64,000 bases of DNA from Tribonema minus. Lineage: Eukaryota; Sar; Xanthophyceae; Tribonematales; Tribonemataceae. Below, in pieces: positions 1-64,000 of this stretch (position 1 is the first letter of the stretch; each line of letters starts with the position of its first letter). The notes under the pieces were generated by a model. The model did not search any database. It saw only the letters and a program-made list of their open reading frames with translations, and had not been told where the DNA came from. The stretch covers positions 620,001 through 684,000 of the forward strand of contig JAFCMP010000201.1 in assembly GCA_017506865.1 (NCBI GenBank), in the 5' to 3' direction. The position numbers were made by a program, and so were the translations under genes.

Positions 1-322
1 TGATCGGCAGCAACAGCAGCAACCCTCGACAGGCGTGGCTCACAACGCCGGCGTGGCTCACAACACATGGCGGCCTGCACTGTGTGGCATGGCGGCACTT
101 TCAAGTGTTGACCACCGGCGGCGAGGATGGGATGAAAGTTAGGGTTAAGGTCAACCCGAATAGGACCACTGCACATCTGCGCATCGTTTTTGCCTTGTAA
201 GTCGCATTGTAAGTTAGTACGTACATTCATGTACGCCTCTGTACGTATGGACTTGTATTTATAAAGGCCCAAGGGAGGCCGGGTTGCCTATGCAATCGAA
301 AAGCTTGCGTCAACGCAGCAGC
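1..322. other. No gene seen
   Basis: No frame with coding character is visible. The stretch has two short direct repeats of a GGCGTGGCTCACAAC-type motif near 33-66 and one TTAGGG-like motif near 141. It may be the 3' flank or tail of the minus-strand LINE remnant that follows. Confidence 0.4.
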
Positions 323-745
323 CTAGTCTGGGCTGTGCCCTAGGAGTTTGGATACCGGCGCCGCAACACAGCCCAGCATTCGCGCTCCACGTGTGTATGC
401 CATGACGCGCTCCGCCAACTCCCGCGCCAGCGATATGCTCAGCTCAATGTGGATCTGACGCTTAGCTAACCCGGCCTTGCGTAACACATCTGCCTTCCCC
501 CCCCCTGAGCACAGTGCTGAGTGCATTGCCAACTCCTTAACAAAAAGGCTTGTCTGCTTGCCCAGCCGTCCGTACGACTCCTGCACGAATGGCACAAAAG
601 CCCAAGATGACGTCAAGGTGCCGGTGTGGTGCTTGACCTTCGCGTCCTCCCCCACCCCAGCAGCATAGCCGTCCGTGTTCGAGGCATTTGTTTTGCCTGT
701 CAGGTACGAGCTCGCTGTGGGCGCGCGCACACTTGTGTCTAGCAC
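323..745 (-). pseudogene. LINE remnant: C-terminal endonuclease-region fragment
   Basis: A 140-codon open frame. It begins with LDTSVRAPTASSYL, which fits the last catalytic strand (..D.....P..) of a restriction-like endonuclease. It continues through a Gly-rich segment to FVPFVQESYGRLG and a helical tail. The assignment rests on motif resemblance only. No initiator context is expected because this is the tail of a longer protein. Confidence 0.5.
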
Positions 746-833
746 TATTCCCTTGTTACGGTATGCACTGCTGAAGTGCAGACACCCTGGGTCAATGACT
801 GTGTCCGCCCGATACCCCGGTACCTTGAAGACG

Positions 834-1403
834 CTAGCGTCCTAATTGCGGACAATAGAGACATGGTGCTGTCTCAAGATGCGCTGTAGGCACCGCTTTT
901 GGGCAGTGTGTGTCGCGTTGTGCCTCGGGCTCAACAAGCAGCGTCGTGAACACCTTGGCCAGGTGATGGGCGAATGCCGGTTCCATCACATCCGATTCTG
1001 AATCACCAGCTAGTCCTGGCGAGGCACTGCCCACGGGGCGGGTGGCTGCTTTCACTGGTGCACCAGGCCCAGCGGCCATCAAGAGGTGTTCATAGCGTAG
1101 GCCGTCCAGCCCTCCTGCCTTCCCCGCCCCTGCTGCGGACAAGGTCGACAGTATGTCTGTCGCCTCCACCTCGAGGCGCCGTCCGGCTGCGCTGGCAGCA
1201 TCCTCAGGCCTATCGCTGCGATCATGCGCCTGACCCGATTCGAAGACGGGACTGCCGCTGCCAGCGGGCCCGGCGGTCGTTGCCACCCCTGCGCCGTGCA
1301 AGCAGTGCCGCCGGGCGTCGCGTACCAGGCCGCGCACTTGCTCCATTGGCGTATCGACTACCCCGGGCCGGGTGCTAGTTTCAGGGTGCTTTGCTGCCAG
1401 CAC
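834..1403 (-). pseudogene. LINE remnant: segment before the reverse transcriptase core
   Basis: A 189-codon open frame, rich in Ala, Gly and Arg, with AGKAGGLDGLRYEHLL about two thirds along. That motif normally precedes RT block 1. The sequence after it does not continue into recognisable RT blocks before the C-terminal fragment at 323-745, which indicates an internal deletion. Confidence 0.45.
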
Positions 1404-1535
1404 CTGTGCCGTGACCTCGTCTGCTGGGGCGCATGCTTCACGCGCCTCTAGTCGTGCGGCCGCAGCCAGGCCTACCCCCCGTCGCTTGCCTGAGAGGGCA
1501 GCGCATGCTGTTTGCTGCCTGGAGTCAGCCTCCGT

Positions 1536-1811
1536 CTAGTCGGCATCGAAGTTCGTTTGTGCCGACGCCGTAGCTGCGTTGTTTGGTTTGGGGGCCCGCA
1601 GCGCCGCTGCTGCTGACAGCGTCTTTCTCAGTAGCTCCGCAAAGTCGCCAGACAGCAACGCTGCCAGCCGGGCCGCAGGCGGCATACCGGTTCCCTCCGG
1701 TTGCCTACCAAAGGCCATTGCTGCTAGCAGGTGCAGCAGCCTGTAGCCGCGCTGCACTAGAGTCTGAGAAACCTGATGAGCAAACGCCCCGGCACCATGG
1801 TGGAGGCGCAC
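1536..1811 (-). pseudogene. Probable upstream piece of the same LINE remnant
   Basis: A 91-codon minus-strand frame, Ala/Leu-rich, lying upstream of the RT-region fragment in element orientation. It has no diagnostic motif, and is included because it is collinear and similar in composition. Confidence 0.3.
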
Positions 1812-2060
1812 CCGTGCCGCCTCGCGTGCACTGTCTGTGGCGTCCGCCAGTAGTACTCTAAAAACTTTGCAATTGCCAAGTGAAAGCTCAGCACGTTGAG
1901 ACCCTGAGGTGATTGATGCACATTACGGCAAACACGAGCCGCTGGCGTAGATGAGTGCGAGCTGGTGTACACTGGCATTATAAATTGAGTGCCCCAAGTG
2001 CGCTCTGCGCTGCCGCTGGCATCCCGGCGGACTTGTCTGACTTGTGCGCACACGTGCATT

Positions 2061-4864
2061 TGTGTCTGCTAATACTATGGTATACTTCTATTATAGCATA
2101 GCAGAAGTATAGTAATGTATTGCTTTACTATATATATGGTCACGGTTTGTCCCTGACACCAGGGGTCCCCCTCTACATCCCCCCATCAAGGGGCTCAGCT
2201 ACAAAGGTTGATGGTGAGGGGCCCGGAGGACAAGGTCACGGTGTGTTTGCTTCATCGTCAGCTTCAATGAGACTTATACCATTCTGACTGATTAAATATC
2301 ACAATTGTTCTGCTGCCAATCTGCATGATGATGATCCGTCGCGGCAAACAGCTGCAGCATCAAAGGCTGTGAACGCACATACATACTAATGCAAACAATT
2401 TGGGTTTTATGTCCACGTGGAGATTGTTGGGCTTGCGTTGGATTTTCCGTAGCAACAGTATCGATACCCTTAGCACCCAGACTGAGGGCTGGAGTCCTTT
2501 GCAGCCTGAGTGGCAGTGATCATCATTTGCCTAGAGGCGTGATTCAGACGGCTGGGCAATCGTCAACAGTTTGGTGGTGGGGTGTTGGTGGTGGTGTGAA
2601 GACAGGGAGTTTGTTTCAAAATGGTTTGCGATTGAGTCTCTCTTTGGAGAAGGGGTGCTATATCAACTGCGTTCCGAGATGAGAGGTTTTTCGTGCCCCA
2701 TTGGCAATCAAACTCAATAACAGTACCTAATTGAGTAAGTGTTTGTAAACAGATGTGCACATGTGGTCGTGAGCGCAGTATACAGTAATAGTATTGTCTT
2801 ACTTGCTGCGCCATGGGTGCACCAGAAGATGATGACGGGGCGGCTCGGTGGTGCGCTGACGTACGTTGTCGTCCACCTCTGCACCTCTCCCTCGCCGCAC
2901 TCTGGGAAGTATTCCCGCCAGCTCACGGTGCTGAAGTTGAAGTTCAAGTTGTCGACTTCGGGACGCAGGACGAATGAGGAGCAAGAGAGCTCCGATGAGC
3001 GGTCAGAGTCTTGTGTCGAGTGATTGGTGAAAGGGGCGCTGCGCTGGTACGCTGGTACCGCTGCGCTGGCACAACGTCATCATATCTCTCAGAGCTGGGA
3101 GATCGCAGCTTTTCGGCGCATTCACAGTCGGCTCATCGTGAACGCACGTCAACGCGCCTGCTGGCAGCGCAAAGCTGTGTTGTGCTGACCAGCAGCTCCA
3201 CGAGCACCTCGGTTGATTTTCGAAGCACTGCCACGCAGACCGCAAGCCGAATCTCTGTGCTCGACGACGCCAGCAGCTTTGTCTGGAAATCTGATATCCT
3301 CGCTAAATGATACTCTGAGGAGCAGGACGTGCAGCGATTACTAACGCGACGGAACACAGCGCAACCGGACTTACACGTGATCGCCATCCATGATGGTGCC
3401 TGCCGCATAGCAGCCGGGAATATAGTGTACACGCACAGCGACTGCAGTGACTCACGGCGATCATGGTGGCGGCTTGAGGAGGACGCACCACACTACGAAC
3501 CTCGCGTGCAGACTGAGTGCAAAGAGTGCCAGCGAGCAAGTTCGCTTCAGTGTTGCAAGTAACACCACCACCAAGAGCCAGAGCACCGTGAGACAGAAGA
3601 TCACTGAGTCTGCAAGGTGAGCTTTGTTTTTCGCAAGCTCCTCGCCCCTTTGCTCTTTGAAATTGAATTTCATTGCTCTCTGTGAACCGCACCGGGTGCC
3701 CAAAGCCATCGATCACTAATCAAAGCTATGTACATCCTGGCAAAAAAGCGCGAGGGAAGTGTTTGCCAAACTCACTAGGCACTTCATCTCCAAGTTCACT
3801 TAAAATACCAAATTGAATGGCATCCGATTCCTGATGGACTTGGAGTTTAAATTTTACAGTTTTGTGGACTCGTGAATATGGTACAACGCTTTAATACCGA
3901 AAAACGTCATTATAAGAATTAGAGTGCTCCATGCCCAGGGCCAGCAGGGCCCGCACCTCCAGCCTGCGCACGCGACGTACGCGCAATGCCACGGCTCAGC
4001 TGCCGCGCTGTGACAGTTTCAAACGAAATGCAACGCCCGCTCGGACATCACAGACGTGAGCGTGGAAGGGCAGATGTCCGCCGACGCTCGCATGAACACC
4101 GGTATCCCCGTGTTGCGCGCAGCATGCAACGCCTACTTTAAAGGCTGATGTACAGCGCAGTAATAACAAAGAAGCGTACGACATAACGGGTCCAGCCAGC
4201 GGCTGGGTCTCTAGTCAGCGAGAGTATATTCCACACTCATAAATGATAAGCGAAAGAATTCAAGTTTTCCATTTGAAGATGAGAACGCACGCGCGATGTC
4301 CAGACTTAAGAATTCACTGCAGTACTACATGTAGTACAGAACAACCCTGTGGTACTACGAGGCACTGTCAGGACCGACTTGCAAAAAAAGGAACCCTGAA
4401 TTATGAAAAGGGGACCCAGCATCAAATCACTTTGGCGAAGTCTGGTTGAACCTGCCAGCGTTCACTGTTGAACTTTAACATGATGTTGAGGTTATTACTA
4501 CTTAAGTGCAGGGACTAGTGTTCAAGCTGAAGATACATCGGATTCCGTGATAAGCACGGAGCACTTTGCAAACATTACGTTAGAGTTGAACTTCACGACC
4601 TAGCTAAAGTTCACAGTCAAGGTTGATGTTCAAGTTCAAACTCAACATGGGATATCTCAAGATCCCGAGCATAGAAAACAAAAATGTTTTTTGCTACACT
4701 GTTTTTTTTTTCTGGCATGGACCATTATACCCACATCGTCACCTTTGTGGGAGTCAATCTGCAGAGCTCATGTGCTCACACCCACATCATCACGTTTGTG
4801 GGAGTCCATTTGCAGAGTCCCGGTTCAAAAGGTCTTTCGCAATTCAAACCTTGAGACCCGACTG
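2061..4864. other. Non-coding stretch, nothing convincing
   Basis: About 2.8 kb with short open frames on both strands but no frame, splice pair or motif I can support. It contains a small palindrome near 2080-2115 (TATACTTCTATTATAGCA and its partner) and an AT-rich tract after it. Two diverged copies of a CACATC-TCACxTTTGTGGGAGTC segment lie at about 4731-4825. It could be the 5' intergenic region of gene A. Confidence 0.4.
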
Positions 4865-5218
4865 AACCAAAAGGTATGCGCACCAACTGTTCAGACTTTC
4901 TCAACCACCTCGCCAGTTGCCTGACATATGTACCATTACGTCACATCTTCACCGTTGTGATTGTTACTCAGTCTGTCGCACTGCAGGTGACCATTATTAT
5001 AGATCTTAATTAGATAAAGCACATATATTTAAACTGATAATTTTAAACTAATTAACCGCTTTAAATTTTTTCTCATGTGGAAGTCTATTGCAGAGTTCAC
5101 ACCTGTGGGTCCCGTTTTAAATTCAGGTCCTGATTCAACAACATTTTCGCAATTCGAACCAACTGGCTATCTGGTTGAGAAAGTCTGACCAGATAGTGCG
5201 CAACCTTTTGTGGTACAG
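4865..5218. repeat. Imperfect inverted repeat (MITE-like)
   Basis: Arms of about 55 bp lie at roughly 4865-4919 and 5161-5218 in opposite orientation. They share an exact 16-base core, CAGACTTTCTCAACCA (right arm on the minus strand). The right arm also folds on itself, with CTATCTGG pairing with CCAGATAG across a 14-base loop. The interior is AT-rich and non-coding. It may be a miniature inverted-repeat element, but no flanking duplication was recognised. Confidence 0.45.
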
Positions 5219-5301
5219 GCGGAAGTGCCCCTGTCTTGATAAATGTCCCGCTTGCTGCTTTTCAATGCATTGCCGGCTTTGCAACAGGTCACATCAGTTC
5301 A

Positions 5302-5520
5302 ATGCGGTTGCGGCATCAGCTTTTGCTCCTGGTGGCGCCACTGCTTAGGCACGCCACGGCACGGCCCGAAAATGTGATCCAACTGAACCAGATGTTGAGC
5401 GCTGCTGCTAACGGTGGCACGCAAACACTTCCAGCTCAGCCTGAGGGAGCAACATTCAACTCAGTGCTTGAGGCAGCTCCCTTGCGCAAGCTGCAGACAG
5501 CTGCTACCAGTACCCCAACG
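5302..5520 (+). CDS. Gene A exon 1: signal peptide
   Basis: 219 bp, 73 residues, ending in phase 0 at donor ACG|GTACGT. The ATG at 5302 is the first in this frame. It is followed by a basic start (MRLRHQ), a hydrophobic run (LLLLVAPLL) and a polar cleavage region (RHATARPEN), a normal secretory signal. The rest is Gln/Ala/Thr-rich. Being the only clear signal sequence upstream of the PT array, it is taken as the gene start. Confidence 0.6.
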
Positions 5521-8500
5521 GTACGTGCCACCGGTGGGTTTCTGGGTCATGTGTGTTCTACGGTACAAAGTATGCAGAGTGAATATGCGCAGTATGGCGT
5601 GCTAGGTGCCTTGAACACACATCACCTTGCTGGCAGTATGTCAGTGCAGATCTGCTCTGAGGTAGAACTGCAGACCTTTTTGTGATTCATCGGCACGTGC
5701 TACTGCTGACAGGTGGGTCAACCTAAATATGCTCACTGTGGCATATTCGACAATGCAGCATTGTAATCAGCCTGTCTGGCTCAACAATGTTCAGTTCAGT
5801 TCAAAGTTTTAACATGACCATCAGCTGTTCTGAGCACCTAGGCTGTCATCTGTTACAGTATGTGGGATTGGTCCCAGCGACTTGCCGCAACGGTGTTGGC
5901 TCTTCGTTCGGCTGCTTTCGATCTGGCAGCGCTTTGTACATTTGAAGTGCTGCCAACAGTGACAAAAGAAGTGTCCACACAAGTGCTCAGCACACACTGT
6001 GGTACCTGCGCTGACCACGGACAGATACTACTTCTACGTAACACATTCATCCGCAGTTCGTTCGACAAGGGAAGTGTTAAGTTACAACACCAACTGTTAC
6101 AGCTGGCACCGGTTGTTGCAAGAACGCAATTACGCTGACAAGTATACTATAACAGGACTGGCATTGGACTCTCCACAGCGCATTGCACTATGAAGCCAGT
6201 AATGTCACAGAAAGGTTATCTGTATGTGCATTGAATCAGAAAGGGGAAGGGTTAGGGGTATCACAGCCTCAGGCTCTCGACAAGCTTTTCATCTTGAGGA
6301 GACATACGTGTGGCATGGCTGTCAATGGTGGTTCCCAGGGTCTGCAGGTAGGGGGCAAGGGTGGCGTGCGCCATTGCAGCTTATGCTAAAGGACTCTGCA
6401 AGGCAAGCGGGCAGTAGCTGTTAACAAGGGCAGCATCGGTTCTTGCAAGGACATGTCGGACAGACCTGGGATGGCGGCACAGAAGGGCACGCGGTGCTGC
6501 ATTCAAAGAAAAATGGACGACGCTGTTATTGACAAAATTCTTGCTGTTCATTATTCACCGCATGAGCAGTGACTTGTCAGATGCTTCTGAACAATTAAAC
6601 TGCATTTGAATCACATTTGCAAGCCATTGACGCTTGTGAACAATTAAACTGCGTTTTGATCACATTCGCAAGACGTCGACCAAGTATTTGTGTTTTTGTG
6701 ATGTTGACCCGTTTGCAGAGACTGCGTCAACAAGCAGGTGCTGGTGTGTCATACAATGACGGTTGTGTGTGCACTTGTGCAGGGCCAAAACCACTTGAGA
6801 ATGACCTAGCAGGGCGCACTCTGTAGTAGCCTGTCTGAAGAACAGAGCCGCGGGCATGGAACTTGGAATTGTTGGGAAGAGCGATTGCAGAATTTCGCAG
6901 GAAGAATGGGGCTAGAGGTACACTGCCACAACAGCACATGCTTGAAGTTTATCACCGGAGTCAGCAATGCACATGGCAGCGTAGCACCAGCAGTGGAGAA
7001 GGACAAGCTGCCCTTGCCTGGGGTGAGGTAGTCTCAAGTGCAGGTTCATGAAGATGGTCAGCATTCCCCAGAGAGTAGCAGCCGTAGTAGTTCAATGATG
7101 GCTCATGGCCTTATCATCGTGATACTGAAGCTAATCATCTACCCTTAGCTCTGGAGGGCATTGGTTTCTGTCAGTGGAATGTGTGAATGCAACATGACAA
7201 TTCTCGGCACTACAGTGTCAGTGCTGACATATAAGCCTGACGCTGTACTCAACTGTAGTTCACTTTCGCGTGCCTTACCTCACTGTATCGTGTCCCGTCG
7301 CACTCTATGTTTCGCTGGTGCTCAGACGCCGCCGGCATCATCGCTCTTCAATTGGTGCGGGGTGGGAGCTGTGTGCGCCCAGGACTGCGTGGACCAGTGC
7401 AAACAAATCTGCACATTCCTTGCCATTGACTTCCATTCCACAGCCCAGTGCAGCCCAGCCTCACACCAGGGTCACCGTGACAGGGTAAGTGGCGTCTTTG
7501 GGATCATGCTTTACGATACTTGGGAAGTAATTGCCTGGGATATGCGTGGCTTGACATAATATCGCTTGGCAAGGATGCTATCGTTGGCGCCACATGCAAT
7601 TAAGTTACTTGATAGCGCCTGTGATGCGCATATGCGCTGGTGAGCGCTGCATTTTGGCGATGGCAATGCCTTTTGCTTGTCTCTTTGCTTGCCATAGGTG
7701 CACTTGATCATGCCGTGCAGGACCTTCTTCAAGGCTATCATGAAAAGAAACGTGCCGAGACCTGTTGCTCTTCTGCTGATATAACTGAGCTCTAGCAGTC
7801 GCATTCTCGCATACTGCAGTTGCCAACACTAGCAACCGACCAAAGCATTCTGTTGTCCTTCTACTCAAAGCACTTGTGTTGACACAGTACCAGTCAGAAT
7901 GGGCAGCAAGGTCGTGATAGGCCACAAGCTACGGAGTACAACAGTGCAAGAGGCAAAAATAGGGTTCTGAAACATCCATGGTGCACCCCCTCACAGGAGT
8001 CTTGATCAGCTCCAGCATATGGCTCTAAAGTGGTGAAACAATTAGCGCCTTCTTGTGATGCCGTTTATCTTCTCATACCACACGCTTGCAATCATCGCAT
8101 CACAAGTGGACATGTGTAAACGTGCGTGATGTGACAAATGATGTCCAACCGACCGTCGGGGCTGGGGCAGAACAAATGGGGCCCCTACATGCCGTCAGAC
8201 GTGCAGATGTACACGTTTAGTGTTTGAGTGCGTGCAAGGCAGCAGAAGAAGTCGGTGGCAGTCATCTTTTTGCTCAAGACGGTAGCTGGTGGTTTCTAAA
8301 TCATATGCACACACAGGGACAAGAACTGACTTCCAGCACGTACTATGCACCACCCGGAAAGACAGTGCCCGCCAGGGCATTCAAGTACACTGTGCCAACG
8401 CGGTATTGCAGCTGCAGACATCAGGGCTCAATGACTTCATGTCAATTTGCTTTGCTTTTAATTCGATGTCCTGCTTGAAGGGTATGTGCTGGCATAAATG

Positions 8501-11500
8501 CTGATTTGACTCTAGATGTGCAAACTGTCTTGAAATGGGTCAGCAGTTGAAGCTCGGCTTACAAAGGCCAGCCTGCAATGCACGACCCCCCTCCATCAAC
8601 CTCAACCCCGCCCTTCTCTCACATTCTGCATGTGCAAGCCCTGATAAAGCAACCACACTCTCTGTGTGCACCTGATGCACGAGTATGCCATCGTTGCCTT
8701 TCTGTTGCGTGCTGTCGCAGTGCTGTGACGACATTCTGCATGACCTGTGCATGCATCGGCCGGGACCGTGGACAGCTTACAAGGGGTCCTGTTGCACATG
8801 CTCACCGGTCCCCCCGACCCCAGCTCCCACAACAAAGCCAACGCGAAAACCAACGCGCACTTCAACAGCCAAGGTACTGGCATGTCCGATCAGACGCTAT
8901 TGTTAACTCAAATGTACCCTCTTGATATTGCTTTAGATTGCTAATAGGCTCATGCAGCCGTAACGGTTGTGGCTGCCGCAAGATACATTGTCCTGGTCAC
9001 ACTCAGAAAGAGGCAACGTGTATTGTTTTGTCAATAACAGGCATCAGATACATGCTGGTACTAATCAAATCTGAAGCGCCAAGCGCCTGAAGTCAATGTG
9101 TCACCAGTAGCACCAAGACGGTTGCTTGCATTTTAGTTGTGGCAGCATCTGGGCTGTAATTGTTTTATTAAAAACTCTGCCGTTGCCGTTGCCGTTGCCG
9201 TAGTGTTGGCGGCCCGGCCAGGGGGTATGGAGCTGCTAAACTAGTTTTCACCTGCAGCTACGACCGTTGCAACAATTTTTTTGCGCTTTCATTGCAGCCC
9301 ACGGCAAAGCCTACAGCAGCTGTAACTTCAAGGGCGCCAACGACAAGGCCCTCAGCCAAGCCGTCCGCATCGCCGACCGCCAAGCCGACTGTGGAGCTGA
9401 CACAAAGGCCTACTGCCATGCCAACCACCACAACCACTCCGTCAATGCAACCCACGTCCAGACCAACGCAGGCAGTACCTACCCTCAGGCCCTCAGTTCA
9501 GCCCACAGCAAATCCGACAGCTGTGCCAACTACCAGTCCCACTGCGGCACCCACCAGCAAGCGTACAAAGGCGCCAACAGCTGATCCAACGCCTGCGCCG
9601 ACACGGAGACCATCTCGCAGTCCCACTGTCCGGCCAACGGCAATGCCTTCTCTGGTTCCTACAAACACTCCGAGTCCAACCACTCAGCCGACCACAGCAC
9701 TACCTACATCACGACCGAGTCGGAAGCCCGTTACTGCCATGCCCACTGCAGTGCCGTCAGCCAGGCCAACAATGGAGCCAACAGCATTGCCCTCTACCAG
9801 AAAGCCGACTGCAGTGCCCTCAACAGCGCCAACTTCCAAGCCATCTGCGAGGCCGACCCGCAAGCCAAGCGCTGTCCCCACTTCGCAGCCGACCGCTACA
9901 GCCGCGCCGACAACTGGCAACCCTACTGCAAAGGCAAGTGCAGAGCCCTTCACGCCAAGACTGTGCTTGTTCAGATGGCTGCAGTCAACTATATGCTGTC
10001 GATGCCGGGAAGATTCTAGCAAGAGTCTGGAACGGTCCTGATGCATTTGGTGCAGCAGCTGCATCACGCATGATATTTGAATTCGGAGGTTGCTGTCATA
10101 TCTGAGCTGCAAGTTATCCATCATGTCGCACTGACCAGCTGCTCCTTGGCTGTCCTGATGCAGCCAACGATGAAGCCCAGTATCAAACCCACTGCGGAGC
10201 CTACCGCTGAGCCAACGGCCAAGCCCACCGCAGAGCCGACTGCTGAGCCCACGCTTCAGCCAACAGCGGAGGTAAGCAGTGCGCCTGGTAATGTAGTGAC
10301 AGTTTCCACGTGAACATTGACAGCCTGAGAACGAAGTAATGTGTCTCATCCATCGGAGTGCTTGTTTAGCGCTTGCAGTGGCGCCAGCAATGCATGCCTG
10401 CTGTTCAGGAAGTTATTTTATCACCAAGCCTTCTGACACCAAAGTGAGAGGAGTAGCTGTGCTGTGGCTGTGTCACTCCACAGTAATTTGCAAAATGCAG
10501 GCGCAGGCATTGGGGGTGCAGAAAAGCCGCTGGACCACGTAGTACAGTACAGTAAAGTTCAGTACTGTACAATATACAGTCGGTACCTGGGACACTGTCA
10601 TCACTCACTGTCAGCAGCGGTCACACATAGAATCTGATGCTGCCGTGGCCTACAGGCACAGGCACACACTGACGAAATGCACGCAGGCTTAAGGCGGAGT
10701 CACAGACTAGTGGTATACTGACATGATGCACATTTTGAGAGGGCAAGTACCTGCTCGCTGGGCTTGTGTCTTACGAATCAGACTGGACCGAGCACCACAA
10801 GGCTTTCAAATTGGCTGGTCAGGAAACGCACTCGCCGTCATGGTGAGGCCTGACATTCATGTGCTTCGAAGTATCACGCGGCCTAGACGCTTTTGAACAT
10901 CCTGCTCTGAAGCAAGGCTCCATCTGCAGGTACTTAAGAACTGATGTACATTGACTTCGCCTGCTACCACTGAGATGCCGCCACTTTGACAGCCGACTGC
11001 TGAGCCCACGGCCAAGCCAACAGCTAAGCCCACTGCTGAGCCCACCGCCAAGCCAACTGCGGAGCCCACCGCTAAGCCAAGTGCTGAGCCAACTGCCAAG
11101 CCCACTGCGGAACCGACTGCAGAGCCCACAGCTGAGCCCACCTCCAAGCCCACCTCTAAACCTACCGCAGAGCCCACTGCCAAGGTATTGTCTTGCTCAT
11201 GTACCTAATAGCACTACAATAAGCTATTTTTCAACCGGGAAGGCAAAGCAGAAGAAGCCTGCACTATCGCTGCGGCATTGAATCTTTTGTTTGCTAAACC
11301 TGATCCTTGGCGTATCCACGTGCAGCCTGAGGGGCGCAGCATGAGACATGCAGCTGAGGGTTGCAACCTGAACTTGTCACCTTCTGCACCCAAATTGAAG
11401 CCGTTGCTTGCAGCAAGCACGTTACAGACCCAGCAATGCATCATGGCGGTTTAGGAATGCGAGGTGCTTGAAGCGTATCCTCACCTGGTGCACCTGCCTG

Positions 11501-14500
11501 TGATTTTTCGTTGCAGCCCACGGGTGAGCCTACTGCCATGCCGACTGCTGAGCCAACGGCCAGGCCCACCGTCAAGCCAACTGCTGAGCCAACTGCTGAG
11601 CCCACTGCCAAGGTACCACATGTGACCATACACGGCTATGGCACAGGCAATAGGAAGCTGCTCAACAGTTGACTTGGAGGCAGCCTAGTAGCGGTATCGG
11701 ACACAAGTCTGCACTGCTGCACTGCAACTTTCGAAATGACTGGAATGCGTGCGGCTTAAGAATTCTGTCACTCATTTGAGGCCTGCTTCAAGTATCGCAG
11801 CGATAAGGTTATAGACCCACAAGTGTGACTGGTTATTCAGGGTGTTTGAGGCATTTTCCACCACTGTGAAACCTTCGGTGCAGCCTACGGCCAAGCCCAC
11901 CGCCAAGCCGACTGCTGAGCCGACTGCTTGAGGGGTTTGCACTGACACTGACCAATGACAGACAGAGACGAGGGCACTGACACTGCACAACAGCACTCAA
12001 GCAAGTGTGTGTGTGTGATCAGGCTGTCTCTCTGTTGTGAGCAGAGGACAACCAACCAAAACGCAACTGTTGTAACCGCCAACCAACTGCAACTGACAGT
12101 TGAACTTAGGTGACACACCCAGTGGCACCACAGTCACCCCCCCTAGGGCTAAGCTAAGCCCGATAACAGGGAAGCAACCATGACTTCACTACGTGCGATC
12201 ATAACACGCTACTATGCAAGACTTGCACAATAGCACATATGCTAACTGTCTCTCACCCAGCGCACATACGCTATGCACGAAAAACGCTCGCGACGCTATA
12301 CTACTGCCGCGCGGCAGACAGCTACAGTGTGACTAGCGCTGCGCTATTCCGCCGCCACCTTGCTACTTATCGCCCTGCAAAGCCCCCACTATACACGCTA
12401 GCCTAGCCCACTAACTCCAGCTGCTTCACTCCAGTACGCTGCGGAGCATGTGCTTGATCAGGGCACATGACACCAACGAACTGATAGCTACTAAGATTGC
12501 TTGGATGTGGTGGCACCGCGATGAAAAGAGGAAAGCCAAGCAGACGCCTGGCCCCGCGACGAAAAGCGGAAAGCCAAGCTGACGCCTGGCAGCCACGGGC
12601 GGAGCGCATAAGCTGAGTGCGCGCTGCCTGTCCTGAGCCGTCGCCACTGTTGTAGCAGCAGCATAAGTCGAAGCCGAAAAAATTAACGCCGCTAAGGGCG
12701 CTGTCGTTGACGTAGAAGGCGCGTCGCCATGGCACGGGCCGCTGCCCGCGGCGCGCTCACGGAAGAAAGCGCCAGCATGGGCGCCGCCATAGCGCAAGCC
12801 GCGGCGCGCCCGCTATGCGCAGGGACGGACGTAGGCGCAGGTACTATGAGGGTGCAGGTTGCGGCGTGCACGCTGCGCCGCGCAGGAAGAGGCGCTGGCG
12901 CAGGCGTTGCCATGAAAGGTCCGCGCCGCACACACCAGCTGCTGCTGCTGCTGCGCCTCGCGCGCCGCTGGCGCCAGCTGCTGCTGCTGCCGCGCCTCGC
13001 GCACCGCCAGCGCGCGTCGCCAGCTGCTGCTGCCAGTGCTGCCGCGCATTGCGCACGGCTGGCGCACGTCGCAGGAAGGGGCACTGGTGCAGGCGCCGCC
13101 ACGGAACGGTCCGCGCTATCCAGCAATAACATGCCGCTGAGCGCATCGCCAACACCTTCACCCCCCCCCGATGAAGCGCCATGTGTCGCTGCTGCGGCCG
13201 GCTCCGCCACCGCAGCGCGTGTTGAAGTAGGCAATGACGGAACATGCGAAACTGCTGCTGCGGTTCCCGCATAAGTGCTGCGCGCAGGTGATGATGGTGT
13301 CGCCGGCGCCACTGCGGCCGCCGAGGCCGCGGCGCGCGCGCCGTGCGTTGAAGCTGACATGAGTGTAGCGCGTGCCATCACAGGCGCCGCCGTCAACGTT
13401 GAAGTTGCAGCGCACGCCGTTCTAGGCGCCGCCGATGCTGATGTTGTCGCTGCTGCAGAAGCTGGGGCAGTCCCCACCCCCCCATGATCGCGCATGCCTC
13501 CTGCGCCGGCGTGGCATGCGCGCCCCGCCGCGTGCGCCGGCATGCCGCGCCGAGGCGCAGCTGTCCCGTGCGCCGCTGGTGGAGGTGCCGGTATGATGGG
13601 TGAGGCGGTTGGCCGCAAGTCGCTACCTGCGCGCGAAGAGGAAGACACCGCGGGCGCCGCTGCTGTGGCAGTGCTCCGTGGTGCTGGTGCTGCTGCATGC
13701 GCGGCGCTCAACGGCGCCGCCGCAGCAGCACCGTGCGCCACAACGGGCGCAGTGCCCGCGGGCACCGCTGCCGTTGCAGCGCTCTGTTGCGCAGCCGAAA
13801 TAGGTGTGGCGCTTGCTGGCGCCGCTGCAGCTGGAATTTCATGTGGTCGCTGCCGCCGCTGTGACACAGCCGCTGCAACCACGAGCGGCTGCTGCTGCTG
13901 CTGCTGTTGAGCAGCTGCTGCAACCGCGGGCGCGCCGTGCGAGCTGACTGATGTCGGGGGCAGGGCGTCAATCCCACCCCCCATGACACTAGTTGAAATG
14001 GAACCCCCGAATGCTCCCCCCGCGCCCAGGGCTGGCGCAGGGTCGCACCCCTATCCTGAAGCGCTGTCCGATCCATCGCTAGGTGCTGGCGAGCCCGGCG
14101 GCACGCTGCCGCCACCGGTGGTGCCACTGCCTGCGGTAGACACTGGAGAGCCCGGCTCCTCGCTGTTATAGTCACTGTAGCCGAGGTAGTGGAGCCCATC
14201 GCCTTCAGCGTCGCTGCCACTGTAATAGTCGTCGCCGCTGCCACCATCACTGCTGCCACCAAGCCCCTGCCTATATGAAGCCAGGTCTGTAGGAAAGATG
14301 GGGCAGTTCTCTCTAGGTGTGGTAGCATAGTGGTCGGCGATCTGAGCCTCGTCTGCCAGAATAGCAAGCAGCTGCTCTGAACGATACATGGCAGGCTCGC
14401 AGATGGCATGCTTGTAGGCGCCTGAGATGTTCGGGTGGTGGTGGCGCACAATCCGTAGTAGCGCGGTGACCACAATGTGATCAAGGGAGTTGTCGAGCAA

Positions 14501-17500
14501 TGTGGCGGTGTGGGCAGCGTCCGAAAACTCGATGATGAAAAGCTTGAGCGCCAGCCCCTGACGCAGTGACCAGTTCATCAGGTTAGCGGCGACTGAGGTA
14601 GGCTCCGCAATCTCCAAGAACTTGCCGATTTTGGTGAAGAGCCAGGAGAGCAGCGCGCCGTCGCGCAGGCCTTGCTCGCCGCCCTGCGTCTCCCAGGAGG
14701 ATGTCTGACGTGCCAGCATGCCGAGCCGAGGATGGTCGCCGCCGCCGTTGGCTATGCAGCTCACAATGCTGTATACCGCAGTGTTGAACCACTCGCAGCC
14801 AAAGTCGTCAGCATTGCGTAGGGCGGGCCATAGTGGCTGCTGTTTCTGACGAAGGGCGAGCGCTGCCGACCGAAACTTGCCCGGAAGCTGCTTCTGTAGG
14901 AAGGTGAGGGCAGAGACATTGCCCTGGTCGACCTTGGTCTTAGGAAACTGCTTCTCATCCAGGGTTACGGCGAAGCGCATGATCGCGTACCCTGATGCGT
15001 CGAAGCCTGCCAGGTCCACCTCTGCTGCCGGTGCTGCTGCCGTCACGGAGGCGCGGCGCGCGCTGTTATCATCACCGTAGTGACTGACCGTGGCGCCGCT
15101 GGTTGAGCCACCACCGCCATCGCCGTCACCGCCGCCGCTGCCGCCGCCTCCAGAGCCACCGCCACCGTCTGAGCTGTTGCTGCCGCCAGAGTCGCCGCCG
15201 CCGCCAGAGCTGCCGCTGCCGCCAGAGTCGCCGCCGCCGCCAGAGCTGCCGCCACCGTAGCGCGCACCCCCTTGACTGGGAGCGTTGCCGCTGTTGGCAT
15301 CGCGGCCAGCACGGCTGCGCACGCTCGCGTGCTCCAGCGCGCGCCACTCCGCGCGTAGGCAGGCCTGCTCGGCAAGCAGCGCTGCCTGCTGCGCGTCCAG
15401 TGCACGTTGCTGCACGTTGATCTCGCGCTGCTGCAGCACCGCCTGCGCGTTCAGCTGGTCCTGCTGCAGCAGCTGGCTGAGCTCCTCCTGTCTCTGATGA
15501 GCACGCTGACGCCGTGCTGCCTCCGTTAGCGCCTCCGATTGCCGCTGCTCCGCTAGGCGAATCTGCGTCGGACTCTGCTGCATGAGCATGTAGGTGGCTG
15601 GATGGCGTGCCTGACGAGCTGCGCCGTCGAGCTGCGCGCAAGCATCCGGTTTAAGTATGTCCAGCGGGTCGCCGCGCTGCATCGCTGCATGCTGTATGCA
15701 CAGCCCTGCACGCGGCGGCGTGCATGCATCGCCGGTGACGGTGCGCGTCGATGATGATGCTGCAACTGGCGCGGCGGGCGCGCTGCGCGGCGCTGAGGCA
15801 GTCTGCAACACCGATGCGGCGCACATATCTCTGTGTATACTGACCAGCATGGCGTACATGTCGTTGTAGCTGCGCTCCAGCCTTGTCGCGAGGGCCTCAG
15901 CACGGTCCTCTGTCGCTTGAAGTCGGGTGTTGATGGTATGCATGTGCGCATGCACCTCGAAGCCGATAATGTGGCTGATGTCGGCGTGCAGTTGGCGCCG
16001 GAGCTCTGCAGCAAGCTGCTGCATCTCACCCCCCCTTTCCCAGGCAGAGTAGCTGTTGGAACGTGAGGGTGGTATGGCGTCGTGGTAGCCATAGGTGGGC
16101 CTAGTGTCGTTGCCGGTGCCCACGGCCACGCCGTGGACAGATGTATGCTCCATGCTACGGGGCGTCTCAGCGGTTAAGCCGAAACCACCACTGGCAATGG
16201 AGCTTCTCGCCGATGAGCTAGACACAGACGGTTGGCGGTCGTCTGCCGTTGCACCGACGGGTGCGCGAAAGAAGGGAGCCAGGCCATCAGGGGCGTCCTG
16301 CCGGAGCACAACAGGCGGCACAGCTGTGGCTGACATCCAATCTCCACGACTTGCTGGCTGCAGCGGAACCTCCGCCACAGCATGGACGACGGAAAGGCGG
16401 TGCCCGGCCTTCCAATCGTCTGGTCGACGAGCAGTGGTCATCGCCTTCTTGGCGAAAGGGCTGCCTATGAGGGGCGAATCTCCTTCAGCAGCAGACGTAC
16501 GCGTTCCATGCTGGCGCTCCCAGCCAATCGGCATTTCGTGTAACTGCTGCAGCAGTACGGGTCTAATGGTAGGCCGCGTTTTGTACCGAGAACCAATTGA
16601 GGGGTTTGCACTAACACTGACCAATGACAGACAGAGACGAGGGCACTGACACTGCACAACAGCAATCAAGCAAGTGTGTGTGTGTTATCAGGCTGTCTCT
16701 CTGTTGTGAGCAGAGGACAACCAACCAAAACGCAACTGTTGTAACCGCCAACCAACTGCAACTGACAGTTGAACTTAGGTGACACACCCAGTGGCACCAC
16801 ATGCTGAGCCAACTGCTGAACCGACTGCTGAGCCAACTGCTGAGCCCACTGCCAAGGTATCACTTGTGTTGTTGATTTATGCATGCTATGGCACAGTCAA
16901 TTTGCCATACCTCAACATTTGACTCGGAGGCAGACTAGCCGTTGTTGGACACAAGTCTGCACTGCTGTGCTGCATCTGGATCCATCCATCATTACCGCTA
17001 CGGTATTGCTCTGGGTGGGCAATGCCTTTGCAACTTGAATGCCTAGAACATATTGTGCCATCTATCACCTCTTTGTCGCCTGTTGACTGCATCAAGAAGG
17101 TTACAGGCCCACAATGTGTTGTGATTGATTATTTGAGATGTTTGACATTGTCTGCCACCTGCCTGTTCACTTTTATTGCAGCCTACAGCTGAACCCACAG
17201 CCGAGCCGTCTGCTGAGCCAACTGCCAAGCCCACCACTGAGCCAACTGCTGGGCCAACTGCTGAGCCCACTGCCAAGGTATCACTTGCGTTCATATACGT
17301 CATGGCACAGGCAATAAGCCATGATGGTTGTCAATAGTCAAGGCAGACTATGAGGAAATGCTGACATTAGTACTACACTTCAACAAGTCACTGTGCAGGG
17401 AACAATGCAGGCGAGGCACCCACACACAACACAGCTGAGGTCACCGGACTGTGCCATGTGTATTATGAGGGTTGCTGCTCTAAGACTTAAGTTTTTTAGC

Positions 17501-20500
17501 AAATCAACAGACAACGAAAGATCTTGTACTGCCACAACTGCAACAGCCACAGGTGACACTCCAACATCCAGGGTCACCAAGTTGAACTAGCGTTTATCGG
17601 AAATAGGTCTGCACACCAGCTTCACTGCATCTGAATTCAAACATAGTTTTGCCTTGGTCGGCATTGCCTTGACGATGCCTAGACTTCATTGTGCAAGCGA
17701 TAGGATGCAACTCGAGCTCTGGCGCGCTCAGGCTTACGTGCAGGGTGACATGCAAGTCGTCCCTTTCCAATTCGATTTGGCACCTCTTTCTGGCAAAAAC
17801 CACTTCACAGACCCACAACTGTGCACAAGTGCATCATGGTTGAATTATGAGCAGGTTGAGGTATTTTGCGCTGCCTGCCTGTGCCTGTCCGTTGCAGCCT
17901 ACGGCTGAGCCCACCACCAAGCCGACCGCCGAGCCAACGGCCGAGCCCACCGCTGAGCCGACTGCTGAGCCAACTGCTGAGCCAACTGCGGAGCCCTCCG
18001 CCAAGGTATTACTTGTGTTTATACATTCATGCTATGGCACAGGCATCAAGCCATTGTTCAACAGTTGACTTGGAGGCAGAGGAGCGAATATTCGAACATG
18101 TTTGCACTGCTGCACTGCATCTGGGTATAAACACAGTGTGGCGTTGGTTGGCACTGTCTTTGAATGCCTAGCATAAATTGCGCCTTGCTGTCGCCTATCT
18201 GTAGCCTGTTGATCGCAGCAAGAAGCTTACAGACACACAAGACTTAGAGCACCTTGATTGATTATTTGAGGTGTTTGAGGTGTTTTTATCCACTGCAACT
18301 CTTTGAAATTTGTGGCAGCCCACCGCCGAGCCGACAGCTGAACCAACGGCCGGGCCCACAGCTGACCCGACGGCTGAGCCAACTGCTGAGCCCAGTGCCA
18401 AGGTATCGCTTGTGTCCATGTGTGCTATGACACAGGCAGTAAGCTAGCAATTGCTGAAAATGCGAGGCAAACCAAGTAGCTCTTATTGGCAACAAGTCTG
18501 CACTGCTGCACTGCATCTGAATGCAAACATGGTGTTGCTTTGGTTCGAATTGCCTTGACCATGTTTCGTATGCATTGCGCCTTCTATCACATGGTTTTTG
18601 AAACCTGATCATTGCAGCACAAAGGTCACAGGCCCACAGGTGCACCATGACTTGCCTATTTGAGGTGTCTGAGGCATTTTCTGCCACTGTGACACTTGTT
18701 GCAGCCTACAGCTGAGCCAACCGCCGAGCCCACCACTGAGCCAACGGCCAAGCCCACAGCCGGGCCGACTGCTGAGCCCACTGCTGAGCCCACTGCCAAG
18801 GTATCGATTGTCACAGTGGTCATATATGCCATGGCACAGGCAATATGCCATTGCTCGACAGTCCAGGAAGACAAGCATTTAAAGGGCACAAAGACTGCAC
18901 TGCTGCACTGTATCCGGATCCAAATATAGTGTTGCTTCGGTTGGCATTGCCTTTGAAATGTCCAGAATACACTGCTGCGCCTTCTGTCATCAAGTCGAAG
19001 CCTGTTTATCCCAGCAAGAAGGTTACAGACCCACAAGTGCACTGCGACTGACAATTTGAGATGTTTGAAGCGTTTTCTGCCACTGTGACAATTTCATTGC
19101 AGCCTACGGCTGAGCCCACAGCTGAACCGACTGCTGAGCCAACGGCCAAGCCCACCACTGAGCCCACTTCGGAGCCGACTGCTGAGCCAACTACTGAGCC
19201 TACTGCCAAGGTACTACTTCTATTTAAACTCACATATGCTATGGCACACCCAAGCAGACAATGCTCAACAGCGGAGGCAGACCAGCAGTAATTTGAAAGG
19301 TGGCATTATTGCACTGCATTGATTTACACATGGTGTTGCTTCGGTTTGGCACTGCCTTTGCAACGCCTAGACTACATTGTTCAAGCCTTAGAATGCAACC
19401 CAATCTTTCTTTGGCTTGCTCAGGCTGACGTGCAGTGTGACCTTAAAGTCTTGACTTTCTGAAGTAAACCGATTGAAGCGTTTTTCACGCAGAGAGGGAA
19501 TAACAGAATCGCAATTGCGCATAAGTGCACCATGGTTGAATTCTGAGTAGGTTGAGATATTTTCCATTACCTGCCTGTGCCTGTTTGTTGCAGCCTACGG
19601 CTGAGCCCACCGCCGAGCCGACTGCTGAGCCAACGGCCAAGCCCACCGCCCAGCCGACGCCTGAGCCAACTGCTGAGCCCACTGCCAAGGTATATTTGTG
19701 TTCATATATGCATGCTATGGCACAGGCAATAAGCCAGTGCTCAACAGTCAAAGCAGACTGGTCATTATTGGACACAGGTCTGCACTGCTGTGCTGCATCT
19801 GGATCCAAACATAACCACCGTGTTGCTTTAATTGGCAATGTAGTGCCTTCGCAATGCCTAGAATGTATTGCCCCATCTGTCAACTCTTTGGAGCCGGTCG
19901 ATTGCATCAAGAGGGTAATTACAGGCCCACAACGCATCGTTTTTGATGATTTGAGATGTTGACATATTCCGCCACCTGCCTGTTCACTCTCATTGCAGCC
20001 TACAGCTGAACCCACAGCCGAGCCGACTGCTGAGCCAACTGCCAAGCCCACCTCTGAGCCAACTGCTGAGCCGACTGCTGAGCCCACTGCCAAGGTGCTA
20101 TTTGTGTTCACATATGCGATTGCACACCCAATCAGACAATGCTTTACAGTCAAAGCAGACTAGCGGTTGTTGGAAACAACTTCCAAACAAGTCAGCACTT
20201 CTGCACTGCAGCATTTGGATCCAAACATGGCATTGCTTTCAAGTCGATTGGGATTGCCTTAATAAAGCCTTGAGTTTACATTGCGCCTTCTGTGACCACT
20301 TTGCAGCCAGTAAGTCACATACTGACAATTGCACTGTGACTGATCATTTGAGGTGTTTGATGCGTTTTCCACCACTGTGACACGTTTGTTGCAGCCTACG
20401 GCTGAGCCCACCGCCAAGCCAACCGCTGAGCCAACGGCCAAGCCCACTGCCGAGCCGACTGCTGAGCCAACTGCTGAACCCACTGCCAAGGTATTACTTG

Positions 20501-23500
20501 TATGTGCTATGTCATAGGCAATAAGCAGTCGCTCAACAGTTGACTCGGAGGCAAACTAGTGGTTGTTCAGAACAAGTCTGCACTGCTTCACTTCACTGCA
20601 TGTGGATCTAAACATAAGTTCGTCTTGGTTGGCATTATCTTGAATGCCTAGAATACATTGCGCCTTCTGTCACCTACTTGACGCCTGTTGACCGCAGCAA
20701 GAAGGTTACACACGCACAAGTGCACCTTGATTGAGTATTTGAGGTTTTTTAAGTGTTTCCACTGCGACACTTTCGTTGCAGCCCACGGCTGAGCCCACCG
20801 CCGAGCCCACAGCCCAGCCCACTGCCAAGCCCACTGCGGAGCCAACTGCGGAGGTGAGCCACCAGGCTTCAGTATACTTCAACCCTGAAGTGCTCGATTC
20901 GCGGAGCAGAGGCATGATCACATTTCTGCATTCACTTCTGAATCAGAAGTTCGCTTTTGTGATCAGGTGTGATCACATTTTCGCATTCACTTCTGAATCA
21001 GGAGTTCACTTTTTCACGCTGCTTTCTCCTTTGTGTGATTGTCAAAACACGCTGTGCACGAGCTGGTCCTTGGCACTTTGCTGTGGCGATATTGTGCTCA
21101 GTCATCAACGTAATAAAAGCATTTCGGTTCGGCTCGATATGCCGCAATACGTGTGAACTGCCTTGCGCATCGCGGTGCACTGCGACTTGCCATGAATCCA
21201 CTACACTTCTTGAACCTTGCAGTGGCCACATGCACAAGTATTTAGAGTATTTGTTTTCTTTTTGGCAGTAGCAACGCGCCCGACTATTGCAACCTGTAGG
21301 GCGGGGTCACAGTGCATTGATGCTGTACGGCGTGCCAGAAATACACTGGCAGTCTGATTATCAACTTCTGTAACCGGCATGATAGCTCTTTGAGACGGCA
21401 CCAGCTCCCTCGCTTACATGTGGAGTAATCCGTGATGCACAGAGACTTGCGCCGTGGTTGTGTTCCCTCTTGACTTCACTGCCTGCTATCTTTTCTCATG
21501 CGCCGCCGCCCACTGCAACTCTTTCATTGCTGCAGCCAACATCTGGACCAACTGCCAAGCCCACTGCGGAGCCCACCGCCAAGCCAACTGCAGAGCCCAC
21601 TGCAGAGCCCAGTGCTGAGCCCACCGCCAAGCCAACTGCAGAGCCCACTGTTGAGCCTACTGCCAAGCCCACTGCGGAGCCCACAGCTGAACCAACTGCT
21701 GAACCCACCGCCAAGCCCACTGCTGAGCCGACCGCCGAACCAACCGCTAAGCCTACAGCAGAGCCCACTGCCGAGCCAATCGCAGAGGTGATTGCAGAAG
21801 TACATGGCACATTCTCAAGTACTTTGCAGTGTCTGGTAGGAGTGTGCGTAAGCTACCATAGTTCACATCATGCACAGTGCACAGGCTAGTGTAGTATGCA
21901 TCATGCATAGTGTAGGCAAGGTGCCCCATTTGCGCATGTTTAATGCACATACACCTCTTGCTACGATAGCTCTTCGTCTCAGGAGCAGCGCCGCTTCTGA
22001 CCCTGATTTCTGCACAGCAGCGCCACGCTGTCTGTGAGTGCGCGCAGCTTATCAATTATTGTGCTCTGCATCCCACTCTTGTGCTCTGCATCGTCACTGC
22101 AGCCAACTGCCAAGCCCACGGCGGAGCCTACTGCTGAGCCTACTGCTGAGCCCACTGCCAAGCCAACTGCTGAACCCACCGCTGAGCCCACTGCTGAACC
22201 CACTGCTAAGCCCACTGCTGAGCCCACTGCTGAGCCCACAGCGAAGCCCACCGCCAAGCCCACCGCAGAGGTGAGTGCAATGGTCAGATAACAGCATGTG
22301 CTGGCTGGTTGCTGAGCATTGCTGGGCGTCATTGTGTGCAACTGCTTAGCGATGCCTGCTGGTCGCATGTGGGCGCTTCAATCGCACGCGCTCTTGTGTA
22401 AAGTGCGGGTTACGATATCATGGAACTGTATGTGTTGCCACCAGTGGTGCTGCACGATGGCACGCCCTTCACTAGTGCCAACAGTGCTTTCATCATTACT
22501 ATGGGCAGTGTTGATCGTGGCAGCTCTCAGGTGGGCGTTTGCTTCTGTTCGGTGTGCGAGCTTCGCGATCGCTCCTGGTGGCTTTCTGCTGAGTTGGTGG
22601 GATGTGGCAAGGGTGTTAAAAACGTTTCATTTAGTACTTCGCATGAAATTGTGCACATCGTACTGTTGACAAGAATTGCTCACGCCAAGAGGCGGGGGAA
22701 GTGTACCATGGGCGCAGCACTTGCGTGCTGTTGCCATGTCCGCATGGATGCCGTATGCGCAAGTGCTTCATGACAGCAGCGCTAGTCGTACGTGCAGTGC
22801 TGCCCCGTTACTCAACAACCACAATTCTTGCCCCTCTGTGCGTACAAACTGGCAGTGCCAGTGTGCAAAGCTGAAGCTGACTCATCTTTGTTTTCTGCGA
22901 CATTGCAGCCTACTGCTAAGCCAACCACAGAGCCTACTGCTGAGCCCACTGCCAAGCCAACCGCGGAACCCACTGCCGAGCCCACCGCTGAGCCCACTGC
23001 CAAGCCTACTGCCGAACCCACCGCCAAGCCGACTGCTGAGCCCACATCCGAGCCCACTGCCAAGCCCACTGCAGAACCCACAGCGGAGCCTACGGCAGAG
23101 CCAACTGCCAAGCCTACTGCTGAACCCACCGCCAAGCCAACTGCGGAACCCACTGCGGAGCCTACTGCTGAACCCACCGCCAAGCCCACTGCTGAGGTAA
23201 CTGCAATAGTCGGTTGATGCTAGTAGTTTTTCATTGGTGGGCATCATTTTGCGCTGTTGCCGTGCAATGGCTGCCGCTGGCTGCTGTATAAAGTAAACAA
23301 GCAAGTGCATAGCAAGTGCATGGAGCCACGACTAGTGTGCTACATGCAGATTGGTTAGTGTGTGATACGCACGCATGATCCGCGTTGGAAATGCTTCTTT
23401 TTCCCCGCCATCAAAATCAAAAAAAATTCACAGAAACTGATGCGAACAGCAGAAGTGGCGTAGAGAAATATCGGCATGCATACTTGCAGGCCTGGATGAA

Positions 23501-26500
23501 AGTTGCCTCTCCCGTACTTTCGAGTAGAAAAAGTGGAAAATTTCTCCATTACACTCCATATGTGTATACACATTATGCAAGGCAGGGTTTCATCCTGTTC
23601 GTGCATGCATGTTGCATGTACCTCTTGTGCTGCAGTAGCTCTGGTCCCAGGAGCAGTGCCACTTCTGACCCTGCTTCTCACAGGTTTTTGCCCCCAACTT
23701 TTTGCCTATATCGCTGTGTACTCACCTTTATTAATCAATTCTCTTTTCTAGTCCTTTGCCCCATCTGTCTGCATAGCCATGCCTTCAGCTTTCTTGTTTT
23801 CTGCAACAACATTGCAGCCCACCGCGGAGCCAACTGCCAAGCCAACTGCGGAACCCACTGCCGAGCCCACCGCCGAGCCCACCGCCGAGCCCACCGCCAA
23901 GCCTACTGCTGAACCCACCGCCAAGCCTACTGCTGAGCCAACCGCTGAGCCCACAGCCGAGCCAACTGCCAAGCCCACCACTGAACCTACAGCGGAACCT
24001 ACAGCAGAGCCAACCGCTAAGCCTACCGCGGAGCCAACTGCCAAGCCAACCGCCGAACCCACTGCCAAGCCCACCGCCAAGCCCACTGCTGAGCCCACTG
24101 CCAAGCCTACTGCTGACCCCACTGCCGAGCCAACCGCAGAGGTAACTGCCCAATTTTGTGTAGATGCTGCTTTGATCGGCAGTGGCTCGTGCAGTACGTC
24201 CAAGTCATGGCAGCAACGAAGTGATGCATCACTTGCACAAGCGCCAAGTGCATAGTGAGCGCATGGAGGCATCGTTTCTTGTTGATCACGCAGCAGTTTG
24301 TTGTGCAGCGTGGCACGCATGTCTCAGTGCCTCATCATTGCAGCAGCCTTTAGAGTTTTTGATTACTGTAGCGTGATAATTTTAGAGCTAAACGGCCACT
24401 TCTGCAGTCGCAAGCCATGATACCTCCCGTTAACCAAATGTGACATCCTTCATTGCAACGTGATCATGATCACTGCGAGCAGGGGCACTAGAGCAGGTGT
24501 TGTGCGCCTGCCAAGGCATATCTCAAACATTTCAGAACACAGCTCCATGGGCCAACTGTTGAATACATTGCATTGCGAGTAGGAGCAGTGCTTACAGGCT
24601 GCGCATCATGCACACAAGCGCATATAGTGCATGCTGGAGTGTCGTGCCCATCGTGGTATAGTTGCGCGTGCCTCTACCCCTACAGAAGCCGTTGGGTCAG
24701 ATGCAGCGCTGCTTTTTCCCCTTGCTATTCAGACCTTGCCCACACTGTTGCATAGCCGTTTAAAGCTGAGTGTGTGCACTGCAGCTGATCTTTTCACGGG
24801 TTGCGGTGCGACATCATTGCAGCCAACTGCCAAGCCCACCGCGGAGCCAACTGCTGAACCGACTGCCAAGCCAACGGCGGAGCCCACCGCTGAGCCCACT
24901 GCCAAGCCGACTGCTGAACCCACTGCCAAGCCGACTGCAGAATCCACCGCCGAGCCCACTGCTGAGCCCACTGCCAAGCCTACTGCTGAACCCACTGCCA
25001 GGCCCACTGCTGAACCCACAGCCGAGCCCACTGCTGAGGTGATTGCGATAGCTAGTAAAAGCTACATGGTGATGCCTGGTGTCTGGGTGCTGGTTCATAA
25101 AATCTCACATGTTGGAGCTGCCACTAGGTGGTACATCTATTGCCCAGTGCTATACGTACGCGTGGTGAGCGCATGCACCGTGTTTTGTCGCGCAACATGA
25201 TCATTGTGCCCTGCACAGTATGTAACTTACAGTAAAGATAGCCTTGACATGCCGCGTCGCTGTTGACTCTGCTTGTCGGGTTGTTGACCCAATTGCATAG
25301 CCATGTACTCAGCTGATGGACTTTTCAGTTTTCCTGTTCATTGCCCCAACTTTCCGCTTTTCCGTGCTTCCATCTCATCCATCCTTGTTTTCTGCAACCA
25401 CGTTGCAGCCAACTGGCAAGCCAACTGCGGAGCCGACTGCTAAACCCACAGCCAAGCCAACTGCAGAGCCCACTGCTGAGCCCACCGCTCCGCCCACAGC
25501 CAAGCCAACTGCTGAACCCACAGCCAAGCCCACTGCTGAGCCCACCGCCAAGCCTACTGCTGAACCCACCGCCGAGCCGACCGCAGAGGTGATTGCGATT
25601 ATGGGTACATACATGCTGCAGTGTTCGGCAGTGTCTTATGCAGTGCGTCCAAGTAATGACCAACACGAGTTGATGCATCAATTGCACCACCATTGTCAAG
25701 TGCATAGTGGGCCCATGGAGTCATCAGTTCTTGTTGGTCACGCTGCATGGTGATTGTGCAACGTGGCACGCATGTCTCAATGTGGCACGCATGTCTCAGT
25801 ACTTCATCGTTTCAGCAGCCTTTAGAGTGTTTGAGTACTGTGACATGGCAGTTTCACAGCCAAACGGCCACGTCTGCAGTCTCAAGGCACTTTGATCCAA
25901 TGTGCCGTCCTTGATCGCAAAGTTATAATGATCGCTGCGAGCAGTGGCATCAGACCATGTGTAGTGCACTGAGTCTTGGGATGGCATACATCAAGTCTTT
26001 CATTACAAAGTGGCATTATGTCACTGTCGGGTACTTGTAAATTGAAGAGGTGCTGATAGGATGTGCATTATGCACACACAGTGCATGGCAGAGAGTTGTG
26101 CCAACCCTACAGCCTGTTGCATATGCATATTGCATATGCTATCCTGCCGCGGAAGTTGTTTCGTCAGATGCAGCAATGCTTCTTTCCTTACTTTTCAGAC
26201 CTTGCCCCCCGTGTTGCACAACCGTCCAAAGCCGAGTGTGCGCACTGCAGCTGATCCTTTGACGTGTTGTGCTGCGACATCATTGCAGCCAACTGCCAAG
26301 CCCACTGCCAAGCCTACTGCTGAACCCACAGCCAAGCCGACTGCAGAACCCACCGCTGAGCCCACGGCTGAGGTGATTGCAGTCATCTATTGATGCGGCC
26401 AATGCCTGAGTGCTGGGCGTTGCCTCATCTTATGCCACTGTATTCCAGTTGTATCTGCCCCTAGCTGGTGCATCTATTGCACAAGCGCCATACGTACGCA

Positions 26501-29500
26501 TAGTGAGCGCATGCACCGTGCATTGTCGCGCAACATGGTCATTGTGCCCTCCACCTGTTGCAAGCGCCTCACCCGCTACAAGAGCCGCTGCCCCACATTC
26601 GCGCTTTTCCGTGCCTTCACCTTGCCGATTCCTTTTCCCGCAACGGCATTGCAGCCTACCGCCAGGCCTACCGCGGATCCAACTGCCGAACCCACCGCCA
26701 AGCCCACCGCTGAACCCACTGCCGAGCCCACTGCTGAGCCCACCGCCAGGCCAACTGCCGAGCCCACCGCCAAGCCTACTGCAGAGCCAACTGCTGAGCC
26801 CACCGCTGAGCCCACCGCCAAGCCTACTGCCGAGCCCACAGCCGAGCCCACTGCAAAGCCCACCGCAGAGCCGACCGCAGAGGTGAGCAGGCTTGTATGC
26901 TACCTCAGCACTAACACAGATGCATGTGCGGACGGTCCGAAGGTCGCGGTACACACCAGCTTTGCCTTGACCTCTGAAACGCTTGACGGCTTCTTACAGG
27001 CACGTCATGTTCACGGTTGGTCGCATCAGACGCACGCAATTGCGAATCGGGTGGCGTTTTCACCATGCTATGTAGAGGCAGGGCCGGTTTTCCACTCGTT
27101 GAGCCCCCCTTAGAACAATGCTGCTACGTGGCTTGCTGGGTGAGCTGCAGGTACAGCTGAGCCTTGAGCACAAGTACACACCTGCCCTGGGTGTGTGGCA
27201 CTATGTACTTTGAAGCAAGTCACGCGCACGAGCAGCCGCGGCAGCAGGGTCATGCTTAGTCACATGCCATAGACGTATGAAGTGGATGCTTAGTCACATG
27301 CCATAGACGTATGAAGTGGCTGTGCGTGTATGCTCAGTTCCTTTCTCGGCATACGATGCGAAAACGAAGTCGCGCCTGTTGCTGTAGTAGTACTCAGCTG
27401 TCTGGTGCAATGTGCAACGAACATTGTGCTGTGCCTGCGCACTTGCTTTACTGCTCTCAGTACAGTTGCAGTGCCTTTTGTGTCTCTCACGATGCCACCG
27501 TCACTGCCACTTTTGCACTTCTGCAGCCAACCGCTGAACCGACTGCCAAGCCTACTGCCAAGCCCACTGCGGAGCCCACAGCTGAACCAACTGCGGAGCC
27601 CACCGCCATGCCGACTGCAGAGCCCACTGCCAAACCAACTGCAGAGCCTACTGCCAAGCCCACTGCTGAACCCACCGCAAAGCCAACTGCAGAGCCCACA
27701 GCGGAGCCCACCGCCGAGCCCACTGCAGAGGTGGGTGCGATCGTCAGATGATAGCGTACGCTGGCTGATTGCTGAGCATTGCTGGGCGTTGGTGTGTGTA
27801 GATGCTTTGCAGTGGCTGCTGGTCACCAATAAGCGCTTCAGTCGCACGCGCCCTCATCTTGTGTTTGGTGCTGTACAGTGAGCCGCCGTCCACTCGTGCC
27901 ATCAGTGCTCTCATCATTACTATGGACAATGTTGATTGTGAAAGTGCTAAGGCTGAGTAGTGTTTGCTGCCGTTTAGTGTGAGAGCCCCCGCAATGACTC
28001 TGGTTATCTTTCTGCTGAAGTTGGTGGAAGGTGGCAAGGTTGTGGCATTCATTGGAGCTGACTCAATTTGCTCTTGCTGTGATAACATTGCAGCCTACTG
28101 CCAAGCCCACTGCGGAGCCAACTGCTGAACCCACTGCCAAGCCAACTGCGGAACCCACTGCTGAGCCCACTGCCAAGCCGACTGCCGAACCCACCGCCAA
28201 GCCTACTGCTGAGCCCACTGCTGAGCCCACAGCCGAGCCCACTGCCAAGCCAACTGCAGAACCTACAGCAGAGCCAACTGCAAAGCCTACCGCGGAACCA
28301 ACTGCTGAACCGACTGCCAAGCCAACTGCAGAACCCACTGCGGAGCCCACCGCTGAGCCCACTGCCAAGCCTACTGCTGAGGTGATTGGAATAGTTGGTG
28401 GACGCTAGTAGTAGTTGGGTGCTGGACGTCTTCTTGCATTGTCGCCGTGCGATGGCTGCCGTTCGCTGTTTTAACAAGTAAACAAGCACATGCATAGCGA
28501 GAGCATGGAGCCAGGGACTAAGTGTTACACGCAGATAAGTTCTAAAGTATGTGATTCAAATGCATGGTCCGCGTTGGAAATGCTTCTCCTCATAATCACA
28601 ATTATATGTTTTAACCAGAACTGACCAATCATGCGAGCAGCAGTAGTATAATGGTGTAAATAAAATTGGGCATGACTGCTTATAGGCTCGAATGAAATTG
28701 TGCCTCTCACATACTCTCAAGTAGAAGAAGTGCGCTATGTCTTCTGTGCAGTATACATGGCGTAAATAGGGTGTAACCCCGCTCATACGTGCATGTTACT
28801 TGCACTTCTTTCGGTGACAGTAGCTCTGGTCTGGGAGCAATGCTTCTGCTCATCCTGCTTCTTACAGGTTTTCGCCCCAAATTTTACAGCGGTGTACTCA
28901 CCTGATCGATCCATTGTGTTGTCCAGTCCTTTGCCCATCTGCTTTCGTGTCCATGCCTTCACCTTTCATGTCTTCTGCAACATCATTGCAGCCAACTGCC
29001 AAGCCCACCGCTGAGCCCACTGCTGAAACCACGGCCAAGCCCACTGCTGAACCCACTGCCAAGCCCACTGCTGAGGTGATTGCGATAGTTGATAAATGCT
29101 ACATGGTGATGCCTGGTGTCTGTGCGCTGGTTCATATAATCTCACATGTTGTAGCTGCCACTAGTGATACATCTATTGCGCAGTACATACGCACAGTCGG
29201 CGCATGCAATGTGTTTTGTCGTGCAACATGGGCCGGGCATTGTGCCCTGCACAGTAGCCGTTGCATGAAAGGGAGCCGGAAAACGTCACGCGGCCGTTGA
29301 CCCTGCTTTAAATGTGTTGTTGACCCAACTGTTTGCGTAGCCATCTACTCAGCTGATTACCTTTTCTGGTTTCCAATCCTTTGCTCCAACTTGACGTTTA
29401 TCGGTGCCTTCACCATCGTTCCTTGTTTGCTGCAACCACGTTGCAGCCAACCGCCAAGCCCTCCGCGGAGCCAACTGCTGAGCCCACTGCGGAGCCGACC

Positions 29501-32500
29501 GCCGAGCCCACCGCCAAGCCTACTGCCAAGCCCACCGCTGAGCCTACTGCTGAGCCCACTGCTGAGCCCACAGCAGAGCCCACTGCCAAGCCCACCACTG
29601 AACCTACTGCAGAGCCGACTGCAATGCCCACCGCGGAGCCAACTGCTGAGCCCACAGCCAAACCAACTGCAGAGCCCACAGCTGAGCCAACTGCTGAACC
29701 GACCGCCAAGCCAACTGCAGAGCCCACTACGCAGCCTACCGCTGAGCCCACGGCCCAGCCGACTGCTGTGCCCACTGCTAAGCCCACCGCCCAGCCTACT
29801 GCCAAGCCCACTGGTGAGTCTGGAGCAGAGCCCACTACTGCCTTGACCACCGCCGTACCAATGCCCACTGCGCAATCCACAGGCTGCAATGCTGCATTCC
29901 AGCGATTGTTCAACAGTTTTTTCTATGTACACTATCATCTGGAGCTTTCGACCAGGGGGCATTCAAGCTGTCGCGGAGCCGGTGCAACAACATTGAATGA
30001 TGTTACTTTCATTGTGTTCAAGGATGCACATGCACGCCGCTCTCCATTCTGCTTTTTATGTCATTTGCAGTTACCATTGTGCCTCAAGGGTATATCTCCA
30101 GCCCCCAGCTAAAACCCGCATGCCGCAGTGGTCAATCTTCAACCACCACTTCATGAGCTTTATTCATTTGTCTGCGTATGTATGGTGCTGTGTCAGTGCC
30201 CTTTTTTAGAAAAACTTAGCTGTCGTCACCACTTTCTTGAAATGCTTGATCGTGCTCTCATGCTTCAGACTGTGGATTCTGTGTGGCAGTGCGCAGCACT
30301 CCATTCATGCAATTGCTTTTAGGCAGATGATTGCGAAACTCATTCTCAAGTCGATGCTTCAGCTCATGAATTCTGATCCCCCTGTCAGCATTGACGACCC
30401 TGCAGGCTTGTGAAGAAGTATTCCATCATAGCACACAAATGCTCTCCACATGTGCGCAACACTCATCTTCATGTGTGCAATCTCCTTGTCCTTCTTTTGC
30501 TGCAGCTGAATGCACTCTGTGTGACTCCGCCACGTCATGCGTGGTAAGCAAACCCTAACCCTAACCGTAAACACAGTCGCTGTTGAACTTGCCCGACGGA
30601 GGGACCAGAGATTTTCACCACAATCCGTCTCACACGATATAGACATGCTGGCGTAGGTAGCTGCTGCATCCTTGCTCATTCGATGGTGCCACAAACGCCA
30701 GCTTACCACCTTGTGCAAAGGTGCCAGGCAGACCTGGATCGATGTGCACTGTGATTTTGTTGCTTTGCACTCAGCCATTTCCTAGACCTTGCTCACGCTG
30801 TTGGTTTATGAAAACCTATACCTTTATTCAAATGCTGCCGGCTACTTTCATTTACTAGCAGTGCTAGTGCACAGGTCATTTGAAATGTTCCAAGTTGAGT
30901 CATGCATAATGGGCCTCGATGTATATGCGCCAGCAACCTACTGTACATCGCTGTGACAGCATATCTCATGTGACAGCCCCAGGCGTACTGCTTGCGCCAC
31001 TGTCAGTGATAAAACCGCCAATGACCGAATTCGACATCTTGAACAAAGGGTGATGCTGAGCCTGTTGAGTATGCCTGACAAGGGTTGCGTACTCGCTGCT
31101 GAGTGTTGGGACAGAGATGAGATGTGCGCATGCCGCCATTCCATTGCAAACGCTCAGCGTCTTGCACCAGGGAAGGTGAACGCAGATGCATCGGTGCGGC
31201 CGAAATGCGGCGCCTGTAATCCGCATTTATATTGGTGTTTATGCGTAGGGTAGGATTAGGGTTAGGGCAGGACTAGGATGCTGCACCAGGGAAGATGAAC
31301 GCTGATGCTTCGGTGCAGCCGAGGTGCGGCGTCTGTAATCCGCATTTGTATCGGTGTTTATGCGTAGGGTGGGATTAGGGTTAGGGCAGGACTAGGATGC
31401 TGCACCAGGGAAGATGAACGCTGATGCTTCGGTGCAGCCGAGGTGCGGCGTCTGTAATCCGCATTTGTATCGGTGTTTACGCGTATAGGTAAGGTTAGGG
31501 TTAGGGGTACGGCTAGGGTTAGGATTCGGCATTGTGCCATGCACACTTACCTCAGAGGAAGCGGCAGCAGCAGCATTGCTGGGCTTGTAGGCCGGCTTTC
31601 TTGCTACTTGGACAGATTTCAACGCAAGATGTCTGAGGACACTTGCACACGTGGACTTTACCGGTGGTATTTACTCTGTGCCGTCACCTTAGACACCACA
31701 ATGACCGCAACTGTGAAGTGCAAGCACACAGAGTCATAATAGCGTGTGTCGTCATTTCTGAGGCTTATGACTGATTTTGTTCACGCAAACATTCTTCTGC
31801 GCCTGCAGGACACGAATGACAGTGGCTGCTTTAAGTGCATTCTTTCGGATACGTGTGTGGTGAGTGCCCACTCTGTGCACGCACTAGTACCAATACTTCT
31901 GGGAATAATGACATTGTGCATGCACAGGTCACTGTTTTGCAGCAAAATCATGCCATTTGAATGCCAACATCCAGGTATACTGTTCATGTGATTACTTGCT
32001 GCAGGCTTGACTTGCATGTGTATTTGAGTTGCCAAGGACTTCAAAGCACCGGCAACAGTGTGCACAGCACACAGTCTTAGTTGTAGCCATCTTGATTTTG
32101 CATCAGTCATGCCGATTCAAATCATGCCTCGCTCCCGCAGATTTAGCAGCCGCCATTGGTGCAACAGTGGAGGGCACCCTTAGTGACAGTTGTCATACTC
32201 TGACGTGCCAAGGTTATATAAAGAAACATGTGGAATGCCTGTGATTGCTTGTGGTGCACTAGAGCTCTCTCAGCCGTGGATGCGGACGACGGTCCAATTC
32301 AAGGAATGCGGGCATTCTGTATATATGTATGTGCATGTGCAACAACCATTTTGCTGCAAACAGTCGATGCACCAGGCAGCGCCGCTGCAGATTACGACCT
32401 GCATGCTGCATAATCAAGATGTCAATTTGTCGCTGACACAGCACTCGTGCAAATAAACAGTCCGCCGACTCGTCTGGGCGGCGCTGAAGTGCGTAACCAT

Positions 32501-35500
32501 GGACCTCCTGCTCAACTGCCGGCACTGGAGAGCATCACACTGCAGACAATGCGCCAAATTCAATGATTTCTTCGACGCCAGTCAACCTTAGCCCTGCTGC
32601 TTATCATTGCATATTGCAAGGTCACTGCTCATTGCCGCTTGCACCATCACTTGACTTGTTGCAGCAAAATGTATTCAGCGGAAGCGCCACGGCTTATTGC
32701 ATCACCGGCGGTTCATGTTCGGTGAGTCTTATATTGCGCTTTCAGGTAGTACCACACTTGATTAGGACCAACCAGCATTCCGCGCTGACAAAAGGTGTGC
32801 CAACAGATGATGATTTTGATTGTTGAGTAATGCACGACTTCAATAGAAGCCCTCTGTGGTTGTTTTGAGTCATAGGCGACCAGGGTGCAAGTGTACGTGT
32901 GTTTGACAGTTGCTCTGAGGGTCACATTCCCCGCACTGCCAATAACTTGCATCCTCCACCACTCCACTTAAAATACAACCACTGCACGATACTACGCCAG
33001 GCTTGAAACATCGCCTGCACACATTTGGCTGCACGGCACTCGTCGGCAACAGCAGGCAACTGCTGTTGTAGTACCAGATGGGGGGCCTGGGGGCATACCT
33101 ACCCCCTAGACTTGTGCACCCCAAGGGGGTTTTGGACCCCTTGGAGCACCCGAAAAATGCTTCAAGTGCATCCACTGTTGGCAAGCATGCCGTGGGTCTT
33201 ACAGGCAGCACCATCTGTCAAACTTGCAGCAGATGAAAGAGCAAGACTGAGTGAGGCACCTGGCTTTGGGGTCACTTGAAGTACTATCGCCAGGTCAAAG
33301 CTGTGAACATCAGGGTGTCTGCACTTTTGATAGCCAGATCCGAGAATCAGCAAGGCACAGAGAAGGGGAGGTGTCACACAGTGTCGATTAATTGTAAAGC
33401 AGTGTCGGGCAGCGCATGGGCAAAGCTTTTGCTGCCCGATTGGAAATCAACAAGATTCTGCTTGTTATGCGCGCGCATCAATAGCACCAAGTTGAGAGAC
33501 ATCATCAAGTCTCCTTCGTAGAGGATGAGGAGACTCGTAGTCCTGCTCCTGTTGTTGTTTCTTTGACAAGTTCTTGATTTTTTTGCTCACCATCGCCAAC
33601 TGCCTTCACTTGCTCACCGTTTCAGGGATCTGTGTTTGTGGACAGCGCCGTTGCCGTCTGCACTGCTGAAGACGCCTGCACAGTGAGTGCAAGTGGTACT
33701 CAGCAATTACTGTATGAAGAACTTATCTGAGGGTGGCCACCTCTGTGTCAGATAGTAAAAGATGATCCATAGCCACAGCTGTGGTTTGCACAGCAGTGCT
33801 CTCTTAAGCAAGCAAATCATCACTTGCCAGCAACTTTCTGGTAAACTGACATGAAGCTGTCCAACAAGAAACTGTCAGGTTGGTAAAGTTCAGGTTTGTA
33901 CTACCGTTTCTTTTTCTATGCCCTTGCGGCTGTTTTTGGGTACGTGCTGTGTCGCACCAACCGGCACGACCAATGATCCTGTGTCAACTGGAGCCATGTT
34001 GTGCTCAAAAGCACCCAAACTGCTGCTCGCACTTACATGAGATTGCAGAGAGTACTGCCGGATTCTGGATGTGGCATACACACGGGGTGCAGGAATGTTT
34101 GAGTTCATAGCGCGGCGCCGCTCTTGAATTGATGATCTATGGCTTGAAGACTGCATGCTGTTCAGCTGCATGTACGTGCCAAACAGCCGACCTCAACATC
34201 TGTCGGGGCCTTCTAGAGCGTTTTCAAGCCCTTGAGTAGTCGTGGCTACGTTGGCTTTAAACGATCATTCTGCATGCGGTTGTGTACAATTTGCGATTAC
34301 ACCCTATATGGTTCAAAACTAACCTGCAGGGTGTAGAACAGGTGCCTTTGAACGAACTCCGAGGTGCATGTGTATGCCAAACGGCCAGCGTCTCCGGATA
34401 TGCAGGTGAGGTTGTCACACGCGCCTGTAGTACCAGAGACAGCTCAATTGCATGTGTGCTCGCTCTTGTGCGTCACAGTTTACTACCTTCAGGGACGGTG
34501 CACTGGGCATGTGCACCGCTAGCTACGCATGTACGGTAAGTTCCTCGTGCTGGACAGTTGTGTTCTTGAGCTTTGTTTGCACAATCTCTTGTATATGTAT
34601 CCATGTGGCACTGTGCCAGGACAATCCAAAACAAAACGGACCCCAGCAGCCTGCATTTGCCCAGAGCACCGCCATTGCTGTCTGCAGCACTGATGCCGGC
34701 TTGCGTGCCATGCGTGCGTTGCACACCTTTAGGTGCCAATGAGCATGCAGTATGTATGCAGACTGGGCACCGGCCCCTAGATGGCCATGTGCTTGGCAAT
34801 CATGTTGGTCAAATGCTTCTGTTACTGTGTAGGTCCGATGCTTTGGCACGCGGCTGACCGCAGTGCGCCTCACCACGTAAACTATAACTTGAGTCAAGCA
34901 CTATGCGCGTATCTCGACCGTTTGCGCTGTATGCGGAGTCAAACTCATTCCAGCATCAGCACATGCTTCAGCGAATCGCTTGCTGAGTGTGACCAGTGCC
35001 AGACGCTCATGCTTGCACTCTGCTGCTGCATTTGCCATCACAGTCTGCCTTCTTTTATGGGAAAGCCGAGGCTATCTGCGACGCCGACAACGCCTGTGAT
35101 GTGAGCATACAAAAGGCAACTTCAACGTAAATTTGAAGCGTTCATCGAGCCTTTACGGGTTGCGCGTGAGCATAGCTTAGGCTTGTGGCCTGGGCCATAT
35201 GTTTTTGTTGACATTTTTTGCTTGTTTTAATGTGTCATATACAAAAAGCAGTAGCGATGAAATCAGCAGACATCATGATCTTTGCGTGATAGTATTGCAA
35301 GCCATTATTGTTGCTTCTGTAAAGTGTTCTCATACATATGCGCTGCAAAGGACCTAGTATGCATATATACTTCTATGCACATCTGCGATGAGGGCTTGCT
35401 GACGCTTGCGCAAACTCTTGTAACACTTCATTAAGCACGTGGGTATTCTACTGCCAGGGAGGCCCATATGCTCAGTGCTCAGCCAGCGCAACTTGAGCAC

Positions 35501-35756
35501 CAGCTTTGAAGTACGTCACTGCCATTTTTTTATCATGGAGATCTAAGAGCGACTCGGATTTGTGTGGGCAGGCAACCGAGAACTTGCCTCTCTTGATCAT
35601 TGGAATCATGCCGCCCATCCCATTTGTTGCCGCCGTCAGCAGACATTGCCGCTAACTTATGCTTGTCCGCGCTCTTGCTCGCAGTCTGCGATTTTTGGCG
35701 ATGCCGCGTGCTGCTCAGGGTGCTGCTGCCCCAGTGACGCTCCCTTGTGCACTTGA
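5302..35756 (+). CDS. Gene A: secreted Pro-Thr tetrapeptide repeat protein with Cys-rich ends (multi-exon)
   Basis: Gene-level span. The model starts with a signal-peptide exon and continues through Cys-rich exons (6.3-8.9 kb). It then has 26 exons encoding a PTA[E/K] tetrapeptide repeat (9,298-29,813), followed by small exons with a repeated Cys module, and stops at TGA 35,754-35,756. All PT exons are phase 0 at both ends. The last PT exon ends in phase 1, and the next exon restores the frame through a split GCT codon, which ties the Cys modules to the PT array. I infer an extracellular or cell-surface protein: a long, extended, alternately charged, Thr-rich (probably O-glycosylated) stalk between Cys-bonded ends. 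The family is not recognised. Two joins near the 5' end (5.5-6.3 kb and 7.5-8.7 kb) are unresolved. One PT exon is interrupted by an LTR element. Confidence 0.7.
5521..6266 (+). other. Intron(s) of gene A with one unresolved coding-like frame
   Basis: A frame at about 5969-6178 has real protein character (TDRYYFYVTHSSAVR, CYSWHRLLQERNYADK), including paired aromatic residues. I could not find splice sites that join it in phase both to exon 1 and to the exon at 6273. It may be an exon whose limits I mis-set, or a decayed one. Confidence 0.35.
6273..6347 (+). CDS. Gene A exon: Trp/Cys-containing N-terminal segment
   Basis: Acceptor CCTCAG and donor GCAG|GTAGGG. It enters and leaves in phase 1 and encodes FHLEETYVWHGCQWWFPGSA. 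The phase-1 exit matches the next exon exactly (split Gly codon). An alternative acceptor six bases upstream (6267) would add two residues. Confidence 0.5.
6901..7022 (+). CDS. Gene A exon: Cys-containing N-terminal segment
   Basis: 122 bp. Acceptor TTTCGCAG; donor CCTGGG|GTGAGG; phase 1 in and phase 0 out. It encodes GRMGLEVHCHNSTCLKFITG and a charged tail. There is one N-glycosylation sequon (NST) between two Cys residues, consistent with an extracellular domain. Confidence 0.55.
7326..7484 (+). CDS. Gene A exon: Cys-rich segment
   Basis: 159 bp, 53 residues, phase 0 at both ends. Acceptor GGTGCTCAG; donor GACAGG|GTAAGT. It carries six Cys in a spaced pattern (WCGVGAVCAQDCVDQC, then IC and QC), suggesting a small disulfide-bonded domain. 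Its phase matches the preceding exon. Confidence 0.55.
7485..8720 (+). other. Intronic stretch of gene A, one possible extra exon
   Basis: Mostly without coding character. The best candidate is 8412-8481, with a good acceptor (GGTATTGCAG) and an excellent donor (AAGG|GTATGT). It encodes LQTSGLNDFMSICFAFNSM and continues to a Cys, but its phase-1 exit does not fit the exon at 8721. It is therefore left out of the model. Confidence 0.3.
8721..8873 (+). CDS. Gene A exon: Cys cluster leading into the PT stalk
   Basis: 153 bp, 51 residues, phase 0 at both ends. Acceptor CTGTCGCAG; donor GCCAAG|GTACTG. It opens with CCDDILHDLCMHRPGPW, then SCCTCSP, and passes directly into Pro-Thr spacing (PPTPAPTTKPTRKPTRT). 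This exon joins the Cys-rich head to the repeat stalk and is the best evidence that they belong to one protein. Confidence 0.65.
9298..9933 (+). CDS. Gene A PT exon 1: long degenerate Pro-Thr block
   Basis: 636 bp, 212 residues, exactly 53 tetrapeptide steps. This is the most diverse PT block. Besides PTAK it uses PSxx, PTxxPT, RPTxx and Thr runs, as expected of the oldest, unhomogenised part of the stalk. Acceptor TTTCATTGCAG. It ends GCAAAG|GCAAGT, a GC-type donor. The minus strand and other frames look open only because of the periodic composition. Confidence 0.75.
9934..10163 (+). other. GC-AG intron in gene A
   Basis: The exon ends AAAG and is followed by GCAAGT, which is the GT donor consensus with C at position 2. 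The intron ends CTGATGCAG. Reading on past this donor loses the PT pattern within a few codons and meets a stop, while splicing here keeps tetrapeptide register with the next exon. Confidence 0.6.
10164..10271 (+). CDS. Gene A PT exon 2
   Basis: 108 bp, 9 tetrapeptides. It starts PTMKPSIKPTAEPTAE and ends in Glu before GTAAGC. From here on the repeat becomes regular PTA[E/K]. Confidence 0.78.
10993..11184 (+). CDS. Gene A PT exon 3
   Basis: 192 bp, 16 tetrapeptides, phase 0. Acceptor CTTTGACAG is weaker than those of its neighbours; donor GCCAAG|GTATTG. It includes the variants PTSK and PSAE. Confidence 0.75.
11517..11612 (+). CDS. Gene A PT exon 4
   Basis: 96 bp, 8 tetrapeptides, beginning PTGEPTAMPTAE. 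This is the first of the 400-bp amplified units: the intron after it opens with the GCTATGGCACAGGCAATA motif found in later units. Confidence 0.8.
11884..16856 (+). CDS. Gene A PT exon 5, interrupted by an LTR element
   Basis: The acceptor TTCGGTGCAG precedes 45 bp of PT code (11,884-11,928). An LTR element and a 4-bp target copy follow, then 51 bp more of PT code (16,806-16,856) ending GCCAAG|GTATCA. The two host parts add up to 96 bp, the standard exon size of this array. Reading into the element gives TGA at its first bases. If transcripts keep this exon the protein would end here. If they skip it, frame and tetrapeptide register are unaffected because it is a phase-0 cassette. Confidence 0.75.
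11929..12132 (-). repeat. LTR (3' in element orientation)
   Basis: 204 bp, beginning TGAGGGGTTTGCACTGACAC and ending GTGGCACCACA on the plus strand. Its left end abuts host PT code. Confidence 0.85.
12133..12146 (-). other. Putative polypurine tract of the LTR element
   Basis: The minus strand reads CTAGGGGGGGTGAC immediately before the 3' LTR. This is the expected place for a plus-strand priming site and supports the minus orientation of the element. Confidence 0.5.
12147..14050 (-). other. LTR element: GC-rich low-complexity 3' internal region
   Basis: Between the gag-like frame and the 3' LTR. It has runs of Gln, Ala, Ser and Pro codons in several frames and GCTGCTGCT microsatellites (near 12,940-12,960 and 13,890-13,910). 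A 430-codon frame (12,692-13,984) crosses it, but its composition is that of the repeats. No enzyme motif was found. Confidence 0.5.
14051..16534 (-). CDS. Gag-like protein of the LTR element
   Basis: An open frame of about 827 codons from the ATG at 16,534 (MPIGWERQHG); the frame stays open further upstream into the LTR. The N-terminal third is Ser/Thr/Pro-rich. The middle has a long Gln/Glu/Arg/Leu coiled coil (QREINVQQRALDAQQAALLA). After that come a Gly-Ser-Asp low-complexity spacer and a folded, mostly helical region (FGCEWFNTAVYSIVSCIANG; SWLFTKIGKFLEIAEP) that could be a capsid domain. The tail is acidic and Gly/Ser-rich. No zinc knuckle was seen. Capsid identity is inferred from position and character, not from a recognised motif. 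Confidence 0.55.
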   Translation of the reverse strand: MPIGWERQHGTRTSAAEGDSPLIGSPFAKKAMTTARRPDDWKAGHRLSVVHAVAEVPLQPASRGDWMSATAVPPVVLRQDAPDGLAPFFRAPVGATADDRQPSVSSSSARSSIASGGFGLTAETPRSMEHTSVHGVAVGTGNDTRPTYGYHDAIPPSRSNSYSAWERGGEMQQLAAELRRQLHADISHIIGFEVHAHMHTINTRLQATEDRAEALATRLERSYNDMYAMLVSIHRDMCAASVLQTASAPRSAPAAPVAASSSTRTVTGDACTPPRAGLCIQHAAMQRGDPLDILKPDACAQLDGAARQARHPATYMLMQQSPTQIRLAEQRQSEALTEAARRQRAHQRQEELSQLLQQDQLNAQAVLQQREINVQQRALDAQQAALLAEQACLRAEWRALEHASVRSRAGRDANSGNAPSQGGARYGGGSSGGGGDSGGSGSSGGGGDSGGSNSSDGGGGSGGGGSGGGDGDGGGGSTSGATVSHYGDDNSARRASVTAAAPAAEVDLAGFDASGYAIMRFAVTLDEKQFPKTKVDQGNVSALTFLQKQLPGKFRSAALALRQKQQPLWPALRNADDFGCEWFNTAVYSIVSCIANGGGDHPRLGMLARQTSSWETQGGEQGLRDGALLSWLFTKIGKFLEIAEPTSVAANLMNWSLRQGLALKLFIIEFSDAAHTATLLDNSLDHIVVTALLRIVRHHHPNISGAYKHAICEPAMYRSEQLLAILADEAQIADHYATTPRENCPIFPTDLASYRQGLGGSSDGGSGDDYYSGSDAEGDGLHYLGYSDYNSEEPGSPVSTAGSGTTGGGSVPPGSPAPSDGSDSASG
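16581..16595 (-). other. Putative primer-binding site of the LTR element
   Basis: On the minus strand the sequence two bases inside the LTR reads TGGTTCTCGGTACAA. It begins with the TGG complementary to a tRNA CCA end. The tRNA species was not identified. Confidence 0.5.
16598..16801 (-). repeat. LTR (5' in element orientation)
   Basis: 204 bp, TG...CA ends, directly followed by the host repeat TGCTGAGCC. It contains a GTGTGTGTGT stretch and matches the other LTR except at about three positions. Confidence 0.85.
17182..17277 (+). CDS. Gene A PT exon 6
   Basis: 96 bp, 8 tetrapeptides with the variants PSAE, PTTE and PTAG. Acceptor CTTTTATTGCAG; donor GCCAAG|GTATCA. The intron that follows (620 bp) is longer than in sister units because of an extra unrelated block around 17,340-17,750. 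Confidence 0.8.
17898..18005 (+). CDS. Gene A PT exon 7
   Basis: 108 bp, 9 tetrapeptides, Glu-dominated and ending PSAK. The acceptor tract TGCCTGTGCCTGTCCGTTGCAG recurs almost unchanged at exon 11. Confidence 0.8.
18319..18402 (+). CDS. Gene A PT exon 8
   Basis: 84 bp, 7 tetrapeptides, with PTAG and PTAD variants. Acceptor TTTGTGGCAG; donor GCCAAG|GTATCG. Confidence 0.8.
18705..18800 (+). CDS. Gene A PT exon 9
   Basis: 96 bp, 8 tetrapeptides. Acceptor GACACTTGTTGCAG. The intron after it again carries GCCATGGCACAGGCAATA. Confidence 0.8.
19103..19210 (+). CDS. Gene A PT exon 10
   Basis: 108 bp, 9 tetrapeptides with PTTE and PTSE variants. Acceptor ATTTCATTGCAG; donor GCCAAG|GTACTA. Confidence 0.8.
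19594..19689 (+). CDS. Gene A PT exon 11
   Basis: 96 bp, 8 tetrapeptides, including PTAQ and PTPE. Its upstream intron end (GAGATATTTTCCATTACCTG and onward) resembles that of exon 7, pointing to a duplication of a larger block. Confidence 0.8.
19999..20094 (+). CDS. Gene A PT exon 12
   Basis: 96 bp, 8 tetrapeptides. Its first ten codons are nearly identical to exon 6, so exons 11-12 look like a copy of an exon 5-6 type pair. Confidence 0.8.
20395..20490 (+). CDS. Gene A PT exon 13
   Basis: 96 bp, 8 tetrapeptides with alternating E and K. Donor GCCAAG|GTATTA. Confidence 0.8.
20782..20853 (+). CDS. Gene A PT exon 14
   Basis: 72 bp, 6 tetrapeptides, the smallest of the array. It is the first exon since exon 2 to end in Glu (GCGGAG|GTGAGC). 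It marks the switch to the second array type, where exons end GAG|GTGATT or similar. Confidence 0.8.
20915..21008 (+). repeat. 56-bp tandem duplication in a gene A intron
   Basis: The segment starting GATCACATTTCTGCATTCAC recurs 56 bases later with a few changes. It is non-coding. Confidence 0.7.
21536..21787 (+). CDS. Gene A PT exon 15
   Basis: 252 bp, 21 tetrapeptides. First of the long exons. Acceptor TTCATTGCTGCAG; donor GCAGAG|GTGATT. It starts PTSGPTAK and is otherwise very regular. Confidence 0.8.
22103..22270 (+). CDS. Gene A PT exon 16
   Basis: 168 bp, 14 tetrapeptides. The following intron (GCTGAGCATTGCTGGGCGT and onward) is clearly homologous to the intron after exon 23. Confidence 0.8.
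22909..23196 (+). CDS. Gene A PT exon 17
   Basis: 288 bp, 24 tetrapeptides. Its length and both flanking introns match exon 24, its paralogue in the later block. Confidence 0.8.
23818..24141 (+). CDS. Gene A PT exon 18
   Basis: 324 bp, 27 tetrapeptides, the longest regular PT exon. The upstream intron (AGTAGCTCTGGTCCCAGGAG and onward) is shared with exon 25. Confidence 0.8.
24823..25038 (+). CDS. Gene A PT exon 19
   Basis: 216 bp, 18 tetrapeptides with variants PTAES and PTAR. Its upstream intron resembles that of exon 21; its downstream intron resembles those of exons 21 and 25. Confidence 0.8.
25409..25588 (+). CDS. Gene A PT exon 20
   Basis: 180 bp, 15 tetrapeptides, starting PTGKPTAE. 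The acceptor context CTGCAACCACGTTGCAG is shared with exon 26. Confidence 0.8.
26289..26372 (+). CDS. Gene A PT exon 21
   Basis: 84 bp, 7 tetrapeptides, short but in full register. The upstream TCAGACCTTGCCCCC block is the homologue of the one before exon 19. Confidence 0.8.
26655..26882 (+). CDS. Gene A PT exon 22
   Basis: 228 bp, 19 tetrapeptides including PTAR and PTAD. Acceptor GCAACGGCATTGCAG; donor GCAGAG|GTGAGC. Confidence 0.8.
27252..27319 (+). repeat. 34-bp exact tandem duplication
   Basis: Two adjacent copies of a 34-base unit starting ATGCTTAGTCACATGCCATA, inside the intron before PT exon 23. The copies look identical, so the duplication is recent. Confidence 0.8.
27527..27730 (+). 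CDS. Gene A PT exon 23
   Basis: 204 bp, 17 tetrapeptides including PTAM. It starts the second copy of the higher-order block; its downstream intron matches that of exon 16. Confidence 0.8.
28094..28381 (+). CDS. Gene A PT exon 24
   Basis: 288 bp, 24 tetrapeptides, the same length as exon 17 with homologous introns on both sides. Confidence 0.8.
28992..29075 (+). CDS. Gene A PT exon 25 (hybrid unit)
   Basis: 84 bp, 7 tetrapeptides with one PTAETTAK slip. The intron before it matches the one before exon 18, while the intron after it matches the one after exon 19. That is the footprint of an exchange inside PT code that removed one unit. Confidence 0.8.
29447..29813 (+). CDS. Gene A PT exon 26 (last), exits in phase 1
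   Basis: 367 bp: 30 tetrapeptides plus Pro-Thr and one base. The end diversifies (PTTQ, PTAV, PTAQ). The donor is ACTG|GTGAGT. The frame stays open beyond it, but only splicing here puts the next exon in frame, making a split GCT (Ala) codon. A read-through form with a different C-terminus is possible. Confidence 0.7.
30506..30543 (+). CDS. Gene A exon: first C-terminal Cys module
   Basis: 38 bp, phase 1 in and phase 0 out. Acceptor CTTTTGCTGCAG; donor GCGTG|GTAAGC. With the last PT exon it reads ..KPT-A-ECTLCDSATSCV. The phase bridge makes this the natural successor of the PT array. Confidence 0.6.
31163..31520 (+). repeat. 119-bp satellite, three copies, with TTAGGG-like motifs
   Basis: Units begin at 31,163, 31,282 and 31,401, each starting TGCACCAGGGAAG. 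The first two end in a GGATTAGGGTTAGGG stretch followed by AGGATGC; the third runs into longer degenerate TTAGGG. It lies in an intron of gene A. It is subtelomere-like in look but internal here. Confidence 0.8.
31809..31859 (+). CDS. Gene A exon: Cys module 2
   Basis: 51 bp, 17 residues, DTNDSGCFKCILSDTCV, phase 0 at both ends. Acceptor GCGCCTGCAG; donor GTGTG|GTGAGT. Confidence 0.6.
32665..32721 (+). CDS. Gene A exon: Cys module 3
   Basis: 57 bp, 19 residues, QNVFSGSATAYCITGGSCS, phase 0 at both ends. Acceptor ACTTGTTGCAG; donor TTCG|GTGAGT. It fits the pattern F-x5-A-x-x-C-x5-C. Confidence 0.62.
33626..33682 (+). CDS. Gene A exon: Cys module 4
   Basis: 57 bp, 19 residues, GSVFVDSAVAVCTAEDACT, phase 0 at both ends. 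Acceptor CACCGTTTCAG; donor CACA|GTGAGT. Confidence 0.62.
34479..34535 (+). CDS. Gene A exon: Cys module 5
   Basis: 57 bp, 19 residues, FTTFRDGALGMCTASYACT, phase 0 at both ends. Acceptor TGCGTCACAG; donor TACG|GTAAGT. Confidence 0.62.
34650..34706 (+). pseudogene. Degenerate Cys module exon of gene A
   Basis: After an acceptor-like CCCCAGCAG, 19 codons read PAFAQSTAIAVCSTDAGLR. The first half follows the module pattern, but the second Cys is gone and the position of the donor holds GCCATG instead of GTGAGT. It appears to be a decayed module now left in an intron, or one using a poor GC donor. Confidence 0.45.
35044..35100 (+). CDS. Gene A exon: Cys module 6
   Basis: 57 bp, 19 residues, SAFFYGKAEAICDADNACD, phase 0 at both ends. 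Acceptor CATCACAG; donor TGAT|GTGAGC. Confidence 0.62.
35685..35756 (+). CDS. Gene A terminal exon: Cys cluster and stop
   Basis: Acceptor CTTGCTCGCAG, phase 0 in. 23 residues start SAIFGDAACCSGCCC, a module variant with extra Cys, and end PLCT before TGA. No usable donor precedes the stop and its phase fits module 6, so it is taken as the C-terminus. Confidence 0.55.
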   Translation, partial: SAIFGDAACCSGCCCPSDAPLCT

Positions 35757-37684
35757 GCGCAACCAGATTTACCGGATGTGCGCCCAGGTGTTGTTGATGC
35801 AATGCATTCAGGTTCGCTGAGATTCTTTGTAACAACATCAGGGCGCACACAGACACCGGCACGCGTGCTTGCAGACGACAGAGCCCAGGACGGCATGCAC
35901 AAAACTCGCTACTACAGTAGTAGGTAGAAATTCCGCCGTTGCCAAGTGTGCTTTACAAGAGCAGTGCGCTTGGTGCTCACTGCTGCCTGCGGCCAGTGCT
36001 GCCAGGTCCGATGCCTACTTGTGCTCTTCTTCATGTTGACACCATGTCAATTTTGTCGCTCTGCAAGCGCTGATCGTGACATCGTGGTGTTTTGGCCACG
36101 TGCACACCGGGATGGCTACAAGAATGTGTGTTACGGTGATTGTGTTCATGTGAATTTTACTGGAGCACTTGAATTCAGTGCATTTTCCTGAGTTTTTTAG
36201 GGTTTATAAACCCCCCCACAAAGATTTACTTTTTAAAAATGTGGAAGTTTTCAGCAAGGTCCGTCACCGCCCGTGGCAACTTATGTGGGCGCCATGGCTT
36301 TTGGCACATCTGGTCAATTTATCACTTCTTACATGTTGTGATGTGCCTGCGTCCTCCTGCGTCTCTTCTGCTGCGCAACATTGGCGATGATGTGCCTGCC
36401 TGCATGGCCGCATTTTGCACTTTCTGTATGGCACATCATCATGGCAGTGAATGGGGTCAGTATTGTCGGCAAAGCTAAAGCTCCTGCGTTCACTTTGGCT
36501 GCATGTGCGTGAAACGATCAGCGCCTGGATCACCTGTGACCACATTCACCAGGACAGACGGCACCACCAATAGACTGTATACTGACCACGTATTCAGTGT
36601 GGTGCGCTCCGCATATTTTCATATTCATCAGCGTTGTCTTGCTTCCAGTTGGTAAAGCGCTTGCCCCTCAGGTTCTAACCCGCAGGCCCGCTGCTGGACC
36701 GCTGTGTTTGCAGTAAGTGATGTCCATCAGTGCTGTACGAGCATCACCACTAGTTGCCAAGGACCACAACAACACAAAGCCAGCATGACATGCACATGCG
36801 CTAGTGCGACTTGAGTGTGTTGTCAGGTGTAAGTGTGGCATTCAAGGTCGCAGCGACACTGGCGCAGCTCATGCAAACGCAAGGCTACCTGTCGCACAAC
36901 ATCATGCATCATGCCTCAACTTGTTGGTGCTGCATTTAACTATAATTGTGATGGCAATGTTTAGATGCCCATTGCACATGCACGCTGTCACACTTCCTGG
37001 CACAACAGGCTCATGCTCCCACTCCAACTAGTTGAGCACAAAGGGAAGCCTCGCCTACGTTTTGGATGAAATCACCCACCGACCAGTCATACCAAGTTTT
37101 GAAATCACCCACCGACCAGTCATACCAAGTAGTACAGTAGAGGACCCCGAGATGCCATTTGGCGGCGGTGGCGTTTGAGTGGTTGTCGTTGCGACACTTT
37201 CAGACTGTCATACGACATGTAGATTCCTTACAGCTAGATGCCAATCATCTGGGCTTTGTCGCGCCCTGAGCGAGAATTAATAAAAAGTACAGTAGAACAC
37301 ACTGATCAGTACGAATGCAAGGCTGCCTTCCTGGCTTGCTGGCTTTTGCACATTTGAAGTTTGTGCTGCAGTGGAATCATGAAACCATCAAAAGCTGACA
37401 TGTTTGGATCTTTGTGCCATGGTCGGCCAAAGTGGTGGCGTTGCAGTCAAATGTCTGAAATGTTTTTCAATGCTATGTACTTGCTCGCCAAAGCACTTGC
37501 CGTTTGATGCTCCAGTGCGCACGATTTGACACGTGGCACCGTATGGTCCCAGGTGATCTGTGCGGTGGCGTCATGACCCAGTGCAGCTTGTCTTACAGGC
37601 TTTAGGACCAGTTTCAATGACTTTTCACCATGCACGCGCTTCGAGACCGACAACAACAACCAACCTACATACAAGGCGGTTCCA
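35757..37684 (+). other. Intergenic stretch, nothing convincing
   Basis: About 1.9 kb without supported exons. It holds a 33-bp near-exact direct repeat at 37,068-37,133 (GAAATCACCCACCGACCAGT). One might be the last intron or 3' flank of gene A, and a polyadenylation site must lie here, but no signal is clear enough to call. Confidence 0.4.
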
Positions 37685-37693
37685 AACTTCAAG
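37685..37693 (+). repeat. Target-site copy AACTTCAAG (left)
   Basis: The same nine bases lie at the left edge of LINE copy 1, between the two copies, and at the right edge of copy 2. They are best read as target-site duplications. Confidence 0.65.
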
Positions 37694-40308
37694 CGCGCCT
37701 CAGCGTTGTGGGCGAGAAGGCGCGCCCCATCGCGTGCGGCGACACCATCCGCCGCCTGTTCGCCCGCACCTTCTGCACGGACACTCGGGACCGCGTCTCC
37801 GCGCTGCTGGAACCAATTGGCCAGTTTGGGGTCGGCGCGCGGGGGGGCGCAGAGAGAGTGGCGCTCATGGCGCAGCTCACGCATGAGTGCGGCGGCGTGC
37901 TCCTTGCCATTGACGGCAGTAATGCCTTCAACGCGCTGTCGCGCTCGGCAGTCCTCGCCGCGGTGGCCGAGCATCTGCCTGGCCTGTACGGCTACGTTGA
38001 GCACATCTACGGCCCCGGCCGGGCCCCTTGGCTACAATTTGGCCTAGATGGGCACGCCGACGCCGCCATCATCCTCTCCCAACAGGGCGTGCAGCAGGGC
38101 GACCCATTGGGGCCGCTGCTGTTCGCGCTGGCACTGCGCGGCACCATGGTGGCTGCCCGCGCCAAGTTCCCGCAACTGGCGCTTCCGGGCTACCTCGATG
38201 ACCTCACCATCATGACGGCCAGCTGTGACGCGCCGGTGCTCGGCCACGTTGGCCGCGCGTTCTGCTTCATACAACAGGCGCTGAGCGAGCTCAACATTCA
38301 GGTCAACGTCACGAAATGCGCGGCGCTGGTGCCGGCCTCAGGCGGCGCCCGCGAGCGCGCCGCCGCCGTCTTTGCCGCCGCCAATGTCCCTGTACCAGTA
38401 TGTGACGACGGCATCACGCTGATGGGGGTGCCGGTCGGCACCGAGGGCTTCGTGCGCGCGCAAGTGGCGGCGACCCTTCGTGCCCCCGGCACCGACCGCC
38501 TGGTTGCGGAGCTTGTGCAGATGGAGGATGTGCAGGCTGCCTTCTCGATTCTGCGTCTTGCCGTCCCCGCCCGCGCAGGGCATGTCTCGCGCAATACAGC
38601 GCCATCCCTCACGCACGAGGCGCTACGGCGCTTCGACGCCATCACGCTAGCGGCCGTGGCCGCGCTGGCGCAGGAGCCATCGGCGGGTCTTACGCCGCCG
38701 GCCCACCAGGGCGCGCCGGCGGCGGGTGACGATTGCCGCGGCCCGCCGGCGGTTTCGGCGGCGGCGGCGCCGCCCTCTCTGTGGGCGGCGGCAGTGGCAT
38801 GGGTACGCGGCGCCGACTGGGGTGGCGAGGCCCCAGTGACGCTACCAGCACATCAGCAGGTACGCGTGCATCTGCGGCTGGGGAGTGGTGGCTTTGGCGT
38901 GCTGGGCGCGGCGCCCCGTGCATGTGCCGCATTTGCTGCACGTTCCCTCGAGTGCATGGGGCCGGCACTGGCGGCATTTCCAGTCGCGGCACGCAGCCGC
39001 GTCCTAGAGCATGCCCGCTATGGCTTCACCTTCACCCAGATAGCTACCTGCCTGCAGCAGCTGCGCAGCGGCAGCGATGAGGCTGCAGCGGCCCTCGCAC
39101 TGCTCCTGCCCACGGTCTGGTACCAGGACTGGCGCCAGGACGACGGCGCATGGCGGGCGCTGCGCGATCTGCTGCAACGGGCAGGCGGAGCTGCGGGGCC
39201 GGGCATGCGGACTCGCGCCGGCGTGCGCCGCGCTGCTGCGCCAGCGGTGGCGCGCGAGCCAGGCTCTGCCCAGGCCCCGCCGGCCGCCGTGCTGCCGCGG
39301 CGTCAAGCGGCGCTATCACGGGTGCTAGACGCAGCGCTCGCCGCCACGCAGCTGCGTCGGCTTGAAGCAGCAAATGCGTTGGAAGCAGTCGCGGCGTGGC
39401 GCAGCGGCGCCTCTAAGGGGGCCATGGGTTTCTTGGCGCAATTGCCGAGCACTGACCCAGCGGAGACCATGTCCCCGCCGGAATTCCGCGAGACGCTGCG
39501 GCGCCACCTGGGCGTGGAGCGCCCCGCCCCCGCTGCGGCGCGGTGCCCCAAGTGCCATAGACCAGTGGACTCGGGTGCCCACCTGCGCCGCTGCACACAA
39601 GGGCTTAACGTCACGCGACACAACTTGCTCGCAGACGCGCTCTTTCAGCTGCTCAAGCAGGTGGCCCACCTCCGCGGTCTCGACCGGGACACCCTTGCCC
39701 CCTTCCGCCGCTACGCGGCGCGCCACGGGTTCAACAAGTTCATGGACATTGTCTTTGGCAGCAACCAGGTCTGCCTTCCAGTCCCTAAAGTGCAGCCGAG
39801 CCCCGACGCGGTAGCAGCAGGCCGGTGCACTAAACTGCGCGGCGGCTTTGAAGTAGCTTGTTGCATAGACGTCACCATACGTGACAGCTCATGCCCCTCC
39901 CGCCTCCGTCAGGCTCAGGGGGGCGCGCGCGATGTGCAGCGCGTGCTTGAATCGGCTTTGCAGGAAAAGATAGACACATACGTAGTCTCAGGGGCCCTGG
40001 ACCCCACTACACACACCCTATTTTCCGCAGCCTTTGACCACTTCGGCGTTATATCACGCGACACCCAAGCGCTGCTACACGCACTCGCCGAGCAGAGCTC
40101 GCAGGGCAGCTACAATCTCGCGCAGCGCGTTGCCTTCTGGCGCCGCCGCACCTCCCTCGCGCTACAGCGCGCGCTCACACGTGTCGTGATCGACAACTGG
40201 AACGCAGTCATTGCCCCTGATGGCGACGTCAGCGCTTACCGCCGCATCGCACTGTTGCAAGTGCCGCGGCCCTCGCCGGCCAGCGCCGAACCGCCGGCCC
40301 CTCCGTAG
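37694..40308 (+). pseudogene. LINE copy 1 ORF2 fragment: RT, zinc knuckle, endonuclease
   Basis: About 870 codons in one open frame to TAG. In order it has RT blocks with the first catalytic Asp in AIDGSNAFNAL, QQGVQQGDPLGPLLFAL and the catalytic GYLDDLTIM. An Ala-rich thumb and linker follow, then a zinc knuckle CPKCHRPVDSGAHLRRC (CX2CX8HX3C). The C-terminal restriction-like endonuclease has the RHN motif (NVTRHNLLADAL), PSPDAVAAG and the final CCIDVTIRDSS. Catalytic residues appear present, but the N-terminal zinc fingers and early RT region are missing. It overlaps a short host-derived N-terminal extension that has no function I can see. Confidence 0.88.
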
Positions 40309-40371
40309 ATTTAGTTATTGCAAGCCCGATTTATCGTGCGCGCAGCCCATGCGGTCCAGGACATAATATAC
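37694..40371 (+). mobile_element. LINE copy 1, 5'-truncated, restriction-like endonuclease type
   Basis: Similarity to copy 2 begins at GCGCGCCTCAGCG in the RT region and runs to the 3' end, a typical 5' truncation from incomplete reverse transcription. Its nucleotide sequence differs from copy 2 only at scattered positions, so both are recent. The 3' untranslated tail is short (about 63 bp), ends GGACATAATATAC before the target copy, and has no poly(A). GC is far above the flanks. Confidence 0.9.
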
Positions 40372-40380
40372 AACTTCAAG
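40372..40380 (+). repeat. Target-site copy AACTTCAAG (middle)
   Basis: It separates the two head-to-tail LINE copies: 3' tail of copy 1 on the left, 5' end of copy 2 on the right. Confidence 0.65.
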
Positions 40381-41973
40381 CCCATCGCGCCGGTGCGCTT
40401 GCGGGCGGGCGGCGGCGGTACTTCCGCCGCCTTTCTGCTGCTGGCCAGCGCTCTGAAGACCTGTGGCGTGGGCATTGGCGGTGCGGCCTCATCCGCGGCG
40501 CCGGCGTCGGCGGCATCGCCAGGCGCCGTTGGTGTTTGGGAGCTCACAGTGGCCCGCGGCGTGGCGCGGCAACTCGCGCACTCGGTCCTATGCACAGTGG
40601 ACGGCACGGAAGTAGCGCTGCGACTGCTGGGCCCAGATAATCTGACGGCGTGCCCGTCCTGCCTGCGACGGCACTTCACGCGCCCAGGTCAGCAGTGCCG
40701 GGCAGCGCGTTGCGCACACACCACGCTCCCCGCCATATGCACCACGCCAGCTGCCGCCACTGGCACAGCGGCCGGTGACCCTGCGGTAGCCGCGGCTCCA
40801 GCCGCGGCGGCAGCCGCCGCGACGCAGCGTGCGCCTACCGGCGCCGCCGCCTCGCAGCCCCCAGCGCCGGCGGCGACCGGCGCCGCCGCGACGGACGCTG
40901 CCGCCGCCTCGACACCCGCGCGGGCGAGCGCGTCGCCGGGCGCCTCACCGCCGCCGCCGGCGGCCGACGCGGACCCTGCGCAGCTGGGCCAGGAGCAGCG
41001 CATTCAGCAGCTGCAGGGGGCCATCATGGAGGGGAGGACCGCGCGGAAGGGGCTGCAGCAGCAGGTCAAGGCACTGACAAAACGGCTGGCAGCCGCCGAG
41101 GCGGGAAAGCGGGCTGCTAAGGCCGATTGTGACCGGTCTCTGGCAGAGCAAGTTCGTGCGGAACGGCTGGCGGCGCAGCAACGGAGCCTGCGCGAAGGAG
41201 AGCAGGTGCGCAACGCTGCGGCGACCGCTCGACTCGAGGCGCAGCTGACAGTGGAAGCGGCGCGCGCTGCGCGCGTGGCGGTGCCGGCGGCGGACGCCGC
41301 CGGCGCGGTGGCCACCATGCCCGTGGCAGGAGACCTTGAGGCTAGCTCTGAAGCGGCTGGCGCGGCGGCCGCGGTGGCGGCGGACGGGGCAACGGCGGCG
41401 GCGGGCGCGGAGGCGGCAGGCGCGGCGGCGGCGGGCGCCGCCGCGGCGGAGGCGGCGGGCGCGGCGCCGGAGGGCGCCGCCGCGGCGGAGGCGGCGGGCG
41501 CGCCGCCGCCTGCTGTAGGTGCTGCCGGCGTGGCAGCGGCAGCGGCCGCATGTGCGGCAGCAGACCCCGCGGTGGCACCGGAGGCAGCGGCGGCGCCGCG
41601 GCAGCCGCCGCGCTCCTGCTCACGCGGGCGCTCGCGGTGTCGGCGCGCATCGTCGCCAGCGGCTCGGCACGGCAGCGGCTGCAGCGCCTCCCCCTCGCGC
41701 AGCGGGCAGCCCCCCATGCCTGCCAGTGACAGCAGCGCGCTTATGTCCGACAGTGGCACACCCCGCCCCAGCCGCAAGCGCACGGCTGCTGAGCGCACGC
41801 CGGGCTCGGCGGCGGAACCCCCCGCTGCACGCCCTTCGCGCGGGCTGCCTCAGGGTCAGTCCGCCGCCGACCGCTTCCTCTGCACCTTGACGCGCCGCCG
41901 CCGGCACCGGAGGGAGGCGGCGGCGCCTCGGGCCTGTAAGCCGCCGGTGCGGCGCTCCCCTCATTCATCGTAA
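40381..41973 (+). CDS. LINE copy 2 ORF1 protein
   Basis: About 530 codons to TAA at 41,971-41,973. The N-terminal part is folded-looking and includes a Cys-rich finger CPSCLRRHFTRPGQQC with further Cys/His after it. Next comes a long Ala/Pro-rich linker, a charged coiled coil (about 41,000-41,260; EQRIQQLQGAIMEG) and Ala/Gly-rich and Arg/Ser-rich tails. An RNA-binding, self-associating role is inferred from the architecture. The frame is open leftward into the tail of copy 1, and the first in-frame ATG lies deep inside (about 41,026). The true start is therefore non-AUG, lost by 5' truncation, or supplied by upstream sequence. Confidence 0.7.
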   Translation, partial: PIAPVRLRAGGGGTSAAFLLLASALKTCGVGIGGAASSAAPASAASPGAVGVWELTVARGVARQLAHSVLCTVDGTEVALRLLGPDNLTACPSCLRRHFTRPGQQCRAARCAHTTLPAICTTPAAATGTAAGDPAVAAAPAAAAAAATQRAPTGAAASQPPAPAATGAAATDAAAASTPARASASPGASPPPPAADADPAQLGQEQRIQQLQGAIMEGRTARKGLQQQVKALTKRLAAAEAGKRAAKADCDRSLAEQVRAERLAAQQRSLREGEQVRNAAATARLEAQLTVEAARAARVAVPAADAAGAVATMPVAGDLEASSEAAGAAAAVAADGATAAAGAEAAGAAAAGAAAAEAAGAAPEGAAAAEAAGAPPPAVGAAGVAAAAAACAAADPAVAPEAAAAPRQPPRSCSRGRSRCRRASSPAARHGSGCSASPSRSGQPPMPASDSSALMSDSGTPRPSRKRTAAERTPGSAAEPPAARPSRGLPQGQSAADRFLCTLTRRRRHRREAAAPRACKPPVRRSPHSS

Positions 41974-41975
41974 TG
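41971..41975 (+). promoter_or_regulatory. TAATG stop-start overlap between ORF1 and ORF2
   Basis: The ORF1 stop TAA shares its last A with the ORF2 start ATG, and a second ATG follows at once (TAATGATG). In the LINE SART1 the same UAAUG overlap is known to couple ORF2 translation to ORF1 termination. The same mechanism is inferred here. Confidence 0.7.
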
Positions 41976-44900
41976 ATGTTCGACTCTACTTCTGAGTCAG
42001 GGGGAGCCGCATCAGCGGCCTTTGCGGCAGCTGCTGCTGCAGCAGCGGCTGCCGCGGCGGGCACAGATCCGGCGCAGCCCGAGGCAGTGCAGGCGCCCGC
42101 TCAGCCTGCAACGGCTGCCATTTATCCGCGCTGCCCTTTACATGACACTGGCTGCCTCTTTCGGGTGCCAGTGCCCAAACCGCGCCTTCGCAGGAACGGG
42201 GAGGTGCACACGCTCACCGCGCAGACATCAGCGTCGCCGGCGCTGGCGCGCCGCATCGCCACGGCGCTGGCGGATCACCAGCGCCGCGAGCATCCGGATA
42301 TGCCTGCAGATTTCCTCACGCGTATGCAGGTGATTGACGCCGAGTGTCTGACCCTCCACCGCGCTGGCGAGGGCACCTACCGCGCCGTGGAACCTGAGCT
42401 GGTACTCTGCGCATGCGTATCGTGCGGCGAGCCCGGGTGCGTGCTCACGAAGTTGCACCTGCGCAAGCACCTCGACAAATCCCGGCCCGCGAGCACAACG
42501 CAGCCGCCGCGCGGGCCTCGCGGCGTCGCGCCTCTGCCCCCCATTCTCCCCCTCCCTACAGCCAGTGGCGGCACGCAGGGCCACGGCGCCCGCGCAGCTG
42601 CCGCAGTGGCTGCGGCAGGGCCAACGTGGCGCAGCGCGCTTCCGCTCTGGACGCTCGCGCCGCTCTCGCCCGCGCGCGCAGCGCTGGACGAACTCTCCTT
42701 TGACTACGTACTGCAGCAGCAACTGGTGGTTGGCCGCCGCATTCGCCTGGAGCACCGCTCGGACTTCACGGCCGCTTTGACGGCCACGCTGGCGGGCCTC
42801 CGGGAGGCGCAAACGGCGGTAGCGCAGGCGCACGGTGCCGAGGCAGCGGCGCAGGCGTCCGCTACAGCGGGTGCATGGTGCAAGCTGCTGCATCTGCTGC
42901 CGTGCCTGCTGCTAGTGCCCGACGGCTCCCTGCCGCGGGCGCACCGTTTCGCGGCCTTCGCGGCAGGCGAGCTGGAGCTACTCACGCGCACAGCGCTGGC
43001 CTTCTGCCGCCGTGGCGCCGCCCGTGCGTGCGCGCGTCGCGCTAGGTCCATGACGGAGGCGGCGGCGGCAGTCCGCGAGCGCGCGGCGGCGACGGCGCGG
43101 CAGCCGGGCGGCGTCGGGCGCGCCGCGCGGCTGCTGGCGGAGGGCACTGACACATCTGCCCCCCGCGACTCCGCTACCTTGCATAAACTGCAGGCTAAAC
43201 ACCCAGCTGGCGATGCGCCTGCGAAGCTGGATGCCGCGGCATCGCGGGCGCGCAGCTCAGTGGCGGCGGCGGCGCTGGCGGCGCCGGCACCACTCAACTG
43301 CGCTTCGTTCACAGCGGACGGGCTACGTGAGGCCATCCTCGCCGCCAACCCTGGCTCGGCCGCCGGTCCCTCTGGGCTGCGCAACTCCCACCTCCAGCAG
43401 TGCGTCCGGCACACGGCGCACACGTCGGGGCGCATGGTTGACTGGCTCCTTGTGCTACTGGCGTGGCTGGGTACCACGGCGTACTCCACCCCCGCCACGC
43501 TGCCCGCCCCCTTTTGGCGCCTCCATGCAGCTGCGCGCCTCAGCGCTGTGGGCGAGAAGGCGCGCCCCATCGCGTGCGGCGACACCATCCGCCGCCTGTT
43601 CGCCCGCACCTTTTGCACGGACACCCGAGACCGTGTCTCCGCGCTGCTAGAACCCATTGGCCAGTTTGGGGTCGGCGCGCGGGGGGGCGCGGAGAGGGTG
43701 GCGCTCATGGCGCAGCTCACGCATGAGTGCGGCGGCGTGCTCCTTGCCATTGACAGCAGTAATGCCTTCAACGCGCTGTCGCGCTCGGCAGTCCTCACTG
43801 CGGTGGCCGAGCATCTGCCTGGCCTGTACGGCTACGTCGAGCACATCTACGGCCCCGGGCGGGCCCCTTGGCTACAATTTGGCCTAGATGGGCACGCCGA
43901 CGCCGCCATCATCCTCTCCCAACAGGGCGTGCAGCAGGGCGACCCATTGGGGCCGCTGCTGTTCGCGCTGGCACTGCGCGGCACCATGGTGGCTGCCCGC
44001 GCCAAGTTCCCGCAGCTGGCGCTTCCGGGCTACCTCGATGACCTCACCATCATGACGCCCAGCTGTGACGCGCCAGTGCTCGGCCACGTTGGCCGCGCTT
44101 TCTGCTTCATACAACAGGCGCTGAGCGAGCTGAACATTCAGGTCAATGTCACGAAATGCGCAGCGCTGGTGCCGGCCTCAGGCGGCGCTCGCGAGCGCGC
44201 CGCCGCCGTCTTCGCCGCCGCCGATGTCCCCGTACCAGTATGTGACGACGGCGTCACGCTGATGGGGGTGCCGGTGGGCACCGAGGACTTCGTGCGCACA
44301 CACGTAGCGGCGACCCTTCGTGCCCCCGGCACCGACCGCCTGGTGGCGGAGCTGGTGCAGATGGAGGATGTGCAGGCTGCCTTCTCGATTCTGCGTCTTG
44401 CTGTCCCCGCCCGCGCAGGGCATGTCGCGCGCAACACGGCGCCATCCCTCACGCACGAGGAGCTACGGCGCTTCGACGCCATCACGCTGGCGGCCGTGGC
44501 TGCGCTGGCGCAGGAGCCATTGGCGGGCCTTACGCCGCCGGCCCACGATGGCGCGCCGGCGGCTGGTGGCGATTGCCGCAGCCCGCCGGCGGTTGCGGCG
44601 GCGGCGGCACCGCCCTGTCTGTGGGCGGCGGCAGTGGCATGGGTACGCGGCGCAGACTGGGGTGGCGAGGCCCCGGTGACGCTACTAGCACATCAGCAGG
44701 TACGCGTGCATCTGCGGCTGGGGAGCGGCGGCTTTGGCGTGCTGGGCGCGGCGCCGCGTGCATGTGCCGCATTTGCTGCGCGTACCCTCGAGTGCATGGG
44801 ACCGGCACTGGCGGCGTTTCCAGTGGCGGCACGCAGCCGCGTCCTGGAGCACGCCCGCTACGGCTTCACCTTCACTCAGATAGCTACCTGCCTGCAGCAG

Positions 44901-45641
44901 CTGCGCAGCGGCAGCGATGATGCCGCAGCGGCCCTCGCACTGCTCCTGCCCTCGGTCTGGTACCAGAACTGGCGCCAGGACGACGGCGCGTGGCGGGCAC
45001 TACGCGATCTGCTGCAACGGGCAGGCGGAGCTGCGGGGCTGGGCATGCGGACTCGCGCCGGCGCGCGCCGCGCCGCGCCAGCGGCGGCGCGCGAGCCAGG
45101 CTCCGCCCAGGCCCCGCCGGCCGCCGTGCTGCCGCGGCGTCAAGCCGCGCTATCACGGGTGCTAGACGCAGGGCTCGCCGCCACGCAGCTGCGCCGGCTT
45201 GAAGCAGCAAATGCGTTGGAAGCAGTCGCGGCGTGGCGCAGCGGTGCCTCTAAGGGGGCTTGGCGCAACTGCCGAGCACTGACCCAGCGGAGACCATGTC
45301 GCCGCCGGAATTCCGCGAGACGCTGCGGCGCCACCTGGGCGTGGAGCGCCCCGCCTCCGCTGCGGCGCGGTGCCCCAAGTGCCATAAAACAGTGGAGTCA
45401 GGTGCCCACCTGCGCCGCTGCACACAAGGGCTCAACGTCACGCGACACAACTTGCTCGCAGACGCGCTTTTTCAGCTGCTCAAGCAGGTGGCCCACCTCC
45501 GCGGTCTCGACCGGGACACCCTTGCCCCCTTCCGCCGCTACGCGGCGCGCCACGGGTTCAACAAGTTCATGGACATCGTCTTCGGCAGCAACCAGATCTG
45601 CCTTCCAGTCCCTAAAGTGCAGCCGAGCGCCGACGCGGTAG
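41973..45641 (+). CDS. LINE copy 2 ORF2, main part: zinc fingers and reverse transcriptase
   Basis: 1,222 codons. The N-terminus has two Cys/His clusters (CPLHDTGC with later HxxxEH; CVSCGEPGC with HLRKH), likely DNA-binding fingers for target choice. The RT region begins with GSAAGPSGLRNSHL (about residue 459). It continues through AIDSSNAFNAL (about 592), QQGVQQGDPLGPLLFAL (about 649) and YLDDLTIM (about 686); Leu before DD is unusual next to the common Ala or Val. A 10-base deletion near 45,255 relative to copy 1 shifts the frame, so the last residues here are out-of-frame Arg/Ser-rich sequence. Confidence 0.88.
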   Translation: MMFDSTSESGGAASAAFAAAAAAAAAAAAGTDPAQPEAVQAPAQPATAAIYPRCPLHDTGCLFRVPVPKPRLRRNGEVHTLTAQTSASPALARRIATALADHQRREHPDMPADFLTRMQVIDAECLTLHRAGEGTYRAVEPELVLCACVSCGEPGCVLTKLHLRKHLDKSRPASTTQPPRGPRGVAPLPPILPLPTASGGTQGHGARAAAAVAAAGPTWRSALPLWTLAPLSPARAALDELSFDYVLQQQLVVGRRIRLEHRSDFTAALTATLAGLREAQTAVAQAHGAEAAAQASATAGAWCKLLHLLPCLLLVPDGSLPRAHRFAAFAAGELELLTRTALAFCRRGAARACARRARSMTEAAAAVRERAAATARQPGGVGRAARLLAEGTDTSAPRDSATLHKLQAKHPAGDAPAKLDAAASRARSSVAAAALAAPAPLNCASFTADGLREAILAANPGSAAGPSGLRNSHLQQCVRHTAHTSGRMVDWLLVLLAWLGTTAYSTPATLPAPFWRLHAAARLSAVGEKARPIACGDTIRRLFARTFCTDTRDRVSALLEPIGQFGVGARGGAERVALMAQLTHECGGVLLAIDSSNAFNALSRSAVLTAVAEHLPGLYGYVEHIYGPGRAPWLQFGLDGHADAAIILSQQGVQQGDPLGPLLFALALRGTMVAARAKFPQLALPGYLDDLTIMTPSCDAPVLGHVGRAFCFIQQALSELNIQVNVTKCAALVPASGGARERAAAVFAAADVPVPVCDDGVTLMGVPVGTEDFVRTHVAATLRAPGTDRLVAELVQMEDVQAAFSILRLAVPARAGHVARNTAPSLTHEELRRFDAITLAAVAALAQEPLAGLTPPAHDGAPAAGGDCRSPPAVAAAAAPPCLWAAAVAWVRGADWGGEAPVTLLAHQQVRVHLRLGSGGFGVLGAAPRACAAFAARTLECMGPALAAFPVAARSRVLEHARYGFTFTQIATCLQQLRSGSDDAAAALALLLPSVWYQNWRQDDGAWRALRDLLQRAGGAAGLGMRTRAGARRAAPAAAREPGSAQAPPAAVLPRRQAALSRVLDAGLAATQLRRLEAANALEAVAAWRSGASKGAWRNCRALTQRRPCRRRNSARRCGATWAWSAPPPLRRGAPSAIKQWSQVPTCAAAHKGSTSRDTTCSQTRFFSCSSRWPTSAVSTGTPLPPSAATRRATGSTSSWTSSSAATRSAFQSLKCSRAPTR

Positions 45642-46135
45642 CGGCAGGCCGGTGCACTAAACTGCGCGGCGGCTTTGGAGTAGCTTGTTGCATAGACGTC
45701 ACCATACGTGACAGCTCATGCCCCTCCCGCCTCCGTCAGGCTCAGGGGGGCGCGCGCGATGTGCAGCGCGTGCTTGAATCGGCTTCGCAGGAAAAGATAG
45801 ACACATACGTAGTCTCAGGGGCCCTGGACCCCACTACACACACCCTATTTTCCGCAGCCTTTGACCACTTCGGCGCTATGTCACGCGACACCCAACCGCT
45901 GCTACACGCACTCGCCGAGCAGAGCTCGCAGGGCAGCTACAATCTCGCGCAGCGCGTTGCCTTCTGGCGCCGCCGCGCCTCCCTCGCGCTACAGCGCGCG
46001 CTCACACGTGTCGTGATCGACAACTGGAACGCAGTCATTGCCCCTGATGGCGACGTCAGTGCTTACCGCCGCATCGCACTGTTGCAAGTGCCGCGGCCCT
46101 CGCCAGCCAGCGCCGAACCGCCGGCCCCTCCGTAG
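45260..46135 (+). pseudogene. LINE copy 2 ORF2, frameshifted C-terminal part
   Basis: 291 codons in another frame, overlapping the end of the main ORF2. They hold the zinc knuckle CPKCHKTVESGAHLRRC and the endonuclease motifs (NVTRHNLLADAL; PSADAVAAG; CCIDVTIRDSS). The first Asp of the PD-type motif in copy 1 (PSPD) reads PSAD here. Without frameshifting this part is not translated from the ORF2 start, so copy 2 is probably not self-sufficient. Confidence 0.85.
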
Positions 46136-46195
46136 ATTTAGTTATCGCCCGATTATCGTGTGCTCAACCCCCATGCGGTCCAGGACATAATATAC

Positions 46196-46204
46196 AACTT
46201 CAAG
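46196..46204 (+). repeat. Target-site copy AACTTCAAG (right)
   Basis: Third copy, at the boundary between the 3' end of LINE copy 2 and unrelated host sequence (CTAGAATAAAAGCC). Confidence 0.65.
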
Positions 46205-46736
46205 CTAGAATAAAAGCCGCTAGTAGTTCACACAGCTCAGCATGAGGTGTGCGCGGTGGCGTACCGCGACTATACAACTGGGTGTACTGCTGAGTGCACA
46301 GAGCGGCTTGCAGAAGTGTACGAAGGAGGCGTTTGCATTCAAGCATTGGCGCCCTGCTAATCTTGGACCAGCGTGGCGCACAAGCGCGCAGGAAGGTGCA
46401 TGTCGCGTGTCTGCTTCGCGCTGCTGCGGATGCGAATGCTGATTGTCTGTGCGGCGCTACTATGGGGCAGAGTAACTCCGTAATCTGCACCCATCGCGCA
46501 CCCATGCAGTGCAGAAGAACACTTGTTCAGTAGCGGCAGCTCTGCGAAGCAGCTGTTTACGTGAGCACGTGCCAGTTCACTTCAATAATGGCTGCACGAG
46601 TGTACTGATTTGTTACACGTACGAATGTTTGATGCAGCACGATTTTACAAGCACTGACATGATGTCATCTCCCGGAACCAGTGCGGCCACCAGTGCCTCC
46701 TGACCCTCTACCCTTGCTTCCACCTGGCTCTTGCAG
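46205..46736 (+). other. Upstream of gene B; start of gene B unresolved
   Basis: The first gene B exon I can support enters in phase 1, so at least one exon lies further upstream. A candidate starter at 46,400-46,471 encodes MSRVCFALLRMRMLIVCAAL and ends AGA|GTAACT, which looks like a signal or membrane segment, but its phase does not match. The gene may also begin before the LINE pair, which would then sit in an intron. Confidence 0.35.
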
Positions 46737-46874
46737 GTCCCGTAAGTGCAGCGGCTGCGGCTGCTAAAAGGCTCTTCACCAGTTATGAATCTGGGTTGCT
46801 TGGGGCACACAATGGATGCCATTGCCGCATCACGGAGCCATTGACACGCCGCCTCGCGTTTGAGGACAGAGCAG
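46737..46874 (+). CDS. Gene B exon 1 (first supported)
   Basis: 138 bp, phase 1 at both ends. Acceptor TGGCTCTTGCAG; donor GCAG|GTACGC. Encodes an Ala run then KRLFTSYESGLLGAHNG and CHCRITEPLTRRLAFEDRA. No Met, so not the true first exon. Confidence 0.55.
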
Positions 46875-49800
46875 GTACGCACGAGTGTGTTGCACATACA
46901 TACTCATTAGCAGATGCTCACGCCGTTTGTGTACTTCAAGTATACAGTATTGCACATCGATGCAGTGTTCACTTGCATGATGGTCCCAAACATGGGGCTC
47001 ATGGCATTCGTTCGTTGAAAGCCAGTGGACCAAAGAGTGATATTATTCTGTTAAAACTGTATTATACATACATCAACTATCAGCTTCATGGTTGTCGAGA
47101 AACCAGCGCTTATGGCCGTGTTAGGCTCAGTGCTGCAGCTGATTTTGCCAAGCAACATCTCAATTACTCAGCTTCGACACTGGGAGCCCAGTGGGCGAAC
47201 GACTTACACATCAAATCATGACGGCACTCATACAGCTCACACGGGATCATTACGCATTCAGTATGTGGCGTTATCGTCACATAGCCGCGCTTGTGAAGCA
47301 TCCATTTAGCCATACATCAGCGCTGAAACCAAGAAACGCAACGGTTATAGTGCATAGATGTGCTTCGCCATAATGACAGCCAGACCCTGCATTGTAGTAA
47401 CTAACAGTTGCGGACCTAGGAGAACCTGCTGACCTGACAACCAGAACTGCCAGCAATGGGCTTTGATGCGCACAAAGACTCTTTGAACCCGTCAACGTCA
47501 GTGTGAGAGATTGCCAGTGTCGCATTCGTGTAAGGTTTATCAGCAACACCACCCACAGCTATCAATTTGTTGAGCACGTTGGCCTGAGATACTGCTTGAC
47601 AGACCACTTGCAGAAAGACTAGATTAGGATGTTCAAAGCCTCGTCAGTGACTGTGCTGGAAAGTCAAGCTTCAGGTTTTAGAGCATTACTAGGCTCAGTG
47701 TACATGTAGAAGTAGTACGTGTTGCAATGATATGTACTGGAGCGCACGTGCACTCATGTGCACCTACTTCATGCACAACCCATACACTGTCGGGAATCTC
47801 ATCATACATTATGCGCATCCTGCAAAGTGCCAAGCTTTACAACCCATACACTGTCGGGAATCTCATCATACATTATGCGCATCCTGCAAAGTGCCAAGCT
47901 TTGTGATCATCAGTTGTAGCCAATTAGGGACGACTTGACCCAGGTGAAGGACAAACTTTGCCATTGGAGTGATTTCGCACACCACATTGACACAGCAATC
48001 ATGTCATGCTATCACGCAAGCTGAGCAAGCCAAGCAGCAAGCTGGAGAGCCAAGTAGGAAAGCTGAAGAGTAGTAACGTATCTCAATGAACAGACGCAAG
48101 GCTCGACCCTCAACGGGTTGATTCACTCACATATTGTAGGCAGGAGGGCCTGAATCATGATGCCACTGAAATTAACTCAAGCACAGCTGGGAAGCCTTTG
48201 ACCTGCTGGTAACACCGTGTTCACATCGTGCAGATCACCATGCAGAGATATCTGAGCTTGTACCATGACAACGACAATTTGCACACGTGTGCTTGTGCGT
48301 ACGAAAGGAAGTGATATCATTACAATGATGTATACAAAAGCACAGCAAGCCTCGGCATTCAAGCTCAGGATTGCTGAGTCAGCCATTCAAAAGATCTCGA
48401 ACAGGTCTCGAACAAACTGCAACGTCAAGTGCACAACTTCAAGTGCAATCTGACCGCTAACAAAACAGTGCTTATCTCAACAACCTGCTGCGACTACAGG
48501 CTGCTTTATCAGCTGATGTTCACATCGTGCTTGATTTGACAATTGATCTTTGGAATCGCTACAAAATCTTCCACTCAAAAAAAAAAACCTGCAAAGCCCT
48601 AAGGCGACGGGCGCTCCCCATTCAGGCGTTCCCGAGACACGCCTTTCTGATATTGCACCTGCGTGCGGTCAGCGCAGCTGCAGAGCTGTCGTCCAACCCC
48701 TCAAAAGTTTTACACACTTTTTTAAAATATAAACCATGCTCAGCAGTGGCCCCCAGGTTCAGCCAATTTTTTGGAAAGTGTTGAATAATAACTGAGACCC
48801 GTTCAGCAGGAAACAAACAGCAATGATTTTCCTTGCAGAATTGATGCGGTGTTTTTTTGTGATGCTTCACACTACAAACCTGAATTTACCTTCCCCAAAT
48901 AAGTTGAACTAAAAAGTTGAGCATTTGAAGTTGTGAAGTTGAAGTTTGCGTTCCGGAACGATCTTCAACGGGCTTCGCAGGTGGAAGTGAAGCCTGTGGC
49001 GCTGCCGCGCTTGGCGCCATGGCGGCAGCCATGCATGAGGTCCGAATGTCGTCCAGCGCAAGGGCCTACCTTCGCCAGTGCCTGGATGCAGGCTTGCAGC
49101 AGATACCGGCAGTTCAGGTGCGTAAAAGTGGATCAAAGTCTAGGCATGCCTGGGTGTGTTGCGCAGCGGGTGTGCAAGCTGCAGAAAAATGGTGCACTTG
49201 CTACCACTGCACATTACGTGAAAATTGAAGCAGTCGGCTTTTCTCGAAGCTCAAGTATCAGAACCCTGCATCAAGGTTAAAAAAAGGCCTCCGGCTGCCT
49301 GGCCCGGTGCTGTAGCAAGGAGCTAGTGTCATTGATCAACTTTAAGCTTTATTGATGCTTCTTTTGTTTGGCTGCCAACACATCGGCGGCACGGCACCTG
49401 TCTTCTATACTTCCGAAACCCACGTGTCGCATTGACAGCAGAGCAATCATAACTGGTTTGTGAAGCACACTGTGCCTCGGCATCTCATGCTAATTCAGTG
49501 CGCAGCATATTCATTGACTGTGCCCAAGACTCATCATGTGACTGCTGTTACTACTTTTACTGCTTGCTCCCTGCTGCTCTGCTGCACTGGAGCAGGCCAC
49601 GTTGAAAATGAGCGGGCACTTGATGCTGGTGAGGAGCATCGGAGGGAGGCTCGTATTTGCGGCGAAAAATTCATCGGACAATGCGTTCACAGCTGCTGCT
49701 GAGCTGCTGCTGGCTTCGCTACTTGGGGTGAGTGACCGATGAAACTCTATGGAGGCAGGCATGTTGAGTCTGCCGTGGAAACCGAATTTTCCTTATGCTT

Positions 49801-52800
49801 ACTGGTGTGTCTGTTGTGAGTCTGCTGCCACATAAACACTGACCACCAATTGCTCTAAGGCATCAGTAGCCGAGCCTTATGCACAGGGTAAGCTCTACCA
49901 CTCGTGTCGCATGCACCAGCTTCTCCTCTGCAAGCACAGGAGCAGATCATTCTGCAGCCAGCGATTAGACACTGTGACCTTTTAAAATAAATGACTGTTG
50001 TTGGCTGCATGGACAGCGGTATGTAGGCATGTAGTTGCCGCAATTGGCTGCGCGGTCGTCGTGCTGACCGTCCGCAACCGCTTTTCAAGCCTGGATCTTC
50101 GCCGTCAAGCGCTCTGTTTGTCTAGCCAGCATGGCGCCCATGCCGAGCGCTGACACGTTGAGCGCTGTGCAGCTGTTCTAACCCTAACCCTAGCCATGTG
50201 TAGGGTCAAGCACTATACGAACAAACACAGCCTCGCCAAATGTCGCAGACAAGGTGCGCTGCAATATATTCCCCAGTTCCTGAGCGACTGGCAGTCGTTG
50301 GCGTTGGCAAATGTAACTGACGTAACTGTCACTCTTCAGTATTTGGGCGAGCAGATCGATCGCTCAAGCTTGAGCAGAACTTGACAACCCATGGTATAGC
50401 TCATAAAGCAGTCAAGTGTTTGGTGGCTTTTGTGCTTGCGGGGCGATGCTGGCTAGCGCTGAGCAAATGTATGAGTAACTGAAACTGAGCCTGTGTAACT
50501 GCCGAACCATGTAACCGACACTCATGTTTGACGCGTGGCCAATCGCCGCAGCAGCGGCAACCACGGTTATTGGTGGAAGGCATTTGCGGCTAAGCACGCC
50601 TTGTCAGCTAGAGCTCTGCGATCTTTTGATTTGTTTCCATGCAACCGACAACCCATGGCGTAACTCGTTGATGCTGTCAAGTGCTTGCTGCTGGCCTTGC
50701 GCTTGCTGGGCGATGCTGGCAAACGCTGAGCAAATGCAGAAACGCTGAGCAAATATAGAGGTAACTAACAGCCTGTGTAACTGACGAACCATGTAACCGA
50801 CGACAACCGACGGTGTTCGCAGGGCGATGCAGGGCTGGCTCGTCTGGCGGAGGCGTTGGAGGCTGCGCACGCATGCGCCAGCTTTGAGTGCATCACGTCA
50901 TTCAGCGGCGACCATGGGTGAGCACTGCTGTCAGGAAGCACTAGTGCACCTGAGTTATACCCAGTGTTGAAACGCTTGTCGCAGTGTGTGCAAGCGGCAC
51001 CATTTGCTGGCACGGCACACCATAGCCTCTAGCGCTTCGAGACTAGAATTGATTACTGTGTGTGCAAGGGGCGCCATTTGCTGGCACGGCGCGCCATGGC
51101 CGCTAGATGCGTTGAAATTTGCATTAACAATGAGTGTGTGAGGGCGCAAGGCATTGTGTGACTCCACACGCAAGAAAGCGTGCACCGAAGGTTTTTCAAG
51201 TTCTATAAGCCGAAGCCTACACTTCTGTAACTGAACAACTTCACAGTACTGCTTGTTGAGCTGGCAGCACGGCAGCTGTGTCCGATCCGCCATGCATGTG
51301 CTGCACTGGCGAGTTGAGAGCACAGTCTCTCCCTCTCTGTTGCTCCATACCGCACTTAATCTTTTCTTTTTAATCAACGTGAACTCTCACTCCGTGCCCT
51401 CTGAGGAGCAGTGGTTTCATCAGGGTTGCTGGGTAACAGTTCAGGTTAGAGTGGAAGTTATGGTTATGGTTGCTACAAGACCCATGCATTGGGGAGCGGC
51501 ACCGTGCTGCTAGTAGCTAAATTCATGGTCTCTGCGCAGCTAGACAGCTGACAAATCTTCAAATGGCTCTTCGAAGCACATTGCAAGCCTTGAAATATGG
51601 ACGCGAACCACGCATCACAGCACTGATGATGCCGTGTGTGTATGCGCGCGTGTCGCCTGCAGGTACCCTGAGCGAGCAGGTGTGGACGTACTGGTGTGCA
51701 CAGCGATACATACCCTATCGGCAGGGGCCAGCATACCCTGGACACAAGGTACGTGGTAGCACTCATGGCTCACTGCTCAAAGGCGCAGCATTCTTGCTTC
51801 TGTTAGCATTTCCAACTCCATTACTGTTTACCTCACCTTTGAAGTACATGATTTGATCCGATGTGAGTAAGCGGAGCGTTGCATGTCAGCCGACTGTGAT
51901 GAAACGCATTGGTCATTTTGCTGGTACCTGTCGAACGTGTGCATGCCTTCATCATAGCAATACAGACTTCAGCAAATTGTACGAACTTCACATTTTGCCT
52001 CCAGCTGAAAACAATTTAGCGTTGTGCTGGGATGCAGCGAGCATACCGTATGCTGCAGCGTCGTTGCAGCAGGCGACCGCAAGGCCCCACTGCTGGTACC
52101 CTTGCCTTTGACAATGGCTCAGCCGATGACCTGAGCAATGCTTGCTGTACATGTGCAGGAGAAGTGTACCGGTTCACGTCAGAGCAGGGACTTGTATGCG
52201 CGCAGACGCTGCTGGCGCTGGACCCCGATGCGGCAGGTCAGCGGTTTCACATCGGCGCCCTCATTCACTTGCACAGAGTGCGTTCGCATCTTATTAGCAC
52301 TTTCAGCGAGCGCGATGCCTGTAAGACGTGAAGAGGAGCAGCAGACCTTATGGCAAGCGCAGTGTCCGGAGAATGCGTGCAGCAGGTGTTCGATTTGCAT
52401 ATTGTTCAGCGAGCACAACTTCACTGACCGTAGCCACGCATAAGTGCGCGTTGCGCCTGGGTTAGGGTCAGGGGTTAGGGTTAGCATTAGGGTTAGGGGT
52501 TAGGGTTAGGGTTAGGGCTCCTGACACAGATGTCATAGGTAGGTGGCAGACACTCCCGACACGGCGCACTTGCGCCTCATGCGGCTGCACATAAACAAAC
52601 GCGCCACACAAGAAGCACCGGTACACCTCAACAAAGTTAACTGCAATCCTAATTCACTTTGTCCCTGCGACCTGGTTGCCCAGAAAACGCCTTTTCTGAT
52701 AGGTACGCAAGTGCGTGGGCACCTGTGTTTCTTGGCAGTATTGGCTCTCATGAATTGCGCTTAAGGTACATGTCTGCAGGAGGAGTAGTTCGAGTCAAGC

Positions 52801-55800
52801 TGTGTGTGCCCCTCAGCGTTCGACTGCGAGTGTTCATGCAGTTCATTTAACTTTCTTACAGGACTATATGTACAGCTGTTGCAGGAGCCAGCGTTCATTT
52901 GCCGTGTTTGAGGGCGCAGTTTCATTTGAGGAGAGTCATGCACATGCTTTTCGAAACAAGGGTGATGCTGTTCTTGACGCAGGTTCACCCTATGCGCTGC
53001 CGCTAGTGTTGTGTCAGCAGTGCCACATGCGTATGTTTCTACGCCGGTTCAGGAATCATTGTGGCTCTCATACATGCGCACACCGTCAGCCTGTGTCCTG
53101 TTTTACGATCTCTGAGCTGGGCATCTACTGCGGGGAGGTGTGTATCACTTCCAAACTGCTGTTCTTTCTGCTCATCTTCTTCATGCGAATCTTCTTCATG
53201 CGATCAGTCAACAGTACACTGTGTTACTCTGAACTGCTATGTGCATCAGTGCTGCGTGGTGACCGGCGCTACTGCCTGTGCTGTTTTATGTTGCAGAGAC
53301 CGTGTTTGAGCAGTACAACCTGCTGCGCCACCAGTTTGGTCCTCACAGCCAACAGGTGAGGCATATCACACTCGTTGTCAATCAATCATCAGGCTTCTAG
53401 TAGTGCTTGAAGTGTTTGATCGCAGTTACATGTTGTTTTATTGTTGAGATGTATGGTACGGCGATGACTCGTGGTATGCATGACATCGACCCTCTCTCGA
53501 TGCAAGTGGCCCTTGCTTGACCTTTTGAAGTTGGCGAATTATCTGCTCATGCCCTGCCCATCTGACGACACGACAGCTGCTTGTGTGTGACCCTGTGCAT
53601 GTTGAAGTATTATGCAAAGGCTGAAGAACACCAAACCTTGCTCAAACAAAGCAGCTCTCATCTTCCGCAGCCTTCTTGATCATTGCTGTCAACGGAGAAT
53701 CAGGGTCAAGGGTACGGTTAAGGCTAGGGGTAGGGTCATACAGCTTTGGTGCACAATATTATGCCTTGCAGTTTTTTGCTCACTGCTGCGCCCAACACCA
53801 GCCGCTCATACACGGCACGCCGAGCAGAACCCACGCAGACTTTGGCGATGTCAACGACTTTCGTATTTCAGTTCATCGATTCTTGATGCTGTCAAATGTG
53901 TGATGCAGTTGGTTGCACTTGCTCCCCGCTGCGCTCAATGATTTTGAAATAAGTTTGCTGCTCTTCGATGACAGGTGGAGCATTTCTTCGCAGCGTGTGC
54001 AGCACCGGAGTCGCCGCAGCGCATGGTGGCCCTGTGCTGCCTGCCGCACCACCTGGTGAGCGCTGTGGTAGAGGGTTTCGTCGTCAGGAGCGTCACACTT
54101 GCGGCATCTGACGCAGGTGAGCTACTTCAAGTTCTCTGTGAAACGCAGGCATATATGTATCACCACACGAGCTGAAGCAGGGTACCATCTCATCTCATAT
54201 GTACTTCAAGCAAGCTGAAGTATGTGACGAACCAGCAGCGAGTATGTACGATGAGCAGTGTACACGCCATTGTCGACAATCAGACTCAGGTGCTGGGGCG
54301 GTTTTGCATTGCAATGGACCTCAATAAATGTGCCACTTCTGAGCTTTATCTCACGATTATCCTCTGTAACCAGAATATTGCCACTGTGTCGGTATCCTTG
54401 GATCATTTGCAGCGTTCAAACGCGGCACCAGTCGTGCATTCATCCGTTGTGATCCTGACATGGCCCAATGGTGATGCCTGCTCCATAAGTATGCCTTGGC
54501 CTTACTCATGAAATCGTCACATGAATGTGTGGTGTCGCAGCCAATCTGCTTGAGCTGTACGACGCGACTCAAGTCGACTCACAAGTCGAGTCGGGAGGCG
54601 AGTCGCGCCGGCTGCTGCTCTCGGACGACGTGAGACGCGGAGTCAAGGACAAGCTGCAGGTGCGTATTCAGCAGAGTTGATGAGTGTACTACGCAGTACC
54701 ATGTTGATGCATTCTACATTAGAAGAGATTGTGGTGAGGCCACCACATTGTGAGTGGAAGCTGTAGGTACGTCAGCAGAGTTCATGAGTGTACTGCGCAG
54801 TACTCTGTTTATGCATTCTACTGGACTCAGAACAGATGATGCGTGAGGCTAGGTAGTATGATGTATGATGTGCTCAGTGATGCATGCCTGTTTGCTGGTA
54901 CCAATTCCATGAGATCAACTACCTGACCTTGTTGACGCATACCATGAAGAAATGCGGCAACATTTGGAGTCCTGCAAACGCATCGTTGTGCGCATAGACA
55001 ACTTTATCGTGCAAGCGTTGAAGTGCCACTGGCCTGACATGTGAGCGTGCGATCAGACATACGGTTCAAACAGCCTGCTGTTATCATCCGAACCGGTTAC
55101 TTGCCGAGCTGGCCATAGCACGTTGCCTGCCTTCCGCACCATGTAGCGCATCTTATGCACAGTTTCGAGCATATGCATCAGGTACTTCAGTTACTTGAAG
55201 TGTTGTTACCTAATCGACTCGGCCTGCAGGGCAAGTGTGCTCCCTATGTGCAGGCTCATATCTTCCTGTATCAACCCACCGCACAGGCGCTGCCTTTTCG
55301 CTCCATGACGCGCATTTGAGAGACTCGATTTCCTTCAACAATGTACCTCAAGTCCTAGTAGCGACGTGCTATCTGATTGCAGGGTGAGCGCTCCAGTCAG
55401 CCTGTGTCGACCTAGCTTAGTACCTTTCGAGTATCATCGCTCGGCCACTGCTTCTCGCACTGCAATGTCCTTTTGAGACCCAATTTTTCTGATTATATAC
55501 TTCAAGAACTTATATAAACCTCAAGTATGGCCACCGACGTGCCATCTGCCTGCAATGCCAGCGCGCCGCCCCACGCGCAGGCTCCAGCCAGCCTGTATCA
55601 ACCTCACTTAATACCTGCGAGTATCATCGCATGTCCACTTCCTTCTCGCACTACGTTGCCCATTTTAGACACAGTTTTTCCAAGTCTTTACTTCAAGAAA
55701 TCATATGCACCTCAAGTACTGCCTCCGAATGTACCATCTGCCTGCAGGGCGAGCGCACCGGACACGCAGGCTCCAGCCAACCGCGCGTAGAGCAAGCCGT

Positions 55801-58800
55801 CCAAGACCTACTGCGCGAGCGCGGCTACAGCCCGTGTGTGCTGCGCCCCAAGCTCTCCGGCAGCTGCCAGCTAGTGGATCGCAAAAAGGCGGCAGCAGCA
55901 GCGGCAGAGGATGCGATCGCCGAAAACCCTCTGATAGGGGGAGGGGGGGACCGTGTGGCAGCGCTCATTTCGGAGGGGGGGGGCGGGGGGAGTGATGCGG
56001 GGACAGGGGACGAGAGGGGGGAGGGGGGGAGGGGAGGGGGCGGGGCTGCGCAGCTCCTGGCGCAGCTGCTGGCGAACCACGCTGATGATGGCGCAACCAG
56101 GTCAGCATGTGATTTGTTGCGTTTTGTTGGCGCAATGGGGTATTGAAGGTGTGCTAATGGCGGGCACGCAACAAGCTGCACCTGGTGATAGGGGCTTGGG
56201 TGGCCCACCTTTTGAACTGATGTGATAATTCAATTTGATACTTCAACAGAAGGTGTACGTGACGCGCCGCGGGTACTGTAGGTGCTTCAGCTGGGCGGGA
56301 CGCCAATCGAAGTCCTTGTTCACGCATTGGAACATATCCAATGCGCCACGGCTGCTAGGTGACGGGTGCTAGGGGCTTCAGCTGCCTGTGACGTCACCAA
56401 TAGAAATTTCTGATTAGTCCATTGGAACATGTTCAACGCAAAAGTGACATGTGAAGCATATGAATGTTACGGAGTCTATTAGGAGCACAGCGTGATCCAC
56501 AGCCACTGATGTTCGCAAATGGCATTGCACTCGCGGCCGTTGCAAGCACATGGCAACCTTTTCGATAATGAACTACTAAAGCCGGTAAGTGTAAGCTTCT
56601 CAGCACAGTGCTCAGCCGCAGTTCCTACTCAAGTGCTTGCCTTCTGTTACACAAATATCTTAATTGCCTTCAAAGTTTTAAAAGCTCGCTCGACACAACG
56701 CTGCCCCATCCAACGGTGTTTTTGGTGTACAGACATACGCACATGCGAACAACACATTCCCTTCCAAATTTTGTAGCGCATGCACATACTTCGAAGTACA
56801 TAATTTGAAGTACTTCGAAGTACATACTTCAAGTACATACATATGCACGCACACATGTATGGGCTCACCCCATGCATGTCCACATGCAGCAAGACATACA
56901 CAATACATACCATGCCCAAAACCAGCACTCTACGCATCACCGCCTCAGGCTTTTTTTCTGTGGTTGTGCACCCTACACTACTTCAAAAGTTGAAATGTAA
57001 ACGACCTCATCTCGTCAACGCAACGCCGCCTCAAATTTGTGGTCGACGTTCTCAGCATGCATCCATACATCCACAACTCCTACTTGCCCCCCACGTCGAT
57101 GCAAGGTGCCTCAGGTTTTGTGGTTGGCGTTCTGACCATGCATGCACGATACTTACATGCCATGCCCAACACCAGCGCTCAGTGCAACGCCGCCTCAGGT
57201 TGGCGTCTTGCGCATGCACAGGTGTACATTGATGTACATGCAAGAGGTCTGTCATCAGCAACAATTGAAATGGGAACTTTCACAGCTCCAAGTGGAATGC
57301 AACAAAAGTACACGCGTACATTTGTACGCACATATTTTGATTATACTTTGAAGTACTTCAGAAGTAACCCCCTGTACAGGTCCACATGCAGCAATACACA
57401 CACAGTACATACCATGCCCAAAGTCAGCGTCGACGCAACATTGCCTCAGGCTTTCAGTCATACCTACAGTACTTCAATATGAAATGGTGGAAGGCACTGG
57501 CCGCTAACCACACCTTGTCACCTAGAGCCTACGATCTTTCGATCGTTTCCATGAATAATACATGACTGAAGCTCGTCGACGCAATGGTGCCCCAGGTTTG
57601 TGGCCGGCGTTCTGACCATGGATCATACATGCACGATACCTACATTCCATGCCGAAAAGCAAAGAAAGAAAGCAGCGCTCTATGCAACGTCGCCTCAGGT
57701 TTGTGGTCGGCGTCCTGAGAGACGTGCATCCAGTACTTCAAAGTTGAACTATCAATGACATGAGCTCGTCGTCGCAATGGTGCCTCAGGTTTGTCGTCGG
57801 CGTCCTAAAGACGTGCATACAGCTGCGCGTCAAGTCCAAGCTAGCGCACTACACCATGAAGGTAGCGACTCAGCAGCGGCCGGCACAGGAGTCCGATAAG
57901 AAGATGAAGTATTGGCAGCGGCGGAGGATGCAGGAGAAGCAGCGCCGGCAGCTCCAGCAGCAGCAGCAGCAGCAGAACGAGGAGGATACTGTTCAGGTGC
58001 GGCCGTGGTATTGCTTACACTTTTCTTAGTGGTGTGTTAACACGAATTTGCTAACTTTTGACGGCTGAAATGCTCTATAGGGCGGGAAAATAGGGACGAA
58101 AGCATTCAACGTCAGACTCAGACTGACGATGCTCTGTAGGGGTTTGCACCCAGCTGCGCAGCAGGCAGCCACGTAAGCAACTCCGAAGTGCGCAGCCATG
58201 TGCTATGTCGTCCGCATGGCAGATTTATTCTTGCGTTCATGTGCAGCTTTGGCGCTGTGCCCCTCCCCTCCCCAAGATTTCGTAAAAACATTAGGGTTAG
58301 GGTTAGGGTTGTGGGTCAGGGTCACAGTTAGGGTTACTGCATCAAGCCACACTTGCCGAGAGCCTCTCCCCGCAGTAGTGCTGGTTCATGCATAGAAGTA
58401 TATACATACCGCTGCAGTGTGTTCTTAGTTGTGTGTTAGCACAGTATTGCCTTCGAGTCCCTTTCACGCAGTATGTGCAGTACAGGAGCAGTGCAGTAGT
58501 GCTGGTTACGCGTACATACATTCCTCTGCATATTCGTGCCAAGCTTCAACTCATGTAAGCATCGACTAAATCCCCCTTGAGACACCTCAGGGTGCATATT
58601 TGCTGTACCGTGCTCAGTAGCGCAGACGTGAATATATGTATACTTACATATGTATATATACCATACTTGCTTTTGCTTGTGGCCCTGCAGGCCGCAGCAG
58701 CAGCGCTCGGCGCAGGCGAGGAAACGGTCGATCTCCTGATCCTTCACACCTTCCAAGACGTTGACCAGTACAGGTTCCACAGGTGAGTCCACGTGTACTG

Positions 58801-61800
58801 ATCTCCCCCGTTGCTCTAAACATTCCTGATGACAAGCATGCTGCTGACGTATGTTCAATGGCAGTCGGCGCCTCAAACGCCCCCTCCTTGCTGCACACAA
58901 GTGACATTGCTTTTAGACAGCCTTGGAGCGAACATTGTGGAGCTGAACTCAAGATGCATGCGCCCCGTATTTCAGTTACGCTTCCAATTCAGGGGCAAGG
59001 ATGAGCGCTGCTGCAGTTCATAACAACATGTGGCAGTGCACCGCAGGGCGTCTCACGCTCAAGCGGAGTGTGCATGGAGAAACGATTATGGTCTGTATGC
59101 TTGTAGAATCTGGTGTACAATTGGGGCATGCAGCGCGTAGTCTGTATCCAGCCTTCTTGTTCATGGCGCTGACCAACTGCATGTGAAGGTGTCAGCTGCG
59201 CAATCCCCTAATCTGGCCTCACTGGCAGTGCTTCAACATGAAGTCTGCGAGCGCAGCTGTCGTGGGGGATCACATGACACGAAGGCATACCTACATACCA
59301 GTTGAACTCAGAGACAGCAGCGCTCGCATCCGTATCTGACAAGCTGCGTGGCGCAGACTCACAGCAGTTGCTGAACGCCGCTGCTTGCAGCTTTTGCCAA
59401 TGATCAAGTTTTGCCCTTGTGCCAACCCTGATGCTATCAGGTATGCCGAGCAACACCCCGAAGCCGGCGTCCTTTACCGAGGGTTCGTCATCAGAGTCTG
59501 GAGGGATGGTGGGGGTGACTACCCCTCCAATGACAATGAGCAGGGGGGTTCAGCCTACTTGCATGGCAATGAAGATGGGGTTTCTGCTGGGCCTGTGATG
59601 AGAGCGGAGGTGTTCATGAACTTCTACCCCAAGTTCGACAACGCCAAGCAGCTGGAGGCAGACAAGATAATACAGGTATGTATGTATGCCAAGTGTACAA
59701 GTGTGTACGCCAAGTGTACAGATGTTTATGCCAAGTGTACAGGTGTGTACGCTGAGTGCCTGTTTCCCTGCTTCCTACTGTAATGTGCATGAAGCTCAAG
59801 GGTTTTCTGTCCTGCAGCGTGTAGCAGTTACGTTTGCGGCTTGTGTGGTGTGCTTAATCAGTGACAGAGCAGTGCACAGGCGCATTCGTGGCTCATGAGA
59901 ACTGGTCGTCTGACGAACATGATTTCTAGGTTGCGGTGTCTTTGCCTTCGCAACCCTTTACAAAAATGTCATGTTTATGGGAAGCGGTTGTAAGGAGCAC
60001 AGACAGTGACGTGCGTAAGGAGCACAGAAACTGACGTTTCAGGAATTGCTGTTTATCACTTGTTGAGGGAGCGCAGCTGCTGGCCACGGCGCAGCAAGTT
60101 AGCAGTTGAAACTATAAGATGTGCAGTCGGAGTCATCTGGAGCGTTTCTCGATCATAACACCCAGCCTCTGCAGTCCTTCGCTAAGCAGTGTCAGAATTG
60201 AAGTTTGTCCCAGCACGTATGCGTGGCATTGCTCAACTATACTCGTCCGGCGGCGTCTGAGAAATCTCCTCTCTTACTACTATCGTTTTCTGCATCTGAT
60301 TAATCCATTGACTGCTCAACTCCGCTCACAGGGCCTGTGGCCCAAGGGTGGAGGTTCTGTCATCACCGGAGGCATCAAGAAGTTCAAGGTATGGGCTTGA
60401 GTGCTTGTATCGGATTGGACTGAAACCAATCGTTAATTATGTTTGTGTATACGGCTGTTGCGTAGCACATGGGCAAGTTTGATGGAGGCTGGCACTGATT
60501 CGTCTGCTTTACTTGCTGTGATGATGATGAAGTATATAATGATACTTCTATGTTGCAGTAAAATTGTGTCCAAGACAAGCTTATAGTCCACCTCAAACCC
60601 GTTGGTGGTGATGGTATGCGCATGTACTGAGCACTGTTGCCTGCCATCAAATCCTCCTTGGCAGCATGCTTCAGTTCGGGGGGGGGGGGGGGGGGGGGGG
60701 GGGTGACACTGCGGCGTCCGAAGAAGTGGAGGGCCTGCTCCACATGCACTTGTGTTCTCCTACCACGCCAACATTTGGTCCATGTGTTGCAACACACGAC
60801 ATCTGCTGCATAACATGGCCTTTGCGCATGACGTATCCTGCGTATTGGGGTTATGTCAGGGTTAGGGTTAGGGTTAGGGTTTCGACCCACGCACCAGGAT
60901 TATGCCCGGTGGCTCTAGATAAACGGGGGAAGTTCGGGGAAGTGGGAGAGTGGGGGAGAGTGACACAAGAGGGCAGTGCATGCAGTGGGGTCAGTGGGGG
61001 CAATGGGGTCAGTGAGGGTAGTGGGGGTGGTGGGGGAAGTGGGGTCAGCGGGGGCAGTGGGGTAGTGAGGGGAGTGGGGGCAGTGAGAGTAGCACTCGCA
61101 TCATGAGTACACAACAGAAGCACTTCGGCGTACATGTTTCATATCAAGGCCGCAGCTAACCTAACCCTCACCTACCTGCCCTTAGATCACAACCAGCAAG
61201 GGTGAATTTGAGCGCGTGTCTGTTTAAGATTTGTGCCCAGAAGTGTGCCAATGAACAATGCCCTAGAGAGTGGCAAGAGGTAGATCTTTAGGACGCGGTA
61301 GATGCTCCTGTTGGTGCTATTGTTTATGGCTATTGCCTATGTACTTGCTTACTTACCAGTTTACAGCGTATCGCTCATCAACGTTTCAGAGCTGGACAAC
61401 CAAGGGACCCGAGCAGACGCAAGATTTGCAGCCAGCGCAGTAGCAGTAATCCTCGATAACCGGGACGCAAAAAAGAAACTGCTTGACAGGCACGACAGTG
61501 CTCAGCAGGAGCCAGCGTCAACGTTAACCTTCAACATGAGCTGAGCCTTGCGCTGTCAGTCTGCACATCAGCTGCCGCTTGACGTCAACCACCATGCTGT
61601 GCGGTCATCGCTAACCCTAACCTAACCCTTACTTCTTGTTCGTCGTTATGTTTGTGACCTGTCACCGTGCGCAGTTCAGCTATTACATGTACCTGACCAT
61701 GATGTGCCGGGCCGTCATTGGCAGCGTGTGTCGGCCAAAGGCTGGCAAGAAAGGTAACTATGTATGTATATGCGTAGTCGGCCCTGACCTTAGCCCTACT

Positions 61801-63647
61801 TGCACGCAGTGTATCTCTATACGTGCGGTGTGGGACGTCTCATCTTATGTACACTGGTCCCATCTGTAGTTGACCGTTTGATGTGTAGAAAGCGCTTGTG
61901 TTCCATTGCGGTCACAGATGCGTATGAGCACACACTTGATGATGTGAGCGCAAGATTTGCATATCTTGCGCTTTTAATAGGGTTTCCGCCCCTCAAGCGG
62001 CAGCAAGTGAATCAAAGTACATTGATGCGCCATGTACTCTCATCACGCTCGCCTGCGCGTGAAGCACGGGCAGAAGTTGCTTCACAAACCATATCACATT
62101 CACTCGAGCGAAAGGTGCTTCACAAAACAAGTCACACTCAACATGTATGTGCGGCAGCCAATGTCAGCAGCCACGCAGCCGGCAAGCTACAAGTAGAGAT
62201 AAATGGTGATCAGCAGTACACCATAACCCCCCCCTTTATATAGAGGTAAAAAGTATACTTGGGCGCATCATTGTCTGGTAGATTGCAGCCAGAGCGCTGA
62301 CAGCTAATCCTACCCCTAACCCTATACAACACCAACACCTCATGATGGCGTTCACGTGCGATTTGGTTGCTGGCATGCAAGCAGGTACCTGTAAATTGGC
62401 GTGCTGCCGAGTCAGATTTGTTTTGAAGACCAGCATTTAGTGGCACAGTGTGCATCGTGCACTGGCTATGATACGCTTTGCCAACATCGCCGCTACGCGC
62501 TGTGTTGAACTCTACTGCTGGTTGCAGAACTGGAGAAGAAAGAGTGGCTGACGTCTTGCACATCACGGCTCAGCACCTGGGGCATGTCTCAGCTGCAGCA
62601 GGTGAGCACAGCAGCAGTACAATGCCAATTCACGGCGGTTTCGTGACCATTCTGGCCTTTCCGCCGACTGCCATTTTGATAGGTGGTTGATCTGCGACGC
62701 ATTGTCTTGCGTCGGAGTGTACAATTAGGGATAAAGTTAGGGGGAAGGCTTGGGGTATGCCGTATATGCCGTATGGAGGTCGCAGCACAGTGGTTGTGGC
62801 GTATCTGAGGCATAGCTGAAGCTGCCGGGCATGTCAGACCCGTGATGGATGCTTCAAATTCGTCTGGGTCATTGTTTTAACTTTGAAACTAGTTGCCTGG
62901 TACAGAGTAGGAACAGGCAGTTTTTGCTAGAGTAATCGCCACTTGAGACGCGTTGTGCTGACAGCATACCCAATTCACAGAGCGCTGTGGGAAGTCCATT
63001 ATGTGAGACGTGTCTTGGTGCGGTCGCCTTTTCTGTCATCTTATGTGCTGCTGCTGCCTTCGCGAAATACACGCCCGACGGCAGTTTTCAATGCAATGGC
63101 GGGTTGACCGGATGGCATGGGCATGTATGTTCTCAAACATGTTATCTGCCATGACTGCCCATATCAATTCTTATACTGTACTGGATGTTGTGTGTGCTGT
63201 TCAGGTACTACCACAACTAGATGCTTTGGTCGCCCGTGTTCAATCACACCGTTATGCTCGTAGGCCACACACAAGTCTGCGCTTTGGTGTTGTTTGTATC
63301 CAGCGCCTGTCGCCACACCAACAACAACCATGTTGTGACAGTACCCTCTATAGGGTGTAGCTTCACTGCGATACATGCCAATACTTTTTACCGTTGACAA
63401 GCCATGCGCATGGCTGGTGTTCAGCCAAACATCCGTCCAGTTTCAGTACACAGGGTAAATTAGGTGCTTTCCAATTAATGAGCTCCATGACCACATGATC
63501 CTTCTCTTTCATCCAATTGTTCTTCAAAATTACACATGTTCCGCGCCTTCCACGTTTTTCTTCATTTGCGGATTCTGTTACACTGCAGGTGCCGTATATG
63601 CGCCGGCTGAGTGGGTGGTGGGAGTATCTGACAGCGGCGGCCGCAAG
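46737..63647 (+). CDS. Gene B: unrecognised multi-exon protein, partial at both ends
   Basis: Seventeen exons whose phases agree at every join (1-1, 0-0, 0-0, 2-2, 1-1, 1-1, 0-0, 1-1, 0-0, 2-2, 0-0, 2-2, 0-0, 0-0, 1-1, 0-0). They give about 710 residues. The first half is rich in Ala/Leu helices with scattered Cys (TAAAELLLASLLG; LARLAEALEAAHACASF), compatible with an alpha-helical repeat scaffold. The middle has a basic and Gly-rich low-complexity linker, then a Gln-rich coiled segment. The second half has a more globular piece (VLYRGFVIRVWR; AEVFMNFYPKFDNAKQ). I do not recognise the family and no catalytic motif stands out. No signal peptide is seen in the supported exons, so a cytosolic or nuclear place is the default guess. 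Confidence 0.6.
46875..48980 (+). other. Large gene B intron (2.1 kb)
   Basis: No supported exon. It holds the exact 64-bp tandem duplication at 47,775-47,902 and an A-rich tract near 48,578-48,589. The rest shows nothing I can name. Confidence 0.45.
47775..47902 (+). repeat. 64-bp tandem duplication
   Basis: Two adjacent copies of a 64-base unit starting ACAACCCATACACTGTCGGG, identical as far as I can read. Intronic and recent. Confidence 0.85.
48981..49117 (+). CDS. Gene B exon 2
   Basis: 137 bp, phase 1 in, 0 out. Acceptor GGCTTCGCAG; donor TTCAG|GTGCGT. Encodes GGSEACGAAALGAMAAAMHE then SSARAYLRQCLDAGLQQIP, helical in character. Confidence 0.62.
49596..49727 (+). CDS. Gene B exon 3
   Basis: 132 bp, 44 residues, phase 0. 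Acceptor CACTGGAGCAG; donor TTGGG|GTGAGT. Encodes ATLKMSGHLMLVRSIGGRLV and NAFTAAAELLLASLLG, an amphipathic helix. Confidence 0.65.
50390..50820 (+). repeat. Diverged tandem duplication of about 258 bp
   Basis: Units start ACAACCCATGGTATAGCTC (50,390) and ACAACCCATGGCGTAACTC (50,648). Both contain GCGATGCTGGC, GCTGAGCAAATG and GAACCATGTAACCGAC in order. The first unit also contains an intronic repeat (50,525-50,640). Intron before exon 4. Confidence 0.65.
50525..50640 (+). repeat. Dispersed intronic repeat, copy 1
   Basis: Starts TGTTTGACGCGTGGCCAAT and ends near GATCTTTTGATTTGTTTCC. Related copies lie at about 57,484 and 63,699, so it is an interspersed family of roughly 110 bp, without coding capacity. 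Confidence 0.65.
50823..50917 (+). CDS. Gene B exon 4
   Basis: 95 bp, phase 0 in, 2 out. Acceptor GGTGTTCGCAG; donor CATGG|GTGAGC. Encodes GDAGLARLAEALEAAHACAS and FECITSFSGDH. Confidence 0.62.
51663..51748 (+). CDS. Gene B exon 5
   Basis: 86 bp, phase 2 in, 1 out. Acceptor GTGTCGCCTGCAG; donor CAAG|GTACGT. Encodes YPERAGVDVLVCTAIHTLSA then GASIPWTQ. Another frame is also open (TLSEQVWTYWCAQRYIPY), but only this one matches both neighbours in phase. Confidence 0.55.
52159..52236 (+). CDS. Gene B exon 6
   Basis: 78 bp, phase 1 at both ends. Acceptor GTACATGTGCAG; donor GCAG|GTCAGC. Encodes EVYRFTSEQGLVCAQTLLAL then DPDAA. Confidence 0.6.
52460..52518 (+). repeat. Interstitial TTAGGG-type telomere repeat
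   Basis: About 59 bases of GGTTAGGG units with a few interruptions, in the gene B intron after exon 6. It is one of the longest such tracts in the window. Confidence 0.8.
53297..53355 (+). CDS. Gene B exon 7
   Basis: 59 bp, phase 1 in, 0 out. Acceptor TTATGTTGCAG; donor CAACAG|GTGAGG. Encodes TVFEQYNLLRHQFGPHSQQ. A possible 42-bp phase 1-1 cassette at about 52,863-52,904 could be spliced in before it, but its donor (GTGTTT) is poor. Confidence 0.6.
53975..54116 (+). CDS. Gene B exon 8
   Basis: 142 bp, phase 0 in, 1 out. Acceptor TTCGATGACAG; donor GCAG|GTGAGC. Encodes VEHFFAACAAPESPQRM, ALCCLPHHLVSAVVEGFVV and a helical end. An in-frame GTGAGC at 54,056 could be an earlier donor, but using it breaks phase with exon 9. 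Confidence 0.65.
54541..54659 (+). CDS. Gene B exon 9
   Basis: 119 bp, phase 1 in, 0 out. Acceptor GTGGTGTCGCAG; donor CTGCAG|GTGCGT. Encodes NLLELYDATQVDSQVESGG then ESRRLLLSDDVRRGVKDKLQ. Confidence 0.65.
54662..54850 (+). repeat. Diverged 107-bp tandem duplication next to exon 9 donor
   Basis: CAGCAGAGTTGATGAGTGTACT and its relative CAGCAGAGTTCATGAGTG lie about 107 bases apart, followed in both by GCAGTAC and GCATTCTAC. Intronic. Confidence 0.6.
54926..55042 (+). other. Orphan coding-like segment in a gene B intron
   Basis: A 39-codon frame with strong protein character (DLVDAYHEEMRQHLESCKRI, then VRIDNFIVQALKCHWPDM), ending at a perfect donor ACAT|GTGAGC. No acceptor puts it in phase with exon 9 and its exit does not fit exon 10. 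It is either an alternative exon, part of a nested transcript, or a decayed exon. Confidence 0.4.
55379..55790 (+). repeat. Tandem array repeating the acceptor and start of gene B exon 10
   Basis: Three units of about 180 bp. Each begins with a CTGCAG/CTGCAA site, then G(A)GCG...CACGCAGGCTCCAGCCA-like exon code, then intron sequence with GAGTATCATCGC and TACTTCAAG. Only the third (55,748) leads into the long open exon. Confidence 0.75.
55748..56100 (+). CDS. Gene B exon 10: basic segment and Gly-rich linker
   Basis: 353 bp, phase 0 in, 2 out. Acceptor CATCTGCCTGCAG; donor ACCAG|GTCAGC. A conserved-looking part (VEQAVQDLLRERGYSPCVL; PKLSGSCQLVDRKKAAAAA) is followed by a Gly/Asp/Glu/Arg low-complexity linker and the helix AQLLAQLLANHADDGA. 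The linker is encoded by purine-rich GGGGGAGG DNA prone to length change. Confidence 0.68.
56944..57800 (+). repeat. Degenerate array repeating the acceptor and start of gene B exon 11
   Basis: CCTCAGG-type acceptors followed by TTTGTGGTCGGCGTTCT-like sequence recur near 57,029, 57,109, 57,193, 57,591, 57,693 and 57,783, with looser copies near 56,944 and 57,438. CATGCCCAACACCAGCGCTC lies between some of them. The last copy is the real exon 11 start. Confidence 0.72.
57484..57555 (+). repeat. Dispersed intronic repeat, copy 2 (partial)
   Basis: GGTGGAAGGCACTGGCCGCTAACCACACC and onward matches the middle and end of the copies at 50,525 and 63,699. It sits inside the exon 11 decoy array. Confidence 0.6.
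57789..57996 (+). CDS. Gene B exon 11: basic, Gln-rich coiled segment
   Basis: 208 bp, phase 2 in, 0 out. Acceptor GGTGCCTCAG; donor GTTCAG|GTGCGG. Encodes FVVGVLKTCIQLRVKSKLAH, then KKMKYWQRRRMQEKQRRQL and a run of seven Gln (CAG microsatellite), then NEEDTVQ. Strongly helical; could be a coiled coil or nucleic-acid-contacting arm. Confidence 0.65.
58291..58336 (+). repeat. Interstitial TTAGGG-type telomere repeat
   Basis: Three perfect units followed by degenerate ones, in the intron after exon 11. Confidence 0.8.
58691..58782 (+). CDS. Gene B exon 12
   Basis: 92 bp, phase 0 in, 2 out. Acceptor TGGCCCTGCAG; donor CACAG|GTGAGT. Encodes an Ala run, LGAGEETVDLLILHTFQDVD and QYRFH. Confidence 0.65.
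59441..59675 (+). CDS. Gene B exon 13: globular-looking segment
   Basis: 235 bp, phase 2 in, 0 out. Acceptor CTGATGCTATCAG; donor ATACAG|GTATGT. Encodes YAEQHPEAGVLYRGFVIRVW, an acidic Gly/Asn loop, and MRAEVFMNFYPKFDNAKQL. The split Arg codon with exon 12 fits exactly. Confidence 0.66.
59676..59760 (+). repeat. Minisatellite at the exon 13 donor
   Basis: About four copies of a 21-base unit containing GCCAAGTGTACA start within a few bases of the GTATGT donor. Each unit carries GTGTACG-like GT sites. Confidence 0.7.
60332..60388 (+). CDS. Gene B exon 14
   Basis: 57 bp, 19 residues, GLWPKGGGSVITGGIKKFK, phase 0. Acceptor TCCGCTCACAG; donor TTCAAG|GTATGG. Confidence 0.62.
60678..60703 (+). repeat. 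26-base poly-G tract
   Basis: An uninterrupted run of 26 G on the plus strand in the intron after exon 14. It will form G-quadruplexes and is a likely sequencing or assembly weak point. Confidence 0.85.
60858..60881 (+). repeat. Interstitial TTAGGG repeat
   Basis: Nearly four perfect GGGTTA units, only 150 bases after the poly-G tract. Confidence 0.8.
60925..61095 (+). repeat. G-rich minisatellite
   Basis: Degenerate GTGGGGTCAGTGGGGGCA-like units run through the intron, with many GGGG blocks on the same strand. Open frames across it are a composition effect. Confidence 0.75.
61675..61753 (+). CDS. Gene B exon 15
   Basis: 79 bp, phase 0 in, 1 out. Acceptor CACCGTGCGCAG; donor AAAG|GTAACT. 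Encodes FSYYMYLTMMCRAVIGSVC then RPKAGKK. It joins directly to exon 14 in phase. Confidence 0.6.
62528..62601 (+). CDS. Gene B exon 16
   Basis: 74 bp, phase 1 in, 0 out. Acceptor TGGTTGCAG; donor CAGCAG|GTGAGC. Encodes LEKKEWLTSCTSRLSTWGMS then QLQQ. A split Glu codon joins it to exon 15. Confidence 0.6.
62602..63588 (+). other. Gene B intron, nothing further seen
   Basis: About 1 kb without coding character, repeats or motifs beyond isolated TTAGGG-like hexamers near 62,725. Confidence 0.4.
63589..63647 (+). CDS. Gene B exon 17 (last in window)
   Basis: 59 bp, phase 0 in, 2 out. Acceptor GTTACACTGCAG; donor CGCAAG|GTGAGG. Encodes VPYMRRLSGWWEYLTAAAA. The donor shows that the gene continues past the right edge. 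Confidence 0.6.
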
Positions 63648-63698
63648 GTGAGGCTACTTGCAATTGCTGGTATAACGAACGATTTCAGACAATACACT

Positions 63699-63815
63699 GT
63701 TTGACTCGTGGCCAATGACTGCAGCAGCGGCGACCACGGTCATTGAGGGAAGGCATTGCGGCTAACCATCCCTTGTCACCTAGAGCTCTACGATCTCTTG
63801 ATTCGTTTTTCATTT
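63699..63815 (+). repeat. Dispersed intronic repeat, copy 3
   Basis: Starts TGTTTGACTCGTGGCCAATG and includes GGAAGGCATTGCGGCTAACC and CTAGAGCTCTACGATCTCTTG. Closest to copy 1. Confidence 0.65.
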
Positions 63816-64000
63816 CCTTTCATAATGGCGTGCACATGTACAAGGGCACGTATGCATGTTCAATGCCACGCCCAGGTATGGCCAGTCCTGCTGTGTGCCG
63901 CTGCCTGTGAAGCTCGCAGCGTGACTGAAGTGTTGAGGTGCCGTTGCGCAACTTTCATCAGCTGCCAACGCCCCAAACACACTCTATTTGAATTTGACGC

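Follow-up and report, generated by a model that had tools for sequence, protein, structure and literature searches.

The window, i.e. the whole stretch of 64,000 nucleotides analysed here, contains a gene for a protein with Pro-Thr (PT) repeats: three likely 5' exons are followed by 26 PT exons, whose borders were predicted from the edges of the repeats, and PT exon 5 is interrupted by an LTR element (Table 1).

Table 1. Predicted exons of the PT gene and the inserted LTR element (positions in the window)
Feature	Position	Strand	Description
Likely 5' exon A	5302..5520	+	219 bp, phase 0; signal-peptide-like start MRLRHQLLLLVAPLLRHATA; by inspection
Likely 5' exon B	7326..7484	+	159 bp, phase 0; Cys-rich head part 1; relative on C468
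Likely 5' exon C	8721..8873	+	153 bp, phase 0; Cys-rich head part 2 and PTPAPT neck; relative on C468
PT exon 1	9298..9933	+	636 bp; degenerate repeat; GC-AG donor
PT exon 2	10164..10271	+	108 bp
PT exon 3	10993..11184	+	192 bp
PT exon 4	11517..11612	+	96 bp
PT exon 5	11884..16856	+	96 bp at empty site; split into 45 + 51 bp by LTR element
LTR element in PT exon 5	11929..16801	.	LTRs 11929-12132 and 16598-16801; target duplication TGCT
PT exon 6	17182..17277	+	96 bp
PT exon 7	17898..18005	+	108 bp
PT exon 8	18319..18402	+	84 bp
PT exon 9	18705..18800	+	96 bp
PT exon 10	19103..19210	+	108 bp
PT exon 11	19594..19689	+	96 bp
PT exon 12	19999..20094	+	96 bp
PT exon 13	20395..20490	+	96 bp
PT exon 14	20782..20853	+	72 bp
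PT exon 15	21536..21787	+	252 bp
PT exon 16	22103..22270	+	168 bp
PT exon 17	22909..23196	+	288 bp
PT exon 18	23818..24141	+	324 bp
PT exon 19	24823..25038	+	216 bp; one Pro-to-Ser unit
PT exon 20	25409..25588	+	180 bp
PT exon 21	26289..26372	+	84 bp
PT exon 22	26655..26882	+	228 bp
PT exon 23	27527..27730	+	204 bp
PT exon 24	28094..28381	+	288 bp
PT exon 25	28992..29075	+	84 bp; one Pro-to-Thr unit
PT exon 26 (last if unspliced)	29447..30112	+	372 bp of tetrads (31 units), unmatched tail; stop ending at 30112

The three 5' exons were absent from the preliminary description of this DNA; all were phase 0, and none (0/3) had a length that was a multiple of 12. The relatives of exons B and C on contig C468 matched at 51% over 37 aa and 47% over 51 aa, respectively; weak matches to the neck were also found on C511 and C103, and a Pfam search of the head returned no family. 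As judged by eye, the signal-peptide-like first exon and the Cys-rich head suggested an extracellular location, and the extracellular stalk proposed earlier was supported to that extent. The Pro-Thr stalk amounted to approximately 1,556 residues (exon 5 included) and consisted mostly of PTAE and PTAK: among 336 repeat units, Pro occupied position 1 in 334 and Thr position 2 in 328. PF04886 (PT repeat) was the only Pfam family to pass its cut-off (26.2 bits), and the three exons scanned, 1, 17, and 26, scored 72.6, 98.7, and 115.7 bits, respectively. From its composition, the stalk may form an extended glycosylated rod. No Pfam family, COLF1 included, was found in the predicted C-terminal tail (29819-30109), the 3' end being provisional. 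When the exons other than exon 5 were read in order, there was no in-frame stop over 1,798 aa. The source alga appears to belong to the red plastid lineage, not to the green algae: antenna proteins matched 9vfj chains best and ACP/CAC chains next, another antenna protein had FCP chains as its top matches, and an rbcL fragment matched nine Rubisco chains at 6.8e-33 to 4e-32, all others scoring 4.7e-26 or weaker. ACP/CAC are cryptophyte proteins, FCP are those of diatoms, and the nine Rubiscos are of the red type.

All 25 PT exons before the last reproduced the lengths listed in the preliminary description, and all were multiples of 12, when exon 5 was counted at the empty site free of the LTR element. 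The claims made there on the exon ends also held: a Pro codon was the first in 26/26 PT exons, and the 25 internal exons ended with a Glu or Lys codon (GAG in 13 and AAG in 12). The length of any run of whole tetrads is necessarily divisible by 12, and what really tests the claim is whether splice dinucleotides stand at its edges; they were found exactly there throughout, which agrees with introns lying outside the tetrapeptides, with the register of exon 1 mostly degenerate. The acceptor was CAG/CC in 26/26 PT exons and the donor AG/GT in 24 of the 25 internal ones, while exon 1 had AAG/GCAAGT (a GC-AG intron). The density of GT in the PT introns of the window was only 71 per kb, yet the donors were located exactly at the run edges, and an in-frame stop was present in 25/25 PT introns. 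Exon 1 had phase-0 borders, a length of 12n, and a degenerate register; since only 24 of its 53 tetrads kept Pro in register, its 636 bp is not a statement on register. In the other 24 of the 25 internal exons, whole units, an intact first codon, and phase 0-0 were found together. A splice-strength caller blind to register gave multiples of 12 in only 16/24 distinct window exons (8/24 were not) and in 64/108 exons outside the window (44/108 were not); this was probably caused by an intronic donor consensus that was weak beyond +3 (G at +5 in 6/25 PT introns).

Within exons 2-26, 267 of the 340 AG dinucleotides were located at a unit edge, the sole phase-0 position, and the other 73 ended at offsets 5, 7, 10, or 11, all in phase 1 or 2. 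The exon register is, therefore, largely forced by the sequence, because the unit edge holds the only phase-0 AG. GT was found only 10 times in the 4,032 nt inside these exons, compared with the above density in the introns. The first two positions of Pro and Thr codons gave 0-0.12 bits, and the third positions of codons for Pro, Thr, and Ala gave 1.6-1.75 bits. Furthermore, of the 11 exon pairs compared, 10 had a pN lower than pS (for exons 17 and 24, pS of 0.463 and pN of 0.038), the exception being the pair of exons 6 and 12, in which pN (0.043) was not below pS (0.037). Judged from these comparisons of sequence, the codon-position pattern and pN/pS values are those of protein-level constraint on the PT repeats; homogenisation among repeats can copy some of this signal, but hardly an excess of synonymous change. 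A pure satellite was rejected on the basis of this constraint.

Introns 4-13 of the window gene were related to each other, and further pairs were formed by introns 16 and 23, 17 and 24, 18 and 20, and 19 and 25. Overall, 23 of the 25 introns had a relative in the window or in another fetched PT locus; no relative of intron 1 was detected in these loci, and the sole match of intron 3 was one of 62 nt to intron 9, seen in one comparison out of two. The relatives of introns 15-25 in the paralogue on contig C13 were largely in the same order. Genome-wide searches were performed with two introns: intron 19 gave 6 matches including itself, every one within a PT gene of C201 or C13 (6/6 candidates scored), and an intron of the paralogue on C212 gave 38 matches in the PT array of C212 and 2 in that of C553 (40 of the 61 candidates having been scored). 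Among 35 homologous intron pairs, taken from the window and C13 only and after pairs aligned over <60% of the shorter intron had been dropped, the lengths of the preceding exons differed by a multiple of 12 in 35/35 (non-zero in 25), and those of the introns themselves in 4/35. Cassette number also differed between homologous copies, and exon lengths differed by whole tetrapeptides.

The PT gene family had matches on 13 contigs. In a survey of borders covering the window and 12 fetched segments, both splice borders were exactly at unit edges in 146 of 187 script-called PT clusters (20 in the window and 126 elsewhere). The lengths of 122 of these 146 exons were multiples of 12; the 24 exceptions, all outside the window, carried 5-residue PTTxx units (20 exons) or a 6-residue PMGTAK unit (4 exons). 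Because these 24 exons break the multiple of 12 yet keep phase 0, the rule of the family is splicing between units in phase 0, not 12 itself, and a strict 12-nt code was rejected. The earlier proposal of cassettes, therefore, stood with regard to frame-neutral exons that differ by whole tetrapeptides, but not with regard to 12 nt as a required code. On C212, positions 466052-484989 contained 38 tandem 506-bp units, each composed of a 216-bp exon and a 290-bp intron: 26 copies were identical, 11 had 1-4 differences, and the last was divergent mainly in the intron. These cassette copies are probably recent because they are near-identical. From the sequences, the window gene appears to hold old, diverged duplications, and the C212 array looks like a recent amplification.

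We consider it likely that this gene, whose product is probably secreted and combines a Cys-rich head with a Pro-Thr stalk, grew by collagen-style amplification of exon plus intron, with the register fixed by the splice AG. An ancestral phase-0 intron would have been located at the edge of a unit, and its copies would have inherited that edge; units of exon plus intron would have been duplicated in tandem repeatedly, as shown by intron homology; and 12-nt units would have been gained and lost within exons, possibly by replication slippage. The edge would be held by the splice signal, the exonic AG before a donor being in phase 0 only at the Glu or Lys codon that ends a unit. Multiples of 12 then follow automatically in exons whose units are all tetrapeptides. 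The length of the stalk would, therefore, change mainly at the DNA level (in cassette number and unit number).

In the preliminary description, the gene was instead regarded as a length adjuster. In a reading of this kind, splicing would tune the stalk by leaving exons out or keeping them in, and selection for that purpose would maintain the 12-nt rule. The 25 internal PT exons were all phase 0-0 and Pro-first, so that skipping any of them preserves the frame and, exon 1 apart, the register, and the weak donors could favor skipping; regulation of the stalk by this route is conceivable. However, exons of the family that break the multiple of 12 remain in phase 0, and the single phase-0 AG per unit already sets the register. 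The regular exon lengths are real, but they look like a by-product of cassette growth, not proof of a switchable length adjuster, and we regard an adjuster of this kind, maintained by selection, as quite improbable. That introns were inserted independently into existing repeats, by introners or transposons at AG/C proto-splice sites, such that the register reflects the choice of target and not duplication, would agree with the one phase-0 AG per unit and with the resemblance of the introns to each other. Introner elements are many similar introns within one genome, whereas the two introns searched genome-wide were confined to PT genes among the candidates scored, and an introner origin was rejected for this reason. 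Together with the broad collinearity between introns 15-25 and the C13 paralogue and the joint copying of exon and intron on C212, this makes independent insertion very improbable.

The 4.9-kb LTR element has two 204-bp LTRs with 3 mismatches between them and a 4-bp target duplication; the PPT/PBS-like order suggested that it is in the minus orientation, and a Pfam search of two of its ORFs returned no family. Direct reading through the interrupted exon 5 gave PTAKPTAKPTAEPTA followed by a stop, the in-frame TGA coming after PTAEPTA. Because the element with this stop interrupts exon 5, the strain sequenced may carry an inactive copy of the window gene. A non-working gene in the wider sense, i.e. 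either minisatellite-like DNA or a gene in decay, the exon-like order being a relic, would be consistent with this immediate stop and with the satellite-like array of 38 copies on C212. On the other hand, the repeats were constrained at the protein level, the other exons were free of stops, and the splice dinucleotides had been kept (26/26 acceptors and 25/25 donors, one of them GC), while the small difference between the LTRs (3/204 positions) suggested a recent insertion. We consider a relic unlikely, and favor growth by exon-plus-intron amplification.

Collagen is the textbook example of gene growth through amplification of an exon that consists of whole repeat units. In the model of Yamada et al. 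(1980), as outlined in part of PMC2852846, the triple-helix exons of fibrillar collagen comprise whole units with an intact Gly codon first, and their origin is attributed to unequal crossing-over and to the duplication of a unit that contained an exon. Whole-unit exons, an intact key codon in first position (Gly there and Pro here), and an origin by duplication are shared with the PT gene, the last on the basis of the 23/25 introns with relatives in the fetched PT loci and the 38-copy C212 array. Unlike in fibrillar collagen, the repeat is the 12-nt P-T-A-[EK] instead of the 9-nt Gly-X-Y, and the PT genes are algal, have no 54-bp module, and include at least one paralogue with near-identical cassette copies. 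PT repeats (PF04886) are also found in many silicon-responsive gene products of Thalassiosira pseudonana, some of them silaffin-like (PMC5501833), and their number varies among strains in DsA1 of Propionibacterium acnes (PMC5527093). These proteins share the XPTX repeat and PF04886 with the window gene; in the available parts of both papers, the repeats are not presented as cassette exons, whereas here 26 PT exons carry the length. The PEVK region of titin is an extensible filament rich in Pro, Glu, Val, and Lys, and the part of PMC5498327 available reports isoforms of different sizes from alternative splicing of many I-band exons; its motifs are 26-28 residues, in contrast to the 4 residues of the PT unit. 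With hydroxyproline-rich glycoproteins, whose Pro/Thr residues are hydroxylated and O-glycosylated, the stalk was compared by composition only. Among the open-licence papers listed (titles and abstract openings), none on cassette exons was found.

A more tentative possibility is that the PT family serves as a fast-changing ruler at the DNA level, in which the number of near-identical cassettes sets the stalk length and varies among strains or clones by unequal recombination. Every change in length would then be in frame and in register, because there is one phase-0 splice point per 12-nt unit and almost no cryptic donor, and a cassette hit by a transposon could be dropped through skipping. In the PT genes, an algal repeat of extracellular type that is unrelated to collagen obeys the exon rule of collagen, with old duplications in the window gene and an apparently recent amplification on C212, and the repeat code offers a simple reason for this rule: each unit provides a single in-frame splice point, and GT is almost absent within the exons. 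The PT genes are a tractable system for asking whether selection is required at all for exons to stay in register and whether natural variation exists in the number of cassettes.

The Pro-Thr (PT) repeat gene of the window was found, by sequence reading and by scripts, to contain 26 PT exons. The preliminary description had held that the 25 exons before the last are whole tetrapeptide codes, beginning with Pro and ending with Glu or Lys. Every exon length that it gave was reproduced, and 25/25 were divisible by 12, with exon 5 measured as 96 bp at the empty site, i.e., after removal of an LTR element; the first codon was Pro in 26/26 PT exons, and the 25 internal PT exons finished in GAG (13) or AAG (12). 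Exon 1, however, is a degenerate repeat mostly out of register (Pro in register in 24/53 tetrads), and exon 5 is split by the LTR element. The acceptor was CAG/CC at 26/26 PT exons, and the donor AG/GT at 24/25 internal PT exons, the remaining one being AAG/GCAAGT after exon 1 (slashes mark the borders). The GC-AG intron begins at window 9934, and the PT exons of another contig, C511, have two more GC donors. All introns (25/25) gave an in-frame stop on read-through. As assembled, exon 5 reads PTAKPTAKPTAEPTA, and then TGA. At least 43 places in the genome matched the LTR sequence, including the element's own two LTRs (40 of 111 first-look candidates scored), and a Pfam scan of its minus-strand ORFs of 872 and 430 aa matched no family.

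The start of the gene very likely lies upstream of the PT exons, where three candidate head exons were found (Table). A relative of the head was detected on C468 (51% over 37 aa, 47% over 51 aa); the matches on C511 and C103 were short and weak, and that on C139 was weak as well. The Pfam scan of the head and the tail (the 3' part of exon 26 beyond the tetrads) gave zero family matches.

Table. Locations of features in the window and on other contigs of the same genome
Feature	Location	Description
Signal-peptide-like exon	window 5302-5520	phase 0, length not multiple of 12
Cys-rich exon	window 7326-7484	phase 0, length not multiple of 12
Cys-rich exon	window 8721-8873	phase 0, length not multiple of 12
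LTR element in PT exon 5	window 11929-16801	two 204-bp direct repeats, 3 mismatches between them; TGCT target duplication
C212 array	C212:484989 down to 466052, minus strand	38 tandem 506-bp units (216-bp exon of 18 tetrapeptides + 290-bp intron)
C212 array 2	C212:547854-551628	six 147-bp exons, not multiples of 12; period about 665-741 bp
C131 array	C131:13062-17657	four 252-bp exons, spacing 1,448 bp
Dispersed repeat	window 1000-1854	at least 39 further places at 98-99% identity over these 855 bases, the first part of the query
CCCTAA/TTAGGG-like stretches	window 30559-31500	downstream of PT gene, interspersed in short repeated segments
GC-rich block	window 38001-46000	69-74% GC vs ~50% in surroundings
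rbcL fragment with stop	C334:714136-714324	apparently plastid DNA inside nuclear contig

Among the 336 units of exons 2-26, the first residue was Pro in 334, the second Thr in 328, the third Ala in 312, and the fourth Glu/Lys in 314; 132 distinct 12-mers were present. The entropy of the Pro and Thr codons was 0-0.12 bits at codon positions 1 and 2, in contrast to 1.6-1.75 bits at the third position of codons 1-3 of the unit, and pN was lower than pS in 10 of 11 hand-picked exon pairs (e.g., pS 0.463 and pN 0.038 for exons 17/24; the exception was exons 6/12, 0.037 and 0.043, respectively); therefore, the PT repeat is under constraint at the protein level. Pfam PF04886 matched the repeat in all three PT exons scanned.

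Duplication and the splice signal together suffice to account for the multiples of 12. Regarding the former, introns 4-13 were mutually related, introns 16 and 23, 17 and 24, 18 and 20, and 19 and 25 paired by similarity, and introns 15-25 had relatives in a paralogue on C13, where their order was mostly conserved. Of the 25 introns, 23 had a relative in at least one of the PT loci fetched, the exceptions being introns 1 and 3 (in one comparison, 62 nt of intron 3 matched intron 9). In 35 homologous intron pairs from the window and C13 (excluding pairs aligned over <60%), the lengths of the preceding exons differed by a multiple of 12 in 35/35, a count that follows from all these exons being multiples of 12, and the difference was non-zero in 25; the intron lengths themselves differed by a multiple of 12 in 4/35. 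Homologous exons have thus been altered in length, solely by whole units. Regarding the splice signal, 267 of the 340 AG dinucleotides in exons 2-26 ended at a unit edge, and the other 73 at offsets 5, 7, 10, or 11, none of which is phase 0, so that an AG-preceded phase-0 intron is possible only between units. The exon-final codon was GAG or AAG in 25/25, though 54/336 units end in A. GT, from which a cryptic donor could arise, occurred 10 times in the 4,032 bases of exons 2-26 compared with 71 per kb in introns; degenerate exon 1 contained 20 in 636 bases. An origin of the introns as introners was rejected as far as tested, on two introns searched genome-wide, because their relatives among the candidates scored were confined to PT genes: intron 19 was found at 6 places including itself, on C201 (the contig of the window) and C13 (6/6 candidates scored), and for the intron of the C212 array, 38 matches fell within that array and 2 on C553 (40/61 scored).

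In the genome (158 Mb, 554 contigs), PT repeat matches were located on at least 13 contigs (C201, C13, C553, C212, C434, C511, C56, C468, C131, C368, C145, C103, and C257), a lower bound from 150 of 762 candidates scored. From the window and 12 segments (23 stretches joined; C56, C145, C257, and C368 left out), 187 PT clusters, repeated copies included, were called by script: 158 had the acceptor precisely at the first Pro, 170 had the donor precisely at the last unit, and 146 had both. Among these 146, 122 were multiples of 12 (window, 20/20; elsewhere, 102/126), and the 24 exceptions, whose borders lie at unit edges by selection since the count is restricted to such clusters, contained longer units, PTTxx with five residues in 20 and PMGTAK with six in 4. 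Excluded from the rule were the remaining 41 clusters, in which a border missed the unit edge; many of these had been over-extended into an intron by the script or were other-frame readings, and some were true oddities. An earlier script (window and 9 segments) gave multiples of 12 in 91/121 distinct sequences, and a register-blind splice-strength caller in 16/24 window exons and 64/108 elsewhere. Splicing at unit edges describes the family better than divisibility by 12, which results when all units are tetrapeptides.

The C212 array, lying amid other PT exons, is probably a more striking case than the gene of the window. It is probably recent: 26/38 units were identical, 11 had 1-4 base differences, and the last was divergent chiefly in the intron. 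In the 30 kb fetched around it, 50 runs of at least 4 tetrads, each flanked directly by CAG before and GT after, measured 72 (three), 96 (two), 300 (one), 216 (38), and 72 bp (six), a total of 9,348 bp or 3,116 residues. The array, like the further ones in the Table, is known from the assembled sequence and could conceivably be an assembly error.

Elsewhere in the genome, 92 antenna-protein matches were found, with 9vfj chains and then ACP/CAC chains as the best solved relatives and, for another antenna, FCP chains. The rbcL fragment matched nine chains at 6.8e-33 to 4e-32, compared with ~1e-17 for Chlamydomonas/plant-kind chains, and is presumably red-type. Together, the antenna and rbcL matches suggest an alga of the red plastid lineage.

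Among known patterns, that of the fibrillar collagen gene comes closest: its exons, which measure 54 bp or related sizes, start with an intact Gly codon and are explained by exon-unit amplification (PMC2852846). PT repeats are also known from silicon-responsive diatom gene products (PMC5501833), and in P. acnes their number differs among strains (PMC5527093). In the literature searched, no PT-repeat gene made of register-keeping cassette exons was found to be reported. Slippage may have caused the gain and loss of units, and unequal recombination the gain of cassettes. The product of the window gene is probably secreted and may have a rod-like stalk; at 0.31 nm per residue, the 1,556 residues of the stalk, if fully extended, would reach ~480 nm.
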